A stretch of DNA of 64,000 bases from an uncultured Hungatella sp. Lineage in GTDB: Bacteria > Bacillota > Clostridia > Lachnospirales > Lachnospiraceae. The DNA lies in NCBI GenBank assembly GCA_947066955.1, contig CAMTAF010000002.1:42754-106753 (forward strand), read 5' to 3'. This document shows positions 1 through 64,000 of this stretch, piece after piece. Both the position numbers and the translations under genes were made by a program. The notes beneath the pieces were generated by a model, which made no database searches, was not told the origin of the DNA, and saw only the letters and a list, made by a program, of their open reading frames with translations. Numbering within the stretch: position 1 is the stretch's first letter; every line of letters starts with the position of its first letter.

Positions 1-1239
1 TAAATTAATAATTTTTGATGCTGCCTTCATACGCATAATCCAAATTACTCCACTTGATACCACCGTAGCAATAGCTGCTCCCATTGGGCCCAATTGATAT
101 ACTAATAGAAAATTTAAAAAGGTATTTACTATCGCTCCTGTGATTGCGGATGTGGCCATTTTTTTTGACTGTTTTGTAGCAGAAAAAACACCCCCTATAG
201 CTCCAGACATTGTATTAAATACAACTGATAATAACAACACTGGCACATATACCCAGGCATTATAAAAATCATTCGAAAAAAGTATCCTAGAAATTACTTT
301 TGTTCCTATTATTAGTAAGGAACATAAAATAACCATAATGATTTGATAGCCCTGATAAATTACTTTGTAAAACATTACACTTTTCTCAGAACGATACTCC
401 TTAATTGCTGATAACTGCCATGCCTGAATAAAAACTGTTTGAACAGCATTTAGTATTGCCGGTAACTTATAACTAACGGAATAAATTCCATTAGCGCTAA
501 TACCACATAATAGCGTAACAACATACCGATCAGAAACATTATTGATGTGCCAGCTTAAAGTTATAAATATCAATGGAAGAGCATAATTAAGCATCTCCTT
601 TTCTTTAGGAAGGGAGCCCGCAAGAATGTCCTTATATGTAATATAATTCCATATTTTGTCTCGCATTATCAAATAAGCTGTAGGAACTATCATCGAAAAC
701 CCCATTGCGAAAAAAAAGCCATGGATTTTCCAGTCAAAAACCATTAAAAACAAAATATTAAAGGAAAGCATAACTACAGTGCTAATTACACCAGAAATAG
801 CAATTCCGGATACATCGTCAATTCCACGCGCAAATTGAGTAATAAAGTTATAAAAACCGTAAGCACTAAAAAGCAAAATCACTTCTAAACAAAATTGGGT
901 ATAGCTCTCAAATATTTTGATTTGCTTTCCAATCATCACTATTGCTATAAATAGCACTATTGAAAAAAGAGTATATTTTAAACCAATAGAAAATGTCAAT
1001 CTCTGACTATCAAAATCTTCTCCAATGGTAAATCTCATCACAGCATCAATTATATTTAAGCTTAGAACAGGGACCATCATCTGGATTATCGAGTATAACA
1101 AATCATAAGTCCCATATTCGGCAGTGGTAAGAATACTTGTATATAAAGGGACAAGAAAAAAAACAAGTATCTTTGATGTAAAATTACTTATAAACAATAG
1201 CCCTGTATTTTTTAATAAGTATTTATATTTTTCTTTCAC
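1..1239 (-). CDS. Wzx-like polysaccharide flippase (partial, runs off left edge); missing from ORF track
   Basis: Reverse-strand translation from GTG at 1239 reads VKEKYKYLLKNTGLLFISNFTSKILVFFLVPLYTSILTTAEYGTYDLLYSIIQ... and stays open to position 1; polytopic, typical flippase N-terminus; end of the polysaccharide operon. Confidence 0.85.
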   Translation of the reverse strand, partial: MKEKYKYLLKNTGLLFISNFTSKILVFFLVPLYTSILTTAEYGTYDLLYSIIQMMVPVLSLNIIDAVMRFTIGEDFDSQRLTFSIGLKYTLFSIVLFIAIVMIGKQIKIFESYTQFCLEVILLFSAYGFYNFITQFARGIDDVSGIAISGVISTVVMLSFNILFLMVFDWKIHGFFFAMGFSMIVPTAYLIMRDKIWNYITYKDILAGSLPKEKEMLNYALPLIFITLSWHINNVSDRYVVTLLCGISANGIYSVSYKLPAILNAVQTVFIQAWQLSAIKEYRSEKSVMFYKVIYQGYQIIMVILCSLLIIGTKVISRILFSNDFYNAWVYVPVLLLSVVFNTMSGAIGGVFSATKQSKKMATSAITGAIVNTFLNFLLVYQLGPMGAAIATVVSSGVIWIMRMKAASKIINL

Positions 1240-1274
1240 GATTTTCACTCATTTTTAAATATTCTAGGCTAATT

Positions 1275-1940
1275 TTATATTAGCGAGGTTTTATTATTAA
1301 AACTCATCTCTATCCTAAGTATTTCAAATGCCTCCGCATACCTTTTTCCGATCTCATACCCTCTAAAACCGCAACGGCAATGAACCCCTTCGATCCAGTC
1401 TTCTGCTCCAAATTTATTGTATTCAGACTTATGTTCTCTAAGGGAAGCGATTTTTTTATGAATCGTGCTCTCAATATCAACATATAATTGCGGTTTAAAT
1501 GCTACATAAGAACGTCCCGATGGAGATATTGGCTCATAAAAAAATACGGTATTCTTCCGTCGCGCAGCTGCTATGGTAGCATTACTTACCCCTACATGCG
1601 CCTGGTGTGTATCAAAAGGGTGATGTGTAAATATAATATCTGGATTAAACGCATTTATGCTGATATCAAGTACATTTACCACGTCCGACCGAAATGGGAT
1701 ATCCTTTGTTGGAAAATCCTGAATTTCAATATCTTGAATCCCAAGTGTATGTAAAGCATTATATCCTTCTTCAATCGCAACTGCATCTGAACGCTGTACC
1801 TTTCCGTCCTTATTTGTATATCCTGACTTACTCATTACCATAACTTTAACAATATGTCCTTCTTCCACAGCTTTTGCCAGTGTGCCCCCACAAGCAATCT
1901 CTATGTCATCTAAATGCGCACCAATTGCCATAATTTTCAT
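1275..1940 (-). CDS. PIG-L family deacetylase
   Basis: MKIMAIGAHLDDIEIACGGT (AHxDD motif) and THHPFDTHQAH. Confidence 0.85.
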   Translation of the reverse strand: MKIMAIGAHLDDIEIACGGTLAKAVEEGHIVKVMVMSKSGYTNKDGKVQRSDAVAIEEGYNALHTLGIQDIEIQDFPTKDIPFRSDVVNVLDISINAFNPDIIFTHHPFDTHQAHVGVSNATIAAARRKNTVFFYEPISPSGRSYVAFKPQLYVDIESTIHKKIASLREHKSEYNKFGAEDWIEGVHCRCGFRGYEIGKRYAEAFEILRIEMSFNNKTSLI

Positions 1941-1972
1941 AGCATACCTCCTAAAAATGTTTTATATCTTTA

Positions 1973-3025
1973 TTACAATAGTTTTTTCAGCACAGGTATC
2001 CTTTTAATTGCGAGGGTAATTATAACTCCAAAAATATAGACTGTAATTACCCACACTATACATGCCGGAAATTTTGAAATATAGCCTTTCAAACAATCTA
2101 CAATCCAAGAAAAGCAATCTCGCAAAATATTCTCAATAAGCATAACTCCTAATGTACACGATCCCAAAGTACAAATAATTCTTTTTACGTTTTCATTTAT
2201 ATATAGCTGTTTGCATGAAAAAAAATAACGTATAGAATAAAAAATTGCCGCTGAAGGGATCATTATAAAACTATTGTAAAACCCTTGAGGATCTGCCGTT
2301 TCATCTATAGTTATTCTATATTGAGTAATAACACAGGTTAGGATAATTGACCCAAATCCGACTGCAAGATAGCAACATGCTTTTCTTCCAGATAATTCAT
2401 CATCTTTTACAATATTTGCAATATAATGCCCCAGTAAAACATAAACCAGAGTCCATGGAATCATACTGTCTTCAATATTGCCATTTAATCTACACTGTCC
2501 ATTTGTTAAAATATAAGAAATTACAGTATTCAATCGAAACGCTAAATAAACAGTAAATATATAGTAATAATCTCTTTTTTTCATATTTTGAACTAGTATT
2601 CTAACTATTGGCAACATGATTAAAATTCCTAAATACAGATATAAATACCAATAAGCCGTAGCGAATTTACCTGAATATATTCTATTTAAGAAGTAAGATA
2701 ATTTTAATGGAATATCATCATGTGTAAAAAGCATTACAAAATACTGTATAATAGAAAATATAAAAATTAACAATACTATTTTCAGGGCTCTTTTTAATAT
2801 AATAGTTTTATAAGTTTCCTCCTTCTCTATTAAAACAGCTCCTGTTATCATCAAGAATAAAAATATCGCAACCTTACAGCCAACTGAACAGAACATATAC
2901 AATGGATACAATATTGATTCTTTTCGAACCAAATATAATAAAAATCCATTATACCCTGTGTGATTAAAAATCACTAACAAGATACCGATTATTCTTAGGA
3001 ATTCGATATATATTTTTTTCATCAT
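1973..3025 (-). CDS. Acyltransferase 3 family membrane protein
   Basis: EFLRIIGILLVIFNHTGYNG N-terminus and about 10 TM segments typical of acyltransferase 3. Confidence 0.8.
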   Translation of the reverse strand: MMKKIYIEFLRIIGILLVIFNHTGYNGFLLYLVRKESILYPLYMFCSVGCKVAIFLFLMITGAVLIEKEETYKTIILKRALKIVLLIFIFSIIQYFVMLFTHDDIPLKLSYFLNRIYSGKFATAYWYLYLYLGILIMLPIVRILVQNMKKRDYYYIFTVYLAFRLNTVISYILTNGQCRLNGNIEDSMIPWTLVYVLLGHYIANIVKDDELSGRKACCYLAVGFGSIILTCVITQYRITIDETADPQGFYNSFIMIPSAAIFYSIRYFFSCKQLYINENVKRIICTLGSCTLGVMLIENILRDCFSWIVDCLKGYISKFPACIVWVITVYIFGVIITLAIKRIPVLKKLL

Positions 3026-4029
3026 AATAATATTCCCAATAAAACTGCCATTTTGTACTTTACTAAAATTAAAAAAATTTGTTGTTTTAAACCCAGTTCA
3101 TTTACAGGATATTCAGATAATGATTTTACTACAATTTCATCTTTACAAATATCCTTGATTATTTTTATCTTTTCTCTAAAATTGTTTGGAGAACCTCCAC
3201 TTACTTCTTGTTTTATTGACATACGGATATTTATAAAAAAGGATTTTTGTAACCTTTGCAAATCTCTGCCCTTATATCCAAGTGTTTTTAGCTTTTGTAA
3301 AATAGCAACATAAAACAATTTGCTCTTTTCAAATCTATTATCCAAGTATGAGTGGGTTAGTGATTCCGGATTTTGTCTATAATAATTGCCAACCTCAGAA
3401 AGCGTACAGGCTCCATTCGCATACTGCAAATAATCAATATTAAATACTAAATCTTCCGATATTAGTTCCCTTTCGGAACAAAATGACAAACCATATTCTC
3501 TTATAGGTTTCATGGAGTATAACTGGGCGCTAGCACTCATTTCAATACTATCTGAACAATGAGGAGAAGATCCCAACATTTTAGGCAATAATTTTGTTTT
3601 GGCTTTTTCTCCTTCAAAAATCTCAGTCTTATATTTCCGCTCATAGAGTAAACTACCCTTTTCATCTACGGCTTTAAAGCCAACGAAACAAGCATCTACT
3701 CCATAATATTTTACCATTTTATATAAAATTTCTATTTGTGTAGGATCAATATAATCGTCGGAATCTAAGAAATATACATATTCTCCCTTTGCAATATCTA
3801 GGCCCGTATTCCTTGCCATTCCAAGTCCTTCATTTTTCTTATGTACAACATAAATATTGTTATATTTTCTCGCATATCTATCACATATTTCCCCACTATT
3901 GTCTTGTGAACCGTCATCAACAATAATGACCTCTATGTTTTTATACGTTTGTGCTATAATACTATTTAAACAATCACATAAATATTTTTCCACATTATAA
4001 ACAGGAACAATTACACTGACTAATTTCAT
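3022..4029 (-). CDS. GT2 family glycosyltransferase
   Basis: VSVIVPVYNVEKYLCDCLNSI...VDDGSQDNSGEICD...FLDSDDYI. Confidence 0.9.
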   Translation of the reverse strand: MKLVSVIVPVYNVEKYLCDCLNSIIAQTYKNIEVIIVDDGSQDNSGEICDRYARKYNNIYVVHKKNEGLGMARNTGLDIAKGEYVYFLDSDDYIDPTQIEILYKMVKYYGVDACFVGFKAVDEKGSLLYERKYKTEIFEGEKAKTKLLPKMLGSSPHCSDSIEMSASAQLYSMKPIREYGLSFCSERELISEDLVFNIDYLQYANGACTLSEVGNYYRQNPESLTHSYLDNRFEKSKLFYVAILQKLKTLGYKGRDLQRLQKSFFINIRMSIKQEVSGGSPNNFREKIKIIKDICKDEIVVKSLSEYPVNELGLKQQIFLILVKYKMAVLLGILL

Positions 4030-4039
4030 CTTAATTCAC

Positions 4040-4235
4040 CGTGTTTCTTATTTTTTCAGGAATATCCTTCCATAATTTCTGATCTGTTTTCCCTCTATTA
4101 GCAACCATTCCAGACGTAATTATGATGTCATACCCAATTGTAATCTTTTAAAAGTCGTTGATATAATTCTATTCCATACTTTATTATCTATTTTTATAAA
4201 AATCGTAAAGTTCTCCGCATATTCTATTTTTTAGC
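4040..4235 (-). pseudogene. Possible degraded C-terminal gene remnant between two glycosyltransferases
   Basis: Reverse strand reads ...EYAENFTIFIKIDNKVWNRIISTTFKRLQLG then, after a frame change, YDIIITSGMVANRGKTDQKLWKDIPEKIRNTVN*; the gap is otherwise noncoding. Confidence 0.3.
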
Positions 4236-4238
4236 ACT

Positions 4239-5327
4239 TTACTCCACATGACATAAGCCCCCTTTATCATAAATTTTCTTATATTTATCTATAAAATCAT
4301 GGTAACAATAACTGGTGATATATGTTCTCGATGCTGAATCTTCCAGTTTAATCTTCTTAACACTATCGTTAGCGAGATTGATAATTTGATCTGCAAGTTC
4401 TTCATAGTCTCCCTCAGCAATCAATATACCATTCTCCCCATCTTTAATAACTTCATTATTTCCCGGTATGTCAGTAGCAATTATCGTTTTCCCTTGGGAA
4501 AATGTCTCGATCGGTGTTAACGGTAACCCTTCCCACCTTGAAGCAAGAACTATAAATTGTAACTGACCAATAATTTCAAGAATATGGGATTGATATCCAA
4601 GAAAATATATTGTCTTCTGTAATTCCAATTCTGAAACCATTCTCTGTAACTCATCTTTCAACTCACCATCACCGATTACAACAGCTTTAAGCTTTGGAAT
4701 CTTTTCAGAGACTATTTTCATTGCCTGTATAAATATGTCCATACCTTTCTGTTCTGACAATCTCCCTATGGTCCCAATGACATAGTTTTCTTCATTTATA
4801 AGTTTCTCTATTCTTTCATTCCGATAATTGGATATATGAGAAGTATCCACCGCATTATATATTACATGTATCCTCGATTCGGAAATCTTATACTCAGCCA
4901 TCAGATTCCTTTTGACACCGTCTCCGACCGCTACAACAACTGCATTTTCTAAAGCAAATCTCATCAACTTAGATTTTCCATAAAACACATTGTGGGCTGT
5001 ATAAACGTGTTTAACTTTTCTATGAAATATCTGAATAAGTCGTGCGTAAAATGCCGCCATCCTATGATGTGTATGTATAATATCTACATTATTATGGTAA
5101 ACAATGGACCTCAGTATGAAAAAAGTTTTTAAAACAACTACCGGATTCTTCTTAGCAATATCTGGAATTTGAAAATGTTTTATCCCAACATTTCTTAATT
5201 CTTCTGTATAAATTCCACCGTTTGAGGCGATTATCTGTTTATATCCATCAATATCTTTGCACAGTTGATAAACTATCTTTTCCGCTCCACCTTGCCCCAT
5301 AGTCCGTGAAATGTGCAATATATTCAT
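4239..5327 (-). CDS. GT4 family glycosyltransferase
   Basis: HISRTMGQGGAEKIVYQL, VIGTIGRLSEQKGMDIFIQA, SRWEGLPLTPIETFSQGK. Confidence 0.9.
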   Translation of the reverse strand: MNILHISRTMGQGGAEKIVYQLCKDIDGYKQIIASNGGIYTEELRNVGIKHFQIPDIAKKNPVVVLKTFFILRSIVYHNNVDIIHTHHRMAAFYARLIQIFHRKVKHVYTAHNVFYGKSKLMRFALENAVVVAVGDGVKRNLMAEYKISESRIHVIYNAVDTSHISNYRNERIEKLINEENYVIGTIGRLSEQKGMDIFIQAMKIVSEKIPKLKAVVIGDGELKDELQRMVSELELQKTIYFLGYQSHILEIIGQLQFIVLASRWEGLPLTPIETFSQGKTIIATDIPGNNEVIKDGENGILIAEGDYEELADQIINLANDSVKKIKLEDSASRTYITSYCYHDFIDKYKKIYDKGGLCHVE

Positions 5328-6424
5328 TATAATTTTTCCTCTAGTATATCCGCAATTCGTTCCGACGCATGTCCATCCCCATACGGATTGACGGCATGAG
5401 CCATCTTGGCGTATTCCTTTTCATCATCTAGAAGTTTTGTAAACCATTCATAGATCTTATCTTCATTTGTGCCAACAAGTTTCAATGTACCTGCCTCCAT
5501 CCCCTCTGGCCGCTCTGTCGTATCGCGCATTACAAGTACGGGTTTGCCATAAGATGGACACTCCTCCTGAATTCCTCCTGAATCTGTCAAGCACAAGAAA
5601 CACCTTGCCTCGAAATTATGACAATCGAATACATCGATTGGTTCAATAATATGAATTTTGGTACAATCGCCCAGTTCGTCATCTGCGGCTCTCCGAACTA
5701 CCGGATTCATGTGAATAGGATAAATTGCTTTTACATCCGAGTGTTCATCCAATACACGTCTGATTGCCCGAAACATATTGCGCATCGGTTGTCCTAGATT
5801 TTCCCTCCTATGCGCTGTAATAAAAATCATTCTATCACTACCAGCCCAGTCCAATTCTGGGTGGTGGTAGTTATCGACGACTGTATGCCGCATTGCGTCA
5901 ATAACCGTGTTTCCTGTTACATAAATTGTTGACGCATCCTTGCCTTCATCTAATAGATGTTTCTTTGCCAACTCTGTTGGCGCAAAGTTAAACCGACTGA
6001 TAATACTAACCGCCTGTCTGTTAAATTCCTCAGGATATGGAGAATAAATGTTATATGTTCGAAGACCAGCTTCCACATGACCAACCGGGACTTGCGTATA
6101 AAAACAAGCCAATGCGGTAACAAAAGCGGTAGAAGTATCCCCATGTATCAGACACAAATTTGGTTTCACCTCTTCCAGGATAGCCTTAATTTTGTCAAGT
6201 ATACTTGTCGTTATATCAAAAAGATTCTGTCCTTGTTTCATTATGGAAAGATCATAGTCTGGAATAACATGAAATATTTTCAATACCTGATCCAGCATTT
6301 CTCTGTGCTGTCCTGTCACACAGACAATCGTTTTTATTCCCTCTCTCTTTTTCAATTCATTTATCAAAGGACACATTTTAATTGCCTCTGGTCGAGTCCC
6401 AAAGACCAACATTATCTTTTTCAT
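5327..6424 (-). CDS. wecB: UDP-N-acetylglucosamine 2-epimerase (non-hydrolysing)
   Basis: MKKIMLVFGTRPEAIKMCPLI, HGDTSTAFVTALACFY, GHVEAGLRTYNIYSPYPEEFNR, TDSGGIQEECPSYGKPVLVMRDTTERPE. Confidence 0.95.
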   Translation of the reverse strand: MKKIMLVFGTRPEAIKMCPLINELKKREGIKTIVCVTGQHREMLDQVLKIFHVIPDYDLSIMKQGQNLFDITTSILDKIKAILEEVKPNLCLIHGDTSTAFVTALACFYTQVPVGHVEAGLRTYNIYSPYPEEFNRQAVSIISRFNFAPTELAKKHLLDEGKDASTIYVTGNTVIDAMRHTVVDNYHHPELDWAGSDRMIFITAHRRENLGQPMRNMFRAIRRVLDEHSDVKAIYPIHMNPVVRRAADDELGDCTKIHIIEPIDVFDCHNFEARCFLCLTDSGGIQEECPSYGKPVLVMRDTTERPEGMEAGTLKLVGTNEDKIYEWFTKLLDDEKEYAKMAHAVNPYGDGHASERIADILEEKL

Positions 6425-6484
6425 TTATAAATCCTCGTGCGCTGATTTAGCCTTTTCTCTTACTAACATTTCACTTTAATGGCA

Positions 6485-7264
6485 TTATATTTTTATTTTT
6501 TCCATCAGTACGTCTTTTACAAATATCCAGTTTCCTACAAAATAGCGTTTAAATAGCCTCTTTGGCTCCTGTATCACTCTAAACAGCCATTCTAAGTAAA
6601 GTTTCTGCATCCATTTCGGCGCACGAGAAATTTTGCCCGAAATAACATCAAAACTCCCCCCCACTCCCATGAACACGCCATTATTCCCGTCATCCTGTAA
6701 GTATTCAACTAGGTACTCTTTCAATGGCGACGTGATACCCACAAAAATGAACTCTGGGCTCTTCTCCTTAATTTCAGCTGAAATTTTCGGCCATTCTTCT
6801 TCCTTAAAATAGCCATTATGTATTCCAACAATATTTAATTTAGGATGATTTTCCAGCAAAACCTTTGCTGTCTTTTCAACGATCTCCTGTTTGGCTCCTA
6901 AAAGATAAACTCTATATCCCTTTTCTTCGCTGAGCGCCACAAGACTTTCCATCAAATCAATGCCAGCTACTCGTTCTGGAAGCGGATTCCCTAAAAATTT
7001 ACTCGCCATAACCACAGATGCACCATCCGCATTAATAATGCCGCAGCTATTAACAATCTGCTTTAGTCTTCTATTGTGCTTTAATTCATTGATTTTATCC
7101 GCATTCACTCCAATAAGATGTAAAGGAACCTTTTTTTGAACGTATTCCTCTACCAGATCTATTGTCTGATTCATATCAAGTACATCTATTATTGTGTCCA
7201 AAATTTCAATTCTTGGATTGACTCCTAAAACAGCTTCTTGCTGAGCTGGTTTATAATTACTCAT
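6485..7264 (-). CDS. WecG/TagA/CpsF (GT26) glycosyltransferase
   Basis: GVNADKINELKHNRRLKQIVNSCGIINADGASVV, GSFDVISGKISRAPKWMQKLYLEWLFRVIQEPKRLFKRY. Confidence 0.92.
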   Translation of the reverse strand: MSNYKPAQQEAVLGVNPRIEILDTIIDVLDMNQTIDLVEEYVQKKVPLHLIGVNADKINELKHNRRLKQIVNSCGIINADGASVVMASKFLGNPLPERVAGIDLMESLVALSEEKGYRVYLLGAKQEIVEKTAKVLLENHPKLNIVGIHNGYFKEEEWPKISAEIKEKSPEFIFVGITSPLKEYLVEYLQDDGNNGVFMGVGGSFDVISGKISRAPKWMQKLYLEWLFRVIQEPKRLFKRYFVGNWIFVKDVLMEKIKI

Positions 7265-7755
7265 AATTACTACCTCATTATTGCCTCATCTATCCATCCT
7301 AAAATAAAGAGCATTTTTTCGACCTTGTACATAATAGCATATCTTATATGGCAATTTAATAAACTTCCCCGATGCAAGCACTCAATTCCCCCAAGAACGT
7401 TTGCCTTTCACAAGAGCGGGGTATTCGCCCCACCTTGCTACGATCAGGACTGGTATGCACAACATCAGGAAATTCGCTTCATTAATATTTTAATAATTAA
7501 TATTATTTGAACTTTTATATTTAAAAAAATAGATGCTCCTTCCCTGACAATAGCATACAAATAAGTCTATCCATCACAACCAAGCCATCTGTGCTGACCA
7601 GACGACCGAAAAACTGCTTTCCTAGGTAAAGAGTATAACCATTTATTTGTCTCGCGTCAATAGTTTTATTTTGCCAAATGCGCAAAAAGCCCCAAAAGTA
7701 CCGATTTTCCGCAAAAATATATCAAAAATCAGTACTTGGCAGCTTAATAATTCCA

Positions 7756-8673
7756 TCAATCAGCCTTCCACCCCGCCCGATACACCGGATGCAGCCCGAA
7801 TCGCCCTTTCTTCACATCCTCATAGGCGTCCTCAAGGATTCCCATCTCCTCCTTCTTCCACCCAAACACCTTGGAAATCCACACCTTCACCACGATCTTC
7901 AGGCAAAAATACCCATAGCACGCCCTGGGCATATGTCTCCGGTACATGTCGGTCATATTCCGGAACCCATAGTAGGTCTTCCAATTCAGCACCCGCTCCG
8001 TCTCCTCCACATCGTGATGGATCTTGATGGCCGGGACGCAGAGGATCTTCCCCACCTTGCTCAGCCGCAGGCTGTGTTCCGTGTCATCCCACCAGATAAA
8101 GTAATCCTTGTTGGTAAGGCCCGCTTCCTTTAACTTCTGTTTGCTGATAATGGTCCCCACGTAAGAAAACGCGTTCAGCGCGAATGACTTCTTGTTATAT
8201 TCCTCCTCCGAGATACATTCCTCCACGATCCCGATGCCCTTAGGATAGTATCTCTTGCGGTGCTTGGTATCGATTTTTCCCTGGTTGATCACCATCCCAC
8301 AGATCGCTGACAGCTCAGGGAGGCGGCTTTCATGTTCTGTCAGGTATTTTTCTGCCTGCTCCAGGGCATCGGGCTCGGGAAAGGCGTCGTCGTCCGAGAC
8401 CCAGATCCACTCTGCTCCCAACTCCTCCCCACGGCGCAGCCCTTCATAAAAACCGCCGCTGCCTCCCATATTGCTCTCCATATGGACAGCGATTTTTTTA
8501 TAGCCTGCTGCTTCTTCCCTCCACTGCTCCAGCGCCTCCCGGGTGCCGTCTGTGCTGGCGTTATCAATCACCATCACATACTCTGGCTGGGAAGTCTGCC
8601 TATCAAACAGCTTCAGCACCTTCTTTAATTCATCTTTTCTGTTATAAGTTACGATCACCACTCCGATTTTCAC
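7756..8673 (-). CDS. GT2 family glycosyltransferase (rhamnosyl/galactofuranosyl-type)
   Basis: GVVIVTYNRKDELKKVLKLFDRQT...IDNASTDGT...WIWVSDDDAFPE. The track start at 8739 overlaps the upstream gene; the GTG at VKIGVVIVTYNR is more likely. Confidence 0.85.
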   Translation of the reverse strand: MKIGVVIVTYNRKDELKKVLKLFDRQTSQPEYVMVIDNASTDGTREALEQWREEAAGYKKIAVHMESNMGGSGGFYEGLRRGEELGAEWIWVSDDDAFPEPDALEQAEKYLTEHESRLPELSAICGMVINQGKIDTKHRKRYYPKGIGIVEECISEEEYNKKSFALNAFSYVGTIISKQKLKEAGLTNKDYFIWWDDTEHSLRLSKVGKILCVPAIKIHHDVEETERVLNWKTYYGFRNMTDMYRRHMPRACYGYFCLKIVVKVWISKVFGWKKEEMGILEDAYEDVKKGRFGLHPVYRAGWKAD

Positions 8674-9599
8674 GCCGATCCCCTCAATCTCCTTTTGCTT
8701 TTCCCTGTGACTCCTCTGGAAAAATCGTAAATTCCCCATAAAATATATTTCATATCCATAAATCCCCTCAGCCAGTAATACAGATACATGGCCAGGCAGT
8801 ACCCGTAAGGATACAGTCTGCGCCGGCCTTGGGGAATCGTCCTTTTCAGAAAAATGTACCGGTTCCTCACCATGTAGTACTGGGTAACCGGGGACATCTT
8901 TTTCCCTCTCCCGCCGCTGGTGCTGGCGCTGACCTTGTGGAAAATCACTGCTGCAGGCTCATATATGATCTTGGCTTTGCTTCGGGAAACCCGATGGCAG
9001 AATTCCACATCTTCTTCATAGAGAAAATAATCTTCATCCAGAAGACCGGTCTTTTCAAACAGTTTCCCACGAATGCACATGCAGCACCCTGTGGCGAAAC
9101 TGACCTCTTCCCTGGCATCCCATCTGTGGTCATCTATCTTTCCCAATCCCCTCTGGGAAGCCTTCCCCTTTTTTAGATCCAGGGCCCCGCCGGCGTACCA
9201 AAGCTTATTTCTCTCATCTGCGTAGCAGATCTTTCCTATGGTGATCCCGCAGCGTTTCGTCTCCTCATGGGCCCGGATCAGATGGGTCAGGCACTTTGGA
9301 TCCACCAGGGTGTCATTGTTTAAAAGAAGCACATACTCCGCGCCCTTGTTCAGGGCATGCCGGATCCCCGCGTTGTTTCCTGCCGCGAATCCCCGGTTGT
9401 CATCCATCTCGATTATCTCGAAATCCCATTTCCGTCTTTCTTCATATAGACGTTTCAGGGACCCGTCTTTGCTGTGATTGTCTACGACTACGATAAAATA
9501 ATTGCAATACTCCATCTTTCGCAGGCTTTGGATACACTCTATGGTATCCCCCGCGCCCCGGTAATTTACCAGAATAATCCCCACACACGGCTCGGTCAA
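8670..9599 (-). CDS. GT2 family glycosyltransferase (WbbL-like)
   Basis: VGIILVNYRGAGDTIECIQSL, VVDNHSKDGS, NNRGFAAGNNAGIRHAL, LLLNNDT, FLYEEDVEFCHR. Confidence 0.9.
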   Translation of the reverse strand: MTEPCVGIILVNYRGAGDTIECIQSLRKMEYCNYFIVVVDNHSKDGSLKRLYEERRKWDFEIIEMDDNRGFAAGNNAGIRHALNKGAEYVLLLNNDTLVDPKCLTHLIRAHEETKRCGITIGKICYADERNKLWYAGGALDLKKGKASQRGLGKIDDHRWDAREEVSFATGCCMCIRGKLFEKTGLLDEDYFLYEEDVEFCHRVSRSKAKIIYEPAAVIFHKVSASTSGGRGKKMSPVTQYYMVRNRYIFLKRTIPQGRRRLYPYGYCLAMYLYYWLRGFMDMKYILWGIYDFSRGVTGKSKRRLRGSA

Positions 9600-10783
9600 T
9601 TTCCATAAACCTCCTTAAGCACCTTCTCGCTCACTCCCCATCCAAAATAATCCCGAATATACTCCCGGCTCTTTCTGCCCTTCTCTTCCATGGCCCCGGC
9701 ATCCAGGAGATATTCGGTGATCCTCTCAGCGAACTCCTTATCGGTCTTTGCCAGAATGATCACTTCCCCGTCCTCGTCGATCCCCTCGGCCCCCACCATG
9801 GTGGTAATCACAGGAGTCCCCATGGCAAGGCTTCTGAGCACCTTCATCTTGATCCCCGCTCCCTGCTCCAGGGGAAATACCGCCAGGGTCGCTCTCTCCA
9901 GATACCCATCCACATCGTCCACAAACCCTGTCACATGAATGTAGTCATTTTCCCTGGCCTTCAGCTCCTCTGACGGCTGGTTTCCCACAATGTAGACTTG
10001 AAGCCCTGGGATCTTTTTCTTCACCCTGGCAGCGATCTTGACCAGCCGCATGGCCGCCTGATGGTTCTCCGGCCTTCCCATCTGCCCCAGAAAACAGATA
10101 TTGCCTTGTTCCCGCTTTTCCCATCCAATCTCCCGCTCCAGGAGCTCATCTTCGATTCCCAGATACAGATTCAGGATCTTGCAGTCCTTCCTCCCGTATC
10201 GTTTCCCGATCAGTTTCTTGTCCTTTCTGTTGAGGGCAAATACACAGTCCGCTTTCCGGCAGTATTTCCCCTCTTTTTTCAGAATCAGCCCCAGCTGATA
10301 GCGGAGATACCACCGCCGCAATCCCCTACTGCCCTCAAGCTTTCTCTCATAGGACTGAGCCGTCATGTCGTGCTCCACGATGCTGAAGCGCAGATGGGGA
10401 TAAAGTCTCTTTATCCACAGATACTGCCCCATGGAGGCATATTCTCCATAAATCGCGTCGATCTTGTACTTTTTAACCGCCCAGATTAATTTCCACGCGA
10501 ACCGCAGGGAACTTCTGGCAGCAAAGTAGGCGGGCATCCAGGGTTCTGTGGCCACATGGAACAGGCGGGTCCAGGGGCTGATGGTCACGCTGTCATAGCG
10601 GGGATCCCCCCGGTGAGCTTTTTTCAGATTCTGGTCAAATTTTGACGCCACAAAGGTGAGCACATACACCTGGTTCCATTTCCGCAAAGTCTCGATCTCT
10701 TTCCCCATGCACACGCCTCCCGCGTGGTTGGTGTCCAGTGCAGGAAAGTATGGGGAAATGTGCAGAATATTCATATTTGTCAA
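9596..10783 (-). CDS. GT4 family glycosyltransferase
   Basis: ILHISPYFPALDTNHAGGVCMGKE, CFLGQMGRPENHQA, VFPLEQGAGIKMKVLRSLAMGTPVITT. Confidence 0.88.
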   Translation of the reverse strand: MTNMNILHISPYFPALDTNHAGGVCMGKEIETLRKWNQVYVLTFVASKFDQNLKKAHRGDPRYDSVTISPWTRLFHVATEPWMPAYFAARSSLRFAWKLIWAVKKYKIDAIYGEYASMGQYLWIKRLYPHLRFSIVEHDMTAQSYERKLEGSRGLRRWYLRYQLGLILKKEGKYCRKADCVFALNRKDKKLIGKRYGRKDCKILNLYLGIEDELLEREIGWEKREQGNICFLGQMGRPENHQAAMRLVKIAARVKKKIPGLQVYIVGNQPSEELKARENDYIHVTGFVDDVDGYLERATLAVFPLEQGAGIKMKVLRSLAMGTPVITTMVGAEGIDEDGEVIILAKTDKEFAERITEYLLDAGAMEEKGRKSREYIRDYFGWGVSEKVLKEVYGN

Positions 10784-10960
10784 GCCTCCTTTTTTTCGAT
10801 GGCTGCCTAATCACTCTGCTGATTCGTCATGGGCCGGTACGGTTATGGAGCCAAAGCATATGTCCACTGCCGCAGGCGACTTTCGGCAGCTCACCCAGTA
10901 CCCGGACTGCCCCAGGCCGCCTAAACCGGCGCTTGATTCCCGGAAGCATTGAGCGGACCC

Positions 10961-12100
10961 TCATGTGTCCCCGGCCAGAGGCAGAATCTCTCTCTCCAGG
11001 ACCTCCTCCATAGCCTTCTCCGCAAACAGCTGTCCGTAAAGTTCTCTGATCAGTTCTCTTTTCTCCTGAATCTTCTCCGAAACCTCCAGGATCTTCTCCG
11101 CGCTCCTGCCGGGATCTTTCCGGGAACAGTTTACGCCGATCCCGGACTGCTCCACCAAATCCCAGGTATCCCCCCTGATATTGTTGATCAGAGGCACGCC
11201 GCAGCAAAAATAGTCAATGGACTTCATGGTCAGCCCCACGCGGACCGTCTCCTTCATCATGTTGATTCCAAAGCTGCATTTCTCCAGGATCTGCCTCTTG
11301 GCCTCCTCATCATACACGGCTCCGTGATACTCTGCCTGAATCCCACGGCCTTTTAATTTTTCCAAAAATATCTCCCTGCTCTCTCCGTCTCCTATGACAT
11401 GGACCAAAACCGGCTTTTTCTGATTCACCTTATCCAAAACTTCTGTGATCAAATCCATGTCAATGATATGGTTGATGGATCCCAGATATCCCATGTGAAG
11501 CCTGTCCCTGTCAGGGGAAAAGACCGGCTTTCCCTCGGGTTCCCTCTCTTTCGGCCAGTACATCACCGCTTTCCTCTTAATATCCGGATTGCTGTCCATA
11601 TGCAGAAGCTCCTGATAAAGCCTGCACTCGGTCATCACCAGATCAGCCTCGGCCAGATAATCATCCCTCAGTTTCCGCCAGCACTGAATTGGCCAAAACT
11701 GCTCTATCCCCTTTATGGGCAGAGACTCGGGCCATAAATCGATAAGATCCAGCACAAGGCTGGCTCCTGAGCGCCTCTTAAGCCTGGCCGCTACAGGGGT
11801 CAGAGAATTGGCGGGAATCAAAACATACAGCAGGTCCACAGGCTGATCCTTTAAGAGCCTGTACACTTTTCTGGAAAAATCATACTGAGAAACCATCCGC
11901 GGGACGGACATGTTTTTTTTGTAAGGCACTGTATCGATAAAGGAGTGGTCCTCCGCCTCACGCGCTTTTTTTCTCTTTTCCCTGTGATCAAAATCCGAGT
12001 AAACCCATCTCACCTGAAAGCCATGTTTTTGGAGAAAATGCCCTACTTTTTCTGCCCTGGGCTCATAATTGGAGGAATTTGTCACGATCACTGCTCTCAT
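10961..12100 (-). CDS. GT4-type glycosyltransferase
   Basis: Start trimmed to MRAVIVTNSSNYEPRAEKVGHFLQKHGFQVRW; GYLGSINHIIDMDLITEVL, HVIGDGESREIFLEKL, GLTMKSIDYFCCGVPLINN. Confidence 0.82.
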   Translation of the reverse strand: MRAVIVTNSSNYEPRAEKVGHFLQKHGFQVRWVYSDFDHREKRKKAREAEDHSFIDTVPYKKNMSVPRMVSQYDFSRKVYRLLKDQPVDLLYVLIPANSLTPVAARLKRRSGASLVLDLIDLWPESLPIKGIEQFWPIQCWRKLRDDYLAEADLVMTECRLYQELLHMDSNPDIKRKAVMYWPKEREPEGKPVFSPDRDRLHMGYLGSINHIIDMDLITEVLDKVNQKKPVLVHVIGDGESREIFLEKLKGRGIQAEYHGAVYDEEAKRQILEKCSFGINMMKETVRVGLTMKSIDYFCCGVPLINNIRGDTWDLVEQSGIGVNCSRKDPGRSAEKILEVSEKIQEKRELIRELYGQLFAEKAMEEVLEREILPLAGDT

Positions 12101-13550
12101 AGGAATATCCGCTCTCCTCGTCCTCATACTCGTTTTCATACTCTCTGTCCGTCTCCTGCTCCACCATGGCCGAGGCCTCCTCGGAAAAGCCTTCCGTGCT
12201 CTCCTTCTCAAACAAAATCTTTATGGTCTTAAACAAAATCTCGATGTCCATGAGAACCGAATAGTTCTGAATGTACATCAGATCCAGCTTTAGCTTGTCA
12301 TAAGCTGTTGTGTTGTATTTTCCATAGACCTGGGCATAGCCTGTGAGGCCCCCTTTGACCTTCATGCGGTACGCGAACTCCGGGATCATCTCAGAGTACA
12401 GCTTCACATGCTCCACCCTCTCCGGCCTGGGGCCTACCAGGCTCATCTCCCCTTTTAAAATATTCAGCAGCTGGGGCAGCTCATCAATGCGCACCTTCCT
12501 GATAAACGCTCCTATGGGAGTGATCCTGGGATCCTTATCCGTGGCAGGGATGGATTTTCCCTCTTTCTCCGCGTCAACGATCATGCTGCGGAATTTACAG
12601 ATGGAAAATACCTTCCCGTCCTTGGTGCAGCGCTCCTGGTAAAAAAACACAGGGCCTTTATCATAGAGCTTGATGGCCAGCGCCGTCAGGGCAAAGATCG
12701 GCGAAGTGATCACCAGCATCATTGCCGAGACCAGGATATCCATGGTCCGCTTGATCACTTCCTGCTCCACCGAAAGCCCGTCATTTCTTGCCAGCAAAAG
12801 AGGTGTGTCAAAATAGTGCATATCTTCCGCGCTGCGGATTATAATATCAGAGATCTTCGGCATGGTATAAACTCTCAGGGAATGGCCGTAGCAGAACTTC
12901 AAAAGCTGGTTGCGTATCACAGATGGGAGATCACAGATTACAACCCCTTCATACTGCAAAAGCAGTTCCTTCACTTTCTCCGCATTCTCCCTGTTGATCT
13001 GCACGCTGGAACAGATGACAAACCGGTCCGCCCTGCTGTGTATCTTTTCCATCAGCTCCCCCATGGGGCGCTCCCCGTAGACCATGATCACCTTCCGGGG
13101 CGGATACACCTTCCGGTACAGGGTATTTGCCGAATAACCCCATATGACAATTATCACAAAGTGGATTACCGTCAGCCACACCAAAGGCATGGGAGACCGG
13201 AAATGCTTTACCAGCAGCACAATGGGGATATAGGACACCGCGTTGGCACAGGTGGTAGCCAGGGTGTGAGTGTAGATCAGCTCCCCATTTTTCAAATATC
13301 CCAGCCGCAGGCTCCCGTATATAGAGCTGAACACATACAAAATCAGGGCATACACCGCCGCCAGGGCATAGTTTCCCAGACGCTGGTAGGGCATCTCCAT
13401 CTGATCTTTATAACAGTAGATCCACATATACATAAAAATGATTGATTGTACGGCTATCAGACTCACGCCTGCCGCAAACCTTATGAGGCGCTTATACTGT
13501 TCATACTTTTTCACTTGTAATTCCGCCTTCCGCAATTCCTTTCTCCCCAT
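12063..13550 (-). CDS. Undecaprenyl-phosphate sugar-phosphate transferase (exopolysaccharide priming glycosyltransferase)
   Basis: KRTMDILVSAMMLVITSPIFALTALAIKLYDKGPVFFYQERCTKDGKVFSICKFRSMIVDAEKEG...RVRIDELPQLLNILKGEMSLVGPRPE; start trimmed to MGRKELRKAELQ. Confidence 0.93.
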   Translation of the reverse strand: MGRKELRKAELQVKKYEQYKRLIRFAAGVSLIAVQSIIFMYMWIYCYKDQMEMPYQRLGNYALAAVYALILYVFSSIYGSLRLGYLKNGELIYTHTLATTCANAVSYIPIVLLVKHFRSPMPLVWLTVIHFVIIVIWGYSANTLYRKVYPPRKVIMVYGERPMGELMEKIHSRADRFVICSSVQINRENAEKVKELLLQYEGVVICDLPSVIRNQLLKFCYGHSLRVYTMPKISDIIIRSAEDMHYFDTPLLLARNDGLSVEQEVIKRTMDILVSAMMLVITSPIFALTALAIKLYDKGPVFFYQERCTKDGKVFSICKFRSMIVDAEKEGKSIPATDKDPRITPIGAFIRKVRIDELPQLLNILKGEMSLVGPRPERVEHVKLYSEMIPEFAYRMKVKGGLTGYAQVYGKYNTTAYDKLKLDLMYIQNYSVLMDIEILFKTIKILFEKESTEGFSEEASAMVEQETDREYENEYEDEESGYSYESSDRDKFLQL

Positions 13551-13754
13551 GGCAAAGTATACCCTTGAGGCTATGCCGCAATTCGTCCCCTTCCAGGGCG
13601 GGCATACCTTGTCCATGCCCCGCAGAGCGGGCGCGCGCCGGCAAACTTCGCCTGTTAAAGTATATCATTTTATATCGTTTGCCGCAACGTCCAAAAAAAT
13701 CCTTCTGAACAGTATATCACTGAATATGGGACTTTACAACTGCCGTAAACAATC

Positions 13755-13766
13755 TTATACGAAATT
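13755..13766 (+). repeat. TTATACGAAATT direct repeat, left of integrase gene (pairs with 15024-15035)
   Basis: Exact 12-mer TTATACGAAATT at 13755 and 15024, same orientation, bracketing the integrase ORF; both are preceded by CAATCT. Confidence 0.6.
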
Positions 13767-13795
13767 ATACAAATTTGATTACCGGTCACGGGATA

Positions 13796-14941
13796 TCACA
13801 AATCTGTCTGCAATTCTTCCAAAGCTCTCAGCACGATCTTCTCGTCGCCCTCAAACATATGACTGTATCTTTTAAAGATGGTTTCCTGAATATCTCCGGA
13901 CACCTTTTCGATCACAGGCAGGGGCACATTTTTTCTGATGAGATTACTGATAAATGTATGACGGAAATCGTGAAGACTGCAGTGCTCGATCCCGGTCTCC
14001 CGGCAGGCCTTGGTGATCAGCATCAGGCAGTTTCCGTAACCATAATCAAAGATCTTGTCCCCCATCTGCCCGCCCCTGTCCAAGTGGGCATCCCGCTCAA
14101 GAATATAAAGGCTTTCCACAATCGGCGTCAAGGGAATGGTCCGCTTCTTAAAATTTTTCGGTTCTTTTATGGTGCCGTCCGCCAGCATGGATTTCGTGAT
14201 TCTCAGGCGCATCCCCTGCTGCTCCTCAAAATCCTGGTAAGTCAATGCCAGGCATTCCCCGATGCGTATCCCTGTATAGTAGAGAACATTGAACATAAAA
14301 CGAAATTTCGGATACCGGTCAACTCCCAGCCGCACAAAGCTGGATGTATGAAAATAATGATCCAGTCTCATCCACTCCTCATGAGTCAGAATCCTGACAT
14401 CATCTGTCTTTTTTGTCTTCACATTGTCTGTTCTGTGGAGGGGATTGTCGTTGATCAGCCTCTTTTTATAAGTCAGGTCAATGAGTTTGCGGAATGTGGC
14501 GTTAATGGAATGGAGGGTTTCCTCTGAATATCCGTGCTCCCGGCAGTCACTGAAAACCTTATAATAAATCTCCTCCGTGATATCCTTGATTCTGGTCTCC
14601 AGGGGAAGGAATTGTCCGATCATGCGAAGCTGCTGTTCCGTATTTTTCACTGTGGTGGGGCTAAAATTCTGAGCCTGGGCTCTGATCTTCCAAAGCTCAT
14701 ACGCTCCCTGGAGGGTGATGTCCTTGTCCTCCATCTTGCCCGCCTCCATCCGCAGCTTCGCCAACTCCTCCTTGGCCTCCGCCAAGGTGGCAATGCTGTA
14801 TTTCCACTTGGCCTTGTATTTGTTCCTCTGCGTCAGCGGGTCATAGATCTTATAATTATACTTCACATCGTACTTTTTCGTGCTCTGATTATAATAAATA
14901 TTCTTGTACTTTGTGGTCACCCTCTTCGCCTGCTCAGCCAT
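13796..14941 (-). CDS. Tyrosine-type site-specific recombinase/integrase
   Basis: N-terminal SAM-like domain (LWKIRAQAQNFSPTTVKNTEQQLRMIGQFLP); catalytic motifs YYTGIRIGECLALTYQDF, HDFRHTFISNLI, ...YSHM. Confidence 0.92.
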   Translation of the reverse strand: MAEQAKRVTTKYKNIYYNQSTKKYDVKYNYKIYDPLTQRNKYKAKWKYSIATLAEAKEELAKLRMEAGKMEDKDITLQGAYELWKIRAQAQNFSPTTVKNTEQQLRMIGQFLPLETRIKDITEEIYYKVFSDCREHGYSEETLHSINATFRKLIDLTYKKRLINDNPLHRTDNVKTKKTDDVRILTHEEWMRLDHYFHTSSFVRLGVDRYPKFRFMFNVLYYTGIRIGECLALTYQDFEEQQGMRLRITKSMLADGTIKEPKNFKKRTIPLTPIVESLYILERDAHLDRGGQMGDKIFDYGYGNCLMLITKACRETGIEHCSLHDFRHTFISNLIRKNVPLPVIEKVSGDIQETIFKRYSHMFEGDEKIVLRALEELQTDL

Positions 14942-14974
14942 AGCCGGTTTCTCCTTTCGTATGCTGTCTTCTTA

Positions 14975-15033
14975 TACGGATCTTTTCTTATTATACTACG
15001 AATCATATACGATCACAATCTATTTATACGAAA
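14975..15033 (+). promoter_or_regulatory. TACGRAT-like motif array, copy 1
   Basis: TACGGAT 14975, TACGAAT 14997, TACGATC 15008, TACGAAA 15027; spacing 22/11/19. Confidence 0.55.
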
Positions 15034-15106
15034 TTCTTATATATTTTTCTCTATAATATCACTGATTTTACAGTATTTATTGTAAAAACTCATTTATATT
15101 AGGAAG

Positions 15107-15123
15107 TATAATTACCTCGTAAT
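15107..15123 (+). promoter_or_regulatory. Conserved -10-like TATAAT plus ATTAC-CTC-GTAAT inverted repeat, copy 1
   Basis: GGAAGTATAATTACCTCGTAATG is identical in all four paralogous leaders, 75-77 bp from the ATG. Confidence 0.6.
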
Positions 15124-15183
15124 GAAACAGGAATTTTCGCAAAAGAAAATCCCAAAAAAAGGAAAAAGGAGAGTGCATTCATT

Positions 15184-16695
15184 ATGAGAAAGCAAACGAA
15201 ATTAGTTGCGGTACTGTCCGCAGCTGCTCTGTTAGCTATCGGCGCTTCCATGACTTCCTTCGCAGCCAGCGGCTGGGCACAGGAAGATGGAACTTGGGTA
15301 TATCTGGATAGCAGCGGGGACAGGGTGTATGACACCTGGAAGAAATCAGGATCCAGCTACTTCTATCTGAATGAGGATGGGGAGATGGCTACCAATGCGA
15401 TCATTGAGGATGGAGATTACAAGTACTATGTAGATGCAAGCGGTGCCAGAGTTACTAACCAGTGGATCTCCATGGAGAACGAAGACGGTGAGACCATCGG
15501 TGACAACGATGATATCTCTACTATTTGGTATTACTTCGGTTCTAACGGAAGAGCCAACAAAGCCACAAACGATACTAACGGAATTAAAACAGTCAATGGT
15601 AAGAAGTATCTTTTTGATGGGGATGGATACATGTTGTCCGGTTGGCAAGAGTATAACGATAAGCTATACTACTTAGGTGATGAGAACGAAGGCTGGGCAT
15701 ATACCGGTTGGCAGTACCTTGAGGTTCCGGAAAATTGGACAATGGCAGACGGTTCAAACTACGATGACGAAGAGTGGTTTTATTTCGATACATCAAATGG
15801 CAAGGCCGCTAAAAATACCAGAAAATATATCAATGGTAAATATTACGTTTTTGATGAAAACGGTGTAATGTTAAATAAGTGGGCGCAAGCCACACCGGCT
15901 GATTCAGATAAGCTGAATAACAGTGCTACACCTTTTGAGGCTCGTTACAAGGAGGATGGTTCCCAAGCAACCGGTTGGATATATGCATATGCGGATAATG
16001 AGGAAGACGGCGACCAGTATTGGTTCTATTTGGACAGTAAAGGTGTTCCGTTTAATCAGAATGGTGCAGATGGAGACGAAAATTCCGTAGCTATTAAGAA
16101 AGATGACGCAAATTGGAAGGATCCAATTTATGGCGTAGCAGCCAAGGTCATTAAGAGCAAAACTTACCTGTTCGATAATGAAGGAAAAATGCAGACTGGT
16201 GTATTTATCTTAAATGGTGTAGTGCGCACTGGAAGTTCTACCAATCTGTCGGGTATCTACTACTTCAACAAAGATAGCGGATCAGGGCAAGGAGCAATGG
16301 CAACCGGCAAAGTTACCGTAAGCTATGACGGCACTAACTATAACTATCATTTCCAGAAAGATGGTTCCGCTTACGCAATGTATATAGTTGATAGTTCTTT
16401 ATATGACGGACGTGGCGAGAGAGTTGATGCTGATGACGGCAATTCTTATACCGTATATGGTCCTGAAAGCGAAGAGGCAGTAATCAAGGTTAAAGACGGT
16501 ACAAAACTTTATGATATAACAGGTTCTCATAAAGTTACGGTCAAAACAGCTCAAGGTTCTTCTACCGTAGAGGGTCCGGCTATGCTGATTGTCAGCTCTG
16601 GCGGCAAAGTTAAGAAATCTGGTACTGTTAAGATTGACGGTATTAAATATACTCTTTCCGGTTATGTTGTTACCCAAGCTGAGTATGTCGATTAA
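15184..16695 (+). CDS. Secreted cell-wall-binding-repeat protein, paralogue 1
   Basis: Signal peptide MRKQTKLVAVLSAAALLAIGASMTSFAA; choline-binding-like GW/YY repeats (GWAQEDGTWVYLDSSGDRVYDTWKKSGSSYFYLNEDGEMAT); shared C-terminal SSGGKVKKSGTVKIDGIKYTLSGYVV. Confidence 0.88.
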   Translation: MRKQTKLVAVLSAAALLAIGASMTSFAASGWAQEDGTWVYLDSSGDRVYDTWKKSGSSYFYLNEDGEMATNAIIEDGDYKYYVDASGARVTNQWISMENEDGETIGDNDDISTIWYYFGSNGRANKATNDTNGIKTVNGKKYLFDGDGYMLSGWQEYNDKLYYLGDENEGWAYTGWQYLEVPENWTMADGSNYDDEEWFYFDTSNGKAAKNTRKYINGKYYVFDENGVMLNKWAQATPADSDKLNNSATPFEARYKEDGSQATGWIYAYADNEEDGDQYWFYLDSKGVPFNQNGADGDENSVAIKKDDANWKDPIYGVAAKVIKSKTYLFDNEGKMQTGVFILNGVVRTGSSTNLSGIYYFNKDSGSGQGAMATGKVTVSYDGTNYNYHFQKDGSAYAMYIVDSSLYDGRGERVDADDGNSYTVYGPESEEAVIKVKDGTKLYDITGSHKVTVKTAQGSSTVEGPAMLIVSSGGKVKKSGTVKIDGIKYTLSGYVVTQAEYVD

Positions 16696-16708
16696 TCATT
16701 AACTGTTA

Positions 16709-16742
16709 GAGGCAGGCGGGTTTATCCTGTCTGCCTTTTCAA
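16709..16742 (+). terminator. Rho-independent terminator
   Basis: GGCAGGCGGG-TTTATC-CTGTCTGCC-TTTTC. Confidence 0.7.
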
Positions 16743-16839
16743 AACTTACATTACCGTTCCTGCTGCCTTATTCGCCAGACCTCTACCCTATTGAGCAATT
16801 CATGTACTTGCTTTGACATCAAATAAAATCGACTGTGAA

Positions 16840-17095
16840 TGGTAACATATTTTATCCACCGTCACCAGACCGCTGCCCTTTTCATATCTTCCAACGCTTT
16901 ACACACAACCAACTTCTCCTCTCCTTCTTTCAACTGCAATTTCACATTAGCGCACTGGTTCAGCATGTCAATCTCATTTCTCTCAGATTCCGAAAATTCT
17001 CGTTCGCTGTTTTATCCAGCATTTCTATATCTTTCGAGTACTTAATAAACGACAGCACATTTCTCGAAGTTGTGTAGAATTTGTTCAATTTCTCG
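16840..17095 (-). pseudogene. Degraded C-terminal cassette of Rpn-like protein (cassette a)
   Basis: Reverse strand retains YTTS..VLSFIKYSKDIEMLDKTANENFRNLRE...VCK-like sequence with frame breaks. Confidence 0.5.
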
Positions 17096-17160
17096 TTAAC
17101 TAATCACCAAATTTGGAAATTTAACCCATCTTTCTCATAAATTCAAACCGTGGTCTTCCT

Positions 17161-17465
17161 TTACAGCATAGATAAAAATCTAGAACTCTCTGATTCCGGT
17201 ATTTTCAATGCCTTCATGGCCTGTTCTGCAGAAACATGGAATGCCTCCATCACATTTTTGATGTCTTCTAAATGCGTAGTTTTTCTTGTCTCCTCCGTTG
17301 CCTTCTGGGTTGCGTCTTGGGCTGCCTTTTTTTCATATCTTCCAACGCTTTGCACACAACCAATTCCTCCTCTCCTTCTTTCAAGCTCAGTTTCGCGTTC
17401 ACGCACTGGTTCAGCACATCAATCTCATTTTTTCTCAGATTTCGGAAATTCTCGTTCACTGTTAT
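17161..17465 (-). pseudogene. C-terminal cassette of Rpn-like protein, frameshifted at A7 (cassette b)
   Basis: Two overlapping frames: NENFRNLRKNEIDVLNQCVNAKLSLKEGEEELVVCKALEDMKK and KKAAQDATQKATEETRKTTHLEDIKNVMEAFHVSAEQAMKALKIPESESSRFLSML. Confidence 0.65.
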
Positions 17466-17598
17466 CAGATTTTAGGAAATCCCAAAAGTTGTAAACTGGT
17501 GTATTTTATTTTTCAAAAGTCAAAAAATTGTAAACTGGTGTCTATCAATTAAATCAGCATTTTATGATTTCAGTATACCAAAGACCGTTGTCCTTATT

Positions 17599-17991
17599 CT
17601 ACAGCATTGATAAAAACTTTGCGAACTCAGATTCTGGTATCTTTAATACGCCCATAGCCTGCTCTGCTGATATATGGAATGATTCCATTACATTTTTTAC
17701 TGCCTGTAAAAGCGTATTTTCAGTCGCTTCCTCAGTCGCTTTTTTTGCCGCTTTTTCTGCTGCCTTTTCTGCCGCTGCCTTTTTCATATCTTCTAACGCT
17801 TTACACACAACCAGCTCCTCCTCTCCTTCTTTCAAACTCAGTTTCGCGTTCACACACTGGTTCAGCACGTCGATCTCATTTTTTCTCAAATTCCGGAAAT
17901 TCCCGTTCACTATTTTATCCAGCATTTCCATATCTTTCGAGTACCTGATAAACGCCAACACCTCTCTCAACGTTGTATAGAATTGATTCAA
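17599..17991 (-). pseudogene. Stand-alone C-terminal cassette of Rpn-like protein with open frame (cassette c)
   Basis: NQFYTTLREVLAFIRYSKDMEMLDKIVNGNFRNLRKNEIDVLNQC...FLSML equals the C-terminal part of the 20476 copy; preceded by TGA TGA. Confidence 0.6.
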
Positions 17992-18080
17992 TTCCTCGTT
18001 GATTCATCAGTAAATTTAAAAATACAAAAAGTGACAGTTACTAAAGATAGGCAGGACTTTTGTTCCTGCCTGTTTTTTAT

Positions 18081-18165
18081 GCGCACGGAGTGGAAAAGAA
18101 ATGTGGCCGCTTGCGCGACTCCGCCCCGGTACGACGAGTAGCGGAAAAACCTCCCCTACTCGATT
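18081..18165 (+). repeat. Palindromic interspersed repeat, family A (degenerate copy)
   Basis: CGCACGGAGTGGAAAAGAAATGTGGCCGCTTGCGCGACTCCGCCCCGG...CGAGTAGCGG...CCCCTACTCG. Confidence 0.65.
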
Positions 18166-18253
18166 ATTCATTCTCATAAGATATTTTACAGCTATACAAT
18201 TCTACCTTTTATAATAACTTGTCGTTTGCACAAGTTCAGACCAAGGGCTTTCT

Positions 18254-18904
18254 TTACAGCATTGATAAAAATCTGGGACTCTCTGATTCCGGTATCTTTA
18301 ATGCCTTCATGGCCTGTTCTGCGGAAACATGGAATGCCTCCATCACATTTTTAATATCTTCTAAATGTGTAGTTTCCGTTGTCTTCTTTTTCATGTCTTC
18401 CAACGCTTTGCACACAACCAATTCCTCCTCTCCTTCTTCCAAGCTCAGTTTCGCATTCACACACTGGTTCAGCACGTCGATCTCATTTTTTCTCAGATTC
18501 CGAAAATTCCCGTTCACTGTTTTATCCAACATTTCCATATCTTTCGAGTACTTGATAAACGCCAACACCTCCCTCAGCGTTGTGTGAAATTTATCCAGTT
18601 CCTCATCAGAAAGACCGGCCGGATTATCAGATGCACCTGATAATCCGGCACCAGAGACAAGAGCCGCCTGTCCGTCATACATGGCCGTCAGGCTTTTCAT
18701 CACGTCTCGGTACTTCTGCTCCGGTTCGCCGGCACTGTCTGCCCCATAGGGAACCGCCAGCTCTGTGACATCCAACGCTTTCAGCTGCTCCGGCCTGATC
18801 ACCTGCTGGCCTCCGAAAATATAGTAATTGAAAGCATCTGCAAATATATTGTTCTGTTCCATGTAAACCTTAGTCACGGTATCTTTGCGGCCCAATCTCC
18901 TCAC
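18254..18904 (-). pseudogene. Rpn-like protein with internal deletion, reading frame kept (cassette d)
   Basis: N-terminus MRRLGRKDTVTKVYMEQNNIFADAFNYYIFGGQQVIRPEQ and C-terminus ...FLSML; core from AYLLLGIENQ to VPDYQVHLIAP missing. Confidence 0.65.
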
Positions 18905-19054
18905 CGCCTTTCCTTTTTTCTTTTAAGAAGCGGCACTCTCTGCTTCGCGAACCCTGCCAGTTCATCGAAAGACATCTTGAAAACGTTTCTCGTTTGCCTT
19001 CCTCTTTTAGACTACATTTTATCAGGTTTTAGGAAATCCCAAAAGTTGTAAACT

Positions 19055-19445
19055 GGTGTATATTTTATCCGCCGTCATAAAGCCGCTGTCTTTCTTCTAT
19101 AGCATTGATAAAAATTTTGCAGACTCAGATTCTGGTATCTTTAATACGTCCATCGCTTGCTCCGCCGATATGTGGAGTGATTCCATCACATTTTTGATGT
19201 TTTTTAAATGCGTAGTTTTCCTTGTCTCCTCCGCTGCCTTTTTTTCATATCTTCCAACGCTTTACACACAGCCAGTTCCTCCTCTCCTTCTTTCAACCAT
19301 AATTTCGCGTTCACGCACTGGTTCAGCACATCGATCTCATTTTTTCTCAGATTCTGGGAATTCTCGTTCACTGTTTTATCCAACATTTCCATATCTTTCG
19401 AGTACTTGATAAACGCCAGCATCTCCCTCAAAGTTGTGTGGAATT
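19055..19445 (-). pseudogene. C-terminal cassette of Rpn-like protein, frameshifted at A7 (cassette e)
   Basis: MREMLAFIKYSKDMEMLDKTVNENSQNLRKNEIDVLNQCVNAKLWLKEGEEELAVCKALEDMKK then a frame change. Confidence 0.6.
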
Positions 19446-19492
19446 AGAATCTTATTTTAACCGGTGGGAGAAAACCTCCTGCTGTCTTTCCT

Positions 19493-20476
19493 CTACAGCA
19501 TTGATAAAAACTTTGCGAAGTCAGATTCTGGTATCTTTAATACGCCCATAGCCTGCTCTGCTGATATATGGAGTGATTCCATTACATTTTTTACTGCCTG
19601 TAAAAGCGTATTTTCAGTCGCTTCCTCAGTCGCTTTTTTTGCCGCCTTTTCCGCTGCCTTTTCTGCCGCTGCCTTTTTCATGTCTTCCAACGCTTTGCAC
19701 ACAACCAATTCCTCCTCTCCTTCTTTCAAGCTCAGTTTCGCGTTCACGCACTGGTTCAGCACGTCGATCTCATTTTTTCTCAGATTTCGGAAATTCCCGT
19801 TCACTGTTTTATCCAACATTTCCATATCTTTCGAGTACTTGATAAACGCCAGCACCTCCCTCAGCGTTGTGTGGAATTTATCCAGTTCCTCATCAGAAAG
19901 ACCGGACGGCGCGATCAGATGCACCTGATAATCCGGCACCAGGGACAAAAGCCTCCTGTCCTTCACGCTCATCATCTCATGCAAGGTCATCGGGCCATCC
20001 CACGGGTCCGGTGAAAAGAAGACTACCAGCGTGATCACCGGGATCAGTTTATCCTCTTTATAAAATCCCGACAAAAATTCTCCCTCATTATGCCCTTTAT
20101 AATCCTTCGCCCCACGATGGCTTGCCGCCGCTTCCTGTACTTGTTTTGCGTAATTCAGCGCATCATACAGTAGGTTCTTCACCGGCATGGCGTAATTCAC
20201 ATCACTCTGGTTTTCAATTCCCAGCAACAAGTATGCCGCCTGTTCATCATACATGGCCGTCAGGCTCTTCATCACATCGCGGTATTTCTGCTCCGGCTCC
20301 CCGGCGCTGTCTGCCCCGTAAGGAACCGCCAACTCTGTGATATCCAACGCTTTCAGCTGCTCCGGCCTGATCACCTGCTGGCCTCCGAAAATATAGTAAT
20401 TGAAAGCATCTGCAAATATATTGTTCTGTTCCATATAGACCTTGGTCACGGTATCTTTGCGGCCCAATCTCCTCAC
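19493..20476 (-). CDS. Rpn/YhgA-like PD-(D/E)XK nuclease (putative recombination-promoting nuclease/transposase family), full length
   Basis: MRRLGRKDTVTKVYMEQNNIFADAFNYYIFGGQQVIRPEQLKALDITELAVPYG...YRDVMKSL...AAYLLLGIENQSDVNYAMPVKNLLYDALNYAKQVQE matches the Lachnospiraceae proteins usually annotated as Rpn family. Confidence 0.72.
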   Translation of the reverse strand: MRRLGRKDTVTKVYMEQNNIFADAFNYYIFGGQQVIRPEQLKALDITELAVPYGADSAGEPEQKYRDVMKSLTAMYDEQAAYLLLGIENQSDVNYAMPVKNLLYDALNYAKQVQEAAASHRGAKDYKGHNEGEFLSGFYKEDKLIPVITLVVFFSPDPWDGPMTLHEMMSVKDRRLLSLVPDYQVHLIAPSGLSDEELDKFHTTLREVLAFIKYSKDMEMLDKTVNGNFRNLRKNEIDVLNQCVNAKLSLKEGEEELVVCKALEDMKKAAAEKAAEKAAKKATEEATENTLLQAVKNVMESLHISAEQAMGVLKIPESDFAKFLSML

Positions 20477-20719
20477 CGCCTTTCCTTTTATTATCGTATG
20501 CTTTGGCAGCCATCACCGTTTTATGTTTCTTCTGAAACGGCTACCAAATCGCTTTTTAAAGTATTGGCACCTTCCGCTTCGCGGATCCTATCAGTACGTC
20601 GGAAGGCAGCCTGAAAACATTTCGCGTTTACCTTTCTCCTTCGAGTTTCTGGCTCCAGTATACCATATTTTATCCCCCTCCACAAGGCCGCCTCTCCAGA
20701 TTTGTATACTCATTATTTA

Positions 20720-20780
20720 TACGGATTCTATCTTTTTAATACTACGAATTGAATACGAATATAACCATATCTATACGATT
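20720..20780 (+). promoter_or_regulatory. TACGRAT-like motif array, copy 2
   Basis: TACGGAT 20720, TACGAAT 20743, TACGAAT 20754, TACGATT 20774; spacing 23/11/20. Confidence 0.55.
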
Positions 20781-20852
20781 TTGTGATTTTATTTCCAAGA
20801 TATTCACTGTATTTATCCATATTTTTCAATAAATTTCCTTTATATTAGGAAG

Positions 20853-20869
20853 TATAATTACCTCGTAAT
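20853..20869 (+). promoter_or_regulatory. Conserved TATAAT plus ATTACCTCGTAAT, copy 2
   Basis: Same element as at 15107, 76 bp from the ATG. Confidence 0.6.
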
Positions 20870-20928
20870 GAAACAGGAATTTTCGTAAAAGAAAATCCAA
20901 AAAAAGGAAAAAGGAGAGTGCATTCATT

Positions 20929-22395
20929 ATGAGAAAGCAAACGAAATTAGTTGCGGTACTGTCCGCAGCTGCTCTGTTAGCTATCGGCGCTTCCATGACT
21001 TCCTTCGCAGCCAGCGGCTGGGCACAGGAAGATGGAACTTGGGTATATCTGGATAGCAGCGGGGACAGGGTGTATGACACCTGGAAGAAATCAGGATCCA
21101 GCTACTTCTATCTGAATGAGGATGGGGAGATGGCTGTGGATACCATTGTCGAGGATGGTGACGACAAATACTATGTGGACGCAAGCGGCGCAAGAGTCTA
21201 CAATCAGTGGGTCTCTATGGATAACGAAGACGACGAGACTGTCGGTGACAATGACGATATCTCTACTCTGTGGTATTACTTCGGCTCCAGCGGAAAGGCC
21301 TACAACGACGCTGTTAAAACTATCAACGGTAAAAAGTATATCTTCGATGACAACGGCTATATGCTGTCCGGCTGGCAGACCTATGGCGAGGATAACGATC
21401 TGTACTACTTAGGCGAGGAGAATGAGGGCTGGGCATACACCGGCTGGCAGTTCCTTGAACTGGATGAGGACATTGAGGACGATGACTATGACGATGAGGA
21501 GTGGTTCTACTTCAAACCGTCAACCGGAAAAGCCTACGTCGGCGAGAGAAAGTATATCAGCGGCAAGTACTACACTTTCGATGAGAACGGCGTAATGCAG
21601 GATAAGTGGGTAGTTGGTACGCCAGGTGCTCCGGCTTCCCAGGACAGTGCCCGTTATAGAGAGGATGCCGGTTCTCAGGAGACTGGCTGGATTTACGCAT
21701 ATCCTGTTGATGATCCCGACGAGGAAGGCGACGATCAGTACTGGTTCTATTTAGACAGCAAGGGGGTTCCTTTCAACCTGAATGGCGCTGATACTCAGTT
21801 TTTACAGTTAAATGACGGTACACGGTATGACATGGCCGAGACTGAGGTACAGAAGAAAGACAACGAAAAGTGGAAAACTCCGATCACCAATGTAGCTGCT
21901 AAGGTCATTAAGAGTAAGACTTATCTGTTCAACGACAAAGGCGAGATGCAGACCGGCGTATTTATCTTCTATGACTATGTAAGCCGTACAGGCGGAGTTG
22001 TTCTTGAGCCAGGCGTCTACTACTTCAGTAAGGAGGGTGGATCCGGTGAGGGCCAGATGCAGACCGGCAAGACCACTGTGAATTATGATGGCGACACCTA
22101 CAACTACTACTTCCAGAAGGATGGTTCTGCTTATTTAGCATACATCGCTGACGGCGCTCTGTACGATGGATATGGCGAGAGAATTGACGCTGAGGATGGT
22201 AATTCTTACGACTTAGTCGATATCGATGCTGGCATTACAATAAGAATTAAGGGGTCCAGCAAAGTTATCGAGGGTCCCGTTACTATGATCGTTAACTCCA
22301 GCGGTAAGGTCAAGAAGTCCGGAACCGTTAAGATTGATGGTTGGAAGTACACGGTTGACGACTATATCGTTACAGGTGTAGAGGCAGTCGATTAA
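20929..22395 (+). CDS. Secreted cell-wall-binding-repeat protein, paralogue 2
   Basis: First ~200 nt identical to paralogue 1; same repeats and C-terminus. Confidence 0.88.
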   Translation: MRKQTKLVAVLSAAALLAIGASMTSFAASGWAQEDGTWVYLDSSGDRVYDTWKKSGSSYFYLNEDGEMAVDTIVEDGDDKYYVDASGARVYNQWVSMDNEDDETVGDNDDISTLWYYFGSSGKAYNDAVKTINGKKYIFDDNGYMLSGWQTYGEDNDLYYLGEENEGWAYTGWQFLELDEDIEDDDYDDEEWFYFKPSTGKAYVGERKYISGKYYTFDENGVMQDKWVVGTPGAPASQDSARYREDAGSQETGWIYAYPVDDPDEEGDDQYWFYLDSKGVPFNLNGADTQFLQLNDGTRYDMAETEVQKKDNEKWKTPITNVAAKVIKSKTYLFNDKGEMQTGVFIFYDYVSRTGGVVLEPGVYYFSKEGGSGEGQMQTGKTTVNYDGDTYNYYFQKDGSAYLAYIADGALYDGYGERIDAEDGNSYDLVDIDAGITIRIKGSSKVIEGPVTMIVNSSGKVKKSGTVKIDGWKYTVDDYIVTGVEAVD

Positions 22396-22417
22396 TCTTT
22401 AGCTTCCAAACCATTAA

Positions 22418-22468
22418 TAAGGCTGTTGCTCCAGTGATGAACATCACATGGGCAGCAGCCCTTTTATT
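22418..22468 (+). terminator. Rho-independent terminator
   Basis: GGCTGTTGCTcc...gGGCAGCAGCC-CTTTT. Confidence 0.65.
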
Positions 22469-22549
22469 GCACGCGTGGCAGAATATATATGCTTCCTGTG
22501 CATCCCTGCCCCGCGCGTGAGCGGGGAAAAGCCTGTTATTCATTCTGTA

Positions 22550-22578
22550 TTGTAAAAATGCCTTGCAAATGATATACT
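22550..22578 (+). promoter_or_regulatory. Sigma-A-like promoter
   Basis: TTGTAA-17-TATACT upstream of the 22610 CDS. Confidence 0.55.
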
Positions 22579-22609
22579 AAAGTTATTCTTTCAGGAAGGA
22601 GGCAGCCCT

Positions 22610-24295
22610 ATGGCAAGAACTGTGGGTCTCGGACATCAGGATTTCGCGCAGCTGATCACCAATGATTATTTTTATATCGACAAAACCAGTTTTATAAAGG
22701 AATGGTGGGAAAACGGAGATATGGTGACCCTGATCACCAAGCCCCGCAGATTCGGCAAAACTCTGACCATGAGCATGACAGAGTATTTCTTCTCTGCAGC
22801 TTGTGCCGGACAGGAGAAGTTATTTCACAACCTTTCTATCTGGAAAGAGGAAAAATACCGGAACCTTCAGGGAACCTTTCCGATGATCAGCCTCTCTTTT
22901 GCAAATGTAAAGGAAAAAGACTACCCTTCCACTATCCTGCGGATCTGCCAGCTGGTGACAGATCTGTATAACAGAAACGCCTTTTTATTACAGAGCAATC
23001 TGCTTTTAGAAGAAGAAAAAGCGGAATACCGAAAAATTTCCATGAACATGCCGGAAGTAGTCGCCACCATGGCGATTCACAAGATGGCAGAATATCTTTC
23101 CCGCTATTACCAGAAAAAAGTGATCATTCTCTTAGATGAGTATGATACGCCGATGCAGGAAGCTTACACCAATGGTTATTGGAACGAACTCTCCGGATTC
23201 ATCCGCAGTATGTTCAATTCCACATTCAAAACCAACCCATATATGGAGCGGGGGATCATGACTGGCATCACCCGTGTAAGCCGGGAATCCATTTTTTCAG
23301 ATTTAAATAATCTGGAAGTAGTAACCGCCACATCAACCAAATATGAAACATCTTTTGGATTTACTCAGGAGGAAGTATCCCAAGCTCTGAGCGAATACGG
23401 CCTGGCCCAAAAAGAGCGTGAAGTGAAGGACTGGTATGACGGTTTTTCTTTTGGAAAGAGAACAGATATTTATAATCCATGGTCGATTCTGAATTATCTG
23501 GACAAGAAAACTTTTTCCGCTTATTGGGCAAATACCAGCAGCAACAGCCTTATAAACCAGCTGATACGGCAGGGCAGTCCGGATATAAAAATTATGGTGG
23601 AAGACCTGATGAAAGGAAGAGCCATCCATGTCCGATTAGATGAGCAGGTAATCTTCGATCAATTAGACCGCAGTGAAAGCGCTATCTGGAGCCTGTTCCT
23701 GGCAAGCGGATATCTGAAAGTAACAGAACTTTCCTTAGATGAAACCAGCGGAAAACAAGAATATTCCCTCGCTTTGACAAACAAAGAGGTTTTTCTCATG
23801 TTTGAAAAAATGATCCAGGACTGGTTCGCGCAGTCCACCCCCTCCTACAATCAATTTATCAAAGCGCTGTTGGCCGGGGATGTCAAGGCGATGAATGTCT
23901 ATATGAATCGGGTCGCTTTGTCTACCTTCAGCTATTTTGACACAGGCAAACGTCCTTCCGATGTGACAGAACCAGAACGTTTTTATCATGGGTTCGTTCT
24001 GGGCCTTATGGTAGACCTGGAAGACCGGTATCTGATCACTTCCAACCGAGAAAGCGGGTTTGGGCGGTACGACTGTGTCCTTGAGCCAAAAAGCCAAAAA
24101 GATGATGCCATCATACTGGAGTTTAAAGTACATGACCCCGATGAAGAACATTCTCTTAGAGATACTGTAGACGCTGCTCTAAAACAGATCAAGGATAAAA
24201 AGTATGCTGCTTCATTACAGCACAAGGGGATTTCCCATGAACGGGTCCGCATGTATGGATTCGCTTTTGAAGGGAAAAAGGTTTTGATTGGATAA
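22610..24295 (+). CDS. AAA-ATPase-like plus PD-(D/E)XK nuclease protein (DUF1703 type)
   Basis: ITNDYFYIDKTSFIKEWWENGDMVTLITKPRRFGKTLTMSM (Walker A-like), VIILLDEYDTPMQEAY (Walker B), C-terminal ESGFGRYDCVLEP...AIILEFKVHD nuclease motif. Confidence 0.85.
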   Translation: MARTVGLGHQDFAQLITNDYFYIDKTSFIKEWWENGDMVTLITKPRRFGKTLTMSMTEYFFSAACAGQEKLFHNLSIWKEEKYRNLQGTFPMISLSFANVKEKDYPSTILRICQLVTDLYNRNAFLLQSNLLLEEEKAEYRKISMNMPEVVATMAIHKMAEYLSRYYQKKVIILLDEYDTPMQEAYTNGYWNELSGFIRSMFNSTFKTNPYMERGIMTGITRVSRESIFSDLNNLEVVTATSTKYETSFGFTQEEVSQALSEYGLAQKEREVKDWYDGFSFGKRTDIYNPWSILNYLDKKTFSAYWANTSSNSLINQLIRQGSPDIKIMVEDLMKGRAIHVRLDEQVIFDQLDRSESAIWSLFLASGYLKVTELSLDETSGKQEYSLALTNKEVFLMFEKMIQDWFAQSTPSYNQFIKALLAGDVKAMNVYMNRVALSTFSYFDTGKRPSDVTEPERFYHGFVLGLMVDLEDRYLITSNRESGFGRYDCVLEPKSQKDDAIILEFKVHDPDEEHSLRDTVDAALKQIKDKKYAASLQHKGISHERVRMYGFAFEGKKVLIG

Positions 24296-24592
24296 AATGA
24301 AGAATTGGGGCCTTATTCTAACAGGCGGGAGAATCCCGCCTGCTGTCTTTTCTGCCGCTGCCTTTTTCATATCTTCTAACGTTTTACACACAACCAGTTC
24401 CTCATCGGAATACTCATTTTTCGTATAACGCACGGTTAATTTTATCTCCCCTAACCCTGTCAAAAAAGAACGGTTCTTCTCCAAAAAATCCAGTACTTCT
24501 CCGCGCCATAGTTCATATTCCTGTGTCAATCTGTCAACATCCATAATTTCATACAACTCATGTCCTTTTTGGATTAGCTCCTTCTCCAACAT
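24215..24592 (-). CDS. Small protein downstream of P-loop ATPase; tail shared with Rpn-like C-terminus
   Basis: Likely start MLEKELIQKGHELYEIMDVDRLTQEYELWRGEVLDFL; contains SDEELVVCKTLEDMKKAAAEK; the final ~35 aa are antisense to the 22610 CDS. Confidence 0.5.
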   Translation of the reverse strand: MLEKELIQKGHELYEIMDVDRLTQEYELWRGEVLDFLEKNRSFLTGLGEIKLTVRYTKNEYSDEELVVCKTLEDMKKAAAEKTAGGILPPVRIRPQFFILSNQNLFPFKSESIHADPFMGNPLVL

Positions 24593-24603
24593 ACCTTTAC
24601 ACC

Positions 24604-25770
24604 TCATTCCATCTCCCATCGCAGATAAAACAGAAATACATTATCTAGAATATGGATGCTTTCATCCTTCCACTCAAGCACTTGATACAGCATCCCCCTG
24701 GTCTCCAAAATCTTCTGCCAGTTTTTCAGTGAATCTCTTACTTTCTGCGTCTTTATCTCCTGAGCGCCAATATTATTTTTGATCCGCTCCATCAACTCTT
24801 CCATGCCAAGTTCTATGATAGGCGGATCATCCGCCATAACCTTTAAAATAAGGCTGTATATATCCCGACTACTCCCATCTATAAGATTGTATCTTAAACG
24901 CTGCTGCCCTCTTGTAGGCGGTCCCTCCTTCAAGACACGCACCACATCTCCATATGGAAGATTTACACAGGTAAATCTACAGCTTTCTTCCGCCATATCA
25001 TCAGTGACTTTCGCGCTTTCCTCTGACAGCAATCCTACATTTAGACAAATCGACTGCATAAGCTGGGGAGAATGAATGCTCTCCTCAGCCATCCTGGATA
25101 TGATCTTGTCATCTACTGCGATCCCCAGTCTGGCGAATCCCATCTCAGCGATTCGCTTCAATTCCTCTTTCTTCCATGGTTCCATCTCAATCACGGAAAT
25201 CCTGCCGGTAAGATCCGGGTTAAGCCGAATAGCATCATCAGAACGATAAGGAAGAGAGATGACAACCGCCTTAAACCCCATCCGAATCGTTTCTTTCAGC
25301 TGACAGGCAATATCATACTGAATCTCCGGCGGTGCATAATGGAAATCATCCAGAACAAAAACTTTTTCATATTTTTTAAAATACTCAATCACTTTATCTT
25401 TAGCGGCAAAATAATTTTTCGTAATAATTGTTGATCTCTTCTGATCTTCAGAAAAGTCGGCGTTTTGCTCGCTGACTGCCGCAGTCATGGAAATCCCAAT
25501 TTTCTTTCCAAGCCCTGACCAAAAATCATGCTCCTTTGAAAAATCATTGCCTGACATGGAAACCATATGTTCTTGCCCAATGACACTTTCGCACAACACA
25601 GTCTTCCCTAGTTTTGAGGGGCCGATGATATAGGTCAGATATCCTTCTACAGAAAGACTCTGTTCCAGACGTTCCTCATAAGTATATCTTGTCCCTTTGG
25701 AACGCCTAGACACATAAGTCATCAGAGGATAAGTTCCAGGTTTGAAAACCTCTGAAAATTTCATTTCCAT
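24604..25770 (-). CDS. P-loop ATPase (STAND/AAA-like), accessory
   Basis: YIIGPSKLGKTVLCE (Walker A), KVFVLDDFHYA (Walker B). Confidence 0.7.
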   Translation of the reverse strand: MEMKFSEVFKPGTYPLMTYVSRRSKGTRYTYEERLEQSLSVEGYLTYIIGPSKLGKTVLCESVIGQEHMVSMSGNDFSKEHDFWSGLGKKIGISMTAAVSEQNADFSEDQKRSTIITKNYFAAKDKVIEYFKKYEKVFVLDDFHYAPPEIQYDIACQLKETIRMGFKAVVISLPYRSDDAIRLNPDLTGRISVIEMEPWKKEELKRIAEMGFARLGIAVDDKIISRMAEESIHSPQLMQSICLNVGLLSEESAKVTDDMAEESCRFTCVNLPYGDVVRVLKEGPPTRGQQRLRYNLIDGSSRDIYSLILKVMADDPPIIELGMEELMERIKNNIGAQEIKTQKVRDSLKNWQKILETRGMLYQVLEWKDESIHILDNVFLFYLRWEME

Positions 25771-25851
25771 CCAATCCCCCTTCCAGTGATCAACTTATTG
25801 ATGAAAATGTATACATATTTTATCCACCGTCACCATGCCGCTGCCTTTATT

Positions 25852-26811
25852 CTATAGCATTGATAAAAATTTTGCAGACTCAGATTCTGGTATCTTTAAT
25901 ACGGCCATCGCCTGCTCCGCGGAAACATGGAATGCCTCCATCACATTTTTAATGTCCTCTAAATGCGTAGCTTTTCTTGTCTCCTCTGTTGCTTTTTGGG
26001 CCGCATTTTTCTTCATATCTTCCAATGCTTTACACACAACCAGTTCCTCCTCTCCTTCTTTCAAGCTCAGTTTCGCATTCACACACTGGTTCAGCACGTC
26101 GATCTCATCTTTTCTCAGATTCCGGAAATTACCGTTCACCGTTTTATCCAACATTTCCATATCCTTCGAGTACTTGATAAATGCCAGCACCTCCCTCAAA
26201 CTTGTGTGGAATTTATCCAGTTCCTTATCAGAAAGACCGGACGGCGCAATCAGATGCACCTGATAATCCGGCACCAGGGACAAAAGCCTCCTGTCCTTCA
26301 CGCTCATCATCTCATGCAAGGTCATCGGGCCATCCCACGGGTCCGGTGAAAAGAAGACTACCAGCGTGATCACCGGGATCAGTTTATCCTCTTTATAAAA
26401 TCCCGACAAAAATTCTCCCTCATTATGCCCTTTATAATCCTTCGCCTCTCGATGGCTTGCCGCTGCTTCCTGTACTTGTCTCGCGTAATTCAGAGCATCA
26501 TACAGCAGGTTTTTTATCGGCATGGCATAATTCACATCACTCTGATTCTCGATCCCCAATAACAAATACGCCGCCTGTTCGTCATACATGGCCGTCAGGC
26601 TCTTCATCACGTCTCGGTATTTCTGCTCCGGTTCGCCGGCGCTGTCTGCCCCATAGGGTACCGCCAGCTCTGTGATATCCAACGCTTTCAGCTGCTCTGG
26701 TCTGATCACCTGCTGGCCTCCGAAAATATAGTAATTGAAAGCATCTGCAAATATATTGTTCTGTTCCATGTAAACCTTAGTCACGGTATCTTTGCGGCCC
26801 AATCCCCTCAC
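25852..26811 (-). CDS. Rpn/YhgA-like nuclease, second full-length copy
   Basis: Nearly identical to 19493..20476 except for the linker after EDMKK (NAAQKATEETRKATHLEDIKNVMEAF). Confidence 0.72.
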   Translation of the reverse strand: MRGLGRKDTVTKVYMEQNNIFADAFNYYIFGGQQVIRPEQLKALDITELAVPYGADSAGEPEQKYRDVMKSLTAMYDEQAAYLLLGIENQSDVNYAMPIKNLLYDALNYARQVQEAAASHREAKDYKGHNEGEFLSGFYKEDKLIPVITLVVFFSPDPWDGPMTLHEMMSVKDRRLLSLVPDYQVHLIAPSGLSDKELDKFHTSLREVLAFIKYSKDMEMLDKTVNGNFRNLRKDEIDVLNQCVNAKLSLKEGEEELVVCKALEDMKKNAAQKATEETRKATHLEDIKNVMEAFHVSAEQAMAVLKIPESESAKFLSML

Positions 26812-26965
26812 CGCCTTTCCTTTTATTATCGTATGCTTTGGCAGCCATCATGTTTTATGTTTTTTCTGCTGCAGCTGTCAAATCGCCTTTGAATCTGGCT
26901 CCAGTATATCATATTTTATCCCCCTCCACAAGGCCGCCTCTCCAGATTTGTATACTCACTATTTA

Positions 26966-27026
26966 TACGGATTTTACCATTTTAATACTACGAATCGAAT
27001 ACGAATATACCCATATCTATACGATT
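26966..27026 (+). promoter_or_regulatory. TACGRAT-like motif array, copy 3
   Basis: TACGGAT 26966, TACGAAT 26989, TACGAAT 27000, TACGATT 27020; spacing 23/11/20. Confidence 0.55.
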
Positions 27027-27097
27027 TTACGTTTTTATTCCCGAAAATTTCACTGTATTTATCTATATTTTCAATCAATCTCCTTTATATTAGGAAG

Positions 27098-27114
27098 TAT
27101 AATTACCTCGTAAT
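27098..27114 (+). promoter_or_regulatory. Conserved TATAAT plus ATTACCTCGTAAT, copy 3
   Basis: Same element, 75 bp from the ATG. Confidence 0.6.
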
Positions 27115-27172
27115 GAAATAGGAATTTTCGGAAACGAGAGTTCAAAAAAGGAAAAAGGAGAGTGCATTCATT

Positions 27173-28624
27173 ATGAGAAAGCAAACGAAATTAGTTGCGG
27201 TACTGTCCGCAGCTGCTCTGTTAGCTATCGGCGCTTCCATGACTTCCTTCGCAGCCAGCGGCTGGGCACAGGAAGATGGAACTTGGGTATATCTGGATAG
27301 CAGCGGGGACAGGGTATATGATACCTGGAAGAAATCAGGATCCAGCTACTTCTATCTGAACGAAGATGGCGAGATGGCTACCAACGCTATCATTGAAGAT
27401 GGCGATACCAAGTATTATGTAGATGCGAGCGGTGCCAGAGTTACCAATCAGTGGATTTCCATGGATAACGAAGACGGCGAGACCATCGGCGACAACGATG
27501 ATATCTCTACCATCTGGTATTACTTCGGAGCCAACGGCAAGGCTAACATGAACGGTGTTAAGACTGTCAACGGCAAGAAGTATATCTTTGACGACAACGG
27601 CTACATGCTGTCTGGCTGGCAGGATTACGATGGCGACAAGTACTATCTGGGCGATGAGAATGAAGGCTGGGCCTACACTGGCTGGCAGTTCCTTGAGGTT
27701 CCGGAAGAGATGGAGAACGACGACTACGACGATGAGGAGTGGTTCTACTTCAAGCCATCAAACGGCAAGGCATATGTAAGCTCCAGAAAGTACATCAGCG
27801 GCAAGTACTACACCTTCGATGAGAACGGTGTAATGCAGGATAAGTGGGTAGTTGGTACACCAGGTGCACCGGCTTCTACAGATTACGCTCGCTACAAAGA
27901 GGATGGTTCTCAGGCAACTGGCTGGATCTACGCATATCCGACAGATGATCCGGATGAGGAAGGTGAGGATCAGTACTGGTACTATCTGGACAGCAAGGGT
28001 GTTCCGTTCAACATCAACGGCGTTGACGGCAATCCGCTTTCCTCTGCTATCAAGAAAGACAATGAGAACTGGAAAGCTCCGATCTACGGTGTAGCTGCTA
28101 AGGTTGTTAAGAGCAAGACCTACCTGTTCAACAACAAGGGCGAGATGCAGACTGGCGTATTCATCCTTGGTCTGGATGATGACGGATATCTGAATCCTGA
28201 TCTGGCTACATGGCGTACAGGCGGATCCAGCGCTCTGATGGGTATCTACTACTTCAACAAGGACAGCGGATCTACTCAGGGTGCTATGGTAACCGGCAAG
28301 GCTACTGTAAACTACGATGGTGACAACTACAACTACTACTTCCAGAAAGACGGTTCCGCTTACACAATGTACATTGCTGACGGCGCTCTGTATGATGGAT
28401 ATGGTGAGAGAGTTGACGCTGAGGATGGCAATTCTTATGACTTAGTTAGCATTGCTGACGGCGCTGTTGTAAGAATTAAGGGATCCAGCAACGTAGTTGA
28501 GGGTCCGGCTACTGTGATCGTTAACTCCAGCGGTAAGGTTAAGAAGTCCGGTACCGTTAAGATTGATGGTTACAAGTACACTGTTAACAACTATGTTGTT
28601 ACTGATGTAGAGGCTGTTGACTAA
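27173..28624 (+). CDS. Secreted cell-wall-binding-repeat protein, paralogue 3
   Basis: Same signal peptide, repeats and C-terminus. Confidence 0.88.
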   Translation: MRKQTKLVAVLSAAALLAIGASMTSFAASGWAQEDGTWVYLDSSGDRVYDTWKKSGSSYFYLNEDGEMATNAIIEDGDTKYYVDASGARVTNQWISMDNEDGETIGDNDDISTIWYYFGANGKANMNGVKTVNGKKYIFDDNGYMLSGWQDYDGDKYYLGDENEGWAYTGWQFLEVPEEMENDDYDDEEWFYFKPSNGKAYVSSRKYISGKYYTFDENGVMQDKWVVGTPGAPASTDYARYKEDGSQATGWIYAYPTDDPDEEGEDQYWYYLDSKGVPFNINGVDGNPLSSAIKKDNENWKAPIYGVAAKVVKSKTYLFNNKGEMQTGVFILGLDDDGYLNPDLATWRTGGSSALMGIYYFNKDSGSTQGAMVTGKATVNYDGDNYNYYFQKDGSAYTMYIADGALYDGYGERVDAEDGNSYDLVSIADGAVVRIKGSSNVVEGPATVIVNSSGKVKKSGTVKIDGYKYTVNNYVVTDVEAVD

Positions 28625-28650
28625 TCAAGAGTTTTTATAAGAACTGTTTA

Positions 28651-28682
28651 AGGCAGGCGGGATTTGTCCCGCCTGTCTTTTT
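28651..28682 (+). terminator. Rho-independent terminator
   Basis: GGCAGGCGGGA-TTTG-TCCCGCCTGTC-TTTTTT. Confidence 0.75.
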
Positions 28683-28684
28683 TG

Positions 28685-28880
28685 TGCACACGGGGCGGAA
28701 AGGAAATGTGGCCGCTTGCGCGGCCCCGCCCCGGCGCGGCGAGTAGGGGGAAAGGTCTCCCCTACTCGATATGCACACACGGGGCGGAAAGGAAATGTGA
28801 TCCCTTGCGCGGCCCTGCCCCGGCGAGTAGGGGAAAACCCTTCCCTGCTCGATTGCACACGCGGCGAGTAGGGAAGACAG
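28685..28880 (+). repeat. Palindromic interspersed repeat, family A: two tandem copies plus a partial third
   Basis: CACACGGGGCGGAAAGGAAATGTGGCCGCTTGCGCGGCC...CGAGTAGGGGGAAAGGTCTCCCCTACTCG repeated at 28685 and 28773, partial at 28856. Confidence 0.8.
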
Positions 28881-28990
28881 GAATTCGCAGGTTATCCGAC
28901 AGGAATAATTAAGATGTTTTTAGATTGTGGATATTCACTTTTTGGTATATAATTTAGGTATTTCACAATAATATTACCTGGAGGAAGACT

Positions 28991-30583
28991 ATGAAAAGCT
29001 ATATAAAAAGTTTGAGCCCCCCGGAATTGCTGACCGCAGTCCATGTGATCGTGGTTTTATTTGTGCTGCCATTGGCATTTCATCATGCCTATGCTGACAT
29101 TGGAATCACGAAATATTATGTTTACTGTGGGTCTGTGGCGATATTGGCTCCTGCGCTGATCCTGAGGCTGGTAAAAGACCATTCTTTGCCATCCTTTTTA
29201 AAAAGCTTGACCGCTGCGGAGAAAGCGCTCCTTGTATACTGGGCAGTGTCCGCTTTGTCCACACTGTTCTCGCCCTACAAATATGAGTCCTTCTGGGGGA
29301 ATGAGGGGCGGCTGTGCGGGCTGTTCCTCATCTCTCTCTACGCAATATCCTATTTTGTGATTACCCGCTGTTACAAGCCTAATCCCATATGTCTTAAGGC
29401 ATGCCTTTTGAGCAGCAGCATTGTATTTATTTTGGCAATTACAGACTTTTTTGACCTGAATCTGCTCCATTTTAAAGATAATATTGATCCGCTCCATGCC
29501 CCTATTTTTATCTCTACCATAGGAAATATCAATTTTTATGCAGGATATGGGGCTGTGATTCTGGGCTTATCCGCAGGTCTTTATACAACATGGCCGAAAA
29601 GGTCGGGGTCAGGTATCCGTTTTTTTCTCATGGTGCTGGCTTTTATCGGTCTGATCATAGGGAACAGCGATAATGCCTATCTGACCTTCGGCGTCCTGCT
29701 GGCGTTCCTTCCTTTATATCTTTTCCAGACCAGAAGGGGGATCCGGCGGTATTTGATGATGGTGTCAGCGCTTCTGTTCTCATTTATGGCAGTAAAGATG
29801 TGTGATCTCCTTTTTCCCGGCCATGTACTGGCGCCGGACGGACTTTTGAAGGTGATCGACCGCTGGGATGGATTTAACTATATCTGTCTGACCGTCTGGA
29901 TTATTACCGGGGTTATTTACTATATAGACTATAAAAAGGAACGGCAGGATGATAAGATGGGCGGAGCCATCCGGGTGATGTGGCTCATTTTCCTGGGCGC
30001 CGTGGCCATAGCGCTGCTGGATGTGCTGATTGACGCCAATCTTCTGGGACATGGGGACCACTATGGAAGCCTGAGCAACTATATTGTATTCAACAACGAT
30101 TGGGGAACTCACAGGGGATATATATGGCGCACTGCTATTGAAAATTATAAAAATTTTCCTTTGTTGCAGAAAATTTTGGGGCACGGGCCGGATACTTACG
30201 GGATTGTTTCGCTTTTTAATAACTTAAAAGAGAGCGCTGATCTGTATGGAGAATTATATGACAGTGTCCACAATGAATATCTGCAGTTTTTTGTCACCAT
30301 CGGCCCTATTGGGACAGCGGCTTACATTGCGTTCCTGGCTCTGTCTGTGAGGGATATGATCCGGTGCCGGTGCAGCACCTATGTGGTGGGGATTACTTTT
30401 GCTGTGCTGTGCTACTGCGGACAGGCAGTGGTCAACATCAATCAGACGGCCTCTACGTCCATCATGTGGACCCTTCTCGCCATGGGGATCGCTGAGTGCC
30501 GGAGAGCAGGCTGGAAAACGCCCCAGCCTGACCCCATACCAAAGAAAGGAGGCAGAACCTATGAAAAAAGGAAGACAGTCTAA
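28991..30583 (+). CDS. O-antigen ligase/polymerase (Wzy/WaaL-like) membrane protein
   Basis: Polytopic; SDNAYLTFGVLLAFLPLYLF, DWGTHRGYIWRTAIENYKNFPLLQKILGHGPDTYGIV, DSVHNEYLQFFVTIGPIG. Confidence 0.8.
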   Translation: MKSYIKSLSPPELLTAVHVIVVLFVLPLAFHHAYADIGITKYYVYCGSVAILAPALILRLVKDHSLPSFLKSLTAAEKALLVYWAVSALSTLFSPYKYESFWGNEGRLCGLFLISLYAISYFVITRCYKPNPICLKACLLSSSIVFILAITDFFDLNLLHFKDNIDPLHAPIFISTIGNINFYAGYGAVILGLSAGLYTTWPKRSGSGIRFFLMVLAFIGLIIGNSDNAYLTFGVLLAFLPLYLFQTRRGIRRYLMMVSALLFSFMAVKMCDLLFPGHVLAPDGLLKVIDRWDGFNYICLTVWIITGVIYYIDYKKERQDDKMGGAIRVMWLIFLGAVAIALLDVLIDANLLGHGDHYGSLSNYIVFNNDWGTHRGYIWRTAIENYKNFPLLQKILGHGPDTYGIVSLFNNLKESADLYGELYDSVHNEYLQFFVTIGPIGTAAYIAFLALSVRDMIRCRCSTYVVGITFAVLCYCGQAVVNINQTASTSIMWTLLAMGIAECRRAGWKTPQPDPIPKKGGRTYEKRKTV

Positions 30584-32237
30584 AATAGAGTTTATGCCCT
30601 TCCTGATGGCAGCCTATGTCATGATCACCCTATGCGGCATGCTCCTGGTATTTCACGACTTTTACTATGATATCCTGGAGACAAAGCGCACCTACTATAC
30701 CACCTGTACCGTGGTGATGCTGGTTCTCACAGGTATCTATATGTTTCTCATGGCAGACCCGGTGAAGGCCATGAAGAATAATAAAGGGAAAAAACTGCTT
30801 GAGATCATTTCCCTGGCAGATCTCTTTGTAATCCTGTGGGGAGTTGTCATTATCCTGTCAACAATTTTGTCCCCGGAAAAAAGGGCCGCCTTCCTGGGCA
30901 CCAGGGGGCGTTATACAGGGTGCAGGCTTCTCATCCTCTATGTTGCCGCCTATTTTTGTATCACCAGGTATTACCGGGCAAAGGAATGGCATATGGCTGT
31001 CTTTTTAGGAGCCGGAATGCTGATGTGCCTTTTTGGTATCACTGATTTTTTCGACATGGATCTGTTGGGATTTAAGGAGGAGATCAAGGAGATTCAGCGG
31101 TATATGTTTTCCTCCACCATCGGCAATATCAACACCTACACCTCCTGTGTGGCTATGGTTATGGCCTTTGCCGGAGTTATGTTCGCGGCTGCCGACAGCA
31201 CAAAGAAGGCTGCCGCATACGGAGTGTGCACCTTTATCTTCTTTTTTGCCCTGATCGTGGGGGAGAGCGATAACGCTTATCTCTCCCTGGCCGCCTTTTT
31301 TGGCCTTTTGCCCTTGTATCTGTTTCGGACAAGAACAGGGATCAAGCGGTATTTTGCCCTGATCGCCGGATTTTTTACAGCAGCAAAGGCGGTTTCTGTT
31401 CTTCAGACCACTATGGCCGACCAGGTCATCCCCATCAATGGCCTGTTTCAGGTCATCGGAAGCTACAGGAATCTGACCGCTGTGGTTCTGGCCTTGTGGT
31501 GTGTGACGGTGATTTGCTATCTGGCGGATTATTTTATAAGTAAACCTGCATACGCCTGGCCATCGGACGCGCCACTGTCTCATAAAAGTCCGGCGGGCGC
31601 ACCTGGTACACATGAATTAATGCCGCCTAATCAGCGGTGGGATTTTCAAAGTAAAAAAAGTCCCTCCCCGGCAGTGTCGCCCTGGCTTGTGAGAGGCTGG
31701 GTCGTGGTTTTGATTCTGGTGGTGCTGGTCGGCGCATATATGTTTTACGACGTAAATGTGGCAGGAAACGGAGAGAAATACGGCAGTCTTCAGCAATACC
31801 TGTGGTTTGATGACGAGTGGGGGACTCACAGGGGATATATTTGGAGGATCGCTATTGAGGATTATCAGAAATTTCCCCTGGCCCAGAAGATATTCGGGTA
31901 CGGGCCGGATACGTTCGGCATCGTTACCAGGGCCAACAATTATCCGGAGATGTTTGATCGGTATAACGAGACTTTTGACAGCGTACACAACGAGTATCTG
32001 CAGTACCTGGTGACCATCGGTCCCTTGGGACTGCTGGCTTATCTGGGAATCCACGGCGCTGTTATCTGGCAGGTGATAAAAGAGAAACTGAATCAGCCTG
32101 TGTGTGTGGCGGCGCTGTTTGCGGTGCTGTGCTATGCATTCCAGGCGGCGGTCAACATCAACCAGCCCATCGCGGCACCGGTGATGTGGACGCTTTTGGC
32201 TGTCAGTGTCAGTAGGGTGGGGGAAGAGACTGGTTAG
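30561..32237 (+). CDS. O-antigen ligase/polymerase-like protein, tandem paralogue
   Basis: Start trimmed to MKKGRQSKIEFMPFL with upstream AGGAGG; SDNAYLSLAAFFGLLPLYLFRTRTGIKRY, EWGTHRGYIWRIAIEDYQKFPLAQKIFGYGPDTFGIV. Confidence 0.8.
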   Translation: MKKGRQSKIEFMPFLMAAYVMITLCGMLLVFHDFYYDILETKRTYYTTCTVVMLVLTGIYMFLMADPVKAMKNNKGKKLLEIISLADLFVILWGVVIILSTILSPEKRAAFLGTRGRYTGCRLLILYVAAYFCITRYYRAKEWHMAVFLGAGMLMCLFGITDFFDMDLLGFKEEIKEIQRYMFSSTIGNINTYTSCVAMVMAFAGVMFAAADSTKKAAAYGVCTFIFFFALIVGESDNAYLSLAAFFGLLPLYLFRTRTGIKRYFALIAGFFTAAKAVSVLQTTMADQVIPINGLFQVIGSYRNLTAVVLALWCVTVICYLADYFISKPAYAWPSDAPLSHKSPAGAPGTHELMPPNQRWDFQSKKSPSPAVSPWLVRGWVVVLILVVLVGAYMFYDVNVAGNGEKYGSLQQYLWFDDEWGTHRGYIWRIAIEDYQKFPLAQKIFGYGPDTFGIVTRANNYPEMFDRYNETFDSVHNEYLQYLVTIGPLGLLAYLGIHGAVIWQVIKEKLNQPVCVAALFAVLCYAFQAAVNINQPIAAPVMWTLLAVSVSRVGEETG

Positions 32238-32739
32238 GGGAAGTGGCTTCGGATAAAAAATGATGCGTGGAAATTTTGACAATAGCTGGCCGAGGGGGTG
32301 GGGACTGAGGCTGGCTGTTGTTTTGTTGAAAAAGTGGATGATCTCCTTTACTCTGAGACAGGCACTGCGTCGTTTGCGTCAACTCTCATATGGTATCGTT
32401 TTTGTTGGAATCAGTGAGTTCCTTATAACCACTGACAGAGACGAGTAGTGATTGATTAAATTTAGCGCTGTTTATGAAACTGTCATGATTTCCCCAGATG
32501 AAATATTCTTTGCCTTTCAAGAGGGTAGATACGGTGACAAATTTTTAGCGTTATCTTTTCTCAACAGTTTCCCCATTGCAATCATTCCTCATTGATTATG
32601 AAGAAATCGCAAACATGCCCATGAAGCTATTCCCCATCCCTATTTGATATCCACCCTTACATTTTTGAAACAGAAAATTGTCCGCCACGCCCAGAGCCCT
32701 TCCTGTGACGCCGATCAGATGAATCAAGTTCTGATTCAG

Positions 32740-32776
32740 AAATGAAAAAAGGCAAGTGAGAATAAATCTCACCTGC
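32740..32776 (-). terminator. Rho-independent terminator of paralogue 4
   Basis: Reverse strand GGCAGGTGAGA-TTTAT-TCTCACTTGCC-TTTTTTC. Confidence 0.7.
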
Positions 32777-32799
32777 CCACAAGTAGTTTTGCCTATAAA

Positions 32800-34314
32800 T
32801 TAATCAGCGTTCTCTTCTTTGGTAATACGATAATTATCAACAGTATATTTAATACCATCAATCTTAACGGTACCTGCTTTCTTTACTTTACCGCTGGAGT
32901 TGACAATTACACGCTCATCAAGAGATAAGGTAGCATTTTTATCGCCTTTAATGTTTACCACTGTATCGCTATCAAAAGCAGCAATTCTGCTAAGTTCGAT
33001 GACTTCATAAGTATTGCCGTCCTCAGCGTCGACTCTCTCGCCAAATCCATCATACAGGATACCATCTGCGATATACATTCTGTAGGCGCTTCCGTCTTTC
33101 TGGAAATAATAATTATATGTGTCACCATCATAGACTACAGAGGTTTTGCCCTTTGCCATAGCGCCTTGGCCGGATCCGCTGTCCTTATTAAAGTAGTAAA
33201 CACCACCATCAAGATAAGCGCCACCAGTGCGGCTTACAGGTGCATAGAAAATAAATACACCAGTCTGCATCTCACCCTTGTTGTTAAATAAATAAGTTTT
33301 ACTCTTAATTACCTTGGTAGCTACACCAGTTAAAGTGTCTTTTTTCCAGGTCTCATTGTCTTTCTTGCGAATCTCTGTCTCAGCCATATCATATATTGGC
33401 TGATTATTTTTGTCTACGAGAATTTGTGTGTGAGAGCCATTTAAGTTAAAAGGAACACCCTTGCTGTCTAAGTAGTACCAATACTGATCTTCACCTTCTT
33501 CATCTGGATCATTAATCGGATAAGCATATACCCAGCCACTTTCTTGGGCACCATTATCAGCTTTATAACGAGCACTCTCATCAGTACTGATATCAATGTT
33601 AGTCGGTGTTCCTAATACCCACTTATCCTGCATTACACCATACTCATCAAATGCATAGTATTTACCACTGATGTATTTTCTGTCGTTTTTATATGCTTTA
33701 CCATTTGATGGTTTGAAATAGTACCACTCTTCATCATCATAGTCGTCGTTATCCTCAAGTTCTTCTTGTACTTCAAGATACTGCCAACCAGTATAGGCCC
33801 AGCCTTCGTTCTCATCGCCAAAGTAATACCATTCATCACCATAATTTTGCCAACCAGAACACATATAGCCGTTGTCATCGAACAAATATTTCTTGCCATT
33901 AACAGTCTTAACACCGTTAGTACCATTTGTATCTCTGTTGGCTTTGCCATTGGAACCAAAGTAATACCAAATAGTGGAGATATCATCATTTCCGCCGATT
34001 TCTTCATCTTCCTCATTATCAACGGAAATCCACTGATTGGTAACTCTCGCACCACTTGCATCTACATAGTACTTGTCGTCTCCATCCTCAATGATCGCGT
34101 TGGTAGCCATCTCACCATCTTCATTCAGATAGAAGTAACCAGATCCTGATTTTTTCCAGGTATCATATACCCTGTCCCCGCTGCTATCCAAATATACCCA
34201 TGTTCCATCCTCCTGTGTCCAGCCCTTAGCAGCTGCGAAGGAAGTCATGGAAGCGCCGATAGCCAACAGAGCAGCTGCAGACAGTACCGCAACTAATTTC
34301 GTTTGCTTTCTCAT
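32800..34314 (-). CDS. Secreted cell-wall-binding-repeat protein, paralogue 4 (inverted)
   Basis: MRKQTKLVAVLSAAALLAIGASMTSFAAAKGWTQEDGTWVYLDSSGDRVYDTWKK; same C-terminus. Confidence 0.88.
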   Translation of the reverse strand: MRKQTKLVAVLSAAALLAIGASMTSFAAAKGWTQEDGTWVYLDSSGDRVYDTWKKSGSGYFYLNEDGEMATNAIIEDGDDKYYVDASGARVTNQWISVDNEEDEEIGGNDDISTIWYYFGSNGKANRDTNGTNGVKTVNGKKYLFDDNGYMCSGWQNYGDEWYYFGDENEGWAYTGWQYLEVQEELEDNDDYDDEEWYYFKPSNGKAYKNDRKYISGKYYAFDEYGVMQDKWVLGTPTNIDISTDESARYKADNGAQESGWVYAYPINDPDEEGEDQYWYYLDSKGVPFNLNGSHTQILVDKNNQPIYDMAETEIRKKDNETWKKDTLTGVATKVIKSKTYLFNNKGEMQTGVFIFYAPVSRTGGAYLDGGVYYFNKDSGSGQGAMAKGKTSVVYDGDTYNYYFQKDGSAYRMYIADGILYDGFGERVDAEDGNTYEVIELSRIAAFDSDTVVNIKGDKNATLSLDERVIVNSSGKVKKAGTVKIDGIKYTVDNYRITKEENAD

Positions 34315-34374
34315 AATGAATGCACTCTCCTTTTTCCTTTTTTTGAACTCTCGTTTCCGAAAATTCCTTTTTGC

Positions 34375-34391
34375 ATTACGAGGTAATTATA
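34375..34391 (-). promoter_or_regulatory. Conserved TATAAT plus ATTACCTCGTAAT, copy 4
   Basis: Reverse strand GGAAGTATAATTACCTCGTAATG, 77 bp from the ATG; the TACGAAT array is not present upstream. Confidence 0.6.
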
Positions 34392-34706
34392 CTTCCTAAT
34401 ATGGAAATTATCAATACCTTTTTGATCTTTTTGGCATATTTTATAAATGCTTTATAAATCAGCGAGGCCTTTTTAAATCTCCGATTCGGAAATATCCTTT
34501 CCTCAATCACAACGATAGTATAATACACTTTGCAGAAAAATGCTATAACTTTTCTCTGTGCATTTTCTTACGTAAAACTTACGAAAACCCACTTTCCCCC
34601 TTGAATTGTACTTAAATTCATACAATCCCAGCGGTTGCTTTTCCTGCGCACTGTGCTATAATGTTCACATATTTAGATAATGTATTATTTTTGAACGGAG
34701 GCATCT

Positions 34707-36578
34707 ATGAACAGACATGCGCTGGTATGCAGAAATATATTGGAACACCCTGATATTACCCAGAGAGGGCTGGCGGAGGCCATGGATCTGTCCCTGGGGA
34801 CGGTAAATAAACTGGTGAAGGAATGTGCCCATGATCAGTTGATCCGGCTGATCGGGGAGGGGCGCTATGAAGTCACCCCCCTGGGCATGGAGCTTTTGGA
34901 GCAGTACCGGGTTGACGGGGCCGTGATCATCGCTGCCGGCTTTGGCTCCCGCTTTGTCCCTCTCACCTTTGAGACCCCCAAAGGCCTTCTGGAAGTCTTC
35001 GGAGAGCGGATGATCGAGAGACAGATCCGCCAGCTCCACCAGGCGGGGGTCACGGACATCACCATTGTGGTAGGGTATTTAAAGGAGAAGTTCGATTACC
35101 TCATTGACAAATACGGGGTAAAGCTTCTTTATAATAAGGAATATTCCGTAAAAAATACTCTGGCCACCATTTATCACGCCCGAAAAGTCCTGGAGGGACG
35201 CAACATGTATCTGCTTTCCTCCGACAACTGGATGCGGGAAAATATGTACCATACTTACGAGTGCGGCTCCTGGTATTCTTCTGTGTACAAAGAGGGCGAA
35301 ACTTCTGAGTGGTGTCTCTCTTTTAATAAGAAGGGAAAGATACAGCGGGTGGACATCGGGGGACGGGATTCCTGGGTCATGTACGGTCCCGTATTTCTGC
35401 GGAAGGAATGGTCCAGGTGGTTTCTGCCAGTGCTGGAGGCCTACTACCGGCTTCCCGGAACCGAGCAGTTTTACTGGGAGCGGGTTTATCTGGAGCTGGT
35501 AAATGGAACTGCCCGAAGACGGCTGGCTGAGGCGGGGATCTCGCAGATGGACGGCATCTCTGTAAAGGATCTGGACTCTGCCCCCCAGTTGGAGCTTTAC
35601 ATCAACCGCCAGGCTTCTGATCAGGTCTACGAGTTCGAAAACCTGGAGGAGCTGCGTCTTTTTGACTCCAAATACCAGAATCATTCAGACAACGCGGCCA
35701 TGGAGCTTGTAGCCCGCGTTTTACAGATCCCTGAGTCGGAGATCCGCAACATCACCTGTTTAAAGGCAGGAATGACCAACAAATCCTTTCTGTTTTCCGC
35801 TGCAGGGAAACGCTGCATCTGCCGGATTCCGGGCCCCGGTACGGAGCTGCTCATCAGCCGGAACCAGGAGGCCGCTATCTACGAGGCAGTAAAGCCTCTG
35901 GGTGTCACGGAGCATGTCCTCTATTTTAATAAGGAAAACGGATACAAAATCTCTGAGTTCTATGAGGGGGCCCGCAACGCTGATCCCGAAAGCAGGGAGG
36001 ATATGGCAAGGTGCATGAAGCTTTTAAAGCAGGTTCACCAGGCAGAGCTGACCGTGGATCATCGGTTTGACATACGGGAAAGGATTGGTTTTTATGAAGA
36101 CCTCTGTCAAAGCCGCGGCGGCATCCCCTTTGAGGATTACCCTGAGATCAAAAAACAGATGACAGAACTGATGGATGGCCTGGAACTTCTCGACCGGCCC
36201 TGCACCCTGTCCCATATTGACAGCGTTGCCGACAACTTTCTGTTTCTTCCCGACGGACAGCTCCGCCTCATTGACTGGGAGTACGCGGGAATGTGCGACC
36301 CCTTTATCGATGTGGCCATGTGCTGCATCTATTCCTACTATGATGAAGAGCAGAGCGACTGGCTGGCAGAGACCTACCTTGGCCGCGCCCCCGAGGATCA
36401 GGAGCTGGCGGTCATCTACTCCTACATGGCCCTGGGAGGTTTTCTCTGGGCACTCTGGGCTGTGTACAAAAGCGCGCTGGGCGAGGAATTTGGCGAATAC
36501 ACCCTTATCATGTACCGCTACGCCAAGCGGTACTATCAGAAAGTTAAAAAAATATTTCCATTTTTCTCTACCCCTTGA
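34707..36578 (+). CDS. Three-domain fusion: winged-helix + LicC-like nucleotidyltransferase + LicA-like choline/ethanolamine kinase
   Basis: ITQRGLAEAMDLSLGTVNKLVKE (wHTH); AVIIAAGFGSRFVPLTFETPKGLLEVFGERMIERQIRQL (NTP transferase); CTLSHIDSVADNFLFLPDGQLRLIDWEYAGMCDPFIDVA (choline kinase). Confidence 0.88.
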   Translation: MNRHALVCRNILEHPDITQRGLAEAMDLSLGTVNKLVKECAHDQLIRLIGEGRYEVTPLGMELLEQYRVDGAVIIAAGFGSRFVPLTFETPKGLLEVFGERMIERQIRQLHQAGVTDITIVVGYLKEKFDYLIDKYGVKLLYNKEYSVKNTLATIYHARKVLEGRNMYLLSSDNWMRENMYHTYECGSWYSSVYKEGETSEWCLSFNKKGKIQRVDIGGRDSWVMYGPVFLRKEWSRWFLPVLEAYYRLPGTEQFYWERVYLELVNGTARRRLAEAGISQMDGISVKDLDSAPQLELYINRQASDQVYEFENLEELRLFDSKYQNHSDNAAMELVARVLQIPESEIRNITCLKAGMTNKSFLFSAAGKRCICRIPGPGTELLISRNQEAAIYEAVKPLGVTEHVLYFNKENGYKISEFYEGARNADPESREDMARCMKLLKQVHQAELTVDHRFDIRERIGFYEDLCQSRGGIPFEDYPEIKKQMTELMDGLELLDRPCTLSHIDSVADNFLFLPDGQLRLIDWEYAGMCDPFIDVAMCCIYSYYDEEQSDWLAETYLGRAPEDQELAVIYSYMALGGFLWALWAVYKSALGEEFGEYTLIMYRYAKRYYQKVKKIFPFFSTP

Positions 36579-36700
36579 GGAACAGATGTGCTATACTGTA
36601 AAGAAGGCATACTTTATGGCGCGAAGCGCCCCGGCTCCGCAGGAGCATGAGTTACGGTATGCCCTTGGGTATACTATACAGATAAGGGGGACTTTAAACC

Positions 36701-37831
36701 TTGATACGGCAAAAACAGATCCGCGCCGTGGCGGCAGCGGGAATATTGGGACTTTTAACTCTGGCCCCTTCATCGGAGGCTCTGGCTGCCGGCTGGAGCA
36801 AAGCTGACGATACATGGGTATATTACGACGATAACGGTTCTCTGTACAAGGGTTGGATCCGAACTACCGACGGGTATTACTATCTGGACCTGACCACCGG
36901 CAAGATGACGGTAGGGTGGAAACAGATCAATAATAAATGGTATTATTTCAAATCCAATGGACTGATGGTTTCCAACACCTGGATCACGGACAACGGAAAA
37001 TTCTATTATCTTTTGGATGACGGAACTATGGTCACCGGATGGCTGAAGATCGGCAGCGACTATTATTATCTGAAAGCAGACGGCTCCATGGCTGTGGGCT
37101 GGCGGCCTATGGACGATACCTGGTACTATTTTGAGACCAACGGCAAGGTTGTTATGGGCTGGAAGCAGATCGGTGATTACTGGTACCATTTCGGTTCCGA
37201 TGCCAAGATGTCTACGGGCTGGCTGAAGCTGAACAACACTTACTACTATCTTGGCAGCGACGGCAAGATGCTGACCGGGTGGCTCAGCGACAGCACCAAC
37301 CGGTATTATATGGATCCCTCTAACGGCGCCATGACTACAGACTGGAAGCAGATCGACGGAAGCACCTACTATTTCAATGGTTCCGGCCACATGCAGACCG
37401 GGTGGGTGACCTTAAACGGCAATTATTATTACCTGGATCCCTCCAGCGGAAAGATGGCCGTCAGCACTACCTTGACCATCAACGGAGTTTCCTACACCTT
37501 CGGGGCCAACGGCGCCTACATTCAGGGGGGAAGCTCCTCCGCCGGCAACGGCAATACCACCGCCTCCTCAGGCGGTCCCACGGATCCTTCCGGCTCTGCT
37601 TCCACCGGAGCTCCGGGATCTTCGGGAAACAGTTCCGGAACCTCTTCTCAGGCACCTGGAGGAACTTCCCAGACGCCGGGGGGGGCCTCCCAGACACCGG
37701 GAGGAACTCAATCGCCTTCCGGGTCTTCTCAGGCGCCGGATCCCACACCTGGGTCGTCGTCTTCTCCAGGCGGTTCCTCCGGCGGTGGCCTTGTGGAGGG
37801 GCTTACGGGGGGGCCTGGAACTTATCGTTAA
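36701..37831 (+). CDS. Choline-binding-repeat protein with Ser/Gly/Pro-rich C-terminal tail
   Basis: Signal peptide; GWKQINNKWYYFKSNGLMV...GWLKIGSDYYYLKADGSMAVGW repeats; SSQAPGGTSQTPGGASQTPGG tail. TTG start. Confidence 0.83.
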   Translation: MIRQKQIRAVAAAGILGLLTLAPSSEALAAGWSKADDTWVYYDDNGSLYKGWIRTTDGYYYLDLTTGKMTVGWKQINNKWYYFKSNGLMVSNTWITDNGKFYYLLDDGTMVTGWLKIGSDYYYLKADGSMAVGWRPMDDTWYYFETNGKVVMGWKQIGDYWYHFGSDAKMSTGWLKLNNTYYYLGSDGKMLTGWLSDSTNRYYMDPSNGAMTTDWKQIDGSTYYFNGSGHMQTGWVTLNGNYYYLDPSSGKMAVSTTLTINGVSYTFGANGAYIQGGSSSAGNGNTTASSGGPTDPSGSASTGAPGSSGNSSGTSSQAPGGTSQTPGGASQTPGGTQSPSGSSQAPDPTPGSSSSPGGSSGGGLVEGLTGGPGTYR

Positions 37832-37837
37832 TGTAAA

Positions 37838-37880
37838 AAAACAGGCAGACGCGTTTTCACACGCGCCTGCCTGTTTCTTT
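37838..37880. terminator. Bidirectional terminator between convergent genes
   Basis: AAAAAAACAGGCAGACGCGTTTTCACACGCGCCTGCCTGTTTCTTTT. Confidence 0.7.
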
Positions 37881-37900
37881 TATACACACGGTTACCCTGC

Positions 37901-39568
37901 TCAATAAAACAGCCGGTTCACTGCGCTGAATATTCCTCTGAAGGATGCCCTGGTGATGTTGGAGCTGATCCCCACGCCGTAGGTCACTTTTCCGCTTCTC
38001 ACATCCATCAGATGAATGTAGGAGGCGGCCTGAGCCCCGGAGCCTGATGTCAAGGCATGCTCGCTGTAATCCAGCACCCGGATCTCAATGTCAAGCTCTT
38101 TCTCAAGGCCTTTCTGGATGGCGTCGATGGGGCCGTTGCCCACTCCCTCAAATATTCTCTCAAGGCCATGGTTGCTGTAAGTAACCTTTACCAGGGTAGC
38201 GAAATCGCCATCCTCGTTCTCTGTGTCCGTGATCTGGCATCTGCGGAAATGGATGGGCTCCTTGCGCTCCGTGTAGTTGCGCCTGAACTCCTCCATGATC
38301 TGTTCCGGAGCCACCTCTCCCTGCTTCTCGGAGATGGCCTGGATCACATCGGCAAACTCCTTGTGCATGCCCTTGGGAAGCTTGAAGCCGAAGAATGTGT
38401 CCATGACAAAGGCCACGCCGCCCTTGCCCGACTGGCTGTTGATTCGGACAACCGGCTCATACTGCCTTCCGATATCCGCAGGATCAATGGGAAGGTAGGG
38501 AACCTCCCAGTACTGGCTCTGCCTCTCCTTCAGCGCAGCCATGCCCTTGTTGATGGCATCCTGATGGGAGCCGGAAAACGCGGTGAATACCAGCTTTCCC
38601 GCGTAAGGATGGCGCTCCGGGATGGCCATCTTGGTGCAGCGCTCGTACACTTCCGCGATGGAGCGGATGTTCTCGATGTTCAGCTGCGGGTCAATCCCCT
38701 GGGAGAACATGTTGTAAGCCAGGGTCAGGATATCCACATTGCCTGTCCGCTCCCCGTTGCCGAACAAGGTTCCCTCCACTCTCTGGGCGCCTGCCAGAAG
38801 GGCAAGCTCCGTGGCCGCCACGCCGGTTCCTCTGTCATTGTGAGGGTGAACGCTTAAGATGATGCTGTCCCTGTTTTTAAAATGGGTGTTCATCCACTCG
38901 ATCTGGTCCGCGTACACATTGGGAGTGGTCATCTCCACTGTGGAGGGAAGATTAATGATAATGGGTTTTTCGGCAGTGGCTCCCCAGGTCTCCTGGACGG
39001 CCGTGCAGATCTCCAGGGCATAGTCCAGCTCTGTCCCGGTAAAGCTCTCCGGAGAATACTCCAGGATCAGATTCCCGTCAAAACCCTTGGCGTATTTCTT
39101 CACCAGATTGGTCCCGTCAACAGCGATCTGGGTGATCTCCTCCTTGTTCTTGTGGAACACCACATCCCTCTGAAGGGTGGAGGTGGAATTGTAAATATGC
39201 ACCACCACATTCTTAATGCCCTTGATGGCTTCGAAAGTTCTCTTGATCAGATGCTCCCTGCACTGGATGAGAACCTGAACCCACACGTCGTCCGGAATCA
39301 TATGGCGCTCCACCAGCTGGCGCAGAAAGTCATATTCGATCTGGGAGGCTGCCGGAAATCCCACCTCGATCTCCTTAAAGCCCAGATCTACCAGCATTTT
39401 GAAGAATTCCATCTTCTCCTCTACCACCATAGGCTCCACCAGAGCCTGATTCCCGTCGCGAAGGTCCACGCTGCACCACACCGGCGCCTTCTGGATCTGT
39501 TTGGAAGCCCAACTTCTCTCAGGAAAATCTACCACAGGGACCCTCTTATATCTCTGATAATTCAACAT
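37901..39568 (-). CDS. leuA: 2-isopropylmalate synthase
   Basis: APVWCSVDLRDGNQALVEPM, LSVHPHNDRGTGVAATELALLAGAQRVEGTLFGNGERTGNVD. Confidence 0.95.
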   Translation of the reverse strand: MLNYQRYKRVPVVDFPERSWASKQIQKAPVWCSVDLRDGNQALVEPMVVEEKMEFFKMLVDLGFKEIEVGFPAASQIEYDFLRQLVERHMIPDDVWVQVLIQCREHLIKRTFEAIKGIKNVVVHIYNSTSTLQRDVVFHKNKEEITQIAVDGTNLVKKYAKGFDGNLILEYSPESFTGTELDYALEICTAVQETWGATAEKPIIINLPSTVEMTTPNVYADQIEWMNTHFKNRDSIILSVHPHNDRGTGVAATELALLAGAQRVEGTLFGNGERTGNVDILTLAYNMFSQGIDPQLNIENIRSIAEVYERCTKMAIPERHPYAGKLVFTAFSGSHQDAINKGMAALKERQSQYWEVPYLPIDPADIGRQYEPVVRINSQSGKGGVAFVMDTFFGFKLPKGMHKEFADVIQAISEKQGEVAPEQIMEEFRRNYTERKEPIHFRRCQITDTENEDGDFATLVKVTYSNHGLERIFEGVGNGPIDAIQKGLEKELDIEIRVLDYSEHALTSGSGAQAASYIHLMDVRSGKVTYGVGISSNITRASFRGIFSAVNRLFY

Positions 39569-39590
39569 GTATGTCTCCTCCTAGTATATA

Positions 39591-39708
39591 ATGTCACCAC
39601 CCACTAGGGTGCTGACCTGCGTGCGCCTCAGCGCACTTCCTATTATACAATGTCACCACCCGCCAGGGTGCTGACCTGCGTGCGCCTCAGCGCACTTCCT
39701 ATTATAAT
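39591..39708 (-). repeat. 59-bp tandem duplication in leuA upstream region
   Basis: ATGTCACCACCC(A/G)C(T/C)AGGGTGCTGACCTGCGTGCGCCTCAGCGCACTTCCTATTATA occurs at 39591 and 39650; each unit contains a GTGCGC-TGAG-GCGCAC hairpin on the minus strand. Confidence 0.85.
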
Positions 39709-39714
39709 AAAGTG

Positions 39715-40875
39715 TTAGACGTAGCTGAGTACCATCTGGAACCCCACCTCATAGCCCGGCATCAGAGAATCTATAACCACGTATTCCTCCCTGGTATGGG
39801 CTCCGCTGCCCTCGTAGGTTCCCAGGCACAGGCTTGGAATTCCTAAGGACAGGGGAATATTGCAGTCTGTAGAACCGGGGCACTGATCAGGCGCTTTCCC
39901 GGTATACTCCAGGATGGTGTCCGAGGCCAGGCGGATCATCTTTTCCTTCACCGTGAGATCCACGTCGCCCTCGCAGGGGCGGAGGCCCACGACCTCGATC
40001 TGGATATCCATGCCCTGCTGCCTCTTCTCAGCGATGATGCTGTCAAACTGCTGCTCCATATAGTCAAGCCCTTCCCTGCTGTCAGAGCGGAATTCATAGA
40101 GCATCTGAGCATACTGGGCAATGGTGTTCACGGAAGTGCCGCCGGAGATCATGCCTACATTGTAGGTGGTCTTTCCCTCTGAAGGGACCTGAATCTTGTA
40201 AAGGTCGTGAATCAGCTCCGACAGCTGGGCAATGGCATTGGGATTGCCGAAGGAACCGTAGGAGTGGCCTCCCACTGTGCGGACAGAGATCTTGAAGCGC
40301 TTGGAGCCCACGGCTCTGGTGGCCATGGCGGACAAACTGCCGTCAAAACTGTAAAATTCCTGAATTCGTTTTCCGTAAGTCTCGCAGATCTTTCTGGATC
40401 CTTTCAGATTGCCCAAACCCTCCTCCCCGGAGTTGCACACCAGCACCAGTCCATGGGGGCTTGTCCCCGCCGCCGCAGCCTCTTTAAGCTTGTCTGCCCC
40501 TCCTGTCTCTGTCAGGTACTTGGCGATCATCATCAGGCACACCAGATTGGCCGTGTCGTCACCTACGCCGGGGCAGCAGATCTTCCCGTCCTCGATCTTT
40601 AAAGGCAGGGGATCCGTGTCGGGAAATACCACGTCAGTGTGGGCCATAAACACCACAACCGGGTTGTCCTCTGTCACGCCTATGGGATACACCACATTTA
40701 ACGCCTCATCCACAAACACCCCACTGGCTCCCTGATCCTCCAGCCATTTCCTGCAGAATTCCGCTCTCTTCTCCTCGTGGTTGGAGGGGGAAGGAATCTG
40801 GGCCAGGGTGATGAGAAGTTCCCTGGCCTCCTGGGCATGAGCGTTGATATAATCTAATACACGTTGTTCAAGCAT
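39715..40875 (-). CDS. M20-family metallopeptidase
   Basis: VVFMAHTDVVFPDTDPLPLKIEDGKICCPGVGDDTANLVCLMMIAKYL, NSGEEGLGNLKGSR. Confidence 0.85.
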   Translation of the reverse strand: MLEQRVLDYINAHAQEARELLITLAQIPSPSNHEEKRAEFCRKWLEDQGASGVFVDEALNVVYPIGVTEDNPVVVFMAHTDVVFPDTDPLPLKIEDGKICCPGVGDDTANLVCLMMIAKYLTETGGADKLKEAAAAGTSPHGLVLVCNSGEEGLGNLKGSRKICETYGKRIQEFYSFDGSLSAMATRAVGSKRFKISVRTVGGHSYGSFGNPNAIAQLSELIHDLYKIQVPSEGKTTYNVGMISGGTSVNTIAQYAQMLYEFRSDSREGLDYMEQQFDSIIAEKRQQGMDIQIEVVGLRPCEGDVDLTVKEKMIRLASDTILEYTGKAPDQCPGSTDCNIPLSLGIPSLCLGTYEGSGAHTREEYVVIDSLMPGYEVGFQMVLSYV

Positions 40876-40894
40876 AATTTTTTGCCTTCCTCCT

Positions 40895-42247
40895 TTATAA
40901 AAGATGGCCCTGAGCCTTCATAACCTCTATAACCTGATCCACGTACTTTTCGCAGATCTCCTGAGTGCCGGCCTCCACCATGACTCTCACCACCGGCTCT
41001 GTCCCGGACTGGCGCAGAAGGATCCTTCCGCCTCCTCCCAGGCTCTCGGTGACTTTCTCCACCTCGGCCTTTACCGCCGGGTCTTCCTGGGCTGCCAGCT
41101 TATCTTTCACTTTTACATTTTTCAAAACCTGGGGATAGATCTCCACCTCAGATGCCAATTTTTCCAGGGTCTGTTTCTTCTCCAGAATCACTTCCATAAC
41201 TTTTAAGGAGGTGAGGATCCCGTCCCCTGTGGTAGCGTTCTTGCTGAAAATAATGTGGCCCGACTGCTCCCCGCCAAGGCAGTGTCCGTATGTGGACATG
41301 TTTTCGTACACATATTTGTCTCCTACTGCCGTCTTCTCATAGGAGATTCCCTCTCTGTCAAGGGCTTTGTACAGGCCGAAGTTGGACATGACAGTGGTAA
41401 CCACCGTGTTGTTCACCAGAGTTCCCTGCTCTTTCATGTATTTTCCGCAGATGTACATGATCTTGTCTCCATCCACCACTTCTCCCCTGCTGTCCACGGC
41501 AATGCACCGGTCCGCGTCGCCGTCATAGGCAAATCCTACATCCAGATGGTTTTTCCTCACATGCTCCTGGAGCACATGGATGTGGGTGGAACCGCAGTCG
41601 GTGTTGATGTTCAGACCATCCGGCCCGTTGTTGATCACAAAGGTCTCTGCTCCTAAAGCATCAAACACATTCTTGGCAATGGAGGAGGCGCTGCCGTTGG
41701 CGCAGTCAAGGCCCACCTTCATATTCTTGAAGGAGCGGGTGGCGATGGAGATCAGATAACCGATGTAGCGGTTCCTTCCCGCGGTGAAATCAGTAGTGCG
41801 GCCAATATTGTCTTTGCGCGCCAGGGGGATCTCCCCCATCTCTCCGTCCAGATACTTCTCAATCTTCTCGATCACCGACTCTTCCAGCTTCTCCCCCTTC
41901 TCATTGATCACCTTGATGCCGTTGTCATAATATGGATTGTGGCTGGCAGAAATCATGATGCCGCAGTTAAACCCTTCCGTGCGGACCACATAGGACACGC
42001 TGGGGGTTGTGGTCACATGGAGAAGATACACATCAGCCCCTGAGGCGGTCAGCCCGGCCACCAGTGAGTACTCAAACATGTAGCTGCTTCTCCTGGTATC
42101 CTTGCCGATCACCACCCTGCACCTGGTGTCCGGCTCCGCCTGACCGTAATACCAGCCCAGGAAACGTCCTACCTTATACGCGTGTTCCACTGTCAGATCC
42201 ACATTGGCTTCTCCCCGGAAGCCGTCTGTTCCAAAATACTTTCCCAT
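40895..42247 (-). CDS. glmM: Phosphoglucosamine mutase
   Basis: MGKYFGTDGFRGEANVDLT, GIMISASHNPYYDNGIK, AYDGDADRCIAVD, LLRQSGTEPVVRVMVEA. Confidence 0.95.
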   Translation of the reverse strand: MGKYFGTDGFRGEANVDLTVEHAYKVGRFLGWYYGQAEPDTRCRVVIGKDTRRSSYMFEYSLVAGLTASGADVYLLHVTTTPSVSYVVRTEGFNCGIMISASHNPYYDNGIKVINEKGEKLEESVIEKIEKYLDGEMGEIPLARKDNIGRTTDFTAGRNRYIGYLISIATRSFKNMKVGLDCANGSASSIAKNVFDALGAETFVINNGPDGLNINTDCGSTHIHVLQEHVRKNHLDVGFAYDGDADRCIAVDSRGEVVDGDKIMYICGKYMKEQGTLVNNTVVTTVMSNFGLYKALDREGISYEKTAVGDKYVYENMSTYGHCLGGEQSGHIIFSKNATTGDGILTSLKVMEVILEKKQTLEKLASEVEIYPQVLKNVKVKDKLAAQEDPAVKAEVEKVTESLGGGGRILLRQSGTEPVVRVMVEAGTQEICEKYVDQVIEVMKAQGHLL

Positions 42248-42489
42248 GTGATCAAATCCTCCCTGTCTTCTATTTTACTTTAAAAGCTCAGCGCCCCTGC
42301 GCTGAGCTGTGCGAAAACGGGGCCGCGAAGCGGCATCTTCCACTCCCGTTTTCTGCACATCCCCCGGAGGGCATAGTAACCCCCCTTTCATTCATGGTGA
42401 TGCCCTAAGCGGGGCATGGGGGTTTACTTGAAATCTTGTGTAGTATCATAGCACACTTTTCGTCTGTTTGCAATTTCCCATCTGCCGCC

Positions 42490-43428
42490 TCAGCCAGATG
42501 CGGAATTCTTTTCCTCAGCCTCCGGGCTTGATGATTCCTGTTCCGGCGAAGACGGCTCCGTCTCCCGGGAATCCGGGTCCGCCTCCACTGCAAAGAGCAC
42601 CGTCCTCCCGTCGTCCACCTCGTAGCTGCACGTCACAAAGGTGTAGAGATTCTTCACCGGTTTCTCCGGGATCTCCCCGTAGCTGCATGGCTCTATCATC
42701 TTTCGGACAAACTCCTGGAATGCTTCCCTGGACTTAAACCGGGTCCGCCTGACCGTTGGGTCATTTTTTATGTAATAGCAGGAGACCGCTTTCAGGTGGA
42801 TGGTCTCCTTGGGGGTATAGAGCTCAAAATACTGATGCTCCTTAAAATACTCCTCTTCCTTGTAGTACACGATGTCCCTGAACATGGAACCGTTTCTCAT
42901 GTGGTGTCCGTAGAAAATGTTGTTGTAGCCCCTCAGATCCCTCTGGCTGGCGAAATCCAGGAAAATACTTCCAGCGGCGGTCTCCTCCCCCTCAAAGCTT
43001 CTGTGGAGGTAGGTGTCATTAGTCTCCCCCTGGACAATGGGGTAGTCGATGTTGGTGCCCGGTATCCGGATCCAGCCCACCACGTCAGGGTTGATCCTGG
43101 CCAGCTCCTCAAAATCAATGGGGGATACGTAGGGCGGCTGGGTCTCCCGCTGAGTCTCCGGCTGGGTGTCCTTTTTGGTCTCCTCCTCAGTCTCCGGGTC
43201 CGAGAAAGGCTCTGGCTCCGTCTGCCTCACTAACTGGGCCAGGCTTTCGTACTCCTGCTGGGCCTTATAGTTCTCCGCCATCTCCGCGATGACCCAGACG
43301 CCGCTGACAAGGGAGAGGCTTATGAGAACCGCCAGTATTATCTTATGAAAGACATTCCGTTTCCGTGTGTGTTTTTCTTTCATTTTCCACCTCTTTTGCT
43401 GAGGGCAAGTCTGGTCCTCTGCTTTCAT
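42490..43428 (-). CDS. Class B sortase
   Basis: NPDVVGWIRIPGTNIDYPIVQGETNDTYLHRSFEGEETAAGSIFLDFASQ...NIFYGHHMRNGSMF...LYTFVTCSYE (TxxC). Confidence 0.92.
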   Translation of the reverse strand: MKAEDQTCPQQKRWKMKEKHTRKRNVFHKIILAVLISLSLVSGVWVIAEMAENYKAQQEYESLAQLVRQTEPEPFSDPETEEETKKDTQPETQRETQPPYVSPIDFEELARINPDVVGWIRIPGTNIDYPIVQGETNDTYLHRSFEGEETAAGSIFLDFASQRDLRGYNNIFYGHHMRNGSMFRDIVYYKEEEYFKEHQYFELYTPKETIHLKAVSCYYIKNDPTVRRTRFKSREAFQEFVRKMIEPCSYGEIPEKPVKNLYTFVTCSYEVDDGRTVLFAVEADPDSRETEPSSPEQESSSPEAEEKNSASG

Positions 43429-43456
43429 GAAAGCAAAAATCCGGATTCTCTAAAAA

Positions 43457-44533
43457 TTACGGGTTCTCGTTCATCTTTGCCAGCCTGGCCGCCTGGCTGG
43501 CCGCGATCAGGCTGTCGATAATCTCCTGGATATCCCCGTTCATGATGGAATCGATCTTGTAGAGGGTCAGCTTGATCCGATGCTCTGTCACCCGCCCCTG
43601 GGGGAAATTGTAGGTGCGGATCTTCTCGGACCTGTCCCCTGTGCCGATCTGGCTCCTTCTCTCCTCTGCCTCGGAGTTCTGGCGCTTCTCCAGCTCCATG
43701 TCGTACAGCTTGGAGCGGAGCAGCCGGAAGGCCTTCTCCTTGTTCTGGAGCTGGGATTTCTCCGTCTGGCTGTAGATCACGATGCCTGTGGGGATGTGGG
43801 TCAGACGCACCGCAGAGTCCGTGGTGTTGACGCACTGTCCGCCGTTTCCGGAGGCGCGCATCACGTCGATGCGGCAGTCTTTCATGTCGATCTGCACATC
43901 CACTTCCTCCGCCTCGGGCATCACAGCCACCGTGGCGGTGGAAGTGTGAATGCGGCCCCCGCTCTCTGTCTCAGGCACCCTCTGCACCCTGTGGACACCG
44001 CTCTCGTACTTCAGCTTGGAATACGCGCCTTTGCCCGTGATCATGGCGATCACTTCTTTAAATCCGCCGATCCCGTTTTCATTGACGCTTACAATCTCCA
44101 CTTTCCACCGCTGGCTCTCAGCGTAATTCACGTACATTCGGTACAGCTCCGCGGCGAACAGCGCCGCCTCGTCTCCTCCCGCGCCGGCGCGGATTTCCAG
44201 GATAATGTTCTTGTCATCATTAGGATCTTTGGGAAGGAGAAGGATCTTTAACTCCTGTTCCAGCTCCTCTGCCCGCTTCCTGGCATCGGACAGTTCCTCC
44301 TTGGCCAGCTCCCTCATCTCCTCGTCATTTTCTTCCTCCAAAAGAGCCACGCTGTCCTCGATATCCTGCTTTGCCTTTTTGTACTGTTTGTAGGCCTCCA
44401 CCACCGGGGACAGATCAGCCTGCTCTTTCATGATCTTGCGAAAACGGTTCTGATCCTCAGCTATGGAAGGGCTGTTCAGCTCCTGCATCAGCTCCTCATA
44501 GTGGATCAGTATATCATCCAAACGGTCAAACAT
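43457..44533 (-). CDS. prfA: Peptide chain release factor 1
   Basis: [49 protein letters not shown]. Confidence 0.97.
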
Positions 44534-45485
44534 GACAGCCTCCTAATTCGTTATTATAGTGTAATGGTCCTTTTGCGTCTGCCCGGACCACCCGGTCCTT
44601 CCCCGGGGCATCCTTTATCACTTTTATATTGTCAAATCCCGCCTTCCCCAGAAGATCCTTTACCGCCCCGGCCTGGTCGTGGCCGATCTCCAGGTAGATG
44701 CTCCCCCCAGGCCTCAGCCATTTTCCCGCTTCTTTGGCAATGCTTCTGTAAAACCTCAGGCCATCCCGGTCCCCGTCCAGAGCCATAAAAGGCTCATGGT
44801 CCCGCACCTCCGGCTCAAGGCCCCGGATAATCTCTGTGGGAATATAGGGCGGATTGGATACCATAATGTCGAAGCCTGTCTCTGTCCGGCTCAAATCACC
44901 CTGGGACCTCTCCCGGGAGACAATGCTCCTCCCCTGCGGGGACAGGGCCTCAAATAAATCTCCCTGCCTCCACTGTATATCGCAGCCAGCCCCCAGGATC
45001 CGCTCCCCGTTGGCAGCGGCCACCGCCAGAGCCTCCCCCGACAAGTCCGTGGCAGTCACATGGGCATAGCCTCCTATTGCTTTTAAGCTGATGGCGATGC
45101 ACCCGGAACCGGTGCACAGATCCAGGACCCTCTTCCTGGGATCCTTCTGCTCCTGGAGCACAGTCTCCACCAGCGTCTCCGTGTCCTGCCTGGGGATGAG
45201 CACACGGCTGTCTACTTCAAAGGTAAATCCCATAAAATCCTGAGTTCCCAGGATGTGCTGCAGTGGAATCCTGCGGCAGCGCCTATGAATCATCTGCCGG
45301 TAATCTGCCGCTGCCTCCTCCACGGCCCTGGTCTCCTCAAGGTTTTCCATGCGGTTCATGAGAAAATGCACCGTGTCCAGCCGGAACGCCGCCAGTAGAA
45401 GCCGGCGGGCATCCAGAGCAGCCTCACTGTCTCCGGCTCTCTCCAGCTTTCTTATTCCTTCATTGAGCAGCTGATGTAATGTCAT
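44526..45485 (-). CDS. prmC: Release factor glutamine methyltransferase
   Basis: [36 protein letters not shown]; overlaps prfA. Confidence 0.95.
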
Positions 45486-45499
45486 GGCAAACAGCTCCT

Positions 45500-46456
45500 T
45501 TAACGGTTCCCGGAAACATCCTGATGGGGAAAATTCTCTGCCAGGTAGGCCCTCCAGTCAAACACGGCTTCCACCGCCGCGATGGCTACCTCGATCATAC
45601 TGTCATCTGGTTCCTTTGTTGTCATGTTCTGCATCCACATGCCTGGTTTGCTGAGGAAATTCACAATCTTTGAATCGTTTCGTCCCGCAAGCCGCAAAAA
45701 CTCATAGGACACCCCGGCGATCACCGGGATCAGCAGGATGCGGCTGAGCATCTTCAGGAGAAAGCCGTCCACCCTGACTACCATAAAAAATACGATGCTG
45801 ATCATCATGACGATAATCAGAAAGCTGGTTCCGCAGCGCTTATGCTGCTTGGAGCTGGCCCGGACATTGTCCACGTTCAGTTCTAAGCCGTGTTCAATGC
45901 AGTTGATACACTTGTGCTCCGCCCCGTGGTACATAAACGTGCGGCGGATATCCTCCATGTTTGAGATCACCTTGATGTAGGCGATAAAAATCCCCAGGCG
46001 GATCAGTCCTTCCAAAAACGCCATCATTGTGTCAGAACCTACCAGGGGACGGATGAGGCTGCTGATCCCCAGAGGGAGAATCATGAAGATGACCACAGCC
46101 GCCACCACGGAAAATGCCATGACAACCGGCATCAGCACCTTCTCAAGCTTTTCCCCAAACTTGTCATCCAGCCATTTCTCAATCCTGCCCGGCTCCTCCT
46201 CTTCCTCGTCATCCTCAAAAAAGCTGGCGGAAAAGGTCAGTGTCCTCATCCCAAGGATCATGGAGTCCGCGAAACTGAACACGCCCCTTATAAAAGGAAG
46301 GGAGAAAAGCTTCACTTTCTCCGTCAGGCTCACATACGTGTCCTTCTTTACCTCGATCTCTCCGTCAGGCTTGCGGACCGCAGTGGCATACTCCTGTTTA
46401 TTTTTCATCATAATGCCTTCAATGACGGCCTGGCCGCCGATTCCCGAATATTTCAT
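45500..46456 (-). CDS. DUF1385 membrane protein
   Basis: MKYSGIGGQAVIEGIMMKNKQEYATAVRKPDGEI; GAEHKCINCIEHG. The track's N-terminal extension is translated repeat DNA. Confidence 0.88.
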   Translation of the reverse strand: MKYSGIGGQAVIEGIMMKNKQEYATAVRKPDGEIEVKKDTYVSLTEKVKLFSLPFIRGVFSFADSMILGMRTLTFSASFFEDDEEEEEPGRIEKWLDDKFGEKLEKVLMPVVMAFSVVAAVVIFMILPLGISSLIRPLVGSDTMMAFLEGLIRLGIFIAYIKVISNMEDIRRTFMYHGAEHKCINCIEHGLELNVDNVRASSKQHKRCGTSFLIIVMMISIVFFMVVRVDGFLLKMLSRILLIPVIAGVSYEFLRLAGRNDSKIVNFLSKPGMWMQNMTTKEPDDSMIEVAIAAVEAVFDWRAYLAENFPHQDVSGNR

Positions 46457-46481
46457 AGTCCCTCTTTTTTGTGTGGTGCCG

Positions 46482-46522
46482 GACCCCGGCCAGCTTTTGC
46501 TGGCAAAACTCCTCTCGGGGCC
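46482..46522. repeat. Nested-hairpin repeat, family B
   Basis: ACCCCGGCCAGCTTTTGCTGGCAAAACTCCTCTCGGGGCC; related copies at 62347 and 52950. Confidence 0.55.
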
Positions 46523-46617
46523 GTGTGTAATCGAGTAGGGGCGTCCTTTCCCCCTACTCGCCGCGCCGGGGCGGGACCGCGCAAGCGGCCACATTTCCCT
46601 TTCGCCCCGTGTGTATA
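46522..46617 (-). repeat. Palindromic interspersed repeat, family A
   Basis: Reverse complement CACACGGGGCGAAAGGGAAATGTGGCCGCTTGCGCGGTCC...CGAGTAGGGGGAAAGGACGCCCCTACTCG. Confidence 0.8.
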
Positions 46618-46679
46618 AAAAGAGGTTGAGCATAAGTGTCGCCACTTAGATCTCAACCTGTCTTTTACTCATACTCTGG

Positions 46680-46898
46680 TTATTTGCCGGCATTAACACC
46701 GTACTTGCGATTAAACTTATCGATACGTCCGCGGGCAGCAACATTCTTCTGCTGGCCGGTATAGAAGGAATGGCACTTGGAGCAAACCTCAACGTGAATC
46801 TCCTTCTTTGTGGAACCGGTCACAAACTGATTGCCGCAGTTGCAGGTAACGGTTGCCTGATAGTATTCTGGATGGATACCTTCTCTCATGCTTCTCAC
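46680..46898 (-). CDS. rpmE: 50S ribosomal protein L31 (zinc-binding type)
   Basis: [48 protein letters not shown]. Confidence 0.96.
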
Positions 46899-47035
46899 CT
46901 CTCAAATCCTTTTATTCTGTTATATCATATATACTGTGGCAGCTCAGCGCCACACTTTGTCGTTAAACAGCTTGTTTAGTATATCACAGAATAGTTCTTT
47001 ATGCAAGCCCCAATTTCCCCGGGTTTTGGGAAATA

Positions 47036-48535
47036 TCAGAAAAAGCGGATCTTCTTGGCATTGTCGATAAATTCCCGGTTGGTTCTGGTTTTTGCGAACA
47101 GGTCTAAGATCCTCTCCACCGATTCCTCCGGCTTTAAGCTGTTGGTGGCCTTGCGCACCATATCCACGCAATCCTTCTCCTCTGCGTTCAAAAGCAGCTG
47201 ATCGTTTCTGGTGCCTGATTTTAAGATGTCGATGGCCGGGAAGATCCTCTTTTCCGACAGCTTTCTGTCCAGCACCAGCTCCATGTTGCCTGTTCCCTTG
47301 AATTCCTCGTAGATCACGTCGTCCATGCGGCTTCCCGTGTCCACAAGGGCTGTGGCCAATATGGTCAGGCTTCCGCCTTCTCTCATGTTCCTGGCCGCGC
47401 CGAAAAATCTCTTTGGCATGTGAAGGGCCGCCGGATCCAGACCTCCGGAAAGGGTGCGTCCGCTGGGAGGCACTACCAGGTTGTAGGCTCTTGCCAGGCG
47501 GGTGATGCTGTCTAAAAGGATGACCACATCCCGTCCATGCTCTACCAGCCGCTTTGCCCTCTCGATCACCATCTCAGAGACCCTCTTATGCCGCTCCGCG
47601 AGTTCATCAAAGGTGGAATAGATCACCTCCACGTTCTTCCCTGTCACCGACTCCTTGATATCCGTAACCTCCTCAGGGCGCTCGTCAATCAGCAGGATGA
47701 TCAGGTGCATATCCGGGTTGTTGGTGGTGATTGCCTGGGCTACCTGTTTTAACAGGGTAGTTTTTCCTGCCTTTGGCGGGGACACAATCATGCCTCTCTG
47801 CCCCTTGCCGATGGGGGACAGAAGATCTAAGACCCTCATAGCCGTGCTGTTGACCCTCCCTCTGGTCTCCATGTGGAGCCTTTCATTGGGAAAAATAGGG
47901 GTCAGATCCTCAAAATTAGGGCGCCGCTCTATGACGGAGGGCGGATAGCCGTTGATGCTGGTCACATACAAAAGGGCGGCAAACTTCTCTGTAGCTGCCT
48001 TGATCCTCCGGTTCCCTCTTATGATATCTCCGGTCTTCATGTTGAAACGGCGGATCTGAGAGGGGGCCACGTAGACATCGTTCTCTCCCGGCAGGAAGTT
48101 CTCGCACCGGATAAATCCGAATCCATCGGGCATGACCTCAAGGATCCCGTTGGCCTCAATGCCGCTGTCCAGCTCCGGCATATCCTGGGGGCCGTCCGCC
48201 GTGGGAGCTGCCTGATAGGTTCTCTGGCCTGCGCCCCTCTCCCTGGGATTCTGCGGCTGGTTCTGTCCGGCGCCCTGAGAGGAGCCTGACTCCTGATTTT
48301 GGGGCTGGTTCTGACCGGAATTCTGGGACTGGTTTGAACCGGAATTCCTGCGACCCTGTCCTGACGGTTCCTGACGCTGGGAAACCGCCTTTTTGGAATC
48401 CTCTGCCTCCTTATCTTTCTCACAGAGCAGATCAATCAGGTCACTCTTTTTCATACTGCTGATTCCTCTGATCCCCTGGGCTTTGGCCAGCTCTTTCAGT
48501 TCTGTCAGCGACAGTGTCTGTAATTTTTCACGCAT
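47036..48535 (-). CDS. rho: Transcription termination factor Rho
   Basis: [98 protein letters not shown]. Confidence 0.97.
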
Positions 48536-48706
48536 ATTTTTCTCTCCTTATTTAATTTTAATCAACATCCTTATTCTGTTCTCGCTCAGGGATTGTTCCT
48601 TTGAGTCAGGAATAAACGAAATGTTCTTGAACTTAAGATCCGGCGGCTTCTTACAGCCGCCTGTATCATTGTATCTATTATAGTCTATCTTTCCCAAAAA
48701 GAAAAG

Positions 48707-50062
48707 CTATTTTTTCAGAAAAGTCATAAAATCCTGAATTTTCTTTTCATAGCCCTGATGGGACATGTGATAAAATTCCGTTCCTTCCATGCCATCCGGC
48801 AGGTATTGCTGCCTGACATAGTGGTTGGGGTAGTCGTGGGGATACTGGTAGCCTGCCCCGTGCCCCAGCTTCTCTGCCCCTTTGTAGTGCTTGTCCTGGA
48901 GATGGACGGGGACCGGGGCCGTCCTCTGGCTGCGGACTGCCTCCATGGCCTCCCCGATGGCCCTGACCACGGAATTGCTCTTAGGCGCCGTGGCTACATA
49001 GATGGCTGCCTGGGCTAAAATGATCTGGGCCTCAGGCATGCCCACTCTCTCCACGGCCTGGGCCGCTCCCGCCGCCACCACCAGGGCCTGGGGATCCGCC
49101 ATCCCCACATCCTCCGCCGCATGGATCATGATCCTCCTGGCGATGAACTTAATATCCTCCCCGGCGTAGAGCATCCTTGCCAGATAGTACACCGCGGCAT
49201 CCGGGTCCGAGCCCCTCATGCTCTTGATGAAGGCGGAGATGGTATCGTAGTGGTTGTCCCCGTCCTTGTCGTAGCGCACCGCCCGCTTCTGGATACACTC
49301 CTGGGCCGTGGCCAGATCAATCCGGATCTTCCCGTCGGGACCTCTCTCTGTGGTGAGAATCCCCAGCTCCACTGCGTTTAAGGCAGCCCTGGCATCTCCG
49401 TTTGCCACGTCTGCCAGAAAATCCGCGGCATCATCGTCAATCTCGGCGTTGTAGCTTCCCATGCCCTTCTCCGTATCATACACGGCTCTGTGCAGAAGCT
49501 CCTTGATATCCTCCTTCTCCAGAGCTTTCAGCTCAAAGATGCGGCTTCTGGAGAGAAGCGCCCCGTTGACTTCAAAATAGGGGTTCTCCGTAGTGGCCCC
49601 GATGAGGATCAATGTCCCGTCCTCCACAAAAGGCAGCAGGTAATCCTGCTGGCTCTTGTTAAAGCGGTGAATCTCATCCACAAACAGGATGGTCTTTCGC
49701 CCGTACATCCCCAGAGCGTCCTTGGCGCCCTTGACCACCTCTTCCATATCCTTCTTCCCTGCCACTGTGGCGTTAATCTGCCGGAAATCCGCCTTGGTGG
49801 TGTTGGCGATAACCCTGGCCAGAGTCGTCTTTCCCGTGCCCGGGGGGCCGTAGAAAATGACAGACCCCAGTTTATCCGCCGCAATGGCCCGGTACAGCAG
49901 TTTGTCTTTGCCGATAATGTGCTTCTGCCCCACCACCTGGTCAAGAGTGGATGGCCTGAGCCTGGAGGCCAGCGGGGATTCTCTCTCCATAGTGTTGGTT
50001 CTCATATAATCAAATAAATCCATCGTGTCTCCTGAATCCGCAGCCTGCGCTGCCTTAATCAA
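48707..50062 (-). CDS. rarA: Replication-associated recombination protein RarA/MgsA
   Basis: PLASRLRPSTLDQVVGQKHIIG, VIFYGPPGTGKTTLARVIA, ILFVDEIHRFNKSQQDYLLPFVEDG. Confidence 0.93.
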   Translation of the reverse strand: MIKAAQAADSGDTMDLFDYMRTNTMERESPLASRLRPSTLDQVVGQKHIIGKDKLLYRAIAADKLGSVIFYGPPGTGKTTLARVIANTTKADFRQINATVAGKKDMEEVVKGAKDALGMYGRKTILFVDEIHRFNKSQQDYLLPFVEDGTLILIGATTENPYFEVNGALLSRSRIFELKALEKEDIKELLHRAVYDTEKGMGSYNAEIDDDAADFLADVANGDARAALNAVELGILTTERGPDGKIRIDLATAQECIQKRAVRYDKDGDNHYDTISAFIKSMRGSDPDAAVYYLARMLYAGEDIKFIARRIMIHAAEDVGMADPQALVVAAGAAQAVERVGMPEAQIILAQAAIYVATAPKSNSVVRAIGEAMEAVRSQRTAPVPVHLQDKHYKGAEKLGHGAGYQYPHDYPNHYVRQQYLPDGMEGTEFYHMSHQGYEKKIQDFMTFLKK

Positions 50063-50816
50063 TAATCATCTCATCTACCGTAACAAAATTATAGCCCTCT
50101 GCTAAAAGTCTGTCAACAATTTCCAGAGCCGCCTCCACCGACGTGTCGTAGACATCGTGAAGCAGGATCACGCTGCCATCCTCCACATGGCCCATAACGG
50201 TCCGGACGATCTCGTCTTTGTCCTGGGTCTTCCAGTCCAGGGTATCCAGATTCCACAGCACCACTTTCATGGGCACCAAACACTCCAGCTCCTCGCTCCA
50301 GGATCCGTAAGGCGGACGGACATATTCCGGAGCCTCCCCCGTGATCTGCCTGATTTTTTCACTGGTCCTGCTGATCTGCTCGCAGGCCTCCCCTGCCCGC
50401 TCCCTGGTCAGCTGCATGTGGTTCTGGCTGTGATTTCCGATAAGGTGCCCGTCTTCTTTCATCTTTTTAATAATGTCCTCATTGCCGTCGATATTTTGCC
50501 CGATGAGGAAAAATGTGGCGCACACCCCTCGCTCCTCCAGGCCTTCTAACAGCCGCGGGGTGTACACCGGATGAGGGCCGTCGTCGAAAGTCAGAGCTAC
50601 ATAGCCTTTCACTTTTTTCTCCCTCTCCTCCCTCTGCGCCTGAGACAGCGGCTGCTCCTCCTCTGTCTGGCTGCCGTATATCCCCCATTGCCTGTCCTGC
50701 CCGCCTGCCTCCCTTGCCGGGAAGCCGCCGGTCCGCCCTCCCCATCCAGCGCCCCACAGCCATATGAACGCCAATATTCCTAAACCTGCGATGCTATTCC
50801 TGACCTTTTTACCCAT
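50055..50816 (-). CDS. Polysaccharide deacetylase family protein
   Basis: YVALTFDDGPHPVYTPRLLEGLEERGVCATFFLIGQN, GNHSQNH, VRPPYGSWSEE. Confidence 0.93.
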   Translation of the reverse strand: MGKKVRNSIAGLGILAFIWLWGAGWGGRTGGFPAREAGGQDRQWGIYGSQTEEEQPLSQAQREEREKKVKGYVALTFDDGPHPVYTPRLLEGLEERGVCATFFLIGQNIDGNEDIIKKMKEDGHLIGNHSQNHMQLTRERAGEACEQISRTSEKIRQITGEAPEYVRPPYGSWSEELECLVPMKVVLWNLDTLDWKTQDKDEIVRTVMGHVEDGSVILLHDVYDTSVEAALEIVDRLLAEGYNFVTVDEMIID

Positions 50817-50981
50817 ATCCAGCCCTGCGGACTCCGTTTCTTCATCCTATGCGTCAATCTATGGGGCCATGCAAAAAATCCTTTTACCAGAAACGGCGAA
50901 AGCCCTGCGCATATCAGCGCAAAACCTTCGCCGTCCCTGTGGGGTTTTAATACTATCTATTCTTGTGAGAGAGCTCTGGCA

Positions 50982-52319
50982 TTATCTGCCAAGAACCACG
51001 TCATAAGCTTTGCTCATGCCATCCTTCTGGATCATGTCATACCATCTGGACACTTCGGGAAGCATGTCTGTCAGATCCTGGCCCCAGTACTCGGTCTTTG
51101 CCAGGATATCCGCCACGGAGGCATCCTTCATGAATTTCATAATATCTTCCCCGTCGTTGGCAGCGTCTGTGCGATAAAACGCGATCAGCGCCGCGAGGGA
51201 GAAGGTCAGGCCCTGAGGATAGGTTCCAAAGGCCTCCTTGTACTCCAGGATCGTGGGAAGCACTCTTGCCTTGAACTTAGATACGGAGTTCAGAGCAATG
51301 GACAGGAGCAGATGCTTGATAAACGGATTGGAGAAGCGCTCCAAAACCGCTGCGCCGAACTTCCTGTTGTCCTCGTTGTCGCCGATGGTGGGGATAATCT
51401 CATCAAAAATGCATTTCTTAAGGAGAGCGGATACTTTCTCATCTTTTAAGCACTCTCCCACGGTCTCCAGGCCGTACAAATGGGCTCCCAGAACCATAGA
51501 GGTGTGAGCGCCGTTCAAGATCCTTACCTTTCTCTTCTTGTAGGGGTCTACGTTGTCGGTCCAGATTACATTGAAGCCCGCCTTCTGCAGGGGCAGTTCA
51601 TCCTCATGATGTCCCTGAATCACCCACAGGTGGAAGATCTCCGCAGTATCCATCATATTGTCTGTCTCACCGATACGCTTGCACAGAGCCTCGTGCTCGT
51701 CTCTGGGGAAGCCGGTGACGATGCGGTCTACCAAAGTGGAGCAGAAATCATTCTCGGACTTTAACCATGTCTTGAAATCCTCGCCTAAATTCCACAGGTC
51801 AGCGTACTGAAGACAGCACTTCTCCAGCTCCTCGCCGTTGTGGTCGATCAGCTCGCAGGATAAGATGATAAAGCCCTTCAGGCCCAGCTTATATCTCTTA
51901 TACAAAAGCTGGGTAAGTTTCCCCGGAAAACTCTTTGCCGGCGCATCCTCGAACTTATTGTCAGCTACAAACTCGATCCCTGCCTCTGTGGTGTTGGACA
52001 CTACAAAGCGCATGTCCGGATTCTCTGCCAGAGCCATGTAGGCCTCGCTGTCTGTATATGGATTGATACATCTGGAAATCACACTGATATGGGTATGCTC
52101 GTCCACAACCTGGCCGTTGTCGATTCCTCTTAAGAACAGGTTGTACTCGCATCCCTGCTTCTCCAGCATCTCGCACATGCCCCTCTCAATAGGCTGCACA
52201 ACTACAACGGAACCGTCAAATAATCCCTGATCTCTCAGCTTCTGAAAGAAATAGTCTACAAACCCTCTCAGAAAACCGCCTTCGCCAAACTGAATTACTG
52301 TTTCTTTTACATTGCTCAT
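50982..52319 (-). CDS. uxaB: Tagaturonate reductase (mannitol dehydrogenase family)
   Basis: VIQFGEGGFLRGFVDYFFQKL, RFVVSNTTEAGIEF, KVRILNGAHTSMV. Confidence 0.85.
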   Translation of the reverse strand: MSNVKETVIQFGEGGFLRGFVDYFFQKLRDQGLFDGSVVVVQPIERGMCEMLEKQGCEYNLFLRGIDNGQVVDEHTHISVISRCINPYTDSEAYMALAENPDMRFVVSNTTEAGIEFVADNKFEDAPAKSFPGKLTQLLYKRYKLGLKGFIILSCELIDHNGEELEKCCLQYADLWNLGEDFKTWLKSENDFCSTLVDRIVTGFPRDEHEALCKRIGETDNMMDTAEIFHLWVIQGHHEDELPLQKAGFNVIWTDNVDPYKKRKVRILNGAHTSMVLGAHLYGLETVGECLKDEKVSALLKKCIFDEIIPTIGDNEDNRKFGAAVLERFSNPFIKHLLLSIALNSVSKFKARVLPTILEYKEAFGTYPQGLTFSLAALIAFYRTDAANDGEDIMKFMKDASVADILAKTEYWGQDLTDMLPEVSRWYDMIQKDGMSKAYDVVLGR

Positions 52320-52347
52320 CGTCTGCCGACCTCCATCATTATATTTT

Positions 52348-52361
52348 GTAAGTGCTTACAT
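52348..52361. promoter_or_regulatory. LacI/CcpA-family-like operator 1 upstream of uxaB
   Basis: TGTAAGTGCTTACA, palindromic. Confidence 0.55.
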
Positions 52362-52412
52362 TTCCCATGAACCTACTATACAACATTTCAAAACACATTG
52401 CAAGTCTTTTTT

Positions 52413-52426
52413 TGAAAGCGCTTACA
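52413..52426. promoter_or_regulatory. cre-like operator 2 upstream of uxaB
   Basis: TGAAAGCGCTTACA fits the TGWAANCGNTNWCA cre consensus at every position. Confidence 0.6.
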
Positions 52427-52448
52427 AAAAATTTTTTCCACTGTACTA

Positions 52449-52477
52449 TTGACATGTTCCCCTGAAAATGCTATATT
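52449..52477 (+). promoter_or_regulatory. Sigma-A promoter of cold-shock gene
   Basis: TTGACA-17-TATATT. Confidence 0.75.
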
Positions 52478-52505
52478 TATAATGTATTTTGAATGATATC
52501 TTGAT

Positions 52506-52564
52506 TCACATATTTTTGTAAGTCATTTGTCATCGGATGATTTACAAGAATATGTGATTTTTTT
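52506..52564 (+). terminator. Attenuator-like hairpin in cold-shock gene 5'UTR
   Basis: TCACATATTTTTGTAAGTCAT-TTGTCATCGG-ATGATTTACAAGAATATGTGA then T7: 21-bp stem with two mismatched/wobble positions. Confidence 0.65.
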
Positions 52565-52599
52565 CATGAAAGATGCAAATAATTTAAGGAGGTACCATC

Positions 52600-52806
52600 A
52601 TGAATAAGGGTACGGTTAAGTGGTTTAATGCAACTAAAGGTTACGGTTTCATCACCAACGACGAGACAGGAGAAGAAGTATTCGTTCATTTTTCCGGTAT
52701 TGTAGCTGACGGCTATAAGACTCTGGAAGACGGACAGAAGGTTACCTTCGACATGGCAGAAGGTAACCGCGGCATGCAGGCAGTGAACGTCTGCGTGGTT
52801 AAGTAA
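52600..52806 (+). CDS. Cold-shock domain protein (CspA family)
   Basis: [43 protein letters not shown]. Confidence 0.97.
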
Positions 52807-52866
52807 TATCAGCACCGCAGAGTTTTAAGCGGACAGGCCCCCGAGGTCTGTCCGCTTTATTTTTTT

Positions 52867-52957
52867 GCGCCGGGACAGGGCCGCGCAAGCGGCCACATTT
52901 CCTTTCCGCCCCATGTGCAATCGAGTAGGGGAGGTCTTCCCCCTACTCGCCGCGCGG
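52867..52957 (-). repeat. Palindromic interspersed repeat, family A (circularly permuted arrangement)
   Basis: Reverse complement CGAGTAGGGGGAAGACCTCCCCTACTCGATTGCACATGGGGCGGAAAGGAAATGTGGCCGCTTGCGCGGCCC. Confidence 0.75.
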
Positions 52958-53055
52958 CCCGTGCGCCGCTTTAGCGGCAAATTTCTGCTGCACGGGCCTG
53001 TGCATAAAAACCCCTCAGCCTGCTGCCAGACTGAGGGGAATCATGTTTTTCATAA

Positions 53056-53427
53056 TTATTTCAGGGTAACCTTTGCGCCTTCTGCCTCTAACTTGGTCTT
53101 CAGATCCTCTGCCTCTTCCTTGGAAACGCCGGTCTTTACAGCCTTGGGAGCGCTGTCTACTACTTCCTTTGCTTCCTTTAAGCCCAGGCCGGTAGCTTCA
53201 CGGACAACCTTGATAACCTTAACCTTGTTGGGGCCAACCTCGGTCAGCTCAACGTCAAACTCGGTCTTCTCTTCCTCTGCCGGACCTGCTGCTGCGGCTG
53301 CCACGACTACACCCGCTGCCGCGGATACGCCGAACTCTTCCTCGCATGCCTTTACTAAGTCATTCAGTTCCAAAACAGATAATTCCTTGATCGCTTCGAT
53401 AAACTCTGCAGTTGTCAACTTTGCCAT
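53056..53427 (-). CDS. rplL: 50S ribosomal protein L7/L12
   Basis: [38 protein letters not shown]...[39 protein letters not shown]. Confidence 0.98.
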
Positions 53428-53635
53428 GGTAAATACCTCCGTATATATTTTTTATTTATTGGGTTTTCAAAAACTTGTTTTTTGCCTCGTAAAACTGAGG
53501 GAGTGGTGTTGCGTCCTCTGCGTTTCATGAGGAAGTTCAGCTCCCTGTGGTCGCTGAACGGCTGATTTTCTAATGACTCACATCTCCCTTTGGTCGTGTT
53601 CGTCAAGAAAATCATGCCAGAAAATCATGCCAACA

Positions 53636-54121
53636 TCATGCCTTTGCTTCTGCAATCTGATTCAGAACGCGGGCCAGGTTGGTGATCGGAGACTGGATGC
53701 TTCCCAGCAGTTTGCCCAGCAGCTCTTCTCTTGACGGGATGGTGGCGATGACCTGCATCCCCTTTGCGTCGTAGTAGGTATCCTCCACTACGCCGGCCTT
53801 GATCTCCAGCGCGGGAGCTGTCTTTGCGAAGTTTGCGATGATCCTTGCCGGCGCCGTGGCATCTGTCTTGGATACAGCCAGGGCTGTGGGGCCTTCCAGA
53901 TCAGGGTTCAAAGCTTCGAAGGCTGTTCCCTTTGCGGCAAAGCGGATCAGTGTGTTCTTATACACCTTGTAGGTGACTCCGGCTTCTCTAAGCTGCTTGC
54001 GCAGGATGGTGTCCTGCTCTACAGTCAGGCCGCGGTAGTCAACAAGCACTGCTGTCTGAGCACCGTCTAAAAGTTCAGAAATCTCAGCAACAACAGGCTG
54101 CTTTAATTCAACTTTTGCCAT
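53636..54121 (-). CDS. rplJ: 50S ribosomal protein L10
   Basis: MAKVELKQPVVAEISELLDGAQTAVLVDYRGLTVEQDTILRKQLREAGVTYKVYKNTL. Confidence 0.97.
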   Translation of the reverse strand: MAKVELKQPVVAEISELLDGAQTAVLVDYRGLTVEQDTILRKQLREAGVTYKVYKNTLIRFAAKGTAFEALNPDLEGPTALAVSKTDATAPARIIANFAKTAPALEIKAGVVEDTYYDAKGMQVIATIPSREELLGKLLGSIQSPITNLARVLNQIAEAKA

Positions 54122-54179
54122 GAATGATTTACCTCCTTGTTTATTGTATCGGCTGTATTGAGGTCCGAATATGGGGGCC

Positions 54180-54370
54180 CGTGTGCACAAAAAAGTCCCT
54201 CTGCCCGCAGACAGAGAGACCTACAAATCACATCCGTGAAATCTGTACATGTCCTCGGCAGGCGGAATCTCCTTACGCCCTGGGGCGCCTGCTGTCTTCG
54301 GCATTCAATACTGTTTGCCGCCTGCCCGAAAGCCGCGGCATGGACGCACTTTTACGTGCTTCCATAGTCT
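54180..54370 (-). ncRNA. Ribosomal protein L10 leader
   Basis: Reverse strand CCGAAGACAGCAGGCGCCC...AAGGAGATTCCGCCTGCCGAGGACATG, then terminator-like GTCTCTCTGTCTGCGGGCAGAGGGACTTTTTT, between rplA and rplJ. Confidence 0.85.
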
Positions 54371-54421
54371 AACATAATATATAGGGATTGTCAACCCAAA
54401 ACAAAACCGTCCTGAAACAGA

Positions 54422-55117
54422 TTAACCAACCAGTTTCACTACATTCAGCTTCACGCCGGGTCCCATGGTGGAAGTCATGGTAACACTCTTTAAGAATGTT
54501 CCCTTTAATGTAGCCGGTCTCGCCTTGATGATGGCATCCATAAGCGTCTGGAAGTTGTCCGCCAACTGTTCCTCTGTGAAGGAAACTTTTCCTACTGGCA
54601 CGTGGATAATGTTTGTTTTGTCAAGTCTGTACTCAATCTTACCTGCTTTGATATCGTTGATGGCTTTGGTCACATCCATGGTAACGGTGCCGGCCTTGGG
54701 GTTGGGCATCAGGCCCTTGGGTCCCAGCACGCGGCCCAGACGGCCTACCACGCCCATCATGTCCGGGGTAGCCACTACTACGTCGAAATCCAGCCAGCCT
54801 TCGTTCTGGATCTTGGGGATCAGCTCCTCGGCTCCCACGAAATCGGCTCCCGCCGCCTCCGCCTCGTCCGCCTTGGCGCCCTTGGCAAACACCAGGATCC
54901 TGACGGTCTTGCCGGTTCCGTGAGGAAGGACTACGGCTCCGCGAATCTGCTGGTCGGCATGACGTCCGTCACAGCCTGTACGGATATGGACTTCAACAGT
55001 TTCATCAAACTTTGCAGCAGCAGCCTTTTTCACCAGCGCGATGGCATCTGCTGCGTCATAAAGAGTAGCACGGTCTACTAACTTAGCAGCCTCTACGTAT
55101 TTTTTTCCTCTTTTCAT
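54422..55117 (-). CDS. rplA: 50S ribosomal protein L1
   Basis: [70 protein letters not shown]. Confidence 0.98.
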
Positions 55118-55178
55118 TCTAATAACCTCCTAGTGGTGTTGTCGGGGATTGCCCTCCCACGGTCAGGGTACGTCCGCC

Positions 55179-55604
55179 CTATTCCTCAACTGTGATTCCC
55201 ATGCTCCTGGCAGTGCCCGCGATCATGCTCATGGCAGCCTCAAGGCTTGCGGCGTTCAAATCCGGCATCTTCAGCTCTGCGATCTTCTGAAGCTCTGCCT
55301 TGGAAATGCTTGCCACCTTTGTCTTGTTGGGAGCCGCGGAACCGGATTTGATCTTGCATGCCTTCTTTAACAGAACAGCAGCCGGCGGAGTCTTGGTTAT
55401 AAAACTGAAGCTCCTGTCTGCGTATACGGTGATGACAACAGGAATGATCATGTCGCCCTGGTCAGCGGTTCTCGCGTTAAACTCTTTTGTGAACTGTACA
55501 ATGTTCACGCCGTGCTGTCCAAGAGCCGGACCAACCGGGGGAGCCGGTGTAGCCTTTCCTGCCGGAATCTGCAATTTAATATAACCTGTTACTTTCTTTG
55601 CCAT
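55179..55604 (-). CDS. rplK: 50S ribosomal protein L11
   Basis: [46 protein letters not shown]. Confidence 0.98.
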
Positions 55605-55668
55605 AATTAGGCACCTCCTAAATAATGTGGTAATGTCGGGGGATGTCCCTCCCACTTGTTACGTTCAG

Positions 55669-56181
55669 TTACATTTTTTTCACTTCTTTGAATGCAAGTT
55701 CAACGGGTGTCTCCCGGCCAAACAGATCCACGCTGATGGTCACGGTCTTTTTGCCCTCGTTGATCGACTTAATGGCTCCTACGGTATCTTTCCATACTCC
55801 CGCGGTAACTACCACCGCGTCACCCTCTTCAAATCCTACGACCACATCGGGAGCCTTGAAGCCAAGGCTGGCCATCTCCTCTTCAGACAGGGGGACCGGC
55901 TTGGAACCCGGACCCACAAATCCGGTAACGCCGCGGGTGTTGCGCACCACGTACCATGTGTCGTCATTCATCACCATGTGGATGAGCACATAGCCGGGGA
56001 GAAGCTTCTTGTCCGCGGCCTTCTCGACTCCGTTTTTAATCTCCACCACAGACTGCATGGGCACCGACACCTCCAGAATCTGATCCTGCAGGTTCCGGTT
56101 CTCAATGGTCTTCTCAATATCGACCTTTACCTTGTTTTCATAGCCTGAATAGGTATGGACCACATACCAGTTCGCCTCTGC
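55669..56181 (-). CDS. nusG: Transcription termination/antitermination protein NusG
   Basis: ANWYVVHTYSGYENKVKVDIEKTIENR...GYVLIHMVMNDDTWYVVRNTRGVTGFVGPGSKPVPL. Confidence 0.97.
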   Translation of the reverse strand, partial: AEANWYVVHTYSGYENKVKVDIEKTIENRNLQDQILEVSVPMQSVVEIKNGVEKAADKKLLPGYVLIHMVMNDDTWYVVRNTRGVTGFVGPGSKPVPLSEEEMASLGFKAPDVVVGFEEGDAVVVTAGVWKDTVGAIKSINEGKKTVTISVDLFGRETPVELAFKEVKKM

Positions 56182-56200
56182 CATACGATTCACCCTGCCC

Positions 56201-56413
56201 TTATAAAATGAAGCTCAGACCAAATTTAATAATCAGATCCAGGAGCGCAATGATCAATCCCAGCGCAACGGAGCATGCCAGCACCGCAGCTGTCTGCTTG
56301 CCCACAGTCTCCCTGTCCGGCCAGATGATTTTGTTGAACTCAAGTCTAAGCCCCTTGAAAAAGCTTGGCTTTTTTACCTTTGGAGCTTTCTCCTTGCTTG
56401 CCGTTTCTGCCAT
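56201..56413 (-). CDS. secE: Preprotein translocase subunit SecE
   Basis: PSFFKGLRLEFNKIIWPDRETVGKQTAAVLACSVALGLIIALLDLIIKFGLSFIL. Confidence 0.95.
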   Translation of the reverse strand: MAETASKEKAPKVKKPSFFKGLRLEFNKIIWPDRETVGKQTAAVLACSVALGLIIALLDLIIKFGLSFIL

Positions 56414-56432
56414 AATCCACGTCCTTTACTGA

Positions 56433-56582
56433 TTACTTTGTTTCTTTGTGCAAAGTATGTCTCTTGCAGAATCTGCAGTACTTCTTGGTTTCCATTCTGT
56501 CAGGATGGGTCTTCTTATCCTTCGTCATGTTGTAATTGCGTTGTTTACATTCTGTACATGCCAGTGTAATCCTTGTGCGCAC
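56433..56582 (-). CDS. rpmG: 50S ribosomal protein L33; missing from ORF track (49 aa, GTG start)
   Basis: Reverse strand [49 protein letters not shown]. Confidence 0.95.
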
Positions 56583-56729
56583 GACTTCCACCTCCACTTA
56601 TCAAATTTCGTTGTTGTGCGGTCTTTATCCATGAACAAAATTTGAGCATAAAAAAAAGACCTCTGTTCTTCCATTCGCCCGTTAACTATATCACATGTAA
56701 ACAGAAACGTCAACGGGTTTTTCCATAAT

Positions 56730-57458
56730 TTACGCCCCCTGCCCAACAAAAATCGTCAGGCCCCAGACCTTTTCCGCGCCCATGGCCTTAAGAGTCCGGG
56801 CGCAGGCCTCCAAAGTACTGCCTGTGGTGTAGATATCGTCTGTCAGCAGCACGGTCTTCACTCCTGACGGCAATTTCCCCGGAGCAAATGCCTGCTGCAG
56901 ATTTTTAAGCCTCTGGGAAGGGTCCAGCTCCTTCTGGGGCGCGGTCTTTTTCACCCTCGCCAGCCCGTCGGGACACACGGGGACGCCCATGTGGGCAGCC
57001 AGTCTCTCTGCCAGAACCTCTGCCTGGTTAAAGCCCCTTGCTCTCTTCCGGCTGGGATGCACCGGCACCGGCACCAGGACCTGGGGAGCCATGTGCAGAA
57101 GCTGCCTCTCAAACCGAAGCCAGGCGGCTTCCCCGTAAAAATCCAAAAACTCCCGCTTATTTTTGTACTTCACCCCTGCCATAGAACGGCTGGCGCAGTC
57201 ATTGTAATGAAACACCGCCAGATTGTACTCAAATGACCTGGGATGCCTTGTACAGTCCAGGCAGTACTCCACGGACTCGCTCCCCACGGATTTGCCGCAC
57301 TTTTTGCACACCGGGCCTTTTACCGGAGAAAGCTTTCCCGCGCACCCGGGACAGATCAGTTCCCCGTAGGGTTTTACAATGTCAAAGCACACCGGACAGC
57401 GGCGGGGAAAGAAAAGGTCCTCCGCCCTGCCTGTTATTTTCTGTAACCGTCTCACCAT
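56730..57458 (-). CDS. ComF family phosphoribosyltransferase
   Basis: CPVCFDIVKPYGELICPGCAGKL, VPVPVHPSRKRARGFNQAEVLAE, VLLTDDIYTTGSTLEACARTL. Confidence 0.93.
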   Translation of the reverse strand: MVRRLQKITGRAEDLFFPRRCPVCFDIVKPYGELICPGCAGKLSPVKGPVCKKCGKSVGSESVEYCLDCTRHPRSFEYNLAVFHYNDCASRSMAGVKYKNKREFLDFYGEAAWLRFERQLLHMAPQVLVPVPVHPSRKRARGFNQAEVLAERLAAHMGVPVCPDGLARVKKTAPQKELDPSQRLKNLQQAFAPGKLPSGVKTVLLTDDIYTTGSTLEACARTLKAMGAEKVWGLTIFVGQGA

Positions 57459-57464
57459 ATATTT

Positions 57465-59744
57465 TCATAACCCCTGTTCCTTCAGCTCGCGGATCCTGTC
57501 CTTAAGACCGGAATATCTTCTCTGTTCCATCTGATTATCTACCATCTGCCTGAACATCTCCGGCAGGCCCACCAGGCACACGCAGGCCTTTGCCCTGGTG
57601 ACGGCGGTGTAGATCAGATTGCGGCTCATGAGCATCCGCGGGCCGCTGTGGATAGGGATGATCGCCGCCGGGTACTCGCTTCCCTGGGATTTGTGGATGG
57701 TGATGGCGTACGCCAGCTCCAGCTCTTCCAGCTGTTTAAAGCTGTACTCCGCCACCTTCTTCTCGTCCTCCCTCTCCTCAAACTCCACCTTTACTGTCTC
57801 TGCAAAAAGATTGATCTCCGTGATGATGCCCATGTCCCCGTTGAACACCCCTGTGCCCGTCTCTCCGCAAATGCCGTGCCGGCCCCGGATCTCCCAGGCC
57901 AGCTGGTAGTTATTCCTGATCTGCATCACCTTATCTCCCAGCCGGAACACGGTGCCTCCGGACTCCTTTTCCGGCTTCTGTTTATCCGGAGGATTTAAGA
58001 CCGACTGGAGGATGGAATTTAACCGCTCCACCCCCAGGGCCCCCTTTCTCATGGGAGTCATAATCTGGATATCCAGAGGCCTGGCATTTACATAGGCCGG
58101 CAGCTTCTTGGTCATGAGGGTGATGGCGGCTGCTATGATGGCATCCGGATTCTCCCTTCTTATAAAGAGAAAATCCTTGCTTCTCTTTGCCAGATCGATC
58201 TGCTGGCCGCCGTTGATCTTGTGGGCATTGACGATAATGTCGCTCTCCGCGGCCTGGCGGAAAATGTGGGTCAGCTCCACCACATTAAAACAGCGGGAGC
58301 GGATTATGTCCTTGAGCACGTTACCCGGCCCCACGGAGGGGAGCTGATCCACATCCCCCACCAGAATCAGTCTGGTGCCCACGCTGATTGCCTTGAGAAG
58401 GGAGTGCATCAGGTAAATATCCACCATGGACATCTCGTCAATAATGATCACATCCGCCTCAAGGGGGTTCTCCTCGTTTCTCTGGAAACGGGTATTCACG
58501 TTTCCGTCATCCCCCGGGGCGCCCGCCAGCTCCAGCATCCGGTGGATGGTCCTGGCCTCACAGCCCGTGGCCTCGGTCATCCGCTTGGCGGCCCTCCCCG
58601 TAGGCGCCCCCAGAAGGATATCCAGCCCCTGGGATCCGAAATACCGGATAATGGTGTTGATGGTTGTGGTCTTTCCTGTTCCCGGACCGCCGGTGATGAT
58701 CAGAAGGCCGCTGTTCACCGCCTCCTCCACTGCCCGGGCCTGGAGGGGATCCAGTCTGGGATCTTCCGGCTGCCGGATCTGGTCAAGGCGTTTTTGAATG
58801 TCCGCCTGAAGCACTTTGCCCCGGACATTCAGGTCGCAGAGCATCCGGGCGGTGTTCAGCTCCATATAATAATAAGTGGCAGCGTAGACCACCGCCTCCT
58901 CTTCCCGGGGCCCAAGGTCCGCATCCGTCTCCGCTTCCCCTTTCTTTTCCTTCACCACCAGCTTCTTTTCCATCTGCATGTCCATGAGATACTGATCCAG
59001 ATCCACCTCCACCTTCAGAAGGTCCGAGGCCTGGCGGAGAAGCTCCGCCTTGGGCAGATACGTGTGGCCCTGGGCGGCAGCCTGAAAGAGGGTGTAGAGG
59101 ATCCCCGCCCTGATCCGATAGTCGGAATCAGCCAGGATCCCCGCCTTCCGGGCAATATCGTCGGCCATCTTAAAGCCCACCCCGGGGATATCGTCAGCCA
59201 GGCGGTAGGGGTTCTCCTTCAGGATTCCGTACAGGCGATAGCCGTACTCCTGGTAGATCTTCACTGCCAGGTTCATGGAAATGCCGTAGTCCTGGAGGAA
59301 CATCATGGCCTGGCGCATGTCCTTCTTCGCCTCCATCTGCTGGGCCACAGACATAGCCAGCTTTTCACTGACCCCCTTTACCTCCGCAAGCCGCTCCGGC
59401 TCCTCCTCGATGATCCGGAAGGTGTCTGCCTTGAACCGCCGGACGATCCTGGCAGCGAGAGCGGCTCCCACCCCCTTGATGGCTCCTGAGCCCAGATACC
59501 TCTCCATGGCAAAGGTATCCTGGGGCTCTTTGATCTCATAGCTCTCCACCTGGAGCTGCTCCCCGTACACCGGGTGATCCGTCATGGTTCCGAAGGCCTC
59601 CACCATCTCCCCTTCATTTATGTAATGAAAGGTCCCCACCAGGACGTACTCTTCCCCCTCAGAGGCCACGGTGAGGACGGTGTAACCGTTGTCCTCGTTG
59701 CGATATTTGATTTTTTCAACAAATCCGGTCACTGCCGCCATCAC
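57465..59744 (-). CDS. recD2: RecD2-type ATP-dependent DNA helicase
   Basis: GFVEKIKYRNEDNGYTVL, LLIITGGPGTGKTTTINTIIRYF, YAITIHKSQGSEYPAAIIPI, LIYTAVTRAK. Confidence 0.95.
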   Translation of the reverse strand: MMAAVTGFVEKIKYRNEDNGYTVLTVASEGEEYVLVGTFHYINEGEMVEAFGTMTDHPVYGEQLQVESYEIKEPQDTFAMERYLGSGAIKGVGAALAARIVRRFKADTFRIIEEEPERLAEVKGVSEKLAMSVAQQMEAKKDMRQAMMFLQDYGISMNLAVKIYQEYGYRLYGILKENPYRLADDIPGVGFKMADDIARKAGILADSDYRIRAGILYTLFQAAAQGHTYLPKAELLRQASDLLKVEVDLDQYLMDMQMEKKLVVKEKKGEAETDADLGPREEEAVVYAATYYYMELNTARMLCDLNVRGKVLQADIQKRLDQIRQPEDPRLDPLQARAVEEAVNSGLLIITGGPGTGKTTTINTIIRYFGSQGLDILLGAPTGRAAKRMTEATGCEARTIHRMLELAGAPGDDGNVNTRFQRNEENPLEADVIIIDEMSMVDIYLMHSLLKAISVGTRLILVGDVDQLPSVGPGNVLKDIIRSRCFNVVELTHIFRQAAESDIIVNAHKINGGQQIDLAKRSKDFLFIRRENPDAIIAAAITLMTKKLPAYVNARPLDIQIMTPMRKGALGVERLNSILQSVLNPPDKQKPEKESGGTVFRLGDKVMQIRNNYQLAWEIRGRHGICGETGTGVFNGDMGIITEINLFAETVKVEFEEREDEKKVAEYSFKQLEELELAYAITIHKSQGSEYPAAIIPIHSGPRMLMSRNLIYTAVTRAKACVCLVGLPEMFRQMVDNQMEQRRYSGLKDRIRELKEQGL

Positions 59745-59767
59745 ACCACCTCTGGTCTTTGGAGTAT

Positions 59768-60772
59768 CTAAAAGTCTTTTTTCCCGTCTCCGCTGTGGGA
59801 GAACTCAATAAATTTTCCCGTACCAATGGCCACGGCGGTGAGGGGGTCTTCCGCGATCATGGTGCTGATGCCGGTCTTCTCCTCGATCAGGGAATCCAAT
59901 CCGCTGAGCAGAGAGCCGCCGCCGGTCAGGACGATGCCCCTGTCAAAAATATCCGCGGCCAGCTCCGGAGGAGTCCTCTCCAGCACATTGTGGACCGCAT
60001 CTACGATCTGCATGGCCGGCTCCCTGAGAGCCTCCAGGGTCTCGTCCGAGGTGACCACGATGGTCTTGGGAAGCCCGGTCACCAGGTTCCGGCCCCTCAC
60101 CTCCATGGTCAGCACCTCCGGCCTCTTGTAGGCGGCTCCGATGTTGATCTTGATCTCCTCCGCGGTTCTCTCTCCAATGAGAAGATTGTGCTTCTTCCTC
60201 ATATACCGCACCAGGGCCTCGTCGAAGTCATCCCCGGCGACCTTGATGGAGGTGCTCACCACGGTGCCCCCCAGAGAGATCACGGCGATATCCGCCGTGC
60301 CTCCCCCGATATCCACGATCATGTTGCCGCAGGCCTTGGAGATGTCGATCCCCGCGCCGATGGCCGCCGCCACCGGCTCCTCGATAATGGACACATCCCT
60401 GGCTCCTGCCTGATAGGTGGCATCCTCCACAGCCTTTCTCTCTACCTCCGTGGCTCCGCTGGGGATGCACACGGCAATCCTGGGCTTTCTCAGAGCCTTC
60501 TTACCCACCGCCTTGTTGATAAAATATTTGAGCATCTTCTCGGTCACCGTGTAGTCGGAGATCACCCCCTGCCTCAGGGGGCGGATGGCCACAATGTTGC
60601 CCGGAGTCCTTCCGATCATCAGACGGGCCTCCTCGCCGAAGGTAATGATCCTGTTGGAATCCCTGTCAATGGCTACCACAGAGGGCTCCTTCAGCACCAC
60701 GCCCTTTCCTTTTATATATACAAGAATACTGGCTGTACCCAGATCAATCCCAATATCATTGGACATCAACAT
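59768..60772 (-). CDS. MreB/Mbl rod shape-determining protein
   Basis: NDIGIDLGTASILVYIKGKGVVLKEPSVVAIDRDSN, MIVDIGGGTADIAVISLGG; start trimmed. Confidence 0.95.
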   Translation of the reverse strand: MLMSNDIGIDLGTASILVYIKGKGVVLKEPSVVAIDRDSNRIITFGEEARLMIGRTPGNIVAIRPLRQGVISDYTVTEKMLKYFINKAVGKKALRKPRIAVCIPSGATEVERKAVEDATYQAGARDVSIIEEPVAAAIGAGIDISKACGNMIVDIGGGTADIAVISLGGTVVSTSIKVAGDDFDEALVRYMRKKHNLLIGERTAEEIKINIGAAYKRPEVLTMEVRGRNLVTGLPKTIVVTSDETLEALREPAMQIVDAVHNVLERTPPELAADIFDRGIVLTGGGSLLSGLDSLIEEKTGISTMIAEDPLTAVAIGTGKFIEFSHSGDGKKDF

Positions 60773-61073
60773 ATGCTCTGCTTCCTCCTGTCTTTCTTCC
60801 TTAAATATACCCCTTCGGTTCCGACCGAAGGCCCCTTTGTTCCCTTGCCTTTGTTCAAGCCTGTCCGCTCCCGGGACTTTATCCTGAAATGAGATAAAAG
60901 ACCCCTCTGTACACATGGCAGAGGGTCCTCTTATACATATGATTCCACATTATCCATTTTATTATATACAATCTCCCTGGGTTTTTAAAGAGTTTTTTTT
61001 ATTTTATTTTGTTTATTCTTATTTTATTTTCCATACACACTTTGGTCACATTTATCTTATATACTCTAAGTAC

Positions 61074-61245
61074 GTTATCCGAAAGGGTAACGGGCCTTTG
61101 TTTCAAGTTAACCACTTGAAATCACAAAGCTTTTTCATACTCATACCTGTCAGGGGCAACCCTGACAGGCCCCCCTAAAACAATTTCCTATAATTATACC
61201 TACCATTCCCTAAGAAAGCAGTCCTGTGAGAGCGGGGCTGTTTTT
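61074..61245 (+). ncRNA. Unassigned structured-RNA-like element: three hairpins followed by terminator
   Basis: GTTATCC-GAAA-GGGTAAC; GCCTTTGTTTCAAGT-TAACC-ACTTGAAATCACAAAGC; CCTGTCAGGG-GCAA-CCCTGACAGG; then CAGTCCTG-TGAGAG-CGGGGCTG-TTTTT before the 61287 CDS. Confidence 0.45.
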
Positions 61246-61286
61246 CTCTGTCGTTTTCCGGTTATAATAAGGTTAGGAGGTTTTTT

Positions 61287-62336
61287 ATGTACACATACCA
61301 ATGGTATCACTGGCTCTCTTTTTTCTATATCTACTGTTTTTTCGGGTGGATTTTCGAGTCTGCTTATGTATCCTTAAAGACCGGACATTTTGTCAACCGG
61401 GGATTTCTCCGGCTTCCCATGCTGCCCCTCTACGGCACCGGGGCCGTGATGATGCTGTGGGTCTCCCTGCCTGTGAGGGACAATCTGATCCTGGTGTATT
61501 TTTCCGGCGTGGTGGCCGCTACGGTCCTGGAATACGTCACCGGATGGGCCATGGAGCGGCTGTTTAAGATGAAATATTGGGATTACAGCAATCAGCGTTT
61601 TCAGATCAACGGATATATCTGCCTCAGCTCCTCTATCGCCTGGGGATTCCTGACCATTTTCCTGACAGAGGTCATCCACCAGCCCATAGCCCGGGTGGTG
61701 CTGGCCGGGGCTCCCTCACTGGAACTTCCCCTTCTGGCAGTGGTCAGCGTGTTCTTTGTGACAGATACCATTCAGTCCACCAGAGAAGCCCTGGCCCTGG
61801 GAAAAGCCCTGGAGGCCATGACAAAGATGAAGGCGGAGCTGGAGGAGATGCAGGTCCAGCTGGCCCTTTTGCGGGCCGAGACCTCTCAGAAGGTAGAGGA
61901 TATCCGCGCCGATGCCAGGCACAGAGTGACTGAGTGGAGAAATGACGCCGCCGGCATAGCCGCGGAACTCAAGGAAGAGACTCGCCTGCGCGCCGCGGAA
62001 CTCAAAGAGGAGACTCGCCTGCGCGCCGCGGAACTCAAAGAGGAGACTCGCCTGCGCGCCGCGGAACTTAGAGAGGAAGCCCGCCTGCGCACCGCGGAAT
62101 TTAAGGAGGAGGCAGCCTCCCTCATGGCACAGGAGACCCCTGAGCTCCCCTCTGCCGTGGCGGAGAAAATGCGGGCATTGGCAGAGCGCAGACAGGCGCT
62201 CATGGCGGCCAGGAAGAACCTGTCTTCCCACATGTCCCCATACAGAAAGGGGATCTTAAGGGGCAATCCTTCCGCCTCCTCGCAAAAATTCGGGGAAGCC
62301 CTGAAGGAGCTGCGGGATATGCTGGATATAAAATAA
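61287..62336 (+). CDS. Putative ABC-transporter type IV/CmpB-like membrane protein with C-terminal coiled-coil repeats
   Basis: SFFYIYCFFGWIFESAYVSLKTGHFVNRGFLRLPMLPLYGTGAV N-terminus; AAELKEETRLR repeats. Confidence 0.75.
   Translation: MYTYQWYHWLSFFYIYCFFGWIFESAYVSLKTGHFVNRGFLRLPMLPLYGTGAVMMLWVSLPVRDNLILVYFSGVVAATVLEYVTGWAMERLFKMKYWDYSNQRFQINGYICLSSSIAWGFLTIFLTEVIHQPIARVVLAGAPSLELPLLAVVSVFFVTDTIQSTREALALGKALEAMTKMKAELEEMQVQLALLRAETSQKVEDIRADARHRVTEWRNDAAGIAAELKEETRLRAAELKEETRLRAAELKEETRLRAAELREEARLRTAEFKEEAASLMAQETPELPSAVAEKMRALAERRQALMAARKNLSSHMSPYRKGILRGNPSASSQKFGEALKELRDMLDIK
61963..62111 (+). repeat. 33-bp in-frame tandem repeat (11-aa AAELKEETRLR units)
   Basis: GCGGAACTCAAAGAGGAGACTCGCCTGCGCGCC repeated nearly exactly, then decaying units. 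Confidence 0.9.
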
Positions 62337-62346
62337 AATCAAGCAG

Positions 62347-62387
62347 GGCCCCAGCCAGCTTTTGCTGGCAAATTTCCTCTTGGGGCC
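62347..62387. repeat. Nested-hairpin repeat, family B
   Basis: GGGCCCCAGCCAGCTTTTGCTGGCAAATTTCCTCTTGGGGCCC. Confidence 0.6.
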
Positions 62388-62444
62388 CGTGCGCATAAGA
62401 AAGGGGACATGCAAAAACGCATGTCCCCTTTCTGGATCCCATCC

Positions 62445-64000
62445 TTACAGCATCGGATCAATCATCGCCTGAACCGCCTGGCCGAAGGCTGCGGATTTCG
62501 CGTCAGCGTCCTCCAAGGAGGTTCCCTTTACGCCGTAGTAGAACTTGATCTTAGGCTCTGTTCCGGAAGGTCTCACGCACATCCACGCTCCGTCGTTCAT
62601 ATCGTAGTAGAGAACATTGGATGAGGGAAGACCGGTTGGCTTCACCTCGCCTGTAGCCATATCTTTGACAGTATCCAGCTTGTAGTCTCTCGCGGAAACG
62701 ACCTTGTAGCCGCCCACCTCCGCGGGAGTGTTGCTCCTGAGAGTATCCATGATGTTCTGGATCTTGGCCAGCCCCTCGATTCCGCTTAAGCCGATGGATT
62801 TCACGGCGTCTTTATAGTAGCCGTACTTCTCATACATGGCCACCATGGCATCCCACAGGGTCATGTTCTTTGTCTTGTAGTAAGCAGCGGCCTCGCACAG
62901 GGCGACGCTGGCGGATACGGCATCCTTGTCTCTGGCGTAGGTGCCGATGAGGCAGCCGTAGCTCTCCTCCAGACCGAACATGTAATGGCCCACGCCGGTG
63001 TTCTCCTCCTTGAGGACCTGCTGTCCGATCCACTTAAAGCCTGTGAGGCACTCTACAAGCTTGCAGTTATAGTTGGCGGCAACCGCATCCACCAGGTTGG
63101 TGGTAACGATGGATTTTACAACCTCGCCGTCAGCGGGAATCGCGTTGTTCGCCGCTTTCTGGCTCAGCACATACTCGCACAGAAGGGAGCCGGACATGTT
63201 GCCGGTCAGCGGTATGTACTTGCCGGACTTGCTGTCTTTTACATAAACTCCCAGACGGTCCGCGTCGGGGTCTGTTGCCAGAACCAGGTCAGCATCCAGC
63301 TCTTTTGCCATGTCCAGTCCCAGGGCAAAGGCCTCCGCGGCTTCGGGGTTGGGATAGCTCACTGTGGGGAACTCCCCATCCGGCAGCTCCTGCTGGGGAA
63401 CTACGTACACATGCTCAAATCCGATCTCCTTCAGCACTCTTCTCACCGGGATGTTGCCGGTTCCATGGAGAGGCGTGTATACAATCTTGATGCTGTCCTG
63501 CATCTTGCGGATCGCATCCTGATTCACCACCTGGGCCTTCACATTGGCAATGTATTTATCGTCAATCTCAGCGCCGATGACTTTGTAGAGGCCTGCTGCC
63601 TTGGCGTCGGAGGCGGTCATGGTCTTGACAGAGGAAAGATCCTCTATGGCCAGCACTTCCTCTGTAACACCCTTGTCGTGAGGCGGAGTGAACTGGGCTC
63701 CATCCTCCCAGTATACCTTGTAGCCGTTGTACTCCGGCGGATTGTGGCTGGCAGTCACGTTGATGCCCGCGATGCAGCCCAGCTCGCGGACCGCAAATGA
63801 CAGCTCCGGCGTGGGGCGCAGAGACTCAAACTTGTAAGCCATAATGCCGTTGGCTGCCAGGGTCCTGGCCGCCTCATCCGCAAACTCCGGGGACATGCGG
63901 CGGGAATCGTAGGCAATGGCAACGCCCTTGGAAGCTCCCCCCTGCTTGATGATATAGTTGGCAAGCCCCTGGGTGGCCCTGCGGACCACATAGATGTTCA
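62445..64000 (-). CDS. Phosphoglucomutase/phosphomannomutase (partial; N-terminus beyond window)
   Basis: GINVTASHNPPEYNGYKVYWEDGAQ, ATDPDADRLGVYV, EESYGCLIGTYARDKDAV, VRPSGTEPKIKFYYGV. Confidence 0.94.
   Translation of the reverse strand, partial: NIYVVRRATQGLANYIIKQGGASKGVAIAYDSRRMSPEFADEAARTLAANGIMAYKFESLRPTPELSFAVRELGCIAGINVTASHNPPEYNGYKVYWEDGAQFTPPHDKGVTEEVLAIEDLSSVKTMTASDAKAAGLYKVIGAEIDDKYIANVKAQVVNQDAIRKMQDSIKIVYTPLHGTGNIPVRRVLKEIGFEHVYVVPQQELPDGEFPTVSYPNPEAAEAFALGLDMAKELDADLVLATDPDADRLGVYVKDSKSGKYIPLTGNMSGSLLCEYVLSQKAANNAIPADGEVVKSIVTTNLVDAVAANYNCKLVECLTGFKWIGQQVLKEENTGVGHYMFGLEESYGCLIGTYARDKDAVSASVALCEAAAYYKTKNMTLWDAMVAMYEKYGYYKDAVKSIGLSGIEGLAKIQNIMDTLRSNTPAEVGGYKVVSARDYKLDTVKDMATGEVKPTGLPSSNVLYYDMNDGAWMCVRPSGTEPKIKFYYGVKGTSLEDADAKSAAFGQAVQAMIDPML

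What the first reader, a model, noticed from the sequence alone, without database searches (positions are those of the whole stretch)
13755..28624. Amplified [Rpn-like nuclease]-[motif array]-[cell-wall-binding protein] module next to a tyrosine recombinase
Seen directly: two near-identical divergent modules (Rpn 19493-20476 / surface protein 20929; Rpn 25852-26811 / surface protein 27173) plus a first unit in which the integrase (13796-14941) holds the divergent position beside surface protein 15184. Each unit shares the intergenic block, promoter, leader and ~200 nt of 5' coding sequence, then diverges. Inference: a diversification cassette in which long identical 5' segments, and possibly site-specific recombination, reshuffle surface proteins, with the nuclease family hitchhiking or contributing. 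I know of no named system with this composition.
Basis: partly seen in the sequence, partly recalled or inferred. Interest (0 to 1): 0.72.

Follow-up and report, generated by a model that had tools for sequence, protein, structure and literature searches.

The report
Switchable surface-protein genes sharing one promoter
A gut bacterium and its relatives carry one expressed and several promoter-less copies of a choline-binding surface protein, and comparison of sister species shows that the coding sequences move between the expressed and the silent positions, which points to an undescribed antigenic-variation system.

Summary
The window is from a Hungatella-related Lachnospiraceae genome and holds four choline-binding protein (CBP) genes: A, B, C (+) and D (34314, −).

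D, outside the reported coordinates, is the only copy with a full promoter (−35 TTGATA, 17-bp spacer, TATAAT). It lies divergent from a choline-phosphate activation gene (LicCA-like). A, B and C share the −10, 5'UTR and signal-peptide block but lack a −35.

The same rule holds in 20 genomes of the genus. Every TTGATA site is LicCA-adjacent (20/20); none of the other 55 leader sites is. Leaders are about 98-100% identical within a genome but only 73-82% between genomes. Copies often form convergent pairs.

Two sister-genus genomes show the exchange. The expressed coding sequence of one is silent in the other (93% identity), and the reverse also occurs (76%); other pairs are 39-54%.

The "motif array" is the attachment-arm region of the adjacent integrase. 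It recurs upstream of prophage relatives of that integrase. Rpn is a local passenger.

Best reading: an expression-site/silent-copy surface-antigen switch resembling Lactobacillus acidophilus slpA/slpB, with more copies. The recombining enzyme is unknown, and switching in living cells is untested.

The parts
32800..34314 (-). CBP D: choline-binding repeat surface protein at the expression site (predicted expressed copy)
   Evidence: PF19127/PF19085/PF01473; only copy with -35 TTGATA
34386..34414 (-). Expression-site promoter: -35 TTGATA (34409-34414), 17-bp spacer ATTTCCATATTAGGAAG (34392-34408), -10 TATAAT (34386-34391)
34345..34367 (-). 5'UTR hairpin of D (GGAATTTTCGGAAACGAGAGTTC)
   Evidence: hairpin at the same place in the folded UTRs of 18 genomes, with different sequences
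34707..36578 (+). LicCA-like fusion: HTH + nucleotidyltransferase + choline kinase; conserved divergent neighbour of the expression site
   Evidence: PF00483, PF01633, PF01636, PF13412; adjacent to 21 of 21 active sites
15184..16695 (+). CBP A, silent copy (no -35)
20929..22395 (+). CBP B, silent copy (no -35)
27173..28624 (+). CBP C, silent copy (no -35); convergent with D across two wzy-like genes; leader is a mosaic of B-like and D-like tracts
15091..15390 (+). Leader repeat of A: right half of spacer, -10 (15107-15112), 5'UTR hairpin (15130-15152), RBS, signal peptide, first repeat
20836..21135 (+). Leader repeat of B: -10 at 20853-20858, hairpin 20876-20898
27081..27315 (+). Leader repeat of C: -10 at 27098-27103, hairpin 27121-27143
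13796..14941 (-). Orphan tyrosine recombinase related to prophage integrases; under purifying selection (dN 0.087, dS 1.70 against G016)
14955..15033 (.). Array A: integrase arm-type motifs (ATACGAAT-like), between int and CBP A
20700..20780 (.). Array B: copy of the integrase arm region without an integrase gene; same motif spacing (-23/0/+11/+31) as prophage relatives
26946..27026 (.). Array C: as B; no motif base differs from B
13757..13774 (.). Two ATACGAAT-like motifs 3' of int, also present in G016
19493..20476 (-). Rpn-like ORF (PF04754, below cut-off), duplicated together with array and CBP
25852..26811 (-). Rpn-like ORF, second copy

Best explanation
A surface-antigen switching locus. 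One orthologous expression site, with a complete sigma-70-type promoter and divergent from the LicCA-like gene, drives whichever choline-binding protein gene lies behind it; in the window that is D. Further complete copies (A, B, C) share the leader block from the promoter spacer through the signal peptide, but have no -35, so they are predicted silent. Recombination between oppositely oriented leaders (inversion), plus conversion inside the leader, places a silent coding sequence behind the fixed -35 and keeps leaders identical within a genome. The products are predicted to be anchored by choline-binding repeats to the phosphocholine-decorated polysaccharide that the surrounding genes (sugar transferase, glycosyltransferases, Wzy-like, LicCA-like) would make. 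Shown by comparison: one promoter per genome, concerted evolution of the leader, and exchange of coding sequences between active and silent sites in sister species. Inferred: that A-C are not transcribed, that inversion is the physical route, that it happens within clonal populations, and that the benefit is immune or phage evasion. The enzyme is unresolved: RecA-type homologous recombination in the 60-240 nt leader repeats, or a trans-acting site-specific recombinase at the conserved spacer ATTTCCATTATAGGAAG. The adjacent integrase and its arrays are a lineage-specific addition and Rpn is a passenger.
For: (1) Of 76 leader sites in 24 genomes, 20 have -35 TTGATA, one per genome in 20 genomes. 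All 20 have LicCA divergent 300-600 nt upstream; the only other LicCA-adjacent site, G017, has TTGCTA. None of the other 55 sites has TTGATA or LicCA. Active sites share an A-rich upstream stretch (...AAAAA[A/G]GTA), silent sites have unrelated upstream sequence. (2) Median identity for -100..-1 and for codons 1-28 is 98% and 100% within genomes, against 73% and 82% between genomes; beyond nt 800 it is 59% against 41%. The 5'UTR hairpin is kept in different genomes with different sequences, yet is nearly the same in all copies of one genome. (3) Sister-genus genomes G071 (one 6.93-Mb contig) and G704 have the same layout. The active CDS of G071 is 93% identical to a silent CDS of G704, and the silent Wzy-side CDS of G071 is 76% identical to the active CDS of G704; all other pairs are 39-54%. 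One inversion between the outer leaders of G071 would put its fourth CDS at the active site, as seen in G704. (4) On contigs with two or more CBP genes, 17 of 23 adjacent pairs are convergent, so leaders form inverted repeats. In G071 every exact shared block starts at -89/-90, at the junction of -35 and spacer. (5) The 17-bp spacer, normally unconstrained, is identical in 56 of 76 sites, and is degenerate in G017, where only one CBP copy was found. (6) In the window, C's leader is a mosaic: B-like array, D-like UTR, A/B-like signal peptide, then D-like bases.
Against: No reads or clonal isolates were available, so switching in real time is not shown. Silence of A-C rests on the missing -35; a promoter in the arrays is not excluded. 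In this genome D is less homogenised with A-C (93% in codons 1-28, 66-nt exact block) than A-C are with each other, so exchange with D is not very recent here. The ortholog swap rests on one species pair, and G704 is fragmented. Convergent pairs are over-sampled because contigs break at leaders (40 of 76 sites lie at contig ends). No general recombinase was found next to the clusters.
Confidence: 0.77

Rival explanations
1. The coding sequences are moved by gene conversion or RecA-dependent recombination only, on evolutionary time scales. The family is a slowly evolving multigene family under concerted evolution, not a phase or antigenic switch.
For: Homogenised leaders, including UTR and signal peptide, need exchange inside the block, which pure site-specific inversion at the spacer would not give. 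C has a mosaic leader.
Against: A single -35 per genome in 20 genomes with otherwise intact ORFs, convergent pairing and whole-CDS exchange between active and silent positions fit a switch better than neutral family evolution.
Confidence: 0.2
2. Static tandem duplication: the three units arose by unequal duplication, and identical 5' ends reflect recent origin or purifying selection on signal peptide and RBS.
For: B and C share a continuous 2.9-kb Rpn-array-CBP segment, so part of the window does come from duplication.
Against: Leader identity of 96-100% beside 57-80% downstream in the same genes, leader UTR sequences that are genome-specific, and the ortholog swap.
Confidence: 0.07
3. The adjacent integrase is the dedicated recombinase of this locus in the window lineage: it acts on the arrays upstream of A, B and C to excise, duplicate or rearrange array-CBP cassettes, integron-like.
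For: The integrase is conserved in place in G016 with dN/dS about 0.05. Motif arrays sit only upstream of A, B, C and of integrases of this family. Motif spacing -22/-23, 0, +11, +30/31 is kept in B and C as in prophage relatives, and no B/C difference falls in a motif (P 0.014).
Against: The expressed copy D has no array. 22 genomes have the leader system without this integrase. In relatives these motifs look like arm-type sites, not crossover cores. The B/C test is weak (6 differences).
Confidence: 0.2
4. Xer recombination at a dif-like site in the spacer (revcomp ACTTCCTATAATGGAAATTAT resembles the left arm of Firmicutes dif as I remember it).
For: Spacer conserved beyond promoter need.
Against: No chromosomal dif with matching arms was found in the genus, and control patterns hit about as often as real ones. 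The right arm is missing at most silent sites.
Confidence: 0.1

Closest known systems
Lactobacillus acidophilus slpA/slpB S-layer switch (Boot et al. 1996, cited in PMC7858073 and PMC6015585)
   Same: One expression site; the silent gene lacks a promoter; chromosomal inversion places the silent gene at the slp expression site (PMC7858073, PMC6015585). The identical 5' regions and opposite orientation there are from my own knowledge.
   Different: Here 2 to at least 12 leader sites in most genomes instead of two genes; choline-binding repeat proteins instead of S-layer proteins; site tied to a phosphocholine-polysaccharide locus; different bacterial class; inversion not yet shown in culture.
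Campylobacter fetus sap S-layer system (from general knowledge)
   Same: Gene family with conserved 5' ends, a single promoter, silent copies, recombination between 5' repeats.
   Different: There the promoter segment inverts; here -35 and upstream region are fixed next to LicCA and the coding segments would move.
R64-type shufflon (Rci)
   Same: Segments with two convergent alternative reading frames between inverted repeats.
   Different: Whole genes with leader, not C-terminal parts; no dedicated recombinase gene seen beside the clusters in most genomes.
Mycoplasma agalactiae vpma (Xer1) (PMC2268961)
   Same: Surface-protein family switched by recombination.
   Different: No linked Xer1-like gene in general; mechanism untested here.
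Phage integrases of lysS-associated prophages (L034, L035, G241)
   Same: Integrase 50-62% identical with the same upstream motif array and spacing.
   Different: In the window and in G016 the integrase stands alone beside a CBP gene, with no phage genes found around it.

Membership tests
slpA/slpB-type expression-site switch | Only one copy has a complete promoter; others lack it | tested here: met
   20 TTGATA sites, one per genome, all LicCA-adjacent; 0 of the other 55
slpA/slpB-type expression-site switch | Active and silent genes share an identical 5' block and lie in opposite orientation | tested here: met
   Leader 98-100% within genomes; convergent pairs; window C(+)/D(-), where exact identity is only 64 nt
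slpA/slpB-type expression-site switch | Coding sequences exchange between sites | tested here: met
   G071/G704 ortholog swap, 93% and 76%; in the window's own genus the species were too divergent to test
slpA/slpB-type expression-site switch | Inversion observed in a clonal culture | not testable with these tools
   No reads or multiple strains available
Shufflon | Dedicated Rci-like recombinase beside the array | tested here: not met
   Flanks of 22 leader contigs: no ORF matching this integrase and none recognised by eye as a recombinase; the flank ORFs were not profile-searched
Silent-cassette gene conversion (vls, pilE type) | Silent cassettes are partial genes without start codon | tested here: not met
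   A, B, C and other silent copies are complete ORFs with RBS and start
Tyrosine recombinase | Catalytic domain and residues R, K, HxxR, Y | tested here: met
   PF00589 E 7e-15; R225, K249, H323, R326, Y358 invariant in the three-sequence alignment
Rpn recombination-promoting nuclease | PF04754 profile above cut-off | tested here: not met
   17.9 and 18.8 bits against 21; no NCBIfam match
Choline-binding proteins | Several choline-binding repeats above cut-off | tested here: met
   PF19127 in A, B, C and D, E 1e-17 or better

The most novel reading that the evidence does not exclude
In the window lineage a stranded phage integrase has been domesticated: its arm-site region was duplicated in front of silent surface-protein genes, and the integrase now moves array-CBP cassettes in an integron-like way, on top of a switch present in two genera that uses the promoter spacer as its recombination site.
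Probability: 0.15. Interest if true: 0.8.

Novelty: new variant of a known kind. Interest (0 to 1): 0.64.

Why it matters
If true, two genera of gut Lachnospiraceae (including Hungatella relatives) have a programmed way to change a choline-anchored surface protein, coupled in position to the genes that put phosphocholine on the cell surface. My paper searches found no description. It gives a simple rule (the copy behind AAAAA[A/G]GTATTGATA next to licCA is the expressed one) that can be tested in existing long-read and RNA-seq data, and it explains why assemblies of these genomes break at these genes.

Tried and rejected
Rpn as a working part: rejected as general, because Rpn-CBP proximity was seen only in this genome. 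Integrase as the general invertase: rejected, found in 2 of 26 genus genomes. Array as regulator or promoter of CBPs in general: rejected, since the exact pattern occurs only three times in the own genome, once in G016 and otherwise upstream of related integrases. Chromosomal dif / Xer link: patterns gave no conserved dif, and controls hit about as often. Viral contigs: integrase search found one remote hit only; the nine array-pattern matches were not analysed. Phages and plasmids: only about 25% identity relatives. Swap test inside the window's genus: species too divergent, only G000 C with G016 A reciprocal at 60%.
Full report
OBSERVATION. A fourth paralogue, D, lies at 32800-34314(-). The own genome has no other copy above 45% identity. 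Self-comparison gives 88.7% for the two Rpn segments and 80% for array plus CBP of B and C, so the modules are similar rather than near-identical. The leader is much more alike than the rest: A/B are exact over 239 nt (-32 to +207), A/C and B/C over 172 nt, D with the others over 64-66 nt. Downstream identity falls to 57-80%.

CONTEXT. The locus is a polysaccharide cluster: sugar transferase (PF02397), glycosyltransferases, two Wzy_C-type proteins and, divergent from D, a fusion of HTH, nucleotidyltransferase and choline kinase (34707-36578). I call it LicCA-like; choline incorporation is inferred from these domains. The surface proteins carry choline-binding repeats, so they are predicted to bind the product of their own locus.

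THE EXPRESSION SITE. Lined up on the -10, the four leaders show that only D has a -35 (TTGATA, 17-bp spacer, TATAAT); A, B and C have AAAAAC, TAAATT and TCAATC there. I collected leader sites from the genus and tabulated 76 of them in 24 genomes. Twenty have TTGATA, exactly one in each of 20 genomes, and all twenty have the LicCA-like gene divergent 300-600 nt upstream. One more LicCA-adjacent site (G017) has TTGCTA. None of the remaining 55 has TTGATA or a LicCA neighbour (two are cut at the -35 by a contig end). The active sites share an A-rich upstream stretch; the silent ones have unrelated upstream sequences. The shared block begins inside the promoter, at the spacer.

CONCERTED EVOLUTION. 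Within genomes the median identity is 98% for -100..-1 and 100% for codons 1-28; between genomes it is 73% and 82%. Beyond nt 800 the figures are 59% and 41%. The 5'UTR hairpin sits at the same place in the 18 genomes folded but with different sequences, while copies within one genome carry nearly the same version. In the window, C is a mosaic: B-like array, D-like UTR, A/B-like signal peptide, D-like bases around +140. Exchange inside the leader is therefore a property of the family. In this genome D is less homogenised with A-C than A-C are with one another, so exchange with D is older here.

EXCHANGE BETWEEN ACTIVE AND SILENT SITES. A family-wide pattern search found the site in two genomes of a sister genus. 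G071 is one 6.93-Mb contig. Its order is LicCA, active copy 1 (+), copy 2 (-), an AAA-type gene, copy 3 (+), copy 4 (-), Wzy-like gene, sugar transferase. G704 has the same two anchors. Copy 1 of G071, active, is 93% identical beyond residue 40 to a silent copy of G704; copy 4 of G071, silent at the Wzy anchor, is 76% identical to the active copy of G704; every other pair is 39-54%. A single inversion between the outer leaders of G071 would make copy 4 the active one; more than one event is needed for the rest. In these genomes a small difference just before the start codon (GCATTTTTATG or GCATTAATTATG) stays with its coding sequence, so the exchanges that separate these orthologues lie upstream of it.

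GEOMETRY. Seventeen of 23 adjacent CBP pairs on shared contigs are convergent with leaders outside, as needed for inversion. This is biased, because contigs break at leaders: 40 of 76 sites are at contig ends. When leader sites alone are counted, 8 neighbours are convergent, 7 divergent and 6 tandem, i.e. mostly alternating. In the window C and D are convergent across two wzy-like genes, and A and B point the same way as C.

THE ARRAY AND THE INTEGRASE. The motif (TACTACGAATNNNATACGA) occurs three times in the own genome, before A, B and C, and once in G016. The array also lies directly upstream of the related integrases checked in L034/L035 (prophage at the end of lysS), G241 (lysS again) and G368; G299 has ATACGAAT-like motifs but not this exact core. 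Spacing -22/-23, 0, +11, +30/31 is kept in most, and in B and C although no integrase is there. It is thus most likely the arm region and promoter of the integrase. The integrase sits at the same place in G016 (86% identity), with dN 0.087 and dS 1.70, so it is maintained. No base of a motif differs between B and C (P 0.014, six differences). A role in this lineage is possible, but it cannot be the general switch, since 22 genomes with the leader have no such integrase.

RPN. The profile match is below cut-off. Rpn-CBP proximity was seen only in this genome. Truncated and internally deleted Rpn copies lie at 16870-19445. Rpn is best seen as a passenger of the B/C duplication. AAA-ATPase/PDDEXK-type genes recur beside silent copies in several genomes; whether that is more than chance was not tested.

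MECHANISM. Shown by comparison: one promoter per genome, homogenised leaders, exchange of coding sequences between sites. Inferred: silence of A-C, inversion as the route, switching within clones, selective benefit. The enzyme is open. UTR homogenisation argues for homologous recombination in the repeats. The invariance of the promoter spacer (56 of 76 identical), and its decay in G017, where only one CBP copy was found (genome about 79% complete), argue for a specific site. A dif-like reading found no support.

NOVELTY. The closest system I know is the slpA/slpB switch of Lactobacillus acidophilus, in which inversion puts the silent gene at the slp expression site (PMC7858073, PMC6015585 citing Boot 1996). 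The present system works like it by anatomy, with more copies, another protein class and another locus type. My literature searches found no report in these bacteria, but the library is not complete.

Noticed in passing
window 16870-19445: Tandem remnants of Rpn-like genes, mostly C-terminal parts; ORF 18254-18904(-) joins residues 2-83 to 190-319 in frame.
   Followed up: partly
window 28655-28864; also 18049-18164, 46510-46621, 52868-52985: Interspersed GC-rich repeat family (CGGGGCGGAAAGGAAATGTGGCCGC...).
   Followed up: no
window 22610-24295; L104, L110, L120, L117, L175, L179: AAA-ATPase_like + PDDEXK_9-type genes recur beside silent CBP copies in several genomes.
   Followed up: partly
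L034 and L035 near 9780-9850: The integrase relative lies beside lysS in L034; in L035 the left flank differs up to the lysS end, suggesting another attachment state of the same element.
   Followed up: no
window 39579-39706 and 61959-62111: Tandem repeats of 59 bp (2.2 copies) and of 33 bp inside a coding frame (4.6 copies).
   Followed up: no
G006 C44:43761-43979: Inverted pair of TTCCTATAATCCCAATTAT about 200 bp apart, not among the CBP leader sites.
   Followed up: no
genus-wide leader sites: Besides the LicCA site, many genomes have one site with NCGATA at a second recurring flank (Wzy-like, greA-like or a 563-aa protein), probably the far anchor of the variable region.
   Followed up: partly
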